Shown: one piece after another, positions 1 through 40,876 of the stretch | Layout: every line of letters starts with the position of its first letter | Numbering within the stretch: the first letter of the stretch is position 1 | From: Phycisphaerae bacterium SM23_30 | GTDB lineage: Bacteria > Planctomycetota > Phycisphaerae > Sedimentisphaerales > SM23-30 | DNA: 40,876 nt | Assembly: GCA_001303695.1 (NCBI GenBank) | Contig: LJUC01000003.1 | Coordinates: 1-40,876, forward strand | Direction of reading: 5' to 3' | Position numbers and translations under genes: made by a program | The notes under the pieces: model-generated | Told to the model about the DNA's origin: nothing | The model's input: only the letters and a program-made list of their open reading frames with translations | Databases searched by the model: none

Positions 1-959
1 TCCAGGATGCTGGGGGGATTCTTATCATCTGCCGCTGCCGGCCGCGTCGGCTTCTGGACCGTCGCCGGCGGAATCGTGCTCTGCCGGGTTTTTACCGGGG
101 CAGCTTGTTCCGCCGCTGCCGCCGCTCGAGTCGGCTCTTCTTGGGCGATAGTCTGGCCGGTCCGCGGCGCGGTTGTCGGCGGCTGCCCTTTTTCAGGGGC
201 GGTTCCCGCCGGTTGGGCCAGTTGCGGCTCCTGGGCCAATTTCTTGGCAATCTTATCCAGGTAGCCGTCAACCGATACCAGGTCCATACCCCTATCGAAC
301 CAGTTCAGCTCTATACCGCTTTGCTGGATCGTCTCAAATCCGCTTTTTGCTTCGGCGAGGCTTCCTTGTTTGTAATGCTTGACGCTCTGCTTAAACAGGT
401 CCTTGATCTGTTCTTTCTGTTCTTTCTGCAGGGATTTTATGGCGTCTAATTGCGCCTCAATTTGCCCCACCGTGTCGGCGGGCAGATTTTTTCGTAAGGC
501 CATGGCCGTGTCAAACTGCTTTTTCGCCTCCATTAAACGATTCGCCTGCAGGTGTTCTATACCCGTATTAAGCGCCTGGTTGGCCCTGTTTAAGATGTCG
601 AGGCCGTTCTCCGCCTCCTGGGCATACCGGTCCAGACGTTGTTTCTGGGAGCTGCTGAGTATGCCCTCAAGTTCCCGGCACCGGCTGATGGTCTCCAGGC
701 AATCCTGGTACTGGCGCCGATTGAGCTGGGCCGAGGCTAGATCAATAAACTCGTCAGCTTTCTTTTGCTGAGCCGCTATCGCCTCCTGGCCGCTGAAAGC
801 TTCCTGGGCTGACGGTAGATGTTTGGCCGCTAAAGACATACTACCTGTGGGGGCCAGCAATAAGATAAATCCCAAAACCATGATCGTTACCAGATTCCAA
901 CCACCCGGATAACAGATACCATACCGAACACAATTATTAAGTCGATTTCGCCTCTTCAT
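1..959 (-). CDS. Exported repeat/coiled-coil protein, N-terminal part (cut by left edge)
   Basis: The frame is open from an ATG at 959 to the window edge (about 319 codons, no stop), so only the N-terminus is present. The start is supported by an AAAGGAG ribosome binding site seven bases upstream. The protein starts with a basic segment and a hydrophobic stretch at about residues 25-37, which looks like a signal peptide or anchor. Residues 50-225 are alanine-, glutamine- and lysine-rich helices with a repeating pattern of leucines and tyrosines, like TPR or coiled-coil repeats. From about residue 240 the chain becomes a Pro/Ala/Gln/Thr-rich linker. Planctomycete secretin-type (type II/III secretion) proteins can have a helical N-terminus followed by such a linker, but no secretin domain is visible here, so that identity is only a guess. 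The gene faces away from tsaB. Confidence 0.7.
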   Translation of the reverse strand, partial: MKRRNRLNNCVRYGICYPGGWNLVTIMVLGFILLLAPTGSMSLAAKHLPSAQEAFSGQEAIAAQQKKADEFIDLASAQLNRRQYQDCLETISRCRELEGILSSSQKQRLDRYAQEAENGLDILNRANQALNTGIEHLQANRLMEAKKQFDTAMALRKNLPADTVGQIEAQLDAIKSLQKEQKEQIKDLFKQSVKHYKQGSLAEAKSGFETIQQSGIELNWFDRGMDLVSVDGYLDKIAKKLAQEPQLAQPAGTAPEKGQPPTTAPRTGQTIAQEEPTRAAAAAEQAAPVKTRQSTIPPATVQKPTRPAAADDKNPPSIL

Positions 960-1425
960 GGTAAATCTCCTTTAATGATTTTTTTGGTTTGGCAGTCCCT
1001 TTACCAAAAAACCGCAGGCGTATGTCTCAAACCGCCTAATTTTGGAAGTTCCCCGTTTCGTTTTTTCGTGATGCTCTTTTGGCTGGTGCGTGGGCAAGCT
1101 ATATTACGTTCCCAATGCTCTCCGTATTTCAGTTTATGACATTTATGTTTAATTTGCAAATAAAAATTTTACGGTTTCCATTCTAATATTGCAAATTTAT
1201 AATTTTGGCCGCCTGAAATCAAGCATGGTGTTTGTAATTTAGCGGCGGCCAGGGCTCGATTCACGTAAGTATGCTTAATTAAGTGATTTACATATCGGCT
1301 TGAGTTTTGGGAGTTACCGTTTATGCAATCAGTTTGACAGTTGCCGTTAAATGTAAATAATCTTCACAAGAGGATTATTACCGGTTAATGAGATTGTTGT
1401 AAATTATTAATATAATTAGACTAAG
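960..1425. other. Divergent intergenic region upstream of the left-edge gene and tsaB
   Basis: This 466-base AT-rich gap separates two divergent genes. It holds the ribosome binding site of the left gene and one good plus-strand promoter (1334-1361). A short dyad AGGCG/CGCCT sits near 1016-1036. I found no convincing minus-strand promoter and no coding frame worth reporting. Confidence 0.5.
1334..1361 (+). promoter_or_regulatory. Sigma70-type promoter for tsaB
   Basis: TTGACA at 1334-1339 and AATAAT at 1356-1361 are separated by 16 bases. This gives a perfect -35 and a 5/6 match -10. The predicted transcript start near 1368 lies about 58 bases before the tsaB ATG. Confidence 0.5.
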
Positions 1426-2178
1426 ATGAGAAAAACCGTGAGAATAATGGCGCTGGAAACCTCGTCGGGGGCAGGGAGTGTGGCGTTGGCGGAGGGAGGT
1501 AAGTTATTGTCGCGGCGGAGGTTTTCGGCGGATCAGCAGCATGCGGGGGAATTACTGGTGGTTATGGATGAATTGACGCGTATTCAAGGATGGAAGCCTA
1601 TTGATATCAATCATTTATATGTTTCGGCGGGGCCGGGCAGTTTTACGGGGATACGTATTGCGGTGACATGTGCCAAGGCGATGTCTTTTGCCGGATCGGT
1701 TAAGATTGTGGCGGTGCCGAGTACGGATGTGCGGGTGTTGAACGCGGAGGGCAAGGATTCGCAAGTTCCTTATGCGGCGGTGGTTATAGATGCCAAGCGA
1801 AAAGGGGTATATGTATGTTTATACAAGCGGATCTTCGAGGGCAAGAGACAAGAGGAGTTGGATACGAGGGGTTTGGTACCGGGTTATCGTTGTTTGCTGG
1901 AGCCGCAGGTGATGAGGGCGGAGGAGGTGTTAGAGCGGGTGCAGCGTCCTATCTACTTGTTAGGGGATGGTTTACGATTTCACGGAGAGAAATTGAAGGG
2001 GGAGGGTGTTTTTTGGCTGGGGGAGGAATACTGGGAGCCGGATGCGGCTAACGTATTGCGGTGCGGATGGTTACGGGCGGAGGCGGGGTTATTTACCCCG
2101 GCGGGGGAGTTGACGCCGATTTATTTGCGCCGGCCGGAGGCGGTGGAGCGGTGGGAGAAGCTGCACGGCGAGGAATGA
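1426..2178 (+). CDS. tsaB: tRNA threonylcarbamoyladenosine biosynthesis protein TsaB
   Basis: TsaB (YeaZ) is the non-catalytic partner that dimerises with TsaD and, with TsaE and TsaC, makes the t6A modification at position 37 of ANN-decoding tRNAs in the cytoplasm. The N-terminal ASKHA-fold signature is visible as ALETSSGAGSVAL at residues 9-21, and the diagnostic GPGSFTGIRIA motif lies near residues 69-79. The 250-residue length is typical. The C-terminus ends with an IYLRRPEA-type segment, also common in the family. I keep the ATG at 1426 because the conserved core begins only eight residues later and no nearer start has better support. The gene stands alone, with a promoter at 1334-1361. 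Identification is confident. Confidence 0.92.
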   Translation: MRKTVRIMALETSSGAGSVALAEGGKLLSRRRFSADQQHAGELLVVMDELTRIQGWKPIDINHLYVSAGPGSFTGIRIAVTCAKAMSFAGSVKIVAVPSTDVRVLNAEGKDSQVPYAAVVIDAKRKGVYVCLYKRIFEGKRQEELDTRGLVPGYRCLLEPQVMRAEEVLERVQRPIYLLGDGLRFHGEKLKGEGVFWLGEEYWEPDAANVLRCGWLRAEAGLFTPAGELTPIYLRRPEAVERWEKLHGEE

Positions 2179-2186
2179 GAGGTAAA

Positions 2187-2232
2187 TATACAGGATTTTT
2201 GCGAATTATACAGGATTTTTGCAAAATATACA
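2187..2232. repeat. Phased 20-bp tandem repeat, about 2.3 copies
   Basis: The unit TATACAGGATTTTTGC plus four variable bases starts at 2187 and again at 2207. A third partial copy (TATACA) starts at 2227, so the period is exactly 20 bp. Related CAGGTTTTTGAC and CGATTTTTTTGCG segments follow downstream. It begins nine bases after the tsaB stop. Confidence 0.7.
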
Positions 2233-2271
2233 TGGCTATTTACCAGCTTTTGCATGGTTTTGGGGGGTGAA

Positions 2272-2300
2272 TTGACAGGTTTTTGACGAGAAATTACGAT
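2272..2300 (+). promoter_or_regulatory. Orphan sigma70-like promoter in a convergent gap
   Basis: TTGACA at 2272-2277 and TACGAT at 2295-2300 are separated by 17 bases. No annotated plus-strand gene follows. A transcript starting near 2307 would run through the small ORF at 2455 and then antisense into the PHP gene. This is sequence similarity only. Confidence 0.35.
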
Positions 2301-2454
2301 TTTTTTGCGTAAACGGCATGTTAAGATGGGTAAGACAGGTAAGATTAGGGGAGATTTTAATTTTGAATATTGAATTTTCAATTTTCAATGAATTTTGAGA
2401 AGAAAGGCACAAAGCCACAGAGCAATTGCAATTAAAAAAAGGAGAGGGAATCGA

Positions 2455-2529
2455 GTGACAGGATCCACGCCAAAACTTCAACCCGATGTGCTGTTAAATG
2501 ATGATTTTGGTGAAATGACATGTGTTTGA
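2455..2529 (+). CDS. Possible 24-residue small ORF (GTG start)
   Basis: A GTG at 2455 follows a GGAGAGGG ribosome binding site at 2441-2448 and opens 24 codons ending in TGA at 2527-2529. The peptide is acidic and has no membrane segment or recognisable motif. It lies downstream of the orphan promoter at 2272-2300. Support is limited to the start context, and it may be chance. Confidence 0.2.
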   Translation: MTGSTPKLQPDVLLNDDFGEMTCV

Positions 2530-2612
2530 AATATAATGATTTACGATGCCAACCACATTATTTTGAGGCTGCAAATGGTTTGCCCTATTGCGATATTAAA
2601 TGACTCCAAACA

Positions 2613-3773
2613 TTAATTGTGAACCCTGTTTCCGGCAAAGAAATTAATATTTCTATTATCAGTCGATAAAGGATCTTTGATTGTTTTGGGGAGAGGGGTT
2701 ATTAAATTAACCGGCAGGGGTTCGTCGGGGGCGAAGAGGAAATTTAGGGCGGTATAAGGCAGATTAATATGCTTTTGGTTTTGGTCGATTTTGATATTGA
2801 TAAAGGCGGCGGCCTGGGCCGGCAGGGTTAATTTTTCAGGTCCCTGAGTACCGGTTCTTTCCAGTTCGATATTGACGGCGGCGTTGTTTAAGATTGACAG
2901 GCGTACGGTATCGGCGGATATTTGATTGGTCAGGTGAACTGAAACCGATGCTCGGAACATGGCGTCGAGATAATTTTTTCTGCCGATTAACTGATTTCGA
3001 TACCACACCAGGGTTCGGCCGGCGAAGAGGGCTTCCCTGACGGCGGGCAGGGTTCTATCCTGGGCGAAAACCAGCGTCATGGTCCGGTGACTTTCGGGCG
3101 TGGTTCGGCGCAGCAGGGAAGGTTCATGAATATCGGAGACGCCGACCATGGTGAGGTTTTTATCTAAGCACCACAGGTGGGCTTCGGGGTAATAACTGCC
3201 GCCGTTGCAGACTTCGACGCCGTGCAGCCACTTTTTGTTGTATATTAAATGATGGACATTGAACCAGCGGGTCAGTTCGGGTCCTTTCCAGCCGGGGTGA
3301 TTCCACGTGACAAAGGCGCCCTGGTCATTAGCGGCCATGATGGCATCGACGAAATTGGGCTCATCCAACAGGTTAATATCGTACAGGAACAGGGCGTTGA
3401 AATGACCGGGGGGCGTATCGCGGGTGATTTCGGCGCCGAGAGGCAGCAGGATATTTCTTTTTTCGGCGCGGGGAGCGGCGATTTCAAAGGGGCGGTGGTG
3501 ATTGGTGGGGACATCGCGGCGATGCGGTTGATATTCGATGTGGTCGGTGATGACGATGAGGTCGAGGCCTTCCCGAGCCGCCTCATCGACACGGACGGTA
3601 GGCCAAACGTTGCCGTCGGAAAAAACAGTGTGCATGTGCAAGTCGCATTTTAGGGTTTTGTAGCCCAGGATATCGGGAAAGTAGGCGGCGTTCTGTTCGC
3701 CGGCGCAGACGAACGGAGCAAGTAAAAGAAGGGCTAGCGTCATTAACAGAGTAATTCTCTTTTCCGTTTTCAT
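2613..3773 (-). CDS. Exported PHP-domain metal-dependent phosphoesterase-like protein
   Basis: The PHP fold hydrolyses phosphoester bonds with a cluster of metal ions. Visible ligand motifs, numbered from the chosen start, are DLHMH (H46, H48), the SDG at 52-54, ITDH (D77, H78), GAE (E115), H124, NHP (H159) and SDIH (D214, H216), so the metal site looks complete. A signal peptide occupies residues 1-24 (hydrophobic core LLMTLALLLLAPF, then CAGEQ), implying export. After the catalytic domain, residues 300-386 form a beta-rich tail. I chose the ATG at 3773 because it gives a clean signal peptide and has AAAGGA just upstream; a start at 3848 would add 25 residues and bury the signal. The substrate is unknown. 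The gene lies downstream of the DUF5916 gene on the same strand and may be cotranscribed with it. Confidence 0.85.
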   Translation of the reverse strand: MKTEKRITLLMTLALLLLAPFVCAGEQNAAYFPDILGYKTLKCDLHMHTVFSDGNVWPTVRVDEAAREGLDLIVITDHIEYQPHRRDVPTNHHRPFEIAAPRAEKRNILLPLGAEITRDTPPGHFNALFLYDINLLDEPNFVDAIMAANDQGAFVTWNHPGWKGPELTRWFNVHHLIYNKKWLHGVEVCNGGSYYPEAHLWCLDKNLTMVGVSDIHEPSLLRRTTPESHRTMTLVFAQDRTLPAVREALFAGRTLVWYRNQLIGRKNYLDAMFRASVSVHLTNQISADTVRLSILNNAAVNIELERTGTQGPEKLTLPAQAAAFINIKIDQNQKHINLPYTALNFLFAPDEPLPVNLITPLPKTIKDPLSTDNRNINFFAGNRVHN

Positions 3774-3938
3774 TTTATATCCTTTCTTTCCAGGCATAAA
3801 CATTTTAAACAAACATTTTCTCCTCAAAATCCTCCCCCGATAAATCAATATTTACGATTCGTCATGGATGAGTATATTCGATTTTATACCGATTGCAAGG
3901 TAAAATTTGGGCGGGCGTTTTTCCGCCGCGTTTAGAAT

Positions 3939-6008
3939 TTAGAAGCGGTAAACCACTTTGGCAAAGGCGCCGCATTCATTGACGCCGTCGGTCTGGTAGT
4001 CGTTGAACAGGAAATAAAAATCGATGTTTTGCCGGACGGGCCAGGAAAAAAGCAGGGTCAGATTGTTTCGTTTTTCGGAGGTATCCTCCGCGGTCAGCTT
4101 GAGGCGGCCTTTTTCCGAAAAGGAATATTCGGTGACCCACCGCCAGAGCCAGATTTCCTCGGCGCCGCCATCGGGATGACACAGTCGATAATTGCCGCGG
4201 ATGCTGGTGGTCAGCCGATCGGTGATCTTGATGGGCTTGTCCAGGCTGAACTCATCATAAGGCTCCTTTTGAAACACGCCTTGGGCGTAGCCGCCGCTGA
4301 CGGAATTCCAGCGGTCCACCTTATTGTAGCCTATTTCAAATTTGTGGGCGCGATTCTGGTAGGGATAATGAAATTCGTCCTCGCGGGCATATTGAAATTC
4401 CAGCTCGTTACGCAAAGTCAATTCAATACTTTCATTAAAATCGCGAATGGTGGTTACCTCTTCGTTATTTTCATATAAAGTAAAGCTGGAGCGGGCGCCG
4501 AAGTTTTTAACGGGTCCTTCGGGGTAATCTTTGCGGAAATTGATCCAGGTGCTGGGACCGCGAATATTTCGGCGCTCAATAAAACTCAGGTCGGGCCTGA
4601 AACCCCGGGAGATGTCCCGATAGGTTATGCTCCAGGACCAGGGTTTGGTGCCGCCTCTGAGGGCTGATTCTAAAGCGTAGGCACGGTGATCCGTATGGTC
4701 GTCGGTGCGGATGCCCTCGGAATCGCACATACTTAAAATTTGAGCGGTAATAGAGGTATCTTCATTGAGGTAAATTCGACTATCCAGCCCTCCCACCCTA
4801 TTGGTGCCGTCTTCCCGCTGGGAATTGGTCCCGATCATCCCAATATGGGAATTCTCGCCGATGTTATGAATGAAGCGGCTAACCAGGTAGTTCCCCTTCT
4901 GCAAGTCCTCGCCGCGATTAACTTCACCTTGAATATCCAGTAAACCAAAGACCCAGTTTTTTCCGTGGCCGGTGATCTTCGCGCCGCCTTCGATATCCGC
5001 AAAACGTCGGGAATAATAAATATTAACCGGGGAATTAAAGATTTCATTGCCCTCCCGAAAAAAGGGCCGGCGCTCTTCCAGGAAACGCTCGATATCCAGT
5101 AATTCGATAGTATCAGGGTCGGCTTCAACCTGCCCGAAATCCGGATTGATGGTAAAAGTGCTGATCATCTGGGAACTAAGCCTTAATGAGACATCAACGC
5201 CGGTGGAAAATTCCTGGGTGCCGTCGTTAAAACGGTTGGTATTACTGACGTAATATTCCACTTTGGGTTGCATGGAGACCTTGGTCTCGGCGAGATTTAA
5301 ATTGGTTATCTCCCCGAAATGCCGCGCCGCAGACAAGCGGCTGGGAAAATAACTCCAGCGGCTCTCCTCCTGCCTGCCTTTTTCTCCCCGCTGGAAGTTG
5401 GCTCCCCAGGTCGCTCCCTCCCGGCGGACAAAATGCATACTGCCGATGGGAATAGCCATCTCCGCAAACCAGCGGTCTTTTGCCATTGTGCAGGCTACTT
5501 TCCATTCGCAACTCCAGGAAGCGTCAAAGCCTCCGCCTCTTGCTCTACCTCGACCGCCCCCTCCGAACAGCCCGCTCCGAGAATCGTAGCGCGTAGCCAG
5601 GGTGTTGGTCATAAAGCTGTAATACGAACGTTGGTCGTGAAAGGTGTCAAATTGCACCCCCACCCAGTCATCGCCCATCAACGGCCGGTCATATTTCCTC
5701 TCCGTGGCCTGGATCCGATTGGGCTCCGGCTCCAGGCATTCAAAACCCACGTAAATGTATTCATCGTCATAGAGAATCCGCACGAAGGTTTGTTCAATGG
5801 CATATCTGTCGGTTTTATAATCAGTGAAATCTGTAGCAATATCTGCCGTTTGCCAACTGGCCTCGTCCAGCTTGCCGTCAATAACCAGCAAAGTCTCCGT
5901 TCGCATTGCCGCTACGGAACGCGGTTCCACCTGGGCCCAAACCATCCCTCCGGCCATAATCCTGGCAATCAAGGTGCACATGAAAAATATTACGGCTATT
6001 TTCCTCAT
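3939..6008 (-). CDS. DUF5916 outer-membrane-type protein with CBM9-like N-terminus
   Basis: The 689-residue protein has a signal peptide (residues 1-26, ending VWAQ). A CBM9/DOMON-like domain follows: DGKLDEASW at 44-52, ILYDDEYIYVGFEC at 78-91 and FAEMAIPIGSM at 181-191. The rest (about 220-689) alternates short polar and aromatic strands and ends in VVYRF. A terminal phenylalanine after alternating aromatics is the usual beta-signal of outer-membrane barrels, so I infer an outer-membrane beta-barrel. DUF5916 proteins usually have this arrangement, and their function is not established. A Gly/Arg-rich loop lies at 147-160. I prefer the ATG at 6008 because the upstream ATG at 6086 falls inside the -10 element of the promoter at 6085-6113. 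The PHP gene follows about 165 bases downstream. Confidence 0.82.
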   Translation of the reverse strand: MRKIAVIFFMCTLIARIMAGGMVWAQVEPRSVAAMRTETLLVIDGKLDEASWQTADIATDFTDYKTDRYAIEQTFVRILYDDEYIYVGFECLEPEPNRIQATERKYDRPLMGDDWVGVQFDTFHDQRSYYSFMTNTLATRYDSRSGLFGGGGRGRARGGGFDASWSCEWKVACTMAKDRWFAEMAIPIGSMHFVRREGATWGANFQRGEKGRQEESRWSYFPSRLSAARHFGEITNLNLAETKVSMQPKVEYYVSNTNRFNDGTQEFSTGVDVSLRLSSQMISTFTINPDFGQVEADPDTIELLDIERFLEERRPFFREGNEIFNSPVNIYYSRRFADIEGGAKITGHGKNWVFGLLDIQGEVNRGEDLQKGNYLVSRFIHNIGENSHIGMIGTNSQREDGTNRVGGLDSRIYLNEDTSITAQILSMCDSEGIRTDDHTDHRAYALESALRGGTKPWSWSITYRDISRGFRPDLSFIERRNIRGPSTWINFRKDYPEGPVKNFGARSSFTLYENNEEVTTIRDFNESIELTLRNELEFQYAREDEFHYPYQNRAHKFEIGYNKVDRWNSVSGGYAQGVFQKEPYDEFSLDKPIKITDRLTTSIRGNYRLCHPDGGAEEIWLWRWVTEYSFSEKGRLKLTAEDTSEKRNNLTLLFSWPVRQNIDFYFLFNDYQTDGVNECGAFAKVVYRF

Positions 6009-6084
6009 GTATCCGCATATCCCACCTAAAAGAGGCCTTCCGGGGAAGTTTTGCCGCGGAAGGCTTATAATCCCACAAAACTGC

Positions 6085-6113
6085 ATTTTATTGCCAGATT
6101 TGCATTATGTCAA
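6085..6113 (-). promoter_or_regulatory. Sigma70-type promoter for the DUF5916 gene
   Basis: Read on the minus strand, TTGACA (6113-6108) and TAAAAT (6090-6085) are separated by 17 bases, giving a perfect -35 and a 5/6 match -10. Transcription would start near 6078 and leave a leader of about 70 bases before the ATG at 6008. Confidence 0.6.
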
Positions 6114-6256
6114 TAAATCGCATCTCATGCCGTGATAGTGAGTTATGAGATTTTACGTCGTGAAGCCGATGCCAAAACCCAGGTTCTTTGGCTAAGGTAA
6201 CACCAAAGTGGTCAATTTTTCTGGTCAAACCGGTTATCAAACGTTAAGGTGAAACA

Positions 6257-7810
6257 ATGACGTATCTGGCGGTGCCAATTAGAGTTGAGAACCCCGAACA
6301 GTCGCAAGCGGCTGTCGATCAGGCCGTCTCTGCCGGGGCGGAAATGTTGGAACTACGCCTGGATTACCTTAATAAACCATCTACGGATACCGTCGATATG
6401 GTGGTGGGGTATGCCCGCCAGACTGGTCTGCCCATTATTGCCGCCTGCCGGCCCCGGTGGGAAGGCGGCAGCTTCAAAGGCAGCGAACAAGAACGACAAG
6501 ACCTTTTAAAACATGCACTTATGGCCGGAACCCAATTTTTGGATATCGAATGGGCCTGTTTAGAACAACCGGGCTTTGACCTTAATAAAATTACAGAATC
6601 CTCTCCGGCAAAAATCATTATCAGCAGCCACGATTTCAAAAAGACTCCCGCTGATCTGCGAGAAAGATTGGCAAGCATAAAAAAAAATAACCCGTCAGTA
6701 TGTAAGATCGCCTACATGGCCGTTGACATAAATGATACCCTGGTTGCGCTGGACCTGATATACGAAGAATCAGCCTTAGAGCAACAAATCATTGCCTTGG
6801 CAATGGGTGAGGCAGGAGTCATTAGCCGCTTGTTAGCCAAGAAGTTAGGTGCATTTTTGTCCTTCGCCAGTCTAAAAGATAGTGCAGAGTCGGCGCCCGG
6901 TCAGCTTACTATAGAACAAATGAAAAATGTTTATCGCTGGGAAGATATCAACAATGAGACTTCGGTTTTTGGAGTAATCGGTTATCCGATAGCCCATTCG
7001 ATAAGCCCCGGGGTTCACAATGCTGCTTTTAAGTATATAAATTACAATGGTTTATATGTGCCGTTGCTTGTTGACCCACCATGGAATATATTTCGCCAAT
7101 GCCTGGATGCCCTTCGTCGGCGACAATGGCTGGATTTCCACGGAACCAGCATTACCATCCCCCACAAGCAAAATGCCCGCGATTACGTGTTAGAAAATCA
7201 GGGTTATCTGGAGCCGTTAGCAGATAAACTTTGTGCTGTCAATACTTTACTGTTCGATGCCAAAGAAGGGGTAAGAGGGTATAACACTGATTACACCGGG
7301 GCCTTAGATGCAATCACCTCGACCTTAAGTATTGAGCGATCAGACCTTAAGGGGATACCCGCTGCCGTCATCGGCGCCGGCGGAGCGGCTCGGGCCATAG
7401 TCGGCGGTCTGACGGATATTGGCGTCAATGTTACCATATATAACCGTACGGTGGAAAAGGCTCAACGGCTGGCGGAGGAGTTTAATTGTCAATTTGCACC
7501 TTTGAAGAATATACGCCGACTGGAAGCAAAATTGGTCGTCAACGCCACCAGTATCGGTATGCATCCAAATATTGATGCCCTTGTTCTCGATTCCGATTTA
7601 ATCAGACCAGATATGGTAGTCTTCGATATGGTTTATAACCCTTTAAAAACAATGCTTTTACAACAAGCTGAAGCCGTCGGCGCCAAGACTATCAACGGCG
7701 TGATTATGTTCGTTAATCAAGCCGCCGCCCAATTTGAATTGTTCACCGGCCAACGCGCCCCACGTGATCTAATGCGTCAGGTAATCCGGCAACAATTGGA
7801 AAAGGGGTGA
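6257..7810 (+). CDS. aroDE: Bifunctional 3-dehydroquinate dehydratase / shikimate dehydrogenase (AroDE fusion)
   Basis: This fusion performs two consecutive steps of the shikimate pathway: dehydration of 3-dehydroquinate, then NADPH-dependent reduction of 3-dehydroshikimate. Residues 1-225 are a type I AroD with the LELRLDY motif (E32, R34), the catalytic His in SSHDF (H125) and the Schiff-base Lys in CKIAYMA (K150). Residues 236-517 are AroE: the SISPGVHN substrate loop at 248-255, IPHK (K304), GYNTDYTGA (D345), the GAGGAARA nucleotide-binding loop at 373-380, NATSIGM at 429-435 and a C-terminal NQAAAQFELFTG. All key residues are present. AAGGTG lies ten bases before the ATG. A direct repeat TGGTCAA occurs upstream at 6209 and 6222. 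The same fusion order is known in plants, chlamydiae and planctomycetes. Confidence 0.95.
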   Translation: MTYLAVPIRVENPEQSQAAVDQAVSAGAEMLELRLDYLNKPSTDTVDMVVGYARQTGLPIIAACRPRWEGGSFKGSEQERQDLLKHALMAGTQFLDIEWACLEQPGFDLNKITESSPAKIIISSHDFKKTPADLRERLASIKKNNPSVCKIAYMAVDINDTLVALDLIYEESALEQQIIALAMGEAGVISRLLAKKLGAFLSFASLKDSAESAPGQLTIEQMKNVYRWEDINNETSVFGVIGYPIAHSISPGVHNAAFKYINYNGLYVPLLVDPPWNIFRQCLDALRRRQWLDFHGTSITIPHKQNARDYVLENQGYLEPLADKLCAVNTLLFDAKEGVRGYNTDYTGALDAITSTLSIERSDLKGIPAAVIGAGGAARAIVGGLTDIGVNVTIYNRTVEKAQRLAEEFNCQFAPLKNIRRLEAKLVVNATSIGMHPNIDALVLDSDLIRPDMVVFDMVYNPLKTMLLQQAEAVGAKTINGVIMFVNQAAAQFELFTGQRAPRDLMRQVIRQQLEKG

Positions 7811-7990
7811 TTTAATATTATTGACCTGATCACAAGTAGAGGTTAGTTTCAATAGTTGTAACCGACCTTTGACGGTGGGGGGGGGCGGAAGGGTTTTGAT
7901 ATAGTTGAAGCTACCTACCTGATAAGTCCGATAAGATAAATGCCAAGCAGGCGCCCGGTAGATGAAATCTATCTAGGGCAAAGGTGAAAA

Positions 7991-9676
7991 ATGAAGCGTT
8001 ACATATTTATAAGTCTTTTTTTTGCAGTAATTTACGGCTGTGGCACCCAGGCGCCGCCTCCTTCAGAACATCCGGATGTGCCCCCGACATTTCGAGGCAC
8101 GGTGGGTTCGTACTGCGAATTATTTCCGGATAACCCGGTTCGAGTGCAGGCGTACTCACTGGTATTGGGACTTTCAGGGACGGGCTCTAGTGAGTGCCCG
8201 CCTACCATTAAAAGCTATCTGGTAAAACAGCTGCGCAGTTTAAGAGACCGGGGCTATCTGCCGAACATTTACCGTCAACTTACGGCCGAACAAATCATTG
8301 CCAGTAGCAGCACTGCTGTTGTTGAAGTCATCGGGACGGTACCCGCCCGGGCGCCCAAAGGTGAGCGCTTAAATGTAGAAGTAACGGTATTGGAGGGGAC
8401 ACAAACGACCTCTCTCCAGGGGGGCTGGCTCATGCCCACGGACCTACGCCAGGTTGTGGGCCGGTACACGGGCCGGCCGTTGGCAAGACAACCCACCGCC
8501 CGGGCGGCGGGGCCTATTTTTATCAATCCCTTGCCCCTATCATTAGTCACGGGTCAAAAGGCTGATCCACGTCGCGGTATAGTATTAGGCGGAGGGCAAT
8601 CCACCGCAGATCGCACCATACGATTATCCTTATTAAGGCCGGATTTTCGTATCGCCCAACAGATTCAGAACCGCTTGAACAGCCGTTTTGAAGAACCCGA
8701 GGGCCCAAAAGTCGCCGAAGCCACCCGGGAATACGTTAATCTGCGCATCCCCCCCTCATATCGCAACCGTTACAATCATTTTGTGTCCTTAGTGTGGGCG
8801 TTGTTTCTGCAGAACAGTCCCGGTTTTCTGGATAACAAACTGAGTGAACTTCAAATTTTAGCTGGTCAACCCGGCCAAGATTATGAAACGATCTCACTGG
8901 CATGGGAAGCTATCGGCCGGCCCGCTCTGGGAAATTTAGAGCTTCTTTACCGGGAAGAAGGTTTGGGCGAGGTGTCATTTTACGCCGCCCGGACCGCACT
9001 TAACCTTGGGGATCCCCAGGCTATTAACGTGCTGATAACCATGGCTCAAGATGAGAATCATCCTTCTCAATTACCCGCGATTCAGGTGTTAAGCGAGAAT
9101 TCCTCGAACGTGCGATCCCGATCGACGTTGCGCAAATTAATCCATGACAAAAACCATCAAATACGCTTGTGGGCCTACCAAGGTCTGCGTAAAACCGGAG
9201 ATCCAAGTATTCGTTCCGTGGCCCTAAGCAGAGATTTTGGGCTGGAGGTAGTGGACAGCTCCGGGGAAAAAATCATTTACATCTGGGCGGCACTTGATCC
9301 CCGTATAATTATTTTCGGCGAGGATTTGCGGTGCCGACAAAATATATTTTTCGAGTCGCAAGATGAAGCAGTGCTCATAAACGCCGATGCGGACGACAGG
9401 CTACTTACTATTACACGAAGACTAGCCGGGGGAAATGAATATATGTCGTTAAGAAGTTCCTTTGTGGTGGAAGATATGATACAAACCATGGCTCGGCCGT
9501 GGAAAAGCATTCTGGACGAAAGACCGAGGGCGGGCGGATTGAACTTTTCAGAGATTGTAGGGATTCTTTATGAGTTGTGCGAAAAGAAAGTGATCCCGGC
9601 CCGGTTTGAGCTGCACCGGGTTGGGGGCGGTCCTAATCCGTTAGCTAGAGAAGGCGGCAAAGGCAAGGGAGAATAA
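7991..9676 (+). CDS. Lipoprotein with FlgI (flagellar P-ring)-like domain and HEAT-like repeats
   Basis: A short hydrophobic signal ends in a lipobox-like IYGC, so C17 is the probable lipidation site. Residues 45-235 resemble FlgI, the periplasmic P-ring protein: the GLSGTG motif at 60-65, the EVIGTVPARAPKGERLNVEV segment at 112-131, SLQGGWLMPTDL at 141-152, and RLSLLRPDFRIAQQIQNRLN at 211-230, which matches the 'PDF..A..I...IN' of FlgI. Residues 265-410 look like HEAT-type helical repeats (LGNLELLYREEG, DPQAINVLITMA, HQIRLWAYQGL). The remaining 150 residues are of unknown type. FlgI proper is about 370 residues, is not a lipoprotein and has no HEAT repeats. No other flagellar gene is in the window, so I infer a non-flagellar ring or scaffold role at the envelope. 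AAAGGTGA precedes the ATG. Confidence 0.75.
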   Translation: MKRYIFISLFFAVIYGCGTQAPPPSEHPDVPPTFRGTVGSYCELFPDNPVRVQAYSLVLGLSGTGSSECPPTIKSYLVKQLRSLRDRGYLPNIYRQLTAEQIIASSSTAVVEVIGTVPARAPKGERLNVEVTVLEGTQTTSLQGGWLMPTDLRQVVGRYTGRPLARQPTARAAGPIFINPLPLSLVTGQKADPRRGIVLGGGQSTADRTIRLSLLRPDFRIAQQIQNRLNSRFEEPEGPKVAEATREYVNLRIPPSYRNRYNHFVSLVWALFLQNSPGFLDNKLSELQILAGQPGQDYETISLAWEAIGRPALGNLELLYREEGLGEVSFYAARTALNLGDPQAINVLITMAQDENHPSQLPAIQVLSENSSNVRSRSTLRKLIHDKNHQIRLWAYQGLRKTGDPSIRSVALSRDFGLEVVDSSGEKIIYIWAALDPRIIIFGEDLRCRQNIFFESQDEAVLINADADDRLLTITRRLAGGNEYMSLRSSFVVEDMIQTMARPWKSILDERPRAGGLNFSEIVGILYELCEKKVIPARFELHRVGGGPNPLAREGGKGKGE

Positions 9677-9762
9677 GACATAACCGAGATGTTTTGGAAT
9701 TATATATCTGGTAAAAACCGGCCTTATTTAATGGTCACGGAAGACGAGGGCGAGACGGCACG

Positions 9763-12700
9763 ATGCAACTGAAGAAGATAATACTATGCGGATTTAAGAG
9801 TTTCGCGGACAAGACGGAGCTGGAGTTCGGCGAGGGAGTGACGATCATCGTGGGGCCCAACGGCTGCGGCAAAAGCAACATCGTCGATGCCGTCAAGTGG
9901 GTATTGGGCGAACAAAGCGCCAAGAGCCTGCGCGGCGGGCAGATGATGGACGTTATTTTTAACGGCTCCAACTCCCGCAAGAGCCAGGGCTACGCGGAGG
10001 TGACGCTGGTTTTCGCCAACACCCAGGGTCTGTTGAACATGGATACGGACGAGGTTACCGTGGCGCGGAAGCTCTATCGCAGCGGCGAGAGCCAATATCT
10101 GCTGAATAACCAGCCCTGTCGTCTGAAGGACATTCGCGAACTTTTCATGGACACGGGGATCGGGGCCGACGCCTACTCCATTATCGAGCAGGGCAAAGTG
10201 GAGATTCTTCTGCAGGCGTCCAAGGAAGATCGGCGGGCCATTTTCGAGGAGGCGGCCGGGATCAGCAAATACAAAGCCCGCAAGCGGGAAGCCCTGCGTA
10301 AACTGGATCGCACCGAACAGAACGTTTTACGGATCACCGATATTATGGGCGAGCTGGAAAAACGCCTGCGTTCCATTCGCTATCAGGCGGGCAAGGCCCG
10401 CAACTACCAAAAGTACAGCGCCAAGTTAAAGGAGCTGCGTCTGAATCAGTTTCTGGCCGAGTATTACAAACGGCAAAGCTCCGAGCAGGCTCAACGGCAA
10501 CAGTATGACCAATTACAGGATGAACTGCTGGGCGTAACGACGGCTTATGAACAAACACAAGCGCGGTTGAGCTGGCTGGACGATCAGATCAATCAATGCG
10601 AGAAAGAGATTCGCCGGTTAGAAAACCAGCTTCTGCAGTGCACCAGTCAGATCGGCAATCAAGAGGACCGGGTCGAACTGGGTCGGCGTCGCTGTGAAGA
10701 ATTGAGCGAGCAGCTGGAAAAGAGCGGTCAGCAGTTAGACGAATTTCGGCAACAGCAGCAAGCTCTGCAGGCCGCCGATGCCGCCGATCGGCAGCAGATC
10801 GAGCGGACCCAGGAAGAATTATTAGAAAAACAGCAGCAACTTGACCAACTGCAGAATGCCCGTCAGCAGCGCGCCTTACAGTTATCCGAATACCGGGCCC
10901 AACTGGAAGATGAAAAAAGCGGTCTGATCGACATTGTCCGCCGTACGGCCCAGATACATAACGAGATCAACGCCCAGGATCTGAGACGCACCAATCTTTC
11001 CGGTCAGAAGGATCGCCTCCACGGTCGCCGGGGCGAAATTAGAGCTGAGATGCAGCAGTTGCTCAGCATTCGCACCCAGGCGACGGATAAGTTAGACAAA
11101 ATCAAGGTCCTTCTGGAGGAATCGAAGGAGCAGCTGGAAGCCAGGCGGGAGCAATCGGCACAGCTTGCCGAACAGCGGCGCTGCTGTGGGGAAGATCTTT
11201 CCGCGGCCAAAGAATACCGCAGCGGGTTGCTCTCGCGGCAGCAGTTGCTGGCGGATCTGGAGGCCAAACTGGAGGGGGTGGACGTGGGGGTGCGGCAGAT
11301 TCTGCAAGGCAAACAGGAAGATACGGATCATTTTTATTATATCAAGGGGATCGTAGCCCAACTGCTGGAGGCGGAAGTAAAATATGCCGCCGTGGCGGCG
11401 GCGGCTTTGGCGGATCGAGCCCAACATCTGGTGGCCGCCCACAGCCAGGCGGTTTTAGAAGACAGTGAGAACCTGGAGCAATTGCGCGGCAGGGTGCAGA
11501 TTATCTGCCTGGACCAACTACCCCGTTTCAGCGACGGTTATGATTTTTCGCAGCATCCGGAGGTGCAGGCCAAACTAATTGATCTGGTGCATTATCCCGC
11601 CGACTGCGAACGCCTGGCGTGGCATCTGCTGGGCAAGACCATCCTGGTTGATACGATTGACGCGGCTCTCCGGCTGGCGCAAGTGGCCCCGCCGGGATAT
11701 CGCTGGGTCAGTCTGGAAGGGGATCTGCTGGAAGCGGACGGGACACTGCATCTGGGGCCGCAGACGGCGGCAGCGGGACTGATCTCTCGCAAAAGCGAAC
11801 TGCGGCAACTGCAGGACAGTATCGCCGAGGCCCACGAGAGAATTCAAGAACTGAAGAACCAGGACCAACAATACGCCAACCAGATAAATCATCTGGAAAA
11901 GAACCTGCAAGAGTTGCGTACGGCCATTTACGAAGCCAACACCCAGCAAATTGAAACCCGCAGTCAACGGGAGCAGGTCGATCAAAACATCGAACGTCTT
12001 AAACGGGAAGAGCCGCTGATCGTCACCGAAATCGACACGATTGAGCAGCAGATACAAGAGGCCCTTAAGCTGCAGGCCTCCAGCCAACAGAGCCTGGACG
12101 ATCTGCAATCTGTGAACGACCGGCGCCAGGCGGAAATCGACCGCCTGGAGGAGACCATCGCCGAGCAGGAGCGGCAAGACCTGGCGATGCTGGATCAAAT
12201 CACGGAAGTCAAGGTGTCTCTGGGACAAATCCAGCAGCAGCAAACGGCCCTGCGGGAGAGGCTGGATCACACCCGCTGCCAATTGCAGCAGTGCCGACAT
12301 AACCTCCAGATGCTGGAAGCGGATCTCCAAAACGGCCAGATGAGCTTTGAGGCGGCGCAACAGTCCATTGAGCAGGCGCAAGCGAAAATAACCGCGCTTT
12401 TCCAGCAGCGGCAGGAACACCAGCAGCTGGGTCAGAAGCTGCGGGAAGATCTCGATCAAAGGCAGACGGAAAAACAGCAGATGACCGGCCGGGCCCGCGA
12501 ATTAAGCGAGCAAAAAGAACTCCTTCAGGAACAGGTCCACCAGGTGCAGATGCAGCTCAACGAAAACCACCTGCGCTGCGAAAACTTAATCCAGCGGGTC
12601 CGGGAGGAGCTCGATCTGGACTTGGTCGAGGCCTTCGCCGGTTATCAGCATGAAGAGACGGACTGGGAGGCGGTGGGGGAGGAAATCGAAGCTCTCAAGC

Positions 12701-13347
12701 AGAAAATCGAACGGCTGGGCAACATCAACCTCGACGCCATCGCCGAACAGGAGGAACTGGAAGAGAGGGCCCAAAATCTCCATCAGCAACTTTCGGACTT
12801 AACCGAGGCGAAACGTCAACTGGAACTACTCATCAGCAAGATCAACCGGGAAAGCGAAATATTGTTCCAGCAGAATTTCGAGGCGATTCGGCTAAACTTC
12901 GGCGATTTGTTCCGCAAATTGTTCGGCGGCGGCCGCGCGGATATTATCCTGGAAGATCCCGACAACCTTCTGGAATGCGGCATCGAGATCATCGCCCGTC
13001 CCCCCGGCAAACAACTGCAAAGCCTTTCCCTCTTGAGCGGCGGCGAAAAAACGCTCACCGCCGTCGCCCTGCTGATGGCCATTTTCCAGAGCAAGCCCAG
13101 CCCTTTTTGTCTGCTGGACGAGGTGGACGCCGCTCTCGACGAGGCCAACATCGAACGGTTTACCCTGGTGGTGCAGGAGTTCCTCAAAGATTCTCAGTTT
13201 GTGCTGATCACCCATTCCCGACGCACCATGGCCGTTGCCGACGTTATCTATGGCATCACCATGCAGGAACAGGGCGTCAGCAAGAAGGTGTCGGTGCGTT
13301 TCGCCGGGGAAGAAGAACATCTCGAAACCGGCGCCGCCGTGGCCTGA
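9763..13347 (+). CDS. smc: Chromosome segregation protein SMC
   Basis: SMC is the ATPase core of bacterial condensin; with ScpA and ScpB it organises and segregates the chromosome. The 1194-residue length is standard. Walker A is GPNGCGKS at 31-38. Two long Gln/Glu-rich coiled coils (about 170-500 and 675-1020) flank a hinge at about 510-670 (VDVGVRQIL, then LLEADGTLHLG). The ABC signature LLSGGEKTLTAVALL starts near 1089, and Walker B with the D-loop, CLLDEVDAALDEAN, starts near 1115. The coiled coil is unusually glutamine-rich. The start at 9763 gives the canonical SMC N-terminus (MQLKKIILCGFKSFAD). The scpA and scpB genes are not nearby. An 86-base gap separates it from the lipoprotein gene on the same strand. 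Confidence 0.97.
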   Translation: MQLKKIILCGFKSFADKTELEFGEGVTIIVGPNGCGKSNIVDAVKWVLGEQSAKSLRGGQMMDVIFNGSNSRKSQGYAEVTLVFANTQGLLNMDTDEVTVARKLYRSGESQYLLNNQPCRLKDIRELFMDTGIGADAYSIIEQGKVEILLQASKEDRRAIFEEAAGISKYKARKREALRKLDRTEQNVLRITDIMGELEKRLRSIRYQAGKARNYQKYSAKLKELRLNQFLAEYYKRQSSEQAQRQQYDQLQDELLGVTTAYEQTQARLSWLDDQINQCEKEIRRLENQLLQCTSQIGNQEDRVELGRRRCEELSEQLEKSGQQLDEFRQQQQALQAADAADRQQIERTQEELLEKQQQLDQLQNARQQRALQLSEYRAQLEDEKSGLIDIVRRTAQIHNEINAQDLRRTNLSGQKDRLHGRRGEIRAEMQQLLSIRTQATDKLDKIKVLLEESKEQLEARREQSAQLAEQRRCCGEDLSAAKEYRSGLLSRQQLLADLEAKLEGVDVGVRQILQGKQEDTDHFYYIKGIVAQLLEAEVKYAAVAAAALADRAQHLVAAHSQAVLEDSENLEQLRGRVQIICLDQLPRFSDGYDFSQHPEVQAKLIDLVHYPADCERLAWHLLGKTILVDTIDAALRLAQVAPPGYRWVSLEGDLLEADGTLHLGPQTAAAGLISRKSELRQLQDSIAEAHERIQELKNQDQQYANQINHLEKNLQELRTAIYEANTQQIETRSQREQVDQNIERLKREEPLIVTEIDTIEQQIQEALKLQASSQQSLDDLQSVNDRRQAEIDRLEETIAEQERQDLAMLDQITEVKVSLGQIQQQQTALRERLDHTRCQLQQCRHNLQMLEADLQNGQMSFEAAQQSIEQAQAKITALFQQRQEHQQLGQKLREDLDQRQTEKQQMTGRARELSEQKELLQEQVHQVQMQLNENHLRCENLIQRVREELDLDLVEAFAGYQHEETDWEAVGEEIEALKQKIERLGNINLDAIAEQEELEERAQNLHQQLSDLTEAKRQLELLISKINRESEILFQQNFEAIRLNFGDLFRKLFGGGRADIILEDPDNLLECGIEIIARPPGKQLQSLSLLSGGEKTLTAVALLMAIFQSKPSPFCLLDEVDAALDEANIERFTLVVQEFLKDSQFVLITHSRRTMAVADVIYGITMQEQGVSKKVSVRFAGEEEHLETGAAVA

Positions 13348-13456
13348 GTAGCTTTGATTTATATTTATGCCGGGTTCGGCTCGGAAAGGTTATAAAAAGT
13401 AATTATACCCGTCTTTTATATCTTGTTAGAAACCATATATAAACCACATTTATAAT

Positions 13457-14290
13457 ATGTTGATCTATAAAACCAAATCACTGGTAAAAAAAACGTGCCG
13501 TCGATTTGGTTACAATCTGGTTAAGCTGCCCTCCCAAACAGCGGTTCAGCCTTTTCCCTATGTACGGCAATATCGGGTGAGGGGCGTTGTATTTGACTTC
13601 TGGATCGCCGACGAGACCGGACTGAGATGGTACGAAGTGGACGGCATGGAAGACACTCAGGAGGCCCGGGCCCTGCTGAAATTGGCCCGGCCAAAGGATA
13701 AGGTCCTGGAGATCGGCTGCCATCACGGATTTTACACCATGCTTTTAGCCCAGGTGGTTGGTTCAGAGGGGCGGGTTCTGGCCCTGGAGGCCGAGGCCAA
13801 AAACGCCCTGATTGCCCAGGCCCAGGCGGTCCTGAATAATTTGGGCGCAACGGTGATGGTGATGCACCGGGCGGGCGCCGACAAATCAGGCCCTTTAACT
13901 ATAACCACCTCGGACGGCAGTAACGCCCATGCCGTCACCAATATTGAATCCGGCGGCATGAACGTCGAAGCGGTCACCGGCGATGAATTGGCCGAGACGT
14001 ATGGACCTTTTAACCTGCTCAAAATCGACGTCGAAGGTTTCGAAGGCCAGGTGCTCGCCGGCTGTAAAGAAATACTGAGCACCCGACCCAAAATAGCATT
14101 GGAGTTGCATCTGGCCCAGATAGAACATTACGGCACTAAAGTTGAAGATGTTTTTAAACTAATCAACTTCGCTGATTACGAAGGTTGGATGATCGTTCCG
14201 CCCCACTTCGACCAATTAGTCGTGTTTGATCCCCATAACCTCCCCCGCGCCCCCGGCCTCAATCTATTTCTTAAGCCCCGACATCCCTGA
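13457..14290 (+). CDS. FkbM-family SAM-dependent methyltransferase
   Basis: Class I methyltransferase motifs are visible. Motif I, VLEIGCHHGFYTMLLA, starts at 83; an acidic residue follows in LALEAEA near 108-114; and the FkbM hallmark LLKIDVEGFEGQVLAG starts at 187, followed by ALELHLAQIEHYG. FkbM-type enzymes usually O-methylate sugars or small molecules, often in polysaccharide or secondary-metabolite pathways. No such pathway is visible here, so the substrate is unknown. The first 45 residues are basic and are not part of the methyltransferase fold. No clear ribosome binding site precedes the ATG. The gene is 109 bases after smc and may be an independent unit. Confidence 0.85.
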   Translation: MLIYKTKSLVKKTCRRFGYNLVKLPSQTAVQPFPYVRQYRVRGVVFDFWIADETGLRWYEVDGMEDTQEARALLKLARPKDKVLEIGCHHGFYTMLLAQVVGSEGRVLALEAEAKNALIAQAQAVLNNLGATVMVMHRAGADKSGPLTITTSDGSNAHAVTNIESGGMNVEAVTGDELAETYGPFNLLKIDVEGFEGQVLAGCKEILSTRPKIALELHLAQIEHYGTKVEDVFKLINFADYEGWMIVPPHFDQLVVFDPHNLPRAPGLNLFLKPRHP

Positions 14291-14388
14291 GAAACATATT
14301 TATCAATTCAAACCGACCTCAGGAAATAGTAAACCCTTAAAACTTACATAAGGCGATGTTGAATTTATTACAAAAATAAATAATAAGG

Positions 14389-15531
14389 TTAGTTTCTTTT
14401 GAGGCGAAGTTCGAGTCGGGGGAGAGAGATTTCGTCTTTACGCCCGCATTTGCCGCGGGGGAGCCATTGACCGTTTTCAAAAACATGGGTGATATCGCTG
14501 GTGAACATGAGGAAAGTGACCCAGCTACCGGTGCCGATCGCATCCATGGGGGCACGGCAGATACGAAAGGCGGCGACCTTTTCGGCAGTAAAACCGCTGC
14601 TGACGGTGATTTTGGCGGAGGGGGCGCCTGCCTGGTCCAAGGCCCGACGGACATTATAAACCGATTCAATGGTAACGCCTTTGCCGAAGCCGTATTTAGC
14701 AAGAGCGGCGCGGGCGGCGTCTTTGTCGGGGGTGTTCCGGAGGATGCCTTCGACGAGTTCGGGAACGGGCTTTTCATGGCCGCCCTGATGCACGCGGCCG
14801 CCGTGGGTGTCGATCCGGACGGCAAAAAGGGAAGCGCCAAAAGTGCGGGCGGCCTGTTGAGCGATGTCCAATTCGCGTCCTTCAAAATCGATCAGGACGG
14901 TAAGAGGAATGTGGGGGAGTTTTTTTTGGAAGGCCCGGGCGGATTCGATGCTGCTGCCTTCGAAGACGGCATTGAGGGCGTGAGGAATACTGCCGTAGAG
15001 CTTGAATTCGAAGGGTGGATGATTTCTTACCTGAATAAAATCACCTTTTCCTGTTCCCAGCCAGCGTAAAACACCTTGATATCCTGCCTGGGTACTGGTG
15101 CCTTGAGCGCCCCCAATGGCGGCGGCATAAGCGATTTGTTCAATGATCTCATAGGGGTAATGCCGGGCGGCCATATCGATGACGGGCACGCCGTCGGCGG
15201 CTTTGACGATTTGGTCCATTTGAGAAGACGCCCCGCTAAATGCCAGCATTCCCAGATAGGTGGTTTCCAGATTGACCAGTTCCCCGAAGAGACCCTCGAC
15301 AATCATGACGGCTTCGTCGGCGGCAAAAGGGTCGCCGTCATATCGAGCATGGATGGTTAAAGGACCCAAACACTGCTTTTCAATGAATCCCACCGCGTGG
15401 TTGATGCCGCAGAGGACGCCGCCTTGGCGGGCAAAAACGCAGTATCGCACCTTGGAGTTGTACTGGGCCGTATCGGAGACGACGGCAGCGGAACGATTAA
15501 AATATTCATCACTGATCGGAAGCTGGGGCAT
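14389..15531 (-). CDS. pncB: Nicotinate phosphoribosyltransferase
   Basis: This enzyme makes nicotinate mononucleotide from nicotinate and PRPP, the entry step of the Preiss-Handler NAD salvage route, in the cytoplasm. Visible family features are ARYDGDPFAADEAVMIVEG at 62-80, LETTYLGMLAFSG at 88-100, the ARHYPYE segment at 122-128 containing the conserved R-H, GGAQGTSTQAG at 140-150, RIDTHGGR at 239-246, ITVSSGFTAEKV and the phosphate-loop-like DAIGTGSWVTF. At 380 residues it belongs to the shorter form of the family. It starts 19 bases after the stop of the nicotinamidase gene, so the two are almost certainly one operon. Its start lacks a good ribosome binding site, which fits coupling or reinitiation from the upstream gene. 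Confidence 0.88.
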   Translation of the reverse strand: MPQLPISDEYFNRSAAVVSDTAQYNSKVRYCVFARQGGVLCGINHAVGFIEKQCLGPLTIHARYDGDPFAADEAVMIVEGLFGELVNLETTYLGMLAFSGASSQMDQIVKAADGVPVIDMAARHYPYEIIEQIAYAAAIGGAQGTSTQAGYQGVLRWLGTGKGDFIQVRNHPPFEFKLYGSIPHALNAVFEGSSIESARAFQKKLPHIPLTVLIDFEGRELDIAQQAARTFGASLFAVRIDTHGGRVHQGGHEKPVPELVEGILRNTPDKDAARAALAKYGFGKGVTIESVYNVRRALDQAGAPSAKITVSSGFTAEKVAAFRICRAPMDAIGTGSWVTFLMFTSDITHVFENGQWLPRGKCGRKDEISLPRLELRLKRN

Positions 15532-15550
15532 AGGATAATTAGGTAATATT

Positions 15551-16174
15551 TTAAGGTTTCGATTTAATTTTTGATGATATCAGTTTTTGCCAGGTCGGGA
15601 CGACGCGGACGCCCCAGATCGCCGGCAGGCGGCGGTTGAACCATTCGTCGTTGATCTTTTCCGCGTCATGAGCGTGGGCCTCGGTGAGCTGATTTCGGGC
15701 GATATCGGCGGGCATATCCCAGGTGTCGATCAGGTCCCTGATGACGGTTACTTCGCAACGGCGATAGACCAGTTCAGCGATGTTGGCTTCGATGCAGCAG
15801 TCGGTGACGCAGCCGAAGACGATCCATTGGCGGGTGGGGGCGGCGTTGATGATTTCATCGAGGTTGGTGTTGAAAAAACCACTGAATTGATGTTTGCGGA
15901 CGATTTCGGTTTGGGCCCGGGCCTGAGCAGCGGCGTCTAATAACTCCCGGCAGAGCATCGCCTCTTCGGTGCCGCGTAAACAGTGAGGGGGGAAGTGTTT
16001 TAATTCAAAATCATCCTTATCGTGTTCATCCGCTACAAAAACCACCAGGCTCTGCGGAGGCAGGGCCTGCAGGAAAGCAGCCTGTTGGGGCAGCAGGGCG
16101 CCGACCCGGTCGCTGGCCAAGGGACCCATCCGCGTGAATCCCTCAAGCATATCAATAACCATCACCTGAAACAT
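15551..16174 (-). CDS. pncA: Nicotinamidase-like isochorismatase-family hydrolase
   Basis: Nicotinamidase deamidates nicotinamide to nicotinate, the substrate of the enzyme encoded next door. The cysteine-hydrolase triad is visible: D8 in VIDML, K94 in VRKHQFSGF, and C126 in GCVTDCCIEA. A metal site of the PncA type is suggested by D49 and H51 (VADEHD) and by H64 in HFPPHCLRGTEEA, a stretch typical of nicotinamidases rather than other isochorismatases. The 207-residue length fits. The start has an excellent ribosome binding site (GGAGGTAAG, two bases before the ATG). Its position directly upstream of a nicotinate phosphoribosyltransferase gene strongly supports the specific assignment. Confidence 0.85.
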   Translation of the reverse strand: MFQVMVIDMLEGFTRMGPLASDRVGALLPQQAAFLQALPPQSLVVFVADEHDKDDFELKHFPPHCLRGTEEAMLCRELLDAAAQARAQTEIVRKHQFSGFFNTNLDEIINAAPTRQWIVFGCVTDCCIEANIAELVYRRCEVTVIRDLIDTWDMPADIARNQLTEAHAHDAEKINDEWFNRRLPAIWGVRVVPTWQKLISSKIKSKP

Positions 16175-16258
16175 CGCTTACCTCCGGCCAATCAGTACGG
16201 TGGTTAAATTACTTAGAATAATGAAATTACGATATTTAGCAATTATGTTAATCGAATT

Positions 16259-16282
16259 TTCCTATTTTAAATATTATAGGAA
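16259..16282. promoter_or_regulatory. Operator-like dyad between the NAD-salvage and amidohydrolase operons
   Basis: TTCCTAT at 16259-16265 and ATAGGAA at 16276-16282 form a perfect 7-bp inverted repeat with a 10-bp spacer, about one helical turn plus. The dyad overlaps a minus-strand TATAAT (16277-16272), so a bound repressor could control the NAD-salvage operon. No known regulator box is recognised. Confidence 0.4.
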
Positions 16283-16307
16283 TTATCACTATTTAATTTT
16301 TTCCAAG

Positions 16308-16335
16308 TTGACAAGTGAAGCACAATTTGTAAAAT
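16308..16335 (+). promoter_or_regulatory. Sigma70-type promoter for the amidohydrolase operon
   Basis: TTGACA at 16308-16313 and TAAAAT at 16330-16335 are separated by 16 bases. The predicted start near 16342 would give a leader of about 120 bases that includes the two hairpins described below. It is the best promoter upstream of the eight-gene operon. Confidence 0.55.
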
Positions 16336-16370
16336 TACCCGGCATAGGCTTGGTAACGTGACTGGAATAG

Positions 16371-16400
16371 TTGGGATGTCTTAGCTTAAAGTAATCCCAA
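16371..16400 (+). promoter_or_regulatory. Leader hairpin 1 of the amidohydrolase operon
   Basis: TTGGGAT (16371-16377) and ATCCCAA (16394-16400) are perfect 7-bp complementary arms around a 16-base loop, inside the predicted leader. Confidence 0.4.
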
Positions 16401-16407
16401 GTACATT

Positions 16408-16427
16408 AATGACAAGGGATTGTCATT
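16408..16427 (+). promoter_or_regulatory. Leader hairpin 2 of the amidohydrolase operon
   Basis: AATGACAA (16408-16415) and TTGTCATT (16420-16427) are perfect 8-bp arms around a GGGA tetraloop, 35 bases before the first start codon. It could be an RNA hairpin affecting translation or an operator. No T-run follows, so it is not a simple intrinsic terminator. Confidence 0.5.
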
Positions 16428-16462
16428 TCTAACCCCGCCAGGGAAGGCCTTCGAGAATTGGG

Positions 16463-19177
16463 ATGAAAACTTCCATGGCGCCAAAAGTCTCAAAACGAAC
16501 CATTCTGTTAGCTTCAATTATCGGGATTATGGTCAGCACTGCGGTTTTGACGGCCGGCTGGGTCGGTTTCCAGGACCGGGATGCTGCCCACGCCGGGTCC
16601 TTGCCACCCATCAAGGCGGAAAGGGACCGGCAGCCCGCACAAACTGAAACCGGGGCGTTGAAAACCGGCACCCTGGTCGAGGATAGCCCCGAGGTGATAG
16701 TAATCAAAGGCGGCCGTATTTATACCCAGACCGCCGCCGGGGTGGTTCAGGCCGACATCCTGGTCGAGGACGGCCGGATCAAGGCCGTCGAGCCAAACAT
16801 CCGGGTACCGACGGACGCCCGGCGCATCGACGCCCAGGGTCTGATCGTCAGCCCCGGACTGATCGACGCCCACAGCAGTCTATGGACCACGTCGGCCTCA
16901 CAGGGCGACGGCGCATCAGACGGTTCATTGAATATCGTTGATGCCCTCGATATTTATGATGATTCGTGGGAAGAAGTCGCGGCTCAGGGGGTCACCGCCG
17001 TCTATGTTCAGCCCCGCGCCGGGACGCTGGGCGGTCGAGGGGCGGTGCTGAGCGTCGATCGGGCCGCATCCATCGAAGAACTACTTCTGGCGGGCGACGC
17101 CTCCCTGCACGGATCGATCGGCAGCGAAGGTAATTACAACACCATTAAAAGTGTCCTCGAAGCCGCCAAAAAGTATGGAGAACAATGGGATAAATATCGC
17201 GAAGCGATAAAGAAAAAGACTGAAATAGAAAAAGAAACTCAAGCACCGGAGGAGCCGCCCAGACGTCCCGGTCGCGGCCGGGGCCAACGACAGACTGAGC
17301 GGCAACGACAGGAACAAGCCTCGCAAAGGGAGCAAGAAGAGAAGGTTGCCGAGCCTAATGAGCCCGAGGTTGATGATATTAAAGAGTTTATCCTTAAAGT
17401 GCTCAAGCATGAGATCCCTCTGCGGATCGAGGCAAAAGAAGTGGATGACCTGCGATATGCCCTGGCCCTGGCGGATGAATTCAAAGTATCTCTGGTGATC
17501 GAAAGCGCCGACCAGGCCCATCAGGTGACCGATGATTTGGAAGGCCGAAACGTAAAATACGTGCTGGGTCCGATGTTTGAGCCGCCGCCGGCACTGGTAC
17601 AGGCGCCGGAAGAGGCGGATGCCCTGCGTCAGATACGCAGGCAGTTTCCCGGACTTATCCCTCCTATCCCCTACGCCCCTTCACCTGCTTCACGGCCCAG
17701 CGGGAAGCCTGAGCAATGGCCCTGTTCTATAACAGATATGAAACCTGTTTGGGCGCTGGGGGGCTTCAGTTCGGCGGATCGCGATTCCCGTCTGCTGAGG
17801 CATCATGCGGCGGAGGCGGCGGCCCGGGGCGTGAAGGCAGACGAGGTGCTCAAGGCGATGACCATCGGAGCGGCGCAGGTGCTGGGCGTGGCAGATCAAG
17901 TCGGATCAATCGAGGTGGGCAAACGAGCCGACATTGCCGTATTTAACGGCCACCCCACCGATCCGGCGGCGATGGTAAAGGCGGTCATAGTGGGCGGGCG
18001 CCTGGTCTTCGAGAATGATAACGCCAAGGGGCCCGGCTCGTCGGCGGAACGTTTGGAAGCCAAGGTGGAGCTGCCGGCGGTGTTGCCGGATAAGTTTGCC
18101 CTCAAGTCCACCCGCGTGCTGGATGCTTCGGGCAGGTTCGTACCGATGGTGATCGTGGTTGAAGAGGGCCAAATTACGGCCCGGAAAGTGGTAAAGACAG
18201 GGCAAGTAGTAGGTGAGGTTATCGATCTGGGCGACGCGGTAGTCACGCCGGGGCTGATTCAGGCCCATACCGATTTAGGGTTGGGCGCTGAGATGGACCA
18301 GACGGGTATGGCCGATGCCAGTTACCTTCGGGCGGCCGATGCCTATTTCCCCATCGGCAATCGTGCGGCCCAAGAACTGCAAAAGCAAGGATTTACGGCG
18401 GCCCTTTTAGCGCCGGGCTCCAATAACGTCCTGGCCGGGGTATGCGCGGTGGTCCGCTTCGATCAGACCTGCGATAAGGCGAAATACCTGATCGAACCCG
18501 AGGCCGGTCAGAAGCTGGTCCTGGCAGCCAGTGCCCGGGTGGCCGAACGCTATCCGGTAAGTCTATTCGGCCAGGTGGATTTTTTGACCTCGGCTCTGGA
18601 AGGTGACCTGCCTGATCTGTATCTTTATCATTCCGAAGCGATTCAAGATCAGATCGACGCCCAGCGCCGCCGGATCATTCAGTCATTGAACAACGGAGGC
18701 GGTCGGGCGTTTCTGGTAGCGGAAAATGATATGGAGGTCAAAGCTGCCCTGGAATTGATCGAGACATTTGATTTACGCGGGGTGCTGGTGGGGGCCCAGG
18801 AGGTCAATGAAAACTTTGAGCAAATCAAAAGTAAGGCCCTCGGCATTATTGCCCGACCGCCGGGGCTGGGCGCTTTTGATCGGTCTTTTGAGTCGGTGGT
18901 GAAGGCCTCCCAGGCGGGCGTGCCGCTAGCGTTAGGTTTTGCCTCGGCCGAACAGATTCGCCGGTTTGTCAGCCGGGCGGTAGCATTAGGGATGCCCCGA
19001 GAGGCGGCGCTGAAGGCGTTGACTTCCGATGCGGCGCGTATCCTCGGGGTGGGAGACAAGATCGGTCAAATCGCTGAAGGTTATCGGGCCGACCTGGTGA
19101 TCTGGGATGGTTCCCCGCTGGATTTGCGATCCAGGGTAATCAAACTTATCGTGGAAGGAAAGGTCTTGAATGAATAG
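16463..19177 (+). CDS. Exported tandem amidohydrolase-fold protein, both barrels degenerate (operon gene 1)
   Basis: The 904-residue protein has an N-terminal membrane or signal segment (residues 12-33) and two amidohydrolase-like units. Unit 1 (about 77-520) has the start strand VIVIKGGRIYT, PGLIDAHSS where active enzymes have HxH (H137-S138-S139), and the C-terminal 'GSIEVGKRADIAVF' composite beta sandwich. Unit 2 (about 545-904) has PGLIQAHTD (H602-T603-D604) and ends with IGQIAEGYRADLVIW. Neither unit shows the later His, His and Asp ligands, so both are probably non-catalytic. Residues 250-300 are charged and Arg/Gln/Glu-rich. A Pro-rich stretch at 396-425 looks out of register with the paralogues. 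The start may be 16463 or 16478; neither has a strong ribosome binding site. It overlaps gene 2 by 8 bases. Family membership is clear, the function unknown. Confidence 0.8.
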   Translation: MKTSMAPKVSKRTILLASIIGIMVSTAVLTAGWVGFQDRDAAHAGSLPPIKAERDRQPAQTETGALKTGTLVEDSPEVIVIKGGRIYTQTAAGVVQADILVEDGRIKAVEPNIRVPTDARRIDAQGLIVSPGLIDAHSSLWTTSASQGDGASDGSLNIVDALDIYDDSWEEVAAQGVTAVYVQPRAGTLGGRGAVLSVDRAASIEELLLAGDASLHGSIGSEGNYNTIKSVLEAAKKYGEQWDKYREAIKKKTEIEKETQAPEEPPRRPGRGRGQRQTERQRQEQASQREQEEKVAEPNEPEVDDIKEFILKVLKHEIPLRIEAKEVDDLRYALALADEFKVSLVIESADQAHQVTDDLEGRNVKYVLGPMFEPPPALVQAPEEADALRQIRRQFPGLIPPIPYAPSPASRPSGKPEQWPCSITDMKPVWALGGFSSADRDSRLLRHHAAEAAARGVKADEVLKAMTIGAAQVLGVADQVGSIEVGKRADIAVFNGHPTDPAAMVKAVIVGGRLVFENDNAKGPGSSAERLEAKVELPAVLPDKFALKSTRVLDASGRFVPMVIVVEEGQITARKVVKTGQVVGEVIDLGDAVVTPGLIQAHTDLGLGAEMDQTGMADASYLRAADAYFPIGNRAAQELQKQGFTAALLAPGSNNVLAGVCAVVRFDQTCDKAKYLIEPEAGQKLVLAASARVAERYPVSLFGQVDFLTSALEGDLPDLYLYHSEAIQDQIDAQRRRIIQSLNNGGGRAFLVAENDMEVKAALELIETFDLRGVLVGAQEVNENFEQIKSKALGIIARPPGLGAFDRSFESVVKASQAGVPLALGFASAEQIRRFVSRAVALGMPREAALKALTSDAARILGVGDKIGQIAEGYRADLVIWDGSPLDLRSRVIKLIVEGKVLNE

Positions 19178-20384
19178 TACAAACGCAAAATCAAGCCTTC
19201 TTGTCGTCTTGTTGATACCGGCCCTGCTCGTCCGGGCGCCGGTGGTTCGTGCCGACGACCTGGTGATCAGGGCAGGGGCTGTTTACACCATGACAGGTGA
19301 GCCGCTGCGACCGGGGGCGGTATTAATATCCAATGGCAAGATAGTCAGGGTGGCGCGGTCGGTCAGCGCCCCCGAAGGCGCTCAGGTCATCGATTTGGGT
19401 TCGGCAGCTCTAATGCCGGGTATGATCAACGGCCTGGCACGAATGGGCGTGGTCGGCGGCAGCGCCGAATTTACCAGTGAGATTACGCCTGATTTTCCCG
19501 TTTTATCAAGTGTGGACTTGAATCATCGGTCGTTCAAGACCGCGGTACGGGACGGCATCACGAGCGTTTGTCTGCATCCGGGCAGCGACAATATAGTGGC
19601 GGGCTTATCGGCAGTGGTTAAGACGGCCGGCGACGACCTGAAACAGCGAATCGTGAAAAAGGATTCGGGTCTGTTGATAATAGTGGGTTCCGAACCTGCC
19701 GCCCGCAACCGGAGAGACGTCGGTCCTACGGGTACTATTTATAGCCGGCTGCCCACGACGCGTATGGGTCTGGTTTGGGTGTTGCGGGAGACGATGCTGA
19801 AGGCGAAGGAAGACAGGCCGCCGGAATTGGCGCGTCTGAACGACGCCCTGGATAAGAAGCTGCCCTTGTATGTGGAAAGTAAGAATTTTTACGACCTGAC
19901 GACGGTGCTGACGTTGAGCGAGGAATTCTCGTTTGAGCCGATCTTGTTTTCGGCGGATGAGTCGTTCAAGGTGGCGGAACAATTAGCCGGTAAGAAGGTG
20001 TCCATCATTTTAGGGCCGTTGTCATCGGCTTCACCCGGGGTAGGCGTAGCAGGGGGTAGAGGGGGTCGCGGCGGCGGGGTCGGAGAGAGCAGCTGGAGCA
20101 AGGCTGATGTGCTTCACAAGGCCGGTATTAAATTTGCCCTGTCGGGGGAGGGGATGCTGCCCCAGGCGCGGTTTGCCGTTCGTTGTGGATTGCCGGCCGA
20201 CGCGGCCCTGTCAGCGGTCACGCGGACGCCGGCGGAAATTTTGGGAATTGATGATCGGGTCGGGACCATCGCGGCCGGTCGCGATGCCGATCTGGTGGCG
20301 CTAAGCGGCGAGCCGCTTAGCCTGACAACTAAGATTCGCTGGGTCATGGTCGATGGCGTGATCCGGTATGAGGCGAAAGAGTAG
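19170..20384 (+). CDS. Exported amidohydrolase-fold protein, metal ligands lost (operon gene 2)
   Basis: This 404-residue protein has a signal peptide (residues 1-28, ending VRADD) and one amidohydrolase-like unit. The family frame is recognisable from LVIRAGAVYTMTG, the GITSVCLHPGSDNIVAGLSAVVK segment near 125-147, the MGLVWVLRETMLKA helix and the C-terminal DRVGTIAAGRDADLVAL. At the HxH position the sequence is L89-A90-R91. The strands that should carry His read YVES and FSAD, and the last-strand Asp position reads ALSGEG. No metal ligand remains, so I infer a pseudoenzyme. A Gly/Arg-rich insert lies near 291-306. Its ATG overlaps the end of gene 1, and AAGGAAAGG upstream is a fair ribosome binding site. 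Confidence 0.8.
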   Translation: MNSTNAKSSLLVVLLIPALLVRAPVVRADDLVIRAGAVYTMTGEPLRPGAVLISNGKIVRVARSVSAPEGAQVIDLGSAALMPGMINGLARMGVVGGSAEFTSEITPDFPVLSSVDLNHRSFKTAVRDGITSVCLHPGSDNIVAGLSAVVKTAGDDLKQRIVKKDSGLLIIVGSEPAARNRRDVGPTGTIYSRLPTTRMGLVWVLRETMLKAKEDRPPELARLNDALDKKLPLYVESKNFYDLTTVLTLSEEFSFEPILFSADESFKVAEQLAGKKVSIILGPLSSASPGVGVAGGRGGRGGGVGESSWSKADVLHKAGIKFALSGEGMLPQARFAVRCGLPADAALSAVTRTPAEILGIDDRVGTIAAGRDADLVALSGEPLSLTTKIRWVMVDGVIRYEAKE

Positions 20385-20387
20385 ATT

Positions 20388-21728
20388 ATGTTGATCAAAC
20401 GAAAACACACAAGAGTACGTAGATACTGGACCTTGGCCCCGGCGGCACTGGTGTTAATGAGCTTGACACAGGGACTCTGGGCCCAGAGGGGTGAGATTGC
20501 CGTCAAGGCCGGTAAGATCATCACCGCAGCGGGAGAGACGATTGAGAACGGGACCATCCTGGTCCGGGACGGCAAGATCACTCAGATCGGGCAGAATCTA
20601 AGAATTCCCCTTAATGCCCGCGTGATTGATGCATCGGAGAAGGTGGTGATACCGGGACTGGTGGTGGCCCACAGTTCGCGAGGGATGGACCAGGAAAATG
20701 AGCGTAATCCGGAGGTGCCTTTTACCTCGGTGCTCGATTCGGTGGATACCGGCCAGGCTTACTTCGATGACTGCCGCCGCAACGGGATTACGTCGATAGC
20801 CGTCGTTCCCGGCAATGACACTCGAATCGGAGGCCAGGCGGCGGTGATCAAGACGCGAGGCATATATGTATCGGATATGATCCTCAAACGCTCGGCGGGT
20901 ATAAAGATCTCACTTGATCCCACTCAGGGCGAGAGCCGCTTGAGCCATCGCAATAATCTACGTAAGGCACTCAAGGAAATTCAGGAATACATCGAAGAAC
21001 TCGAAGAAAAAACGGGCGCCGAAGCCCTGCCGGATGTGCGGCGGGAAGCGATGTGTCGGCTTCTCAAAGGGGAAATACCGGCGTTTCTCTATGTGCCGGC
21101 GCCGATGGACGTGGCTTTCGCAGTGGAGCTGGCCAAGGAGTTCCATCTCAAAGTAATCCTGGTGTTGGGCCGGGATTGCTATAAGGCCGTCGATCAGATC
21201 GCCGAAAGCGGTTTGCCGGTTATTCTTGACGGTGAACTGGTTTTCTGGGAACGCAACGAGCGGACCGAGGAGGAAAAGCAGATCGTGGTTCCCCAAATAT
21301 TCCGCGAGGCCGGCGTGAAAGCCACTTTCCAGGCCGGGACCGGAGCACCTACCGGCAACCTGATCGGGACTAACTTCCTCTGGTTCCAGGCGGCTACGGC
21401 GATGAAATACGGGGCATCGGCCGAGGAGGCCCTGCGGGCCATTACGCTTTTACCGGCGGAAATTTTAGGTATAGAGAAATTTGTCGGTTCGCTCGAAGAA
21501 GGTAAGGACGCCGACATGGTGATCTTAAGCGGCGATCCTCTTGAACTCAATAGCTGGGTCGAGACGGTGATCGCCGACGGTGAAGTGATCTATGAAATCA
21601 GGGAAGATAAGCCCCTGCAAGAGCTTCTGAAGAAGACAGTAGGGGGTATTGCAATCAGCACGGACAGGGGTATTGAAATCAACGAAAAAGTCAGGCAAAT
21701 AAAAGAAACGTCGAGTAAGAAAAAATGA
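20388..21728 (+). CDS. Exported amidohydrolase-fold protein, metal ligands lost (operon gene 3)
   Basis: The 446-residue protein has a basic N-terminus and a hydrophobic segment (residues 13-31) ending GLWAQ, a likely signal peptide. One amidohydrolase-like unit follows: IAVKAGKIITAAGE at 37-50, PGLVVAHSS (H95-S96-S97 in place of HxH), GITSIAVVPGNDTRIGGQAAVIK and the C-terminal VGSLEEGKDADMVIL. The later positions read LYVPAP, LVLGRD and TFQAGTG rather than His, His and Asp, so only one of the usual metal ligands survives. Unlike the other members it lacks a Gly/Arg-rich insert but has a Lys-rich tail of about 45 residues beyond the fold. It starts three bases after gene 2 and overlaps gene 4 by four bases (ATGA). 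Confidence 0.8.
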   Translation: MLIKRKHTRVRRYWTLAPAALVLMSLTQGLWAQRGEIAVKAGKIITAAGETIENGTILVRDGKITQIGQNLRIPLNARVIDASEKVVIPGLVVAHSSRGMDQENERNPEVPFTSVLDSVDTGQAYFDDCRRNGITSIAVVPGNDTRIGGQAAVIKTRGIYVSDMILKRSAGIKISLDPTQGESRLSHRNNLRKALKEIQEYIEELEEKTGAEALPDVRREAMCRLLKGEIPAFLYVPAPMDVAFAVELAKEFHLKVILVLGRDCYKAVDQIAESGLPVILDGELVFWERNERTEEEKQIVVPQIFREAGVKATFQAGTGAPTGNLIGTNFLWFQAATAMKYGASAEEALRAITLLPAEILGIEKFVGSLEEGKDADMVILSGDPLELNSWVETVIADGEVIYEIREDKPLQELLKKTVGGIAISTDRGIEINEKVRQIKETSSKKK

Positions 21729-24295
21729 AAAGCCAGCCCGTTGTTATAAGATTGTTCCTTTTGGCGGCGATTTTAGGGGCCGTGATGCCGGCGGCGGCCC
21801 AGGAGGCGCCGGCAAAGGTTTATTATGCCGCCCGGATTTGGCCTGCCAGTCAACCGCCCATTGACGACGGGGCCCTGGTGGTCCGCGACGGTAAGATCGC
21901 GGTCGTGGGAGAAAAAGCAAAAATCCAGATCCCCCAGGGCGCCAAAGAGATCGATCTGGGTGATTTGGCGATTATTCCCGGCTTGATCGTCGCCCAGACG
22001 TCCATCTCGGCAGCGGCGCAAGACAATGAAGAGGCAATTACCCCGCAGCTACGCGCGGTCGATAGCTACGATGCGTATCAGGAGTATAAGTCGATTGTAT
22101 CAGGCGGGGTGACGACGGTTCAGCTTTCGCCGGGGGCGCGGCGCTTGATGCCGGGCCAGGGGGCGGTGGTCAAGCTGGCCGGGGCGGTTCCCCAGGAGCG
22201 TATTGTACGCGCTCAGGAGAGTTTGCGATTGATCCTGGGCGACCTGTCGGAGAATCCGCCCGGTATCTTTGAGGCGCCGATACCGGCCGATCCGATCGAC
22301 AACCCTCTGCTTCCGCCCCGCATCCAGTTGGCCTCCGGTCGGGCGGGGACCATAGCCCTGCTGCGGGCCATTTTTGCCGCGGCCGCCTCGTATCAGCCCG
22401 GCCCAGGGCCGGATCAGCAATTAACTGCTGTCCGGCATTATATTAAGAACCGACTGCCCCTGCGGGTGACGGCTACCGAAGCGGCTGATATTCAGGCGGC
22501 TCTGGAACTGGCCGAAAGCTACCATCTGGTGTTAACGCTGGTCGATCCCGAAGAAATCTTCCGGTTCAAAGATATTTACCCAAAACTCGCCGCCCAAGGT
22601 CATGGCGTTATCTTTAATGCCGGTATTCGCCCCGGGCTTATTATCAACGAGCCGGTCCAGGACGAGGAGGCGCCCGAGCGGGAGCCGGTGGGGAAGCTGG
22701 TGCGTGATCTTATGGCGGCGGGGGTGGCCGTAACTATCCGGCCCGCCGACGAAGCCGATTTAAGCGAGATGCTCTTTGTGGCCGGTCTGGTCGGCCAGGG
22801 CGGTCTCGATCCGCAGCAGATGCTTGAATTATTAACGATTAATCCGGCTCGAATGCTGAGAGTTGACGATCGGGTGGGCTCACTGGCGGCCGGTCGCGAT
22901 GCCGACTTTGTGGTGCTCAGCGGCGATCCGTTTGCCGCCCATGCGACGGTGCGGGAAGTTTATGTCGATGGCGCGCGGGTTTGGGAGACGAATAGCAACG
23001 ATGATTTCACTTTAATCCAGGCGGATAAGATTTACACCGGGGATGGTCGGGTAATCCCCGATGGTTCGATAGCCATCCAGGGTAAAAAGATAACAAGCAT
23101 CGGACCGGATGTATCGGCCCCGATGGGCGCGAAGGTTAAAAGATTCCCCGCCGGCGCCGTAGTAATTCCCGGTATGATCGACATGCGGACATCGATCACC
23201 GTCAGCAGCAATAACAATTCGACGGCAAAACACGTGCGCCAGGGCGGGATCGCCACGGTTTTGAACGTGCCGGCAGGAAGCGGGGCGATGCCGGTCCGGG
23301 CTTATAAGCTGGGTGATGAATCCGAAGAGTTTGAAGGTCCCGTGGCCATGAAATTTGCCGTTACGGGCAACCTGACAACTACGGTTCCCAACCTGCGCCG
23401 CACCCTCCAGCGCGGCAAAGATTATGCCGAAACCTGGTTCGAATATGAAAAAAAGCTCACCGAGTATCAGATCAAGCTCAAGGAGTATGAGGAAACATTA
23501 AAGAAATGGGAAGAAGCCAAGGCCGCGGCGGATGAAGCAATCCGGCGACAGGCAGGCCCGGAAAGAGGCCAAACCGGCCAGAGAACCGCAAGGGCCGGTC
23601 TGGGACAACGTGTGGCAAGAACACCGCCAACGAGACAACGCGGCCAGGAACAGCGCGGCCCAGAACAGCAGCCGGAGACTCAAGAGGTGAAATTGCCGCC
23701 TATGCCTGTTAAACCCAAGGAACCAAACGAACCGGCAACCCAGTCCAATCTGGAGCCTTATCGTAAGCTGTTTGCCGGTAAAATGTTGGCATTAGTAGAA
23801 GCCGAACGAACGACCGAGCTTGAAATAGCCGTAAAACTGTTCGGTGAAGAGTTCAAGATGCCCACCATGCTCATCGGCGCCGGTGACGCCTTTCGCGAAC
23901 CGGAGCTATGGGCGGGCAATGGGATGTCGGTGCTGGTCGGGCCGGAGATGGTGTGGACAGTCGATGGCGCAACTATCAACCAGGCTCAACTGATTGTAAC
24001 CCAGGGCGGTAAAATAGGTTTTGGCTCGGGCGCCACCACCGGCTCCCGAAATCTTCCTCTGGCGGTGACTTACGCGGTTCGATGTGGTTTGGGGGTGGGC
24101 GACGCCCTGGCCGGGTTGACGTCCTGGCCGGCGGAATTATTGTACCTGGATGATCGGATCGGCAGGCTCGCCGCCGGGCGCGACGCCGACCTGGTGGTCT
24201 TGAGCGGGCCGCCGTTCGAGCTTACTTCACGAATCCTGGCGGTGATGATCGACGGACAATGGGTTTATAAAGAAGGCGGGCCGAAGGATAAATAA
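21725..24295 (+). CDS. Exported tandem amidohydrolase-fold protein, both barrels degenerate (operon gene 4)
   Basis: This 856-residue protein has a signal peptide (1-26, ending AAAQEA) and two amidohydrolase-like units. Unit 1 (about 30-422) has PGLIVAQTS (Q91-T92-S93) at the HxH site and DDRVGSLAAGRDADFVVL near its end. Unit 2 (about 427-850) has PGMIDMRTS (R488-T489-S490) and DDRIGRLAAGRDADLVVL. The downstream His and Asp positions are also replaced. A long charged helix at about 573-605 leads into an Arg/Gly/Gln-rich insert at 606-652 and a Pro/Glu-rich linker to 672, at the same place as the insert in gene 1. The tandem form repeats that of gene 1, suggesting duplication of a two-barrel ancestor or repeated fusion. 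The start is coupled to gene 3 by an ATGA overlap. Confidence 0.8.
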   Translation: MKSQPVVIRLFLLAAILGAVMPAAAQEAPAKVYYAARIWPASQPPIDDGALVVRDGKIAVVGEKAKIQIPQGAKEIDLGDLAIIPGLIVAQTSISAAAQDNEEAITPQLRAVDSYDAYQEYKSIVSGGVTTVQLSPGARRLMPGQGAVVKLAGAVPQERIVRAQESLRLILGDLSENPPGIFEAPIPADPIDNPLLPPRIQLASGRAGTIALLRAIFAAAASYQPGPGPDQQLTAVRHYIKNRLPLRVTATEAADIQAALELAESYHLVLTLVDPEEIFRFKDIYPKLAAQGHGVIFNAGIRPGLIINEPVQDEEAPEREPVGKLVRDLMAAGVAVTIRPADEADLSEMLFVAGLVGQGGLDPQQMLELLTINPARMLRVDDRVGSLAAGRDADFVVLSGDPFAAHATVREVYVDGARVWETNSNDDFTLIQADKIYTGDGRVIPDGSIAIQGKKITSIGPDVSAPMGAKVKRFPAGAVVIPGMIDMRTSITVSSNNNSTAKHVRQGGIATVLNVPAGSGAMPVRAYKLGDESEEFEGPVAMKFAVTGNLTTTVPNLRRTLQRGKDYAETWFEYEKKLTEYQIKLKEYEETLKKWEEAKAAADEAIRRQAGPERGQTGQRTARAGLGQRVARTPPTRQRGQEQRGPEQQPETQEVKLPPMPVKPKEPNEPATQSNLEPYRKLFAGKMLALVEAERTTELEIAVKLFGEEFKMPTMLIGAGDAFREPELWAGNGMSVLVGPEMVWTVDGATINQAQLIVTQGGKIGFGSGATTGSRNLPLAVTYAVRCGLGVGDALAGLTSWPAELLYLDDRIGRLAAGRDADLVVLSGPPFELTSRILAVMIDGQWVYKEGGPKDK

Positions 24296-24312
24296 ATGGA
24301 GGACAGTCACGG

Positions 24313-25578
24313 ATGATGAGGCGTTACATGGCAGTCTTTTGCACTCTGGGCATTATCGCGGGCGCTCTGTCGGCTTTGGCGGCGGACGAGGCGAATAAGG
24401 ATAATCTTCCTCGTTATGCGCTATTGATCGGTAAAATCATCACCAGCGCAGGCGATCCTATCGACAACGGGATGATTTTAATTTCCGAAGGCAAGATCGA
24501 AGCTATCGGCCCTCAAAAAGAGGTCGAAATTCCCGAAGGTTATGGAGTGATCGATCACGCCAAGCATTTTGCCATGCCCGGGATAGTGGAACCGCACAGC
24601 CATCAGGGCTCGATGATGAACGATCTGAACGACAGCATCTATCCGACCACCTCGGGGCTGCGGGTGCTGGATCAGATTCAACCCTATAATGAGGCCTTGA
24701 AAGTGGGCATTCAGGGCGGGGTGACGACGATCCTGCATATCCCCGGCAGCGGCAATAACTTCAGCGGCTTCGGGATCATTATGAAGACCTGCCCCGGCAC
24801 CCCTGAGGAGGTTATAGTCCGGTTTCCCGGCGTGATGAAGGTTTCCCAAGCCGGTAATCCCGAAAGACGTTCATCGGGTGAGCTTGGATCGGGACGGACG
24901 GGGATGAACTGGGTCCTGCGGGAAAAGCTCCGCAAAGGGCAGCAGTACAACCGGAAGTGGCTCGATTATGAACAGGGTCGGACCAATGTCAGGCCCGAAG
25001 TGGATTTGCAGTTTGAATATATGCGGCCGGCACTGAACGGCGAGATACCCACTCTGGTTCATACGCAGATTTTCCAGGTGGTCATGGAAACCGTTAGTAT
25101 GATGAACGATGAGTTCGGGTTGAATGTGATCATCGGTCATGGCACCTTCGACGGCTATGAGGTGGGCCCTTATATCGTCGATCGGCCCAAGATTCGAGTG
25201 ATGGCCGGACCCCGAAACACCAATCTTGATCGGGAGATCGGGCAGGTGGTGGGTGTGGTCAACGGTTATTACGAACGCGGCGTCAGGGGCCTTGGAGTTA
25301 ATACCGATTCCGGCGTCCTGCCCCAGGAGGAAAATCAGTTTCAGGCCAACATCGCCGTCCGTTACGGCTGGCCCGAAGAGAGTGCCGTCTATGGCCTGAC
25401 GATTAACCCCGCCAAAGCATTGATGATCGACGATCGGGTGGGATCGCTGGAGGTCGGTAAAGACGCCGACATTTTAATCAAGAACGGCCCGGTGCTGGAC
25501 CTGCGCAGCACCCTGCTGAAAGTATTTATCAATGGGAAAATTGTTTACGATGTTGAGAGAGACCGACGTATATTTTAA
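24313..25578 (+). CDS. Exported amidohydrolase with complete metal site (operon gene 5)
   Basis: The 421-residue protein has a signal peptide (residues 1-24, ending ALAAD) and one complete amidohydrolase unit. PGIVEPHSH carries the HxH pair (H95, H97). MKVSQAGNPERR offers a Lys at the beta-4 position (K176). LVHTQ gives H250, IGHGTF gives H276 and VNTDSG gives D332. This HxH-Lys-His-His-Asp set is the binuclear amidohydrolase pattern, so I expect a functional hydrolase. The sequence is of the imidazolonepropionase-like, exported type; the substrate cannot be read from it. It is the closest relative of gene 6, with long identical blocks such as AGNPERRSSGELGSGR and MNWVLREKLRKGQ. GGAGG lies before the ATG and the gap to gene 4 is 17 bases. 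Confidence 0.88.
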   Translation: MMRRYMAVFCTLGIIAGALSALAADEANKDNLPRYALLIGKIITSAGDPIDNGMILISEGKIEAIGPQKEVEIPEGYGVIDHAKHFAMPGIVEPHSHQGSMMNDLNDSIYPTTSGLRVLDQIQPYNEALKVGIQGGVTTILHIPGSGNNFSGFGIIMKTCPGTPEEVIVRFPGVMKVSQAGNPERRSSGELGSGRTGMNWVLREKLRKGQQYNRKWLDYEQGRTNVRPEVDLQFEYMRPALNGEIPTLVHTQIFQVVMETVSMMNDEFGLNVIIGHGTFDGYEVGPYIVDRPKIRVMAGPRNTNLDREIGQVVGVVNGYYERGVRGLGVNTDSGVLPQEENQFQANIAVRYGWPEESAVYGLTINPAKALMIDDRVGSLEVGKDADILIKNGPVLDLRSTLLKVFINGKIVYDVERDRRIF

Positions 25579-26824
25579 AACCCGGATCCCGGCGGTCGTG
25601 GTCCTGTTAATTACGCTGACCTGGTCTGTGGCTGCAGCCAATCCGGAAGATAAATCCCCCCCGCGGTATGCGGTACGGGCGGGTAAGATTGTTACCTGTG
25701 CGGGCGACCCGATTGATAACGGGACGATCCTGGTCTCGGGGGGTAAAATCGAGGCTATCGGTCCGCGCGATCAGATCGAGATACCCGAGGGTTATAAGGT
25801 GCTCGATCATCGCGAGATGTTCGCGATGCCGGGTTTGGTCGAGGCCCATTCACACGTGGGGGCCCAGGGAGGATTTAACGACTCGGTGTATCCGACAGTT
25901 TCCGGATTGGAGATAGCGCACCAGATTCAGCCCTATAATGATGCCTTAAAAGAGGCCATCCAGGGCGGCGTGACCACGATTCTCTATATTCCCGGCAGCG
26001 GTAACAACCTGGCCGGGATCGGGGTGGTTATGAAGACCCGCCCCGGCACGGCGGAGGAGGTGATAATTAAAAATCCCGGATGTCTGAAGATCGCCCAGGC
26101 AGGTAATCCGGAACGTCGTTCTTCCGGCGAGCTGGGTTCCGGGCGTGCCGGGATGAACTGGGTGCTGCGGGAGAAGCTGCGGAAAGGTCAGCGTTATTAT
26201 CAGAAGTGGCTTGATTACGAACAAGGCCGCACTGATGTCAAACCGGAGGTGGACCTGCAGCTGGAGATATTCCGACCGGTTTTCAAAGGCGAGATCCCGG
26301 TGGTGATACACACGCAGATGTTCCAGGTGGTGATGGAGACGCTGCGGATGTTTCATGACGAGTTCGGCCTTAAAGGGGCGATTCATCACGGCACCTTTGA
26401 CGCCTATCGGGTGGCTGATGAGGTGGCCAAGCGTGATTTTCCATGCTGCATCGGGCCGCGGGTTACGGTGATGGATCGGGAAAACGGTCAGATCGTCGGG
26501 GTGGTGGCCGGTTATTATGCCCGGGGGGCGCGAAATCTTTTTGTCAACGTCGATGCCACGGGCAGCACGCAGGAGGATTTGCACTTTCAGGCGGCGTTGG
26601 GAGTGCGTTACGGCTGGCCCGAAGAAGACGGTCTTTACGGTCTGACAATCCGACCGGCCCGGTACCTTATGGTCGATGACCGGGTAGGTTCACTCGAAGT
26701 CGGCAAGGATGCGGATATCGTGATTAAGAACGGTCCGGTGATGGATCTGCGCTCGGCGGTGGTCAAGGTGCTGATCGACGGGGAGGTTGTTTACGACGCC
26801 GCCCAGGACCGCAGGATATATTAA
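25550..26824 (+). CDS. Exported amidohydrolase with complete metal site (operon gene 6)
   Basis: The 424-residue protein has a signal peptide (hydrophobic core 13-29, ending AAANPE) and one complete amidohydrolase unit. Its ligands are HxH (H100, H102), Lys in CLKIAQ (K180), His in VIHTQ (H254), His in HHGTF (H280) and Asp in VNVDATG (D335), the same set as in gene 5. It is a tandem duplicate of gene 5, diverged at the nucleotide level, so the duplication is old. I chose the ATG at 25550, which overlaps gene 5 by 29 bases; an ATG at 25532 would add six residues. Neither has a strong ribosome binding site, which fits translational coupling. A 75-base gap then separates it from gene 7. Confidence 0.88.
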   Translation: MLRETDVYFKTRIPAVVVLLITLTWSVAAANPEDKSPPRYAVRAGKIVTCAGDPIDNGTILVSGGKIEAIGPRDQIEIPEGYKVLDHREMFAMPGLVEAHSHVGAQGGFNDSVYPTVSGLEIAHQIQPYNDALKEAIQGGVTTILYIPGSGNNLAGIGVVMKTRPGTAEEVIIKNPGCLKIAQAGNPERRSSGELGSGRAGMNWVLREKLRKGQRYYQKWLDYEQGRTDVKPEVDLQLEIFRPVFKGEIPVVIHTQMFQVVMETLRMFHDEFGLKGAIHHGTFDAYRVADEVAKRDFPCCIGPRVTVMDRENGQIVGVVAGYYARGARNLFVNVDATGSTQEDLHFQAALGVRYGWPEEDGLYGLTIRPARYLMVDDRVGSLEVGKDADIVIKNGPVMDLRSAVVKVLIDGEVVYDAAQDRRIY

Positions 26825-26899
26825 ACCGGGAGGAAAATTTATCGAATTTTTGAAAACGGATGTAGTATCAAGGTTAACCATTATTGGAATTGATGCCTT

Positions 26900-28228
26900 A
26901 TGAAGATATATAACCAAAAAACACATTTCAGACGCTGGGTGGTGGAGATACCGGCTGTTGTTGCCCTGTTGACGATCCTGGCCTGGGGCCAGGAACTGAA
27001 GGAGCGTGCCGTCGCCATCCGCGGGGCCGCCATCGAAACGATCTCCGGTGGACGGATAGAAAAAGGCAATGTTGTCGTTCGCGGGGGTAAAATTGAAGCG
27101 GTAGGCGCCGAGGTAGAAATTCCCGATGACGCCCGGGTGATCGAGGCCGAGGGGATGACGGTAATGCCGGGGATTATCGATCCCTATAGCCGGGCCGGCG
27201 GCGTCACCGGCGGGGGAGAGTTCGTGCGGGTGGCGGATCAGTTTTATCCCTATCAAGAAGTTTTTAAACAGATGTTGCCCTGGGGGATCACCAACCTCTC
27301 AATCACCCCTTCGAGTTTGGGACAAACCGCAGTAATCGCCATTACGCCGGATCTGCCCAAGACGATGGTGATTAACAAAGACGGTAATCTGTTTCTGCCG
27401 GTGACTAATTCCACTTCGAGTCTGCGAGTTCTGCGTGACGGATTGGCTCTCCGCCCCGCCGGCCCGCAAGGTCAGGGTCCGGAGATTCCCACCCGAGCCG
27501 GCAGAGGTAGAGGTCAAAGACGGGGGGATCAGACCCAGCAGCAGCAGCGGCAGCGAGCGGGCCAGCGGGCCGGACAACAAGCCGCAGGCGGGCCATCCTC
27601 GATGGCGGATCCGCTGTGGGCCAAAGTGGTCAAGGGCGAACAATACCTGATAGTTGATGTTGCTAATTCAGCGACGATTCTTTATTTAGGCGAGATTTTG
27701 GAGAAATATCCCGAGGTTAAGGTCGCTCTGAATACTAACGGCAGCACCGTTTTTGAGACCTTAGAGACATTGAAGAAATTTAAGCCGCTGCTTATCCTGC
27801 CGCCGCGCATCGAGAACCAACCAAACAGACAATATCGAATCAACGCGGCGCGGATCGCTCATGAGGCGGGCCTGGAGGTCGCCTTCACCGGGCTCAAACC
27901 CGAAGCGGCCGCCGCTATGCCGGGGATGAGAGCCGGTCGAGGCCAGAGAGCCGCGGCACCGCCGACTCGGGGCGCTTCCGAGGTGAATCGCGATGTGCCG
28001 CTGTTTCCGGTTGCATATCTGGTCAAAGCCGGTCTGCCGCGGGAAATCGCCCTCCTGGCCTTGACGCTTAAACCGGCCCAGGTCATGGGTCTTGCCGACC
28101 GCCTGGGCACCATGGAACCCCAAAAAGACGCTAACCTGCTTATTTTTAGTGGAGATCCGCTCGACCCGGCCAGCCGACTGCTGCGGGTCATGGTGGAAGG
28201 GAAGTTCGTCTATGAAAACAAAAATTAA
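26900..28228 (+). CDS. Exported amidohydrolase-fold protein, metal ligands lost (operon gene 7)
   Basis: The 442-residue protein has a basic N-terminus and a hydrophobic export segment (residues 16-30). One amidohydrolase-like unit follows: VAIRGAAIETISGG, PGIIDPYSR (Y96-S97-R98 at the HxH site) and a C-terminal ADRLGTMEPQKDANLLIF. The positions for the later ligands read IVDVAN, ALNTNG and AFTGLKP, so no metal ligand survives. An Arg/Gly/Gln-rich insert occupies about 199-231, and a second short one (RAGRGQRAAAPPTRG) sits near 343-357. It is the first gene after the largest gap in the operon (75 bases), so an internal promoter is possible, though I see none. Its 3' end overlaps gene 8 by 17 bases. 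Confidence 0.8.
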   Translation: MKIYNQKTHFRRWVVEIPAVVALLTILAWGQELKERAVAIRGAAIETISGGRIEKGNVVVRGGKIEAVGAEVEIPDDARVIEAEGMTVMPGIIDPYSRAGGVTGGGEFVRVADQFYPYQEVFKQMLPWGITNLSITPSSLGQTAVIAITPDLPKTMVINKDGNLFLPVTNSTSSLRVLRDGLALRPAGPQGQGPEIPTRAGRGRGQRRGDQTQQQQRQRAGQRAGQQAAGGPSSMADPLWAKVVKGEQYLIVDVANSATILYLGEILEKYPEVKVALNTNGSTVFETLETLKKFKPLLILPPRIENQPNRQYRINAARIAHEAGLEVAFTGLKPEAAAAMPGMRAGRGQRAAAPPTRGASEVNRDVPLFPVAYLVKAGLPREIALLALTLKPAQVMGLADRLGTMEPQKDANLLIFSGDPLDPASRLLRVMVEGKFVYENKN

Positions 28229-29612
28229 TAAATCCGGTTTGAAGTTTATGATTTTGGTAATGCTGGGTTTAGCTATTGCTGCCAGTACGGTCATCGCCCA
28301 GGATCGCCCTTTGCGCAGGCCCCCACAACCGCCTCAAACCACACCTGAGGAAACAGAGGAAGAGTCGCCCGGTCCCATCATTGCCATTGTCGGTGGTAAG
28401 ATTTACACCGTAACCCAAGAGATCATCCGGGAAGGAACGATTCTGGTTCAGGACGGCAAGATTCTCAAGGCGGGCCAGGACCTGGCCGTCCCTGAAGGCG
28501 CCGAGGTGATCGACGCCGCCGGTCGGCACCTTGTGCCGGGATTTATCGCTCTTAACGCCAGCCGCATCGGGGTCAGCGGGACGACCGGCGGGCAAAACCT
28601 GGTTCAAGACGCCCTCAATCCCTTTGATCAAAACATGCAATATCTTTTGGGAGTTGGCATCACCACCGTCTGCTCCAGTACCGGCGCCGGAGGCCAAAGA
28701 GGCATGCGCAGGACCCCCCAACCGACCCCGACAGCCCCAGAGGGCGTTTTTGGCAGTACCGGCCAAATCGTTCTTAAGATGACCTACGGCGATATAGAGG
28801 GGATGTTTGTTAAGGAAAATCCCTTTTACGCGGTGCGGTCGGCATCTTTCAGGGGCGGGCTCAACTGCTTCAACTGGAGGGAGGAGCTGAAAAGAGCCCA
28901 GAGCTTTATAAAAGCGCAAGACAACCAGACCGATGAGGGCGAAGGCGGCCGGCGTGGTCAACGTCCCTCCGCCAATCAGGATGTTGTAAGACTGCTTCAG
29001 GGTGAGGCTGTGCTCCGCACCGACGCCCAGACTATAGATCAGATTCGAGATATGATAATTTTTTCTCGTAGTTACGGATATCGAATAATCCTGGAGGGTG
29101 TCGATGAGGGATGGTTGATAGCCGATGAGCTGGGCCCGGCGGGCGTGGCAGCGATCATCACGCCGCGCAGCACCATGACCCCCCAAGCCGGCAGAGAGGA
29201 GATAACCGGGGGCACCATGGAATTGGCTATGCATCTGGAAAGAGCCGGCGTTCCCTTTGCCATCAATGCCCAGTCGGGCTCAGTGAGCCTGGGCGGTATG
29301 GCGGGTAGGGATCTGCAGGGCCTGCCTTTACAGGCGATGTTCGCCGTCAGCGGCGGCTGCTCGGAAAAGTCCGCCCTGGCGGCCCTGACGATAGTGCCGG
29401 CCCGGATGATGGGGCTTCAAGATCGTATCGGCAGCATCGAGGCCGGCAAGGACGCCGACATTTTGATCCTGGACGGTCATCCGCTCGATTATAAAACCTA
29501 TGTCGAAAAGGCCCTGGTCAACGGCAAGGTTTATTACGATAGGGCTGCCGCCCGGATCCTGCCGGTTTTCGATCGCTCGTTCTACGAGCAGCAAATTAAG
29601 ATCGACAAGTAA
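28212..29612 (+). CDS. Exported amidohydrolase-fold protein, metal ligands lost (operon gene 8)
   Basis: From the ATG at 28212 the protein has 466 residues. A signal peptide ends STVIAQ at residue 30 and is followed by a Pro/Glu-rich linker to about 54. The amidohydrolase-like unit shows IIAIVGGKIYTVTQE, PGFIALNAS (N115-A116-S117 at the HxH site), GVGITTVCSSTGAGG and a C-terminal QDRIGSIEAGKDADILIL. Other ligand positions read LRTDAQ, ILEGVD and AINAQSG, so the metal site is lost. A short GGRRGQRPS insert lies in the middle of the chain. The start overlaps the last 17 bases of gene 7 and has GGAAGGGAAG upstream; the longer frame starting at 28092 would hide the signal peptide inside gene 7. 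The gene ends 29 bases before the convergent recJ. Confidence 0.82.
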   Translation: MKTKINKSGLKFMILVMLGLAIAASTVIAQDRPLRRPPQPPQTTPEETEEESPGPIIAIVGGKIYTVTQEIIREGTILVQDGKILKAGQDLAVPEGAEVIDAAGRHLVPGFIALNASRIGVSGTTGGQNLVQDALNPFDQNMQYLLGVGITTVCSSTGAGGQRGMRRTPQPTPTAPEGVFGSTGQIVLKMTYGDIEGMFVKENPFYAVRSASFRGGLNCFNWREELKRAQSFIKAQDNQTDEGEGGRRGQRPSANQDVVRLLQGEAVLRTDAQTIDQIRDMIIFSRSYGYRIILEGVDEGWLIADELGPAGVAAIITPRSTMTPQAGREEITGGTMELAMHLERAGVPFAINAQSGSVSLGGMAGRDLQGLPLQAMFAVSGGCSEKSALAALTIVPARMMGLQDRIGSIEAGKDADILILDGHPLDYKTYVEKALVNGKVYYDRAAARILPVFDRSFYEQQIKIDK

Positions 29613-29636
29613 ACCCAATAAGCTTTCTTATCAAGG

Positions 29637-29655
29637 TCCGGTTATGATAACCGGA
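29637..29655. terminator. Palindrome at the convergent junction of the amidohydrolase operon and recJ
   Basis: TCCGGTTA (29637-29644) and TAACCGGA (29648-29655) are perfect 8-bp arms with a three-base TGA loop. The element overlaps the recJ stop codon and lies 24 bases after the gene 8 stop. There is no T-run on either side, so it is at best a transcription-slowing or mRNA-protecting hairpin serving both directions. Confidence 0.4.
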
Positions 29656-31423
29656 TGTCCCGGGCGATCATTTCGACGGTGATGTTTAAGTTAAAGCGGT
29701 TGATCACCGGCTCGAAGACCAAATCGAAGGTGTCAGCATCCAGCAGTTTCTTTTCCCAGCCGGCTTTACCGAAGGCCACGGCCCGGATGACGCCTCCCGG
29801 CCGCAGATGCGCCTGGTGATCGTCGCCGCCGGCCACATGCAGTTGCAGATGTTCGCTTTGGGAGCCGATACGCCGCGGCGGAGACATCAACCGCAAGTCC
29901 CGGGCCACCAGCATCACCTGAGGATTACCCGCTCCAAAGGGTCCCAGATGTTCAATTATTTCCACTGTTTTCAGATCCAGTTCGGTCAGGTCGATTTCGG
30001 CGTCGATTTCCAGGGTGGGGATTAAATCTTTTTCACTTAAATGTTGGCAAGTATAGTTATTAAAAGCGTTCCGAAAGGCCTCGATTTTATCCGGCTTGAG
30101 GCTCAATCCAGCCGCCATCTCGTGGCCGCCAAACTCCAGCAGGTGTTCGCGGCAGGCTTCAAGGGCCTGGCAAATGTCAAACCCCTCAATACTTCGACAC
30201 GATCCCATCACTTTGTCATCTTGCTGGGAGATGACGACCGTGGGACGATGATATTTATCTACGATCCGGCTGGCAACGATCCCAATCACCCCCCCGTGCC
30301 ATCCTTGGCCGGCGGTAACAATCCCCCGCCATTGTCGGCTATCCATTCCTAAATCCGCCACTTGCTGCAGGGCTTGGGCGGCTGTTTCTTTTTCTACTTT
30401 TTGTCGGCGGCGGTTTTGACTCTCCAGATATTGAGCAATCTCCCGCGCCCGCTCGGCGCCGGCTCGGGTGAATAGTTCCACCGCCAAACGGGCATGTCCC
30501 ATCCGCCCGGCGGCATTCAAACGCGGCGCCAGCTTGAAACCAATATCGAAACTATCCAGTCGCGCCCCGGTCAAGCCCGCCGCTTCGATCAGGGCCTTGA
30601 TGCCGGTATCCTTACTGGCGGCCAAACCTTCCAGGCCAAACCGGGCCAACACGCGGTTTTCGCCTTGTAAAGGTACCACGTCGGCGATAGTGCCTAAAGC
30701 CGCCAGTCCCGTGGCGGAGATCAAAAATTCCCGAAATTGCGAACTTACCTTCTGAGCCCCGGAAAACTTTTGGGCCAGCGCCCACGCCAATTTCAAGGCC
30801 ACTCCCGCTCCACATAGTGATTTATTGGGATACTCCCCGCCGGGCAGATTCGGATGTACGATGGCCGCGGCCTTGGGCAACTTATCTTCCGGCTGGTGAT
30901 GGTCGGTGATTATCAAATCCACGCCTAAGTCCGCCGCCATTTCCGCGCACTGAAGCGTACTGATGCCGCAATCGACCGTAACGACAAGTTGTGCCCCTTT
31001 TTCGGCGAGTCTGCGAATGGCCTTTGTGTTCAGGCCATAACCTTCTTCGATCCGATGCGGCACATAATAATCAACTTGAATCCCTGCCAGCTTTAAACAA
31101 TGCCACAAGATCGCCACCCCGGCGATGCCGTCCACGTCATAGTCGCCATACAGGACGATTTTTTCCCCGTCTGTCAGGGCCCTGTTGATGCGTTTAACTG
31201 CCGTATCGATCCCCGTTAAATGCTGCGGTTCGAACATATCGTTTAGAGACGGCTGCAGAAACTGCCGCGCTTCCTGCCATTCACTAATGCCGCGATTATA
31301 TAGTAACTGCGCCACCAGTTCGGGCACATGCAGCTTCGCCGCCAGTTGCCGGCGGCCCTGCCAGGCGGGTTTGACCCGCCAAATATTAACCTCCGATTCC
31401 TTTTTTAACGCCGCCTTCGACAT
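29642..31423 (-). CDS. recJ: Single-stranded-DNA-specific exonuclease RecJ
   Basis: RecJ is a 5'-3' single-strand DNA exonuclease of the DHH superfamily used in recombination and mismatch repair. The DHH motifs are visible: VLYGDYDVDGIAG (DYDVDG at 94-99), VTVDCGIS (D151) and IITDHHQPE (DHH at 175-177). The DHHA1 part has GHEMAAGLS, and the C-terminal GAGNPQVML segment is typical of the RecJ OB-fold region. The 593-residue length is normal. I chose the ATG at 31423 because GGAG lies seven bases upstream; a start at 31492 would add 23 unconserved residues. It is the last gene of the tyrA-purL-purQ-recJ cluster, 96 bases after purQ. Confidence 0.95.
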   Translation of the reverse strand: MSKAALKKESEVNIWRVKPAWQGRRQLAAKLHVPELVAQLLYNRGISEWQEARQFLQPSLNDMFEPQHLTGIDTAVKRINRALTDGEKIVLYGDYDVDGIAGVAILWHCLKLAGIQVDYYVPHRIEEGYGLNTKAIRRLAEKGAQLVVTVDCGISTLQCAEMAADLGVDLIITDHHQPEDKLPKAAAIVHPNLPGGEYPNKSLCGAGVALKLAWALAQKFSGAQKVSSQFREFLISATGLAALGTIADVVPLQGENRVLARFGLEGLAASKDTGIKALIEAAGLTGARLDSFDIGFKLAPRLNAAGRMGHARLAVELFTRAGAERAREIAQYLESQNRRRQKVEKETAAQALQQVADLGMDSRQWRGIVTAGQGWHGGVIGIVASRIVDKYHRPTVVISQQDDKVMGSCRSIEGFDICQALEACREHLLEFGGHEMAAGLSLKPDKIEAFRNAFNNYTCQHLSEKDLIPTLEIDAEIDLTELDLKTVEIIEHLGPFGAGNPQVMLVARDLRLMSPPRRIGSQSEHLQLHVAGGDDHQAHLRPGGVIRAVAFGKAGWEKKLLDADTFDLVFEPVINRFNLNITVEMIARDIRLS

Positions 31424-31519
31424 AAACGGACTCCATTTGGAATTTTTAAGATGTATTGTCCTATCCTTTACAAAGGCATGCCCATGTTTCACAAAGACAT
31501 ACCACCCATAGTAGCAGCG

Positions 31520-32311
31520 TTATGAGAAATAGCGAACGGCGTTGGCGAAGATGCTCAGGCCGTTAAGTTTTTGCGGTTCTTGTTCGGTCAGCCGCGTCCA
31601 GTGGGGATGATGGGTTCGATGGACATGCCGTTCCGGGTGCGGCATCATCCCCAGCACCCGGCCGGTCGCATCGCATAAGCCGGCGATGTGATCGGTCGAG
31701 CCGTTGGGATTGATCGGGTACGCGCCGAAACGCCCTTCGGCATCGACATAACGGAATGCCACTTGACCGTTGGCTCTTGCCTGCTCCAGCAGTTTTGGCT
31801 GGGCAAAACATAATTTACCCTCCCCGTGGGCCACCGGCAAATAAATACGCCGATCCGGCTCGACGAAGACACATTTATTCGAACCCGGCTGCAGATACAC
31901 CCAACGGTCTTCGAATTTTCCCGAATCATTACAGGCCAGCGTCGCCTGTTGTGCGACGCCGTCATTTTCAGGGTTTGGCAGACCCGGCAGAATGCCCGTC
32001 ATCACCAATACCTGAAAACCGTTGCAGATACCGATCACCAGCTTGTCGGCGTCGATAAAGGCGCGTACCTCGTCGCGGAAATGATGCACCAGCTGGTTGG
32101 CCAGTATCCTGCCTGCGGCGATGTCGTCGCCGTAACTGAACCCCCCCGGCAGGGCCAGTATCTGATAACCTTCCAAGAGGCCGGGGTTTTCAATCAAGCG
32201 ATTGACATGCACTCTTTGGGCCCGGGCGCCCGCCAGTTCAAACGCATAACAGGTTTCCACGTCACAATTGGTTCCCGCCGTTCGTAATACCAGTACCTTC
32301 ACCTGTGTCAT
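31520..32311 (-). CDS. purQ: Phosphoribosylformylglycinamidine synthase, glutaminase subunit PurQ
   Basis: PurQ releases ammonia from glutamine for PurL in the fourth step of purine synthesis. The class I glutamine amidotransferase triad is visible: C96 in VIGICNGFQ, and H225 and E227 in MMPHPERH. PGGFSYGDD at 55-63 and the N-terminal RTAGTNCD are typical of PurQ. At 263 residues it is of the longer form, with a loop around 108-150 that the 230-residue Bacillus form lacks. The start lies three bases after the purL stop, which guarantees cotranscription and suggests equal synthesis of the subunits. Confidence 0.95.
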   Translation of the reverse strand: MTQVKVLVLRTAGTNCDVETCYAFELAGARAQRVHVNRLIENPGLLEGYQILALPGGFSYGDDIAAGRILANQLVHHFRDEVRAFIDADKLVIGICNGFQVLVMTGILPGLPNPENDGVAQQATLACNDSGKFEDRWVYLQPGSNKCVFVEPDRRIYLPVAHGEGKLCFAQPKLLEQARANGQVAFRYVDAEGRFGAYPINPNGSTDHIAGLCDATGRVLGMMPHPERHVHRTHHPHWTRLTEQEPQKLNGLSIFANAVRYFS

Positions 32312-32314
32312 AAT

Positions 32315-35206
32315 CTACCAGCGCAGTGGTTTTTGCCACGCCTCCTTAAGTTTATAAATATCCGCATCAATTACCGCCTGACCGCCGGTGGTCTTGATGA
32401 TCAATCGACTGTTATCCGTAACCATACCGATTTCGCCAAAACGCATGTTCCCAAGAAGCTGCGCCAGGCGTCCGAAATTTTCCGGCGGCGCCTCCATTAA
32501 AAACCGCGTGGCGCTTTCGCCAAAAAGCGTCTGATCGGCGCGGGAAACATCTCGGCTAACCGGCACCCGGGTTAAATTCGCTTCGATACCCACACCACCG
32601 GCAAAGGCCATCTCCGCCAGAGCCACTGCTAATCCTCCTTCGCTACAGTCGTGACAGGCAACAACTAATCCCTGTTTAATCGCTGCGGCTACGGCGGCGA
32701 TCACTTTAGGGGCCGCGTTTAAGTTTACCTTGGGTACATTGGCGCCCAATTTGCCATTTAGCTGGTAATACTGCGAGCCGCCCAGTTCGTTTTTCGTTTC
32801 GCCCACGATCAAAATCACATTGCCCGGCCGTTTGGCGTCCATCGTGACGCAGCGATTAACATCATCCACTATCGCCATGGCGCTGATCAGCAACGTCCCG
32901 GGGATGTTAATGGTTTGACCATCTTGGGTTTGGAATTCGTTGTTTAAGGAATCCTTGCCGGAGATAAACGGGGTGCCAAAGGCCACGGCGGCATCATAGC
33001 AGCCCTGAGCCGCTTTAACCAGTGAACCGAGTCGATCAGGTTTATTGCAGTTGCCCCAGCAGAAATTGTCCAGGATCGCTATTCGTTCAGGATTGCCGCC
33101 CACCGCCACCACGTTTCGCACCGCTTCGTCGATGGCTGCTAACGCCATCCAGTAAGGGTCAATATCGCTGTATTGCGGACAGATACCGCAGCCGATGGCG
33201 ATACCTTGATCTCTACTTAAGACCGGCCTGAGCACGGAGGCATCACCGGGGCCGTCATTATCGGCGCCCACCAACGGTTTGATAGTGGAACCACCCTGCA
33301 CCTCATGATCGTACTGGCGAATCACCCATTCCTTGCTGGCGACATTAAAACCGGATAGCACCGCTTTTAGATCGTCTGTATAGTCTTCTTTTTCCGTTAG
33401 TTCAGGCTCCTGGACCTTCGGCGCGTTCCATATAGCCTGACGAGTATATTTAGGCAATCCTTCATGCAGAAATTCCATATCCAGCTCGCCCACGGTCTGA
33501 CCGTTGTAACGCAGGTGCAATTTCTTGTCCGCGGTATATTGTCCCACCACGGTGGCTTCCACGTCTTCGCCGGCGAATATCTCTTTTATACGTTCGAGAT
33601 TTTCCGGCGGCACCGCGATCACCATCCGTTCCTGCGCTTCACTGATCCATATCTCGGTGTAGCTGAGCCCCTGGTATTTTAAGGGCACTTTTTCCAGATC
33701 GACCACGGCGCCGAGTTTGGCGCCCATTTCCCCGACGGCGCTGCTGAGGCCGCCCGCGCCGCAATCGGTTATCGCTACGTATAAATTCTCATCCCGGGCC
33801 GCCAACAGCGTATCGAGCATTTTCTTTTCAACGATGGGATTGCCGATCTGGACGGCGTGGGAGAACACCGTTTCATGTTCGTGCGTCATTTCGCCGCTGC
33901 TGAAGGTTGCTCCGTGAATCCCGTCGCGGCCCACGCGTCCGCCCACCATCAAGATCAGATCGCCGCTGCGGGCGGATCCGAAACACATCTGCCGCGGTAT
34001 CAAACCGATGTTGCCGCAATACACCAGCGGATTGCCCAGATACCGCTCATCAAAAAGCACCGCTCCGTTAACCGTTGGTATCCCCATTCGATTACCGTAA
34101 TCGCGCACACCCGCCACCACGCCTTTCATCACCCGCCGCGGATGCAGCACTCCGATGGGCAGGTCCTCCAATCTCATATCCGGCGGGGCAAAGCAAAATA
34201 TATCGGTATTGGCAATCGGTTTGGACCCAAGGCCGGTGCCCATGGGATCGCGGATAACCCCGCCGATACCGGTGGCAGCTCCGCCGTAGGGTTCGATAGC
34301 CGAGGGGTGATTGTGCGTTTCCACCTTGAAGCATATGCCGTAATTTTCATCGAATTCCACCACGCCGGCGTTGTCCTCAAATACCGAGATACACCAGGGT
34401 TTGTCCAATTCACGGGTGGCCCGGACAATGGTTGATTTCAGCAGGTTCTCAATGACGATTGTTTTTTCTCCCACCCCGTTGGTTTCCGTGAACTCGATGG
34501 TGGATCGAAATGTCTTATGCACGCAGTGTTCGCTCCAGGTCTGGGCCAGCATCTCCAGTTCCACGTCGGTGGGATCGCGTTTAAGTTTTTGGTAATATTG
34601 CTGAATGGTCTGCATTTCTTTCAGGTTGAGGAACAGGTCCATCTGATCGCTGATCTTCTGCAGTTGTTGATCATCAAGCTGACGCATAGGGATGTTAATT
34701 ATCCGGAGTTGATAAGGTTTGGTATGAGGGCTGGGCGGTTCGCTGTCGGTTCCGAAAATCACTTCTTCGATGCAGTCGTTGGCCAGAATTTTTTGGGCGA
34801 TAATTTGCTTTTGTTTTTCATTAATATGCCCCAGGACTATGTATTTACGCGCTGTACGTACGCTCTTGACCTTAAGGCCCATATCCGCCAGGGCCATTCT
34901 GGTCGAATCCGCCACCGGATCGGTTACGCCCGGCTTTAGATGAACCTCTATGAGGGTGGCCTGGGCCAGACCCGGCGGCGCTGCCGAGCGGCCTAAATGA
35001 CATTCTTGGCTGATCGGATCCGCTAACAGCTCCCGGGCGATACGTTCGAGGCCGGCCTGGTCGAAATCTCCCCCCAGTAAAAAAACCTTTATGGCCTGCA
35101 CCTCTTCAACCGTTGAGATTCCCAATTGCCGGATGTCGGTCAGCACTTCCTGCCCAGGAACGTCCTGATAGTCGCTTTTGGTGAATATTTCGATGCGATG
35201 TGTCAT
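32315..35206 (-). CDS. purL: Phosphoribosylformylglycinamidine synthase PurL with N-terminal PurS-like domains
   Basis: PurL converts FGAR to FGAM using ATP and ammonia from PurQ. The 963-residue protein is intermediate in length between small PurL (about 740) and the large fused enzyme (about 1300). Residues 1-155 hold two consecutive PurS-like alpha/beta units, the second with VHLKPGVTDPVADSTRMALA, which explains why no separate purS is present. The catalytic part shows TWSEHCVHKTF (H227), VETHNHPSAIEPYGGAATG, GCGICPQY, and an FCWGNCNKPD segment typical of the C-terminal AIR-synthase-like half. The glutaminase domain is the separate purQ immediately downstream. Its ATG shares one base with the tyrA stop (TAATG), so translation is coupled. 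Confidence 0.95.
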   Translation of the reverse strand: MTHRIEIFTKSDYQDVPGQEVLTDIRQLGISTVEEVQAIKVFLLGGDFDQAGLERIARELLADPISQECHLGRSAAPPGLAQATLIEVHLKPGVTDPVADSTRMALADMGLKVKSVRTARKYIVLGHINEKQKQIIAQKILANDCIEEVIFGTDSEPPSPHTKPYQLRIINIPMRQLDDQQLQKISDQMDLFLNLKEMQTIQQYYQKLKRDPTDVELEMLAQTWSEHCVHKTFRSTIEFTETNGVGEKTIVIENLLKSTIVRATRELDKPWCISVFEDNAGVVEFDENYGICFKVETHNHPSAIEPYGGAATGIGGVIRDPMGTGLGSKPIANTDIFCFAPPDMRLEDLPIGVLHPRRVMKGVVAGVRDYGNRMGIPTVNGAVLFDERYLGNPLVYCGNIGLIPRQMCFGSARSGDLILMVGGRVGRDGIHGATFSSGEMTHEHETVFSHAVQIGNPIVEKKMLDTLLAARDENLYVAITDCGAGGLSSAVGEMGAKLGAVVDLEKVPLKYQGLSYTEIWISEAQERMVIAVPPENLERIKEIFAGEDVEATVVGQYTADKKLHLRYNGQTVGELDMEFLHEGLPKYTRQAIWNAPKVQEPELTEKEDYTDDLKAVLSGFNVASKEWVIRQYDHEVQGGSTIKPLVGADNDGPGDASVLRPVLSRDQGIAIGCGICPQYSDIDPYWMALAAIDEAVRNVVAVGGNPERIAILDNFCWGNCNKPDRLGSLVKAAQGCYDAAVAFGTPFISGKDSLNNEFQTQDGQTINIPGTLLISAMAIVDDVNRCVTMDAKRPGNVILIVGETKNELGGSQYYQLNGKLGANVPKVNLNAAPKVIAAVAAAIKQGLVVACHDCSEGGLAVALAEMAFAGGVGIEANLTRVPVSRDVSRADQTLFGESATRFLMEAPPENFGRLAQLLGNMRFGEIGMVTDNSRLIIKTTGGQAVIDADIYKLKEAWQKPLRW

Positions 35207-36087
35207 TAGGTGGGTAATTCCTTTCGCTTGAGTTTTTGTTCCACCAGCTTATTACGCCGGCTTTGAGCCTTGCTCAGCATTTTCAAAACGGCCTTGTCAT
35301 CACCCTTTTCCAGGATCACCTGCACATGCGATAGTTCCTTTATTATCTGTTTTATGGCGGCGGCGGTAAGGCCGGCATTAGCCGAAAGGATGTCGCGCCA
35401 GATAGCCGGAGGCCCCGAGGCAATACGAGTGGTATCCAAAAAGCCTTTACCACACAACAGCATCTGCTGCGGATCCGAACAATTCATCAGGGTCATAGCA
35501 AGAACATGGGGCAAATGGCTTATCCGCGCCAAAACGCGATCATGCGCCGCCGGGCTCATCGTGCAGACGCGCATGCCCAAAGCCTGCCAAAGTTGAGTTA
35601 ATAAACTGACGGCAGATTTTGGGGATTTTTCCGATGGGGTGATAATGCAGTGTGCATCATCAAACAGGTCCGCTCGCGCAAATTCCACTCCCTGTTGTTC
35701 CGAACCGGCCATCGGATGGGAACCCACAAATACACCCTTTTTCTTAAAGATCCTTTTTGCCATGCTCACCGGCAGTACTTTGGTGCTGCCTACATCGGTA
35801 ACCACGCAGTCTTTTGGCAGATTACCCATCATCTGCCGCATTAATTTTTCGAAGACGCCTATGGGGCTTGCTAATATTATCAGTTGTGCTTCCGCGACGG
35901 CCCCGGCAACTGTTGGATAGATCGCGTCAACGACGCCGGCTGCCAATGCTTTCTGGCGCGTAGCCTGTCGATGACTGTAACCTGCCCGCCGAATCCGCGG
36001 AAAACTACGGTTGATCGCCAGGCCTACAGAACCGCCCAGCAGCCCTAAGCCCAGGATGGATATTGACTCTAATTCCTTTATTAGCAT
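35206..36087 (-). CDS. tyrA: Prephenate/arogenate dehydrogenase TyrA
   Basis: TyrA catalyses the NAD(P)-dependent oxidative decarboxylation leading to tyrosine. The Rossmann loop GLGLLGGS lies at 13-20. DVGSTK at 98-103 and SHPMAGSEQQG at 123-133, with the catalytic H124, are the family hallmarks. ARISHLPHVLA supplies the second conserved His pair, and the helical dimerisation half follows. The 293-residue length fits a monofunctional enzyme without an ACT domain. It is the first gene of a minus-strand operon with purL, purQ and recJ, with a promoter at 36130-36158. No strong ribosome binding site precedes the ATG. Prephenate and arogenate specificity cannot be told apart by eye. Confidence 0.93.
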   Translation of the reverse strand: MLIKELESISILGLGLLGGSVGLAINRSFPRIRRAGYSHRQATRQKALAAGVVDAIYPTVAGAVAEAQLIILASPIGVFEKLMRQMMGNLPKDCVVTDVGSTKVLPVSMAKRIFKKKGVFVGSHPMAGSEQQGVEFARADLFDDAHCIITPSEKSPKSAVSLLTQLWQALGMRVCTMSPAAHDRVLARISHLPHVLAMTLMNCSDPQQMLLCGKGFLDTTRIASGPPAIWRDILSANAGLTAAAIKQIIKELSHVQVILEKGDDKAVLKMLSKAQSRRNKLVEQKLKRKELPT

Positions 36088-36129
36088 GACATTACATCGA
36101 TCAAACCTTTTATACCGCCCGCCACTCCA

Positions 36130-36158
36130 AGCCTATCGACCCACATTCCAAATGTCAA
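36130..36158 (-). promoter_or_regulatory. Sigma70-type promoter for tyrA-purL-purQ-recJ
   Basis: On the minus strand TTGACA (36158-36153) and TAGGCT (36135-36130) are separated by 17 bases. The -35 is perfect; the -10 matches at the first two and last bases. The predicted start near 36123 is about 36 bases before the tyrA ATG. Confidence 0.5.
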
Positions 36159-36367
36159 TTTTTTTCTTGCTATTTACCCGTTTGTTTCTTACCATAACCA
36201 AAATAAAGTAAACCTGGAAAAGGTTATAAAAAAGCTTTAGTTACGACTAATGGTGTAAAAAGAATAGGATCGGTCTTTACGCTCAGGTCGTTTTTAAGCG
36301 GTTAAATAGTGACTAAAAGGCCTCAGGTGGCGTTTTTTGCGAATTTGCTGTCTGGGGATTGTTACAG

Positions 36368-36385
36368 TAAGGGTGGCCGATTATT
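36368..36385 (+). promoter_or_regulatory. Possible ribosome binding site with ATT start codon for accA
   Basis: TAAGGGTGG at 36368-36376 resembles a strong anti-16S match and is followed by in-frame ATT codons at 36380 and 36383. No ATG, GTG or CTG is available in this frame before the TTG at 36446. The idea of an ATT start is inference. Confidence 0.25.
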
Positions 36386-36445
36386 AAAACGCAAGCAAAT
36401 AATCGCAGTGTTGCTGTTTCCGGCGGCGCCAACAGCAATAACTGG

Positions 36446-37486
36446 TTGGATTTTGAAAGACCTTTGGCGGAGCTGGAAAGCCAGATCGCCGAATTGCAGT
36501 CTCTTCAGACTGTTAAAGGGATAGATTATTCACCGGAGATTCGTCGATTACGCAGCAACCTCGTCAAACTTACCGCTAAAATTTACCATAATCTTTCTGC
36601 CTGGGAAACCGTCCAAGTGGCCCGCCATCCTCATCGCCCCATGTTGGCTGATTATCTGGAGATGATGGTCAAAGACTTCACGGAATTGCACGGCGACCGC
36701 CGATTCGGAGACGACCACGCCATAGTGACCGGTTTCGGTCGTATAGGCCGGGAAAAAGTCATGATTGTCGGACATGACAAAGGCAGAAATACCGATGAGA
36801 AAGTGGCTCGTAACTTTGGTTGCGCGCACCCGGAAGGTTATCGTAAGGCCTTGTTGAAAATGAAACTGGCCGAAAAGTTCAACCTGCCCATTGTTTGTTT
36901 GATCGATACGCCCGGGGCCCATCCCGGCATTGGCGCCGAAGAGCGGGGCCAGGCCCAGGCCATCGCCGTCAACCTCATGGAAATGTCACGCCTGCGAACG
37001 CCCATAATTTGCGTGATCATTGGCGAGGGGGGCTCGGGCGGGGCTCTAGGTATTGGTGTCGGAGATCGTTTTGCGGTTATGCAGTTCTCATGGTACGCCG
37101 TCGCCTCCCCGGAAGCCTGTGCCGCCATCCTCTGGAAAAACGGCGACAATGCCCCCCAGGCCGCCGAAGCCTTAAAATTAACCAGTGAAGATTTACTCAA
37201 ATTGAAAGTGGCCGATGATGTAATTCCCGAACCCCTTGGCGGGGCCCACCGTAATCCGCACGAGGCTTCTCGCAACCTCGAAACTTATCTGGTTAAAACC
37301 ATCCGGGACCTACATCGTTTCAAAATGGAAAATTTGCTGGAGAATCGATATCGTAAGCTCCGGTGCATCGGCGAGCTTTCCACCCCCGCGAAAAAATCTG
37401 GGGCCCGACGAGTGATTCGTGTTCCCGGCGGCATCCAGCCCTTGCCTCCCTCAGGAACCCCCCGCCAAAAACCGGTCAAAACCTGA
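36446..37486 (+). CDS. accA: Acetyl-CoA carboxylase carboxyltransferase subunit alpha
   Basis: AccA and AccD transfer the carboxyl group from carboxybiotin to acetyl-CoA, the first step of fatty acid synthesis. The sequence follows AccA throughout: DFERPLAELESQIAEL at the N-terminus, ARHPHRPMLADYLE, CLIDTPGAHPGIGAEERGQ, IIGEGGSGGALGIGVGD, SPEACAAILWK and IPEPLGGAHRNPH. About 25 extra Pro/Arg/Lys-rich residues end the chain. The start used is a TTG at 36446 without a ribosome binding site. Because E. coli AccA begins MSLNFLDFEQP and this frame reads SNNWLDFERP through the TTG, homology seems to continue upstream. The true start may therefore be earlier, perhaps an ATT at 36380/36383. The accD gene is not in the window. 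Confidence 0.93.
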   Translation: MDFERPLAELESQIAELQSLQTVKGIDYSPEIRRLRSNLVKLTAKIYHNLSAWETVQVARHPHRPMLADYLEMMVKDFTELHGDRRFGDDHAIVTGFGRIGREKVMIVGHDKGRNTDEKVARNFGCAHPEGYRKALLKMKLAEKFNLPIVCLIDTPGAHPGIGAEERGQAQAIAVNLMEMSRLRTPIICVIIGEGGSGGALGIGVGDRFAVMQFSWYAVASPEACAAILWKNGDNAPQAAEALKLTSEDLLKLKVADDVIPEPLGGAHRNPHEASRNLETYLVKTIRDLHRFKMENLLENRYRKLRCIGELSTPAKKSGARRVIRVPGGIQPLPPSGTPRQKPVKT

Positions 37487-37727
37487 CCGCAGTAATAACC
37501 TTCTTTTCGACGGGAAAGACAAGCTGACTTTTTTCACAGCCTCGTACTTTAACGCAGAAATACATTTTGAGTTTCAGTATCTGGCTGAAAATGACGTTGG
37601 TAATATGCTTAACTTAAGATTCACCTTAGAAATAATCGACCCGGATGGTACGCGCAGTCCTGTCGATGGCATGGAATGGGAATATGACGAAAATGACGTT
37701 GGTAATATTGAGCCCAAATATTTATAA
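37419..37727 (+). CDS. Possible small ORF overlapping the accA 3' end
   Basis: This 102-codon frame starts at an ATG inside accA and continues through the gap after it. Its second half is acidic and contains ENDVGN twice, encoded by the 20-bp direct repeat described separately. There is no ribosome binding site, no recognised domain, and the opposite strand is also open. It may be a remnant of a longer gene or chance. Confidence 0.18.
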   Translation: MFPAASSPCLPQEPPAKNRSKPDRSNNLLFDGKDKLTFFTASYFNAEIHFEFQYLAENDVGNMLNLRFTLEIIDPDGTRSPVDGMEWEYDENDVGNIEPKYL

Positions 37728-37793
37728 GAATAGAAACACAAAGCAGACCTTAACGGCCCCTGATATATACAATTTCTGTTGCCGGTATCAATT
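37487..37793. other. Convergent intergenic region between accA and the serpin gene
   Basis: This 307-base gap lies between convergent 3' ends. It holds a 20-bp direct repeat (37587 and 37689) and part of a dubious small ORF. I see no hairpin plus T-run terminator. Confidence 0.5.
37587..37708. repeat. Exact 20-bp direct repeat, 102 bp apart
   Basis: GAAAATGACGTTGGTAATAT occurs at 37587-37606 and again, without mismatch, at 37689-37708. The 102-bp offset is a multiple of three. The flanks are unrelated, so the repeat ends sharply. Confidence 0.75.
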
Positions 37794-40232
37794 TTAATTC
37801 CCACTTTTTGGTTTAGGCTGAACTTGAATTTCCACAGGATTGCTTGTCATGTGTGCTGTAATTTCTCCTTTTCTTAGCCACTCGTTTGGGTAAAATCTTA
37901 TACGTACTATGTGCTTGCCTGGCGAAAATTGAAGGCGTTCTCCCCATTTTTCTATTATACCTGGTGCGAATTCAGGTTCCTTGCCATCTTTAGGCAGTGC
38001 CCATGAATCTGTCAACTTAATCTCAAGTGCATCGTAAAGCTCATCTCCGGGTTTCAAACTCCAGACAGGAGAATCAATTATCAAAGGTTCTGCCCAGCCA
38101 TACCATTTCCCATCAACCTCAATCTGACAATGAGCTTGTGCCAACGGAACAAAGCTGAATTCATTTTCTCCACGGCTTTTTAAATCCAGAATCAACGTTG
38201 GGGTTTCTGTCAGTTTCCATTCAGATTCAAATGGTCGGAGTCTGCATCGCAATCCCAAAACCATTCCCCCCCAATTACCTGTAACATCCATAACTGGGTA
38301 TAAAGGATGATCGAAATACTGAAATTCCAAGCTTGTTTTACGCGCGGTGACCTTAGTGAGGATTTGCCAAGACTCGTTCGATTTGAGAAGGATCATGCGC
38401 ACAAGATAATGATCCACGATATCGGTGTCATTAAAGACGTGCTTTTCTTTACAGTTCAGCGTGGCGACATCCTCAGCGATATCAATCTGCGTGTCATATA
38501 TTTTGGACTCACGGTAGTCACGCCGCCCAAATGTTTCGCGCAAATCTTCCCGAAAGTCCTCGCGCGACTGGGTATGCGGATTTTCACTCTGCCAACAAAG
38601 CATCGCCATCGGATGAAATACCTTATCCAGGAGGCCAAGATCCTCCGCAGGCCACATTCGCTCATACAGCCGGAGCGTCTGGCGAATCGCTTCTTCGTCT
38701 TTATCGTGAGAGGGTGTGATCCTCTTGCTTTGTTCTGCAAGGGCATAAAGAGACGGAATTCTCCTGCTATAGAGCAAAGGATTCCCATTTTCGACCGTAA
38801 CCGGTATAAGAACACATTTATTATCTTTCGTAAAGGCAATTAAGATTTCCACACCTTCTTTCGTTGTGTAAGGGGAAGGAATAACGGGCAACGCTTCCAG
38901 GGTTTTGGGGTACAGGGGATATGTTTTTCCCTGACAGGAAACTTGAGTGGAAATTCTTTCCGGGGGACCGTTTGATCGAATCGGATTTGCTACTCGGCCC
39001 ATGAATAAGATACTGCTGGCGGCGTTGTCGCGGATGAGAAAGACAAACGGGTGATTGGCGTGAAAGACCGAGCCCCCTCTTTTCATAATCACCGCCGTGG
39101 CGGCGGCGGCTTCGGTGCCTTTTTCATTCACTTCGACAAAGGTTTTATGCAACACCTGGGAGATTAATAATCCTCCCGTACCGTCGATACCGGAAAAATC
39201 CGCCGCCGGGGAAAAGGGAAGTTTCATGCCCAGCCCCATTAGTGTTTTTTTTAGTTCATAAGTACCCCAGGTCATTTTAAACTTGGGCAGATAAACCGGC
39301 AATTTTCGCTTCTGCATACCTTTGATCCATTTATCCAGATTTTTAGGGCTTAATATTTTTTCCAAATCCGTCAGACCGTCTATTTGCCGGGGTAAAAGAA
39401 CGATCATGGACAAGGCCCTGGCTTTATAGGGCATCTCCAGAACCTGCACCTGTTCGTCGGCGAAGTGATTAAACTCTCCCGCCATATACATCATCGGCAC
39501 ATCGACTTTTTTATCCGGCGTCACCAAAAAGGGCATATCACGGGTGTTCTTTTCATCAAACTGGATCAGCCAATCGGCTTTGAAATAGACGGCGTTGGTC
39601 AGCACCAATTCGGCCTCATCCAAAGCGCCTCTGGCAATCAGTTCCTTGATTTTATCCAGGGTCTTTTTTTCCACCCAATCGTTGATTATTTGTCGCGCCT
39701 TTTCCGCCTCCGCCCTAAAATCCAACTCTCTCACCTCGGCTTGATAGCATTTGCGGTTAAGAGCAATATATTCCGGCAGGAAATTAGAACCTGTCTGGCC
39801 CCACAAGGCGTTGGCGACGCTTAGCTGATACAGCTTATTCTCCCGGGCCTGATTCAATTGGATCTGCAACTGGGAGAAAGCCTGGTGCTGCCGTTCTTGG
39901 CCCAGGGTAAAATGCAGCACCCGGGCCATTTCTTTTTCGGTATCGGTGCGGGCCCCGGCATAGGTCATTGCCAATGCGGTCGAAATGCTGTAAGGCGAGA
40001 AAAACAAATTGCCGTCGGGCTTCAGGGCGGCGGGGTCTTCTTTCAAACGGGCATACAGATCGAAAGCAAAGGCGTTATTGCCTGCCACTAAAATCTCCAT
40101 ATCGCTCTTTTGCTTTTGGCGCCCGGTTTCTATCTGCTTTAATTTAATCTGCTGCGCCGGGGCTGATGGTAGTACGAATGCTACTGAAATCAACCATCCG
40201 AAATTTAAACATACCTTAAATAAACGACTCAT
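37794..40232 (-). CDS. Secreted serpin fused to an NTF2-like and a beta-rich C-terminal domain
   Basis: Serpins trap serine or cysteine proteases. The 812-residue protein has a signal peptide (1-26, ending APAQQ) and a serpin domain at about 50-420: NLFFSPYSISTALAMTYAGA, LVLTNAVYFKADW, the inhibitory hinge EKGTEAAAATA (E370 to A380) and FHANHPFVFLIRD followed by SILFMGRVANP. The Ala-rich hinge is the sign of an inhibitory serpin. The exposed loop to FHANHPF is short (nine residues, VIMKRGGSV), with K384 and R385 as candidate P1 residues, which would suit trypsin-like targets. Residues 507-620 resemble an NTF2/SnoaL-like domain (EEAIRQTLRLYERMW...). Residues 630-812 form a beta-rich region of unknown type. 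Bacterial serpins are normally about 400 residues. GGAGGT precedes the ATG. Confidence 0.85.
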   Translation of the reverse strand: MSRLFKVCLNFGWLISVAFVLPSAPAQQIKLKQIETGRQKQKSDMEILVAGNNAFAFDLYARLKEDPAALKPDGNLFFSPYSISTALAMTYAGARTDTEKEMARVLHFTLGQERQHQAFSQLQIQLNQARENKLYQLSVANALWGQTGSNFLPEYIALNRKCYQAEVRELDFRAEAEKARQIINDWVEKKTLDKIKELIARGALDEAELVLTNAVYFKADWLIQFDEKNTRDMPFLVTPDKKVDVPMMYMAGEFNHFADEQVQVLEMPYKARALSMIVLLPRQIDGLTDLEKILSPKNLDKWIKGMQKRKLPVYLPKFKMTWGTYELKKTLMGLGMKLPFSPAADFSGIDGTGGLLISQVLHKTFVEVNEKGTEAAAATAVIMKRGGSVFHANHPFVFLIRDNAASSILFMGRVANPIRSNGPPERISTQVSCQGKTYPLYPKTLEALPVIPSPYTTKEGVEILIAFTKDNKCVLIPVTVENGNPLLYSRRIPSLYALAEQSKRITPSHDKDEEAIRQTLRLYERMWPAEDLGLLDKVFHPMAMLCWQSENPHTQSREDFREDLRETFGRRDYRESKIYDTQIDIAEDVATLNCKEKHVFNDTDIVDHYLVRMILLKSNESWQILTKVTARKTSLEFQYFDHPLYPVMDVTGNWGGMVLGLRCRLRPFESEWKLTETPTLILDLKSRGENEFSFVPLAQAHCQIEVDGKWYGWAEPLIIDSPVWSLKPGDELYDALEIKLTDSWALPKDGKEPEFAPGIIEKWGERLQFSPGKHIVRIRFYPNEWLRKGEITAHMTSNPVEIQVQPKPKSGN

Positions 40233-40308
40233 TTCATTACCTCCAAACAGAGTATCTCCGGGTTATATTGCGTTTTTGTCATTTAACCACTTATGGGCCT
40301 GATAAAGT

Positions 40309-40876
40309 TTATCTGATCACCTCACTTTGGCGGGTGCCGTGATAGGTGGTCAGGGTGTATTCAAACTGTTTTGACGAGCGGGCGGCGAGCTCCAGGGTGA
40401 ATTTTACCGACTCCTGATCGACCTTTTCATATTCACCGAAGTCCCCCGTTCTGGTCAGGTTCCAGTAGGGCGTGCCGAAGTGACGCTTGATCTCCACCTT
40501 GATGGGCAGTTCGCGGGTGTTTTTGACGGTTATCTTAAAGGTGCGAATCTCATCCCAGCCGACAATATTGTCATATCGCCAACGATAATTTTCCGTGTGA
40601 TAATCCATCAGCACCGGCTCGGCCACCACATTGCCGATGGGCCCCAGATTCAACTCCACGTCTTCATTGACCGGGATGTATTTGAAGCTTGACTGTCCTT
40701 CATACGAAAGGTGCTGGTTTTCGTCCACGGTGCGATATACTTTCAGCACGCCGCCGGGGATAGGTGTTTCGCCGAGCTTGTGTTCGGCGTCGTTCTTGAA
40801 GCTGAGAAACCGAACCACATTAGCGCCATACATATTTTCATCGTACTTATAAAGGTTTACCACCGGCACCTGGTCC
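40309..40876 (-). CDS. DUF4139-type protein, C-terminal part (cut by right edge)
   Basis: The frame is open from the right edge to a stop at 40309, giving about 189 residues; the apparent GTG start at 40869 is an internal valine codon. The segment RFLSFKNDAEHKLGETPIPGG then LKVYRT, followed by the NEDVELNLGPIGNVVAEP strand, resembles DUF4139, a beta-rich domain found in exported proteins of unknown function. The end (SSKQFEYTLTTYHG) also fits a beta sandwich. The N-terminus lies outside the window. The serpin gene follows 76 bases downstream on the same strand and could share a transcript, although it has its own good ribosome binding site. Confidence 0.65.
   Translation of the reverse strand, partial: DQVPVVNLYKYDENMYGANVVRFLSFKNDAEHKLGETPIPGGVLKVYRTVDENQHLSYEGQSSFKYIPVNEDVELNLGPIGNVVAEPVLMDYHTENYRWRYDNIVGWDEIRTFKITVKNTRELPIKVEIKRHFGTPYWNLTRTGDFGEYEKVDQESVKFTLELAARSSKQFEYTLTTYHGTRQSEVIR

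What the first reader, a model, noticed from the sequence alone, without database searches (positions are those of the whole stretch)
16463..29612. Eight-gene operon of exported amidohydrolase-fold paralogues with ten barrels
Seen: eight consecutive plus-strand genes (13 kb) each carry an export signal and share the same fold markers (xxIxxGxIxT, PGxIxxHxx, GITxVxxxPGS, DRxGSxxxGKDADxVxx). Junctions overlap by 8, 4, 29 and 17 bases or are 3, 17 and 75 bases apart. Two of the genes encode two barrels each. Known: exported amidohydrolases are common, but usually as singletons or pairs. Inferred: such tight coupling of eight paralogues suggests they act together, perhaps as a heteromeric periplasmic complex that captures and hydrolyses an amide or cyclic substrate.
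Basis: partly seen in the sequence, partly recalled or inferred. Interest (0 to 1): 0.8.

Follow-up and report, generated by a model that had tools for sequence, protein, structure and literature searches.

The report
One live enzyme, eight dead siblings
This is a planctomycete operon of eight exported genes encoding ten related enzyme-shaped units, of which only two sister units (one ancestral position) can still bind the catalytic metals; the same nine-position series, almost always in the same order with one live position and eight dead ones, recurs across the phylum, so the dead units are probably working partners of the live enzyme.

Summary
In detail: eight tightly packed plus-strand genes (16463-29612), ten amidohydrolase barrels, all exported. 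Only g5 and g6 keep the six metal ligands (H, H, K, H, H, D); the other eight barrels lost them. Nine ancestral 'slots' (1A, 1B, 2, 3, 4A, 4B, 5, 7, 8) keep the same order in 68 complete clusters (2 and 3 swapped in four sampled loci) and in about 25 Planctomycetota families, at 25-45% identity and with no conserved flanking genes. Two loci, one labelled Aminicenantes, have nine separate single-barrel genes in that order. Slot 5 has all six ligands in 33/33 sequences, the other slots in 0/250. The dead slots are under purifying selection, form old paralogous clades, co-occur with slot 5 (100 genomes have both, of 105 and 103), and fuse with neighbours. The window's g1 is a 1A+1B fusion; g5/g6 duplicate slot 5. 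A two-gene live+dead version exists in 22 further loci. Best reading: an exported heteromeric hydrolase in which dead paralogues assemble, shape or regulate one live TM0814-type metalloenzyme, as pseudo-dihydroorotase does for aspartate transcarbamoylase. Physical assembly and substrate are unproven. I found no published description.

The parts
16308..16335 (+). probable single promoter of the operon (TTGACA, 16 nt, TAAAAT)
   Evidence: consensus match 11/12, best site in the region; 14 sites found against 8.9 expected, so suggestive only
16463..19177 (+). g1, two barrels: slot 1A (about 16685-18022) fused to slot 1B (about 18068-19174); both dead; exported or anchored
   Evidence: Pfam two stretches; ligands lost; 1A and 1B are separate genes in most relatives, fused in 22 of 68 complete clusters
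19170..20384 (+). g2, slot 2, dead barrel, exported
   Evidence: positional orthologues fall in one clade apart from the 2/3-swapped loci and a few stray members
20388..21728 (+). g3, slot 3, dead barrel (keeps first His and bridging Lys), exported
   Evidence: H1 16/20 and K 19/20 in orthologues, but H2 and H4 lost in all
21725..24295 (+). g4, two barrels: slot 4A (about 21725-22999) and slot 4B (about 23000-24292); both dead; exported
   Evidence: Pfam two stretches; AlphaFold mean pLDDT 77 and match to 3ooq, TM-score 0.82 on the target; two separate genes in L168 and L193
24313..25578 (+). g5, slot 5, the live barrel: H95, H97, K176, H250, H276, D332
   Evidence: all six ligands in 22/22 and 33/33 slot-5 sequences; AlphaFold pTM 0.84; 3ooq is the best solved match
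25550..26824 (+). g6, second slot-5 copy, live, 64% identical to g5
   Evidence: ligands kept; both copies nearest to Pirellulales slot 5, so the duplication probably postdates acquisition of the cluster
26900..28228 (+). g7, slot 7, dead barrel, exported
   Evidence: orthologues form one exact clade of 32
28212..29612 (+). g8, slot 8, dead barrel, exported; none of the six ligands in any of 32 orthologues

Best explanation
The operon encodes one multi-subunit, exported (periplasmic) metallohydrolase. Slot 5 (here g5 and its copy g6) is the catalytic subunit: a TM0814/3ooq-type amidohydrolase with a binuclear metal site that would hydrolyse an amide bond, perhaps in a peptide or cyclic amide. 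The other eight barrels descend from the same kind of enzyme, have lost the metals, and have been kept for about as long as the phylum as obligate partners. They most likely assemble with the live subunit through the conserved beta-sandwich/C-terminal module and stabilise it, shape its substrate channel or tether it. Shown: the fold, the ligand pattern, order conservation, co-retention, purifying selection, fusions, and the two-gene live+dead relatives. Inferred: physical assembly, its stoichiometry, and the division of labour. Unknown: the substrate.
For: Same slots in the same order in 18 of 18 untruncated loci from the window's class and 68 complete clusters of 93 loci overall, in about 25 families, while flanking genes are not conserved. 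All six ligands in slot 5: 33/33; in other slots: 0/250. Positional slots fall into clades: 5, 7 and 8 exactly (support 1.0), 3 exactly apart from the swapped loci, the rest with a few stray members. Co-occurrence of slot 5 and gene 4 in the sampled genomes: 105 and 103 genomes, 100 with both. Two clusters that are split between contigs keep both halves. dN/dS 0.05-0.10 for all slots in the cleanest pair, L118/L120. Fusions 1A+1B, 4A+4B, 3+4A+4B, 7+8. 364 of 470 junctions abut or overlap, median -4 nt. In the window every slot is nearest to the Pirellulales-type cluster, so the cluster moved as a unit. In dead slots the best-conserved region is the C-terminal sandwich/helix; in slot 5 it is the barrel half that carries HxH and Lys. 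Two-gene units elsewhere are also one live gene (6/6) followed by one dead gene (0-3/6), 22 of 22.
Against: No interaction has been measured or modelled: only single chains could be folded, and the g4 model has pTM 0.54, so even the relative placement of its two barrels is uncertain. Conserved order and fusion indicate a functional link, which could be a pathway rather than a complex. Slot 3 keeps the bridging Lys in 30/32 and the first His in 24/32, and some 1B and 4B copies keep HxH, so not every barrel need be fully inert. No expression data.
Confidence: 0.66

Rival explanations
1. The dead barrels are separate periplasmic binding or capture proteins, or work on other ligands, in the same pathway as the slot-5 enzyme, without forming a stable complex with it.
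For: Each slot has its own conserved residue where the first H of beta-5 was (E in 1A 15/19, Q in 2 14/20, Y in 3 18/20), which fits slot-specific pockets. Clusters can be split in two, so adjacency is not strictly required.
Against: Nine nearly always single-copy slots in a nearly fixed order, with fusions between neighbours, are more typical of subunits. No transporter or regulator is consistently attached.
Confidence: 0.2
2. The dead barrels are enzymes after all, using a different or mononuclear metal arrangement or metal-free chemistry.
For: Slot 3 keeps His and Lys in most orthologues; 4B keeps the second His in 19/20 class orthologues and often the Asp; L133 and L167 4B keep HxH, Lys and His.
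Against: Slots 1A, 2, 4A, 7 and 8 keep almost none of the six ligands across 29-32 loci, apart from the Lys in 12/32 of slot 2; fully active amidohydrolases normally keep most of them.
Confidence: 0.08
3. A decaying tandem array: neutral leftovers of gene duplication with no present role.
For: Graded ligand loss between slots looks like decay.
Against: Low dN/dS for dead slots, open reading frames throughout, old slot clades, near-perfect co-retention.
Confidence: 0.02
4. The array is mainly structural: dead barrels build a periplasmic cage, filament or surface layer that happens to carry the live enzyme.
For: Eight dead barrels to one live; the C-terminal module outside the barrel core is the best-conserved part of dead slots.
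Against: No direct evidence; slot 5 is the slowest-evolving slot and the only one amplified (1-4 copies), which suggests catalysis is the point.
Confidence: 0.04

Closest known systems
TM0814 (PDB 3ooq), Thermotoga maritima amidohydrolase of unknown function
   Same: best solved relative of slot 5 (E 2e-66) and best structural match of g4 and g5 (TM-score on target 0.82 and 0.84, against at most 0.6 for the other listed matches); ligand residues align
   Different: solved as a single molecule species; substrate unknown; I did not test whether it has dead partners
Aspartate transcarbamoylase-pseudo-dihydroorotase of Pseudomonas aeruginosa (PMC7053772)
   Same: an amidohydrolase-superfamily pseudoenzyme is required for activity and assembly of its partner enzyme; pseudo-DHO domains lack the zinc ligands
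   Different: one dead subunit type whose live partner belongs to another fold; not exported
Metformin hydrolase MetCaCb (PMC11271267)
   Same: adjacent gene pair of one live metal-binding paralogue and one metal-free paralogue forming a heterohexamer; neither is active alone
   Different: ureohydrolase fold; two genes, not nine; substrate known
ClpP/ClpR protease core (reviewed in PMC8197885)
   Same: catalytic and dead paralogues share one assembly; the dead ones are structurally important
   Different: serine protease core; different fold
Tandem live+dead amidohydrolase pairs (L058, L059, L194, L195, L197-L214)
   Same: same subfamily, same live-then-dead logic, 22 of 22 loci
   Different: two genes only; Phycisphaerae ones about 30% identical to g5; I found no published description

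Membership tests
Amidohydrolase superfamily (Pfam Amidohydro_1/Amidohydro_3) | sequence-profile membership above the curated cut-off | tested here: met
   all eight proteins
Amidohydrolase superfamily (Pfam Amidohydro_1/Amidohydro_3) | TIM-barrel plus beta-sandwich fold | tested here: met
   models of g4 and g5 match 3ooq; other slots not modelled
Catalytically competent binuclear amidohydrolase | HxH, bridging Lys, two further His, Asp | tested here: met
   for g5 and g6 and all slot-5 orthologues
Catalytically competent binuclear amidohydrolase | the same ligands in the other eight barrels | tested here: not met
   0 of 250 barrels; so they are not filed as active enzymes
TM0814/3ooq-type subfamily | closest solved relative by sequence and fold | tested here: met
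   for slot 5; for g4
Enzyme-pseudoenzyme heteromer | live and dead paralogues encoded together and conserved together | tested here: met
Enzyme-pseudoenzyme heteromer | physical complex, activity dependent on the dead partner | not testable with these tools
   needs co-expression and purification
Named amidohydrolase equivalogs (imidazolonepropionase, Xaa-Pro dipeptidase, NagA and others) | NCBIfam equivalog cut-off | tested here: not met
   all displayed hits far below cut-offs, e.g. 98 bits against 500

The most novel reading that the evidence does not exclude
A fixed-position hetero-nonameric (or larger) periplasmic assembly, built from nine diverged copies of one enzyme fold with a single catalytic position, of a complexity otherwise familiar from proteasome-, Clp- or chaperonin-like rings, encoded by one operon that passes between lineages as a unit.
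Probability: 0.35. Interest if true: 0.88.

Novelty: new variant of a known kind. Interest (0 to 1): 0.74.

Why it matters
Enzyme-pseudoenzyme partnerships are known mostly as pairs. Here one fold has supplied eight retained dead partners for one live position, kept in nearly fixed order across a phylum whose periplasm is little understood, and a simpler live+dead pair survives in relatives, so the route from pair to nonuple can be traced. Automated annotation would list these as a run of amidohydrolases and overstate the catalytic capacity of such genomes several-fold. The system is directly testable by co-expression.

Tried and rejected
First genome-contig scan with only g5+g6 found nothing because its patterns were too specific. 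The window's close relatives give no intact cluster: the same-family MAGs carry at most fragments, so the distribution is patchy and the cluster looks acquired. Recurrent flanking genes: only one group of close relatives shares neighbours, so no partner outside the operon. Substrate inference from NCBIfam failed: every displayed match is far below cut-off. The g4 model cannot fix the barrel-barrel arrangement (pTM 0.54). Literature searches for planctomycete amidohydrolase clusters, amidohydrolase pseudoenzymes, TM0814 and 3ooq found no description; the library lacks most subscription journals. Inter-slot coevolution was not attempted: fewer than 100 complete clusters. Apparent spread outside the phylum was treated with caution: records labelled Bacillota and Kuenenia turned out to be the same genomes as G508 and G382, listed in the window's phylum; the Aminicenantes label of L168 could not be checked, although most of its 38 sampled family-mates lack the gene.

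Full report
WHAT IS THERE. The operon sits between NAD-salvage-like genes (isochorismatase and QRPTase_N domains) and recJ in a 4.0-Mb, 78.5% complete genome. The best promoter-like site is upstream of g1.

Aligning the ten barrels shows that only g5 and g6 carry the amidohydrolase metal ligands (HxH after beta-1, Lys of beta-4, His of beta-5 and beta-6, Asp of beta-8). The other eight have replaced most or all of them. In class-level orthologues slot 5 has H, H, K, H, H, D in 22 of 22. In a broader set of 31 clusters plus the window, 33 of 33 slot-5 barrels have all six and 0 of 250 others do. Losses are graded: slot 8 keeps none, slot 3 often keeps one His and the Lys, and some 4B and 1B copies keep HxH. 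This is what inactivation of once-active copies would leave.

GENE ORDER. Class-level search gave 111 of 298 genomes with some relative of g5, about 28 of them at roughly 38-46% identity. Fetched 20-kb regions showed eight or nine barrel genes in one order, 1A, 1B, 2, 3, 4A-4B, 5, 7, 8, in all 18 untruncated loci. The second genome scan returned 192 relatives, the best 80 nearly all titled Planctomycetota, all of them MAGs or environmental assemblies as far as their titles show. These and 20 further family-spanning regions show the same order, with slots 2 and 3 swapped in four sampled loci (L126, L154, L180, L190). In total 68 of 93 loci are complete; most of the rest appear truncated by contig ends. 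Slot 5 is present once in 61 of the 68, twice in 5, three times in 1, four times in 1. Two loci (L168, L193) have nine separate single-barrel genes in order, which validates the slots and shows that g1 and g4 are fusions. Flanks are not conserved, so this is not general synteny.

CO-RETENTION AND SELECTION. In 391 sampled Planctomycetota genomes other than the window's, 105 have slot 5 at E<=1e-70 and 103 have a strong gene-4 match, 100 have both. The genomes of L145 and L163 carry 5-7-8 and 1A-to-4 on separate contigs, but keep both. L141 has 3-4-5-7-8 together and lacks 1A, 1B and 2 in the 6.4 kb upstream, so incomplete or rearranged clusters exist. dN/dS (Nei-Gojobori) in the least saturated pair, L118/L120, is 0.05-0.10 for every slot; other pairs range up to 0.46 with saturated dS, slot 5 being the lowest or nearly so.

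ORIGIN. A tree of 283 barrels groups barrels by position: slots 5, 7 and 8 are exact clades, slot 3 is exact once the swapped loci are accounted for, and 1A, 1B, 2, 4A and 4B have a few stray members and, for 1A and 4A, weak support. The slots therefore predate the sampled lineages. In the window every slot is nearest to the Pirellulales-type clusters (54-59% in slot 5), against 42-46% for the cluster of a genome in the window's own order (L060/L167), and the Pirellulales type shares the 1A+1B fusion; the whole operon was probably acquired as a unit and slot 5 then duplicated.

THE SIMPLER RELATIVE. Many Phycisphaerae carry a two-gene unit: first gene with all six ligands, second gene with 0-3 (typically the pattern H-V/T-A-T-G/S-E), in 22 of 22 loci. 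Live+dead coupling is therefore a wider theme of this subfamily, and the nonuple is its extreme form. These pairs were found with g5 as bait, so the sample is biased towards live genes with a neighbour.

STRUCTURE. g5 models with pTM 0.84 and g4 with mean pLDDT 77 but pTM 0.54; both match 3ooq best. Dead slots are best conserved in the C-terminal sandwich/helix; slot 5 is best conserved in the barrel half that carries HxH and Lys.

MECHANISM. Most likely slot 5 hydrolyses an amide substrate in the periplasm and the dead barrels form or regulate the holoenzyme, as pseudo-DHO does for ATCase, MetCb for MetCa and ClpR for ClpP. Assembly, stoichiometry and substrate are inferred or unknown. The resemblance to those systems is functional; membership of a proven heteromer could not be tested here.

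LIMITS. Slot profiles were trained on the window's class and label divergent 1A, 1B and 2 copies poorly; positional labels and trees were used instead. Taxon names come from record titles, some of which are wrong. Ligand calls depend on alignments; in divergent slots the beta-6 His column is offset by a gap. Signal-peptide calls are heuristic. The literature library is partial.

Noticed in passing
L058, L059, L194, L195, L197-L214: Two-gene units of one live and one dead TM0814-type amidohydrolase, always live gene first, in Phycisphaerae and in two family-mates of the Aminicenantes-labelled genome.
   Followed up: yes
L168 and L193: Nine separate single-barrel genes in the same order as the planctomycete cluster, one in a record titled Candidatus Aminicenantes; suggests transfer of the whole cluster between phyla, but the label was not verified.
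   Followed up: partly
slot 4B of most orthologues, e.g. L061:11235-14021 (-): An extra inserted segment (pattern DPITGTWE...SGGPLPEP) inside barrel 4B, absent from the window's g4; no Pfam match.
   Followed up: partly
L172 (G493) and other f56 genomes: Slot 5 amplified to four tandem live copies while every dead slot stays single.
   Followed up: partly
window 37794-40232 (-): Exported serpin with a C-terminal extension that matches a lumazine-binding-like (NTF2-type) domain.
   Followed up: partly
window 6257-7810 (+): Fusion of type I 3-dehydroquinase and shikimate dehydrogenase.
   Followed up: partly
window 7991-9676 (+): Lipoprotein-like protein with a flagellar P-ring (FlgI) segment and HEAT repeats, next to smc and with no flagellar gene seen beside it in the window.
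   Followed up: partly
L120 (CP030884.1), L165, L121, L141: Public record titles that disagree with placement: the Bacillota and Kuenenia titles belong to genomes listed in the window's phylum, and CP030884.1, titled Planctomycetaceae, matches a genome in the window's class; the Gemmatimonadota title of L141 is also doubtful.
   Followed up: partly

Follow-up and report, generated by a model that had tools for sequence, protein, structure and literature searches.

A planctomycete serpin with three fused C-terminal modules, and a sigma factor/DUF4139/serpin gene cluster that recurs in its relatives

Serpins trap proteases irreversibly. To our knowledge, the reasons why bacteria keep these one-shot inhibitors, and the ways in which they control them, are poorly known. 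A C-terminal extension is known from human alpha2-antiplasmin, an inhibitory serpin in which about 50 additional residues aid the encounter with the protease. The bacterial serpins described so far include single-domain proteins (chloropin, miropin and the siropins), for which no sigma/anti-sigma operon is mentioned in the accessible parts of PMC10090351 and PMC8233489, and the cellulosomal dockerin-serpins (C. thermocellum PinA, R. flavefaciens Doc-Serpin), where an extra module anchors the serpin to a larger structure (PMC5301203, accessible part). In Bifidobacterium breve, a serpin gene lies beside a protease-inducible two-component system (PMC8012564, in part). Membrane anti-sigma factors retain their sigma factors until they are cleaved (PMC8103513, in part).

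We analyzed a window of 40,876 nucleotides, the whole stretch of DNA considered here, from Phycisphaerae bacterium SM23_30 (GCA_001303695.1, contig LJUC01000003.1, positions 1-40,876, forward strand). It encodes an 812-aa protein that consists, in this order, of a signal-peptide-like start, a serpin domain, a module A, an NTF2-like domain and a module B, with about 390 residues following the serpin (Table 1). The protein has the fold, the GTEAAAAT hinge and the signal-peptide-like start in common with the single-domain bacterial serpins, but differs from chloropin, miropin and the siropins by its 390-residue tail and shorter reactive loop. Like the dockerin-serpins it is a bacterial serpin with extra module content, but the dockerin is a known docking module, whereas here A, NTF2-like and B stand at the C-terminus. 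Like alpha2-antiplasmin it is extended C-terminally, but the human extension contains neither NTF2-like nor Ig-like domains. Module B also occurs in planctomycete giant M56/BlaR1-type sensor proteases, whereas the 812-aa protein lacks a peptidase or membrane part.

The genomic setting of such serpins invites two further comparisons. As in B. breve, the serpin gene adjoins a membrane signalling system, but that of B. breve is a sensor kinase/regulator pair according to the accessible text, whereas the planctomycete operon has a sigma factor and a zinc-type anti-sigma factor with DUF4139. With RpoE-RseA-DegS and other ECF sigma/ZAS pairs, the operon has in common a protein with sigma-70 regions 2 and 4, a membrane anti-sigma factor and the HxxxCxxC motif. 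It differs from these systems in that the outer part of the anti-sigma factor is DUF4139 and a serpin is included. No second example of the 812-aa fusion has turned up so far; the gene cluster, by contrast, recurs in relatives. We give an even chance to the reading that the protein is a secreted, inhibitory-type serpin of an envelope-stress operon, with a tail of three borrowed pieces that places or targets the serpin.

Table 1. Features of the serpin fusion locus, in window coordinates, and of the related operon
Feature	Coordinates	Strand	Basis
Whole serpin fusion ORF, 812 aa	37794..40232	-	ATG start, 0 internal stops
GGAGG, Shine-Dalgarno-like, 7 nt 5' of the ATG	40240..40244	-	Sequence
Signal-peptide-like start, residues 1-27	40152..40232	-	Judged by eye
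Serpin domain, residues 51-417	38982..40082	-	Pfam PF00079, 401.8 bits (cut-off 27)
Reactive centre loop region, P15 Gly372 to Phe396, 25 residues	39045..39119	-	Sequence and alignment
Module A, residues ~433-498 (~65 residues)	38739..38936	-	Homology to a planctomycete family of ~370 aa
NTF2-like domain (Lumazine_bd_2, PF12893), residues 512-628	38349..38699	-	Pfam, 28.8 bits (cut-off 22.1)
Module B, Ig-like beta domain, residues 650-810	37803..38285	-	Homology and structure model
DUF4139-type gene, C-terminal end, cut by contig end	40309..40875	-	77 bases upstream of serpin
Operon order: sigma-70 r2/r4, HxxxCxxC-TM-DUF4139 anti-sigma factor, DUF4139 proteins, serpin, short DUF4139-like protein			
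Operon loci: L133, L137, L146, L164 with L239, L169, L179, L188, L198, L202			

A preliminary description of this DNA had placed a single 812-aa frame at 37794-40232, and these coordinates are exact, on the minus strand and free of internal stops. The same description had named a hidden stop or assembly join near residue 430, indicating two separate genes, as the finding that would undo the fusion. None was found and two genes are ruled out, as the frame is continuous, while the other frames of the tail region are full of stops (16 and 30 in the other two forward frames, 5, 20 and 17 in the antisense frames). A search of the 812-aa protein against NCBIfam gave no match. The convergent neighbour gene is accA, whose best 8 of 58 other matches all belong to family f1, the host's own, with 70-78% identity. 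Between accA and the serpin (37486-37794), an ENDVGN motif is repeated in a 102-aa ORF (37419-37727), perhaps a gene remnant.

The serpin domain is full-length, with a PF00079 match that spans profile positions 2-370 of 370, and conserpin is the nearest solved structure by sequence (5cdx, E 3.8e-82). The inhibitory hinge is intact, as proposed earlier: EKGTEAAAAT is present, with GTEAAAAT at residues 372-379. When the protein is aligned with 47 relatives, no variation is seen at G372, T373, E374, A375, A378 or T379, and the sequence follows the pattern of an inhibitory hinge (Gly at P15, Thr or Ser at P14, small residues at P12-P9). For P1, the Arg of KRGG is a candidate on sequence grounds, though not a certain one. 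Between the P15 Gly and the PF motif, the loop of 25 residues is the shortest of 74 measured (74 of the 79 serpins, the remaining 5 falling outside the search pattern), so inhibition may be weak. The other loops have 27-32 residues; the next-shortest, with 27, belong to the operon serpin of genome G074 and to one non-operon serpin. The full-length AlphaFold2 model is confident for the serpin only (block pLDDT 81-96 over residues 31-420), except for the loop and its flank (residues 381-400, pLDDT 50 and 74). Besides the fusion, the host genome encodes one further serpin, of the ordinary type and 455 aa long (contig C262).

The tail had been described as an NTF2/SnoaL-like segment plus a beta-rich end. 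Both parts are borne out, the first by Pfam and the second by a model that is all-beta, but module A, a third piece, had been overlooked. This module shares 42-68% identity with the N-terminal regions of eight planctomycete homologues (about 344-372 aa) and represents only the N-terminal first fifth of its parent family (L057 type), with the conserved C-terminal part absent. In two other proteins (L064 and L071), its counterpart sits after HEAT-like repeats, as judged by eye. No Pfam model matches L057, the single family member tested. Module A was modelled with block pLDDT values of 87-94 (tail residues 11-60).

A domain search of the tail, suggested in the preliminary description, detected Lumazine_bd_2 above its cut-off at residues 512-628, and a separate search of the order's genomes scored the same domain at 33.2 bits. 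DUF4440, SnoaL_3 and SnoaL_4 match these residues as well, below their own cut-offs. The fold of this region was modelled without confidence (pLDDT mostly <60, with 0 homologues in the alignment). Elsewhere in the host genome, on contig C80 (L238 1489-1668), a 64-aa frame matches the end of Lumazine_bd_2 and was taken as a remnant; it overlaps an ORF that by eye resembles a REP-type transposase.

Module B shares 54% identity with a segment of a 1099-aa protein of G099 and 44% with part of a 2169-aa protein of G069. It also forms small stand-alone proteins of about 165 aa and is repeated in ORFs of 1000-4000 aa. It is present in all 5 of the 5 long ORFs with a Pfam-confirmed M56/BlaR1 domain (L119, L121, L122, L128, L129); another long module B ORF, L120, has no Pfam M56/BlaR1 domain. 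The model of module B is all-beta (block pLDDT 67-97, mostly >=87) and resembles Ig-like beta sandwiches in the PDB with Z-scores up to 8.3. As none of these matches is outstanding, we did not infer a function from structure. The preliminary description had proposed that the additional domains may serve as an anchor or bind a controlling ligand; inspection of the tail by eye revealed no membrane or sorting signal.

It had been proposed that the same architecture be sought in other planctomycetes, but no second genome has the fusion. It was absent when the whole protein was compared with 98 genomes and the tail with 148 and 397 genomes (all three sets overlap), and a search of the genome_contigs collection did not reveal it either. 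At E 0.001, the tail has no matches in the 12 other genomes of the host's family, and Lumazine_bd_2 exceeds its cut-off in only 1 of the 161 genomes of the order, the host genome itself. The GC3 values differ from piece to piece (serpin 0.605, module A 0.421, NTF2-like 0.557, module B 0.335), and the four neighbouring genes have values of 0.55-0.67. Together with the family-typical accA, these observations suggest that the tail is a recent mosaic of horizontally acquired pieces and that the contig itself is correctly placed.

A mosaic of this kind could also be a non-functional passenger, made of gene scraps recombined in frame onto a working serpin that alone matters. The shifts in GC3 against the neighbouring genes, the lack of tail relatives in the family, the rarity of Lumazine_bd_2 in the order, the truncation of module A and the presence of the architecture in one genome only would all fit. 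However, 392 codons have stayed open although the other frames are rich in stops, and modules A (up to 68% identity) and B (54%) remain family-like and are modelled as compact, whereas a tail long free of selection would decay. A young and still intact passenger would be compatible with the open frame and the compact folds. Overall, we regard the passenger explanation as rather unlikely.

The same data bear on an artefact of assembly or binning in a metagenome-derived draft. The host genome is in 295 contigs (78.5% complete, 1.86% contamination), the fusion is known in a single copy, and its pieces look foreign in composition. Against this, three joints would all need the same frame and strand, the convergent accA clearly belongs to the host's own family, and the serpin together with the DUF4139 piece upstream matches a conserved operon, so that an artefact appears highly improbable.

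We also asked how common serpin fusions are in the order. PF00079 was found in 75 of the 161 genomes, at 87 places, and 79 of these neighbourhoods were examined; the other 8 are contig-edge fragments and were excluded (G007 x2, G153, G085, G118:C90, G118:C201, G028, G089). Bacterial serpins had been called usually single-domain, which agrees with the 72 of 79 frames that are shorter than 600 aa (lengths taken stop to stop and thus upper bounds). Yet fusions recur, since the remaining seven frames are the 812-aa fusion, four ankyrin-serpins, a PQQ-propeller fusion and an N-terminal fusion in G074. Among the 79 serpins, the 812-aa protein is the only one with a long C-terminal tail (395 residues, versus 91 for the next).

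The ankyrin-serpins come from four genomes and have a lipoprotein-like start (L205 5602-8772, L183 625-3237, L203 7089-9278, L204 7621-10470). Their serpins form one well-supported clade, and the ankyrin repeats, Pfam-confirmed in one of them, lie in front. The PQQ-propeller and serpin share one 1488-residue open frame in a genome of the host's own family (L052 1172-5635). At L217 (3648-6158), a chagasin-type inhibitor (PF09394, 77.1 bits) is fused to a serpin, with a stretch between them that looks Kazal-like by eye; this single chain may thus inhibit proteases of more than one class. At L216 (2692-6501), a repeated stretch follows the serpin and gives a weak STN (secretin/TonB N-terminus) match below the cut-off. 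Outside the order, serpins were found in 104 of 397 genomes, and at 20 loci there with long serpin frames we found no DUF4139-type gene, module A or module B.

The preliminary description had overlooked the DUF4139 gene that adjoins the fusion gene, and this neighbour turned out to be characteristic of a group of serpins. We defined the DUF4139-type family by a profile made from related sequences, with PF13598 as its anchor, and found 18 of the 79 serpin ORFs (17 of 78 loci, in 17 genomes) beside DUF4139-type genes, on the same strand every time. The nearest gap was below 60 bases, or the genes overlapped, for 17 of the 18; for the second serpin of G069, another serpin intervenes. A chance adjacency of this extent has P <1e-20 in a rough binomial estimate (2-8 DUF4139 genes per genome) that treats related serpins as independent. 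Nine anti-sigma/DUF4139 proteins combine HxxxCxxC, which we take to be the zinc-type (ZAS) anti-sigma motif, with one strong hydrophobic segment. A sigma-70 gene lies directly upstream of the anti-sigma/DUF4139 gene in all 9 cases (the ninth in G078), and Pfam confirms sigma regions 2 and 4 in 8 of these 9. At non-operon serpin loci, sigma matches were found in 2 of 61 cases, both weak and non-adjacent. Six operon serpin loci have no intact sigma/anti-sigma pair nearby (L171, L196, L197, L199-L201).

On a tree of 78 of the 79 serpins (L188 was left out because its domain is split), the operon label changes 6 times, versus 15.7 times in shuffles (0 of 500 as low). The operon serpins are thus clustered but not a single clade, and the backbone is without resolution; the tree does not settle the position of the 812-aa serpin. 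A search of titles and abstract starts, in a collection with few subscription papers, retrieved no apparent description of a serpin/DUF4139 sigma operon. The operon is probably a more general discovery than the fusion protein.

Fusion of operon serpins to other modules is not confined to the host genome. Between the anti-sigma gene and the serpins of G069 lies a gene for a 537-aa protein. A relative of this protein, with 46% identity over 392 columns, makes up the N-terminal region of the serpin in G074. A domain that is separate in one operon is thus fused to the serpin in another, which indicates that envelope modules have been fused to operon serpins elsewhere too. We had considered the G074 N-terminal domain as "M56-type", but dropped this label because it matches only G074 and G069 operon proteins and none of the M56 proteins searched.

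In the window itself, the operon is incomplete. The fragment at 40309-40875 is 62% identical to a secreted DUF4139 paralogue of G083 and was assigned via relatives, as PF13598 gives no score on it. We abandoned the idea that it represents the domain of the anti-sigma protein itself, because the identity is about 62% to secreted paralogues versus 48-53% to anti-sigma ones. Another contig of the host genome (C76) ends in a cut anti-sigma N-terminus, which by eye has the motif HLEECSSC and one hydrophobic stretch, with a sigma gene preceding. With the G074 anti-sigma/DUF4139 protein as query, C76 and the fusion-gene contig were the only two matches in the host genome. The C76 pair and the serpin/DUF4139 contig would thus belong to one operon, across an assembly gap.

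The single ORF, its domain content, the hinge, the conservation of the operon in relatives and the relatives of the modules are observed, whereas secretion, inhibition, the P1 residue, control by the sigma factor and any role of the tail are inferred. In the secreted stress serpin reading, the operon would encode a sigma factor, a membrane anti-sigma factor whose outer part is a DUF4139 domain, additional DUF4139 proteins and the serpin, and in the host genome three borrowed extracytoplasmic pieces (A, NTF2-like, B) would have been added to the C-terminus of the serpin. Envelope or protease stress would lead the sigma factor to raise the serpin level, and the serpin would serve as a suicide inhibitor of a serine protease, probably a trypsin-like one. 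The tail may fix the inhibitor to an envelope partner or surface, or recruit a given protease, and the serpin would in this way guard the envelope. This reading is supported by the serpin score and consensus hinge, the same-strand adjacency of serpins and DUF4139 genes, the sigma gene upstream of all nine anti-sigma/DUF4139 genes, the C76 pair, the G074 fusion and the occurrence of module B in the M56/BlaR1 ORFs. Counting against this reading are the tail, which is found in no other genome and holds only the first fifth of the module A family, the shortest loop, the C76 link that spans an assembly gap, the silence of PF13598 on the fragment, and the fact that the operon serpins are not one clade.

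Alternatively, the serpin could act as a regulator within the sigma circuit, blocking a serine protease that would cleave the DUF4139 anti-sigma factor in its outer part, so that consumption of the serpin frees the sigma factor and the fused domains serve as sensors. The tight order of sigma, anti-sigma/DUF4139, (DUF4139) and serpin genes at 9 loci is consistent with such a role, as are the occurrence of module B in M56/BlaR1-type sensor proteases and the established first cut of anti-sigma proteins by a serine protease (DegS on RseA; PMC8103513, in part). Nevertheless, we found no gene for a site-1 protease in the operons, the six loci without an intact sigma/anti-sigma pair nearby do not fit, and the same gene order is explained by a serpin that is an ordinary output (effector) of the sigma factor, so that we consider a regulatory serpin improbable. 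In a more specific and similarly improbable form, the one-shot serpin would measure extracellular protease in competition with the DUF4139 anti-sigma factor, the fused modules (A/NTF2-like/B, or the G074 domain) would tune where and when this happens, and serpin depletion would switch sigma on. If true, such a protease-measuring serpin circuit would be a new kind of bacterial signalling circuit.

The 812-aa protein is a case of a serpin acquiring three extracytoplasmic modules, one of them common to M56/BlaR1-type sensor proteases. As a single copy in a draft genome, the fusion is a curiosity, and the operon is the part that generalises. With a conserved operon surrounding some planctomycete serpins, the purpose of these serpins and their control both become directly testable, as expression and protease targets can be studied at a single locus.
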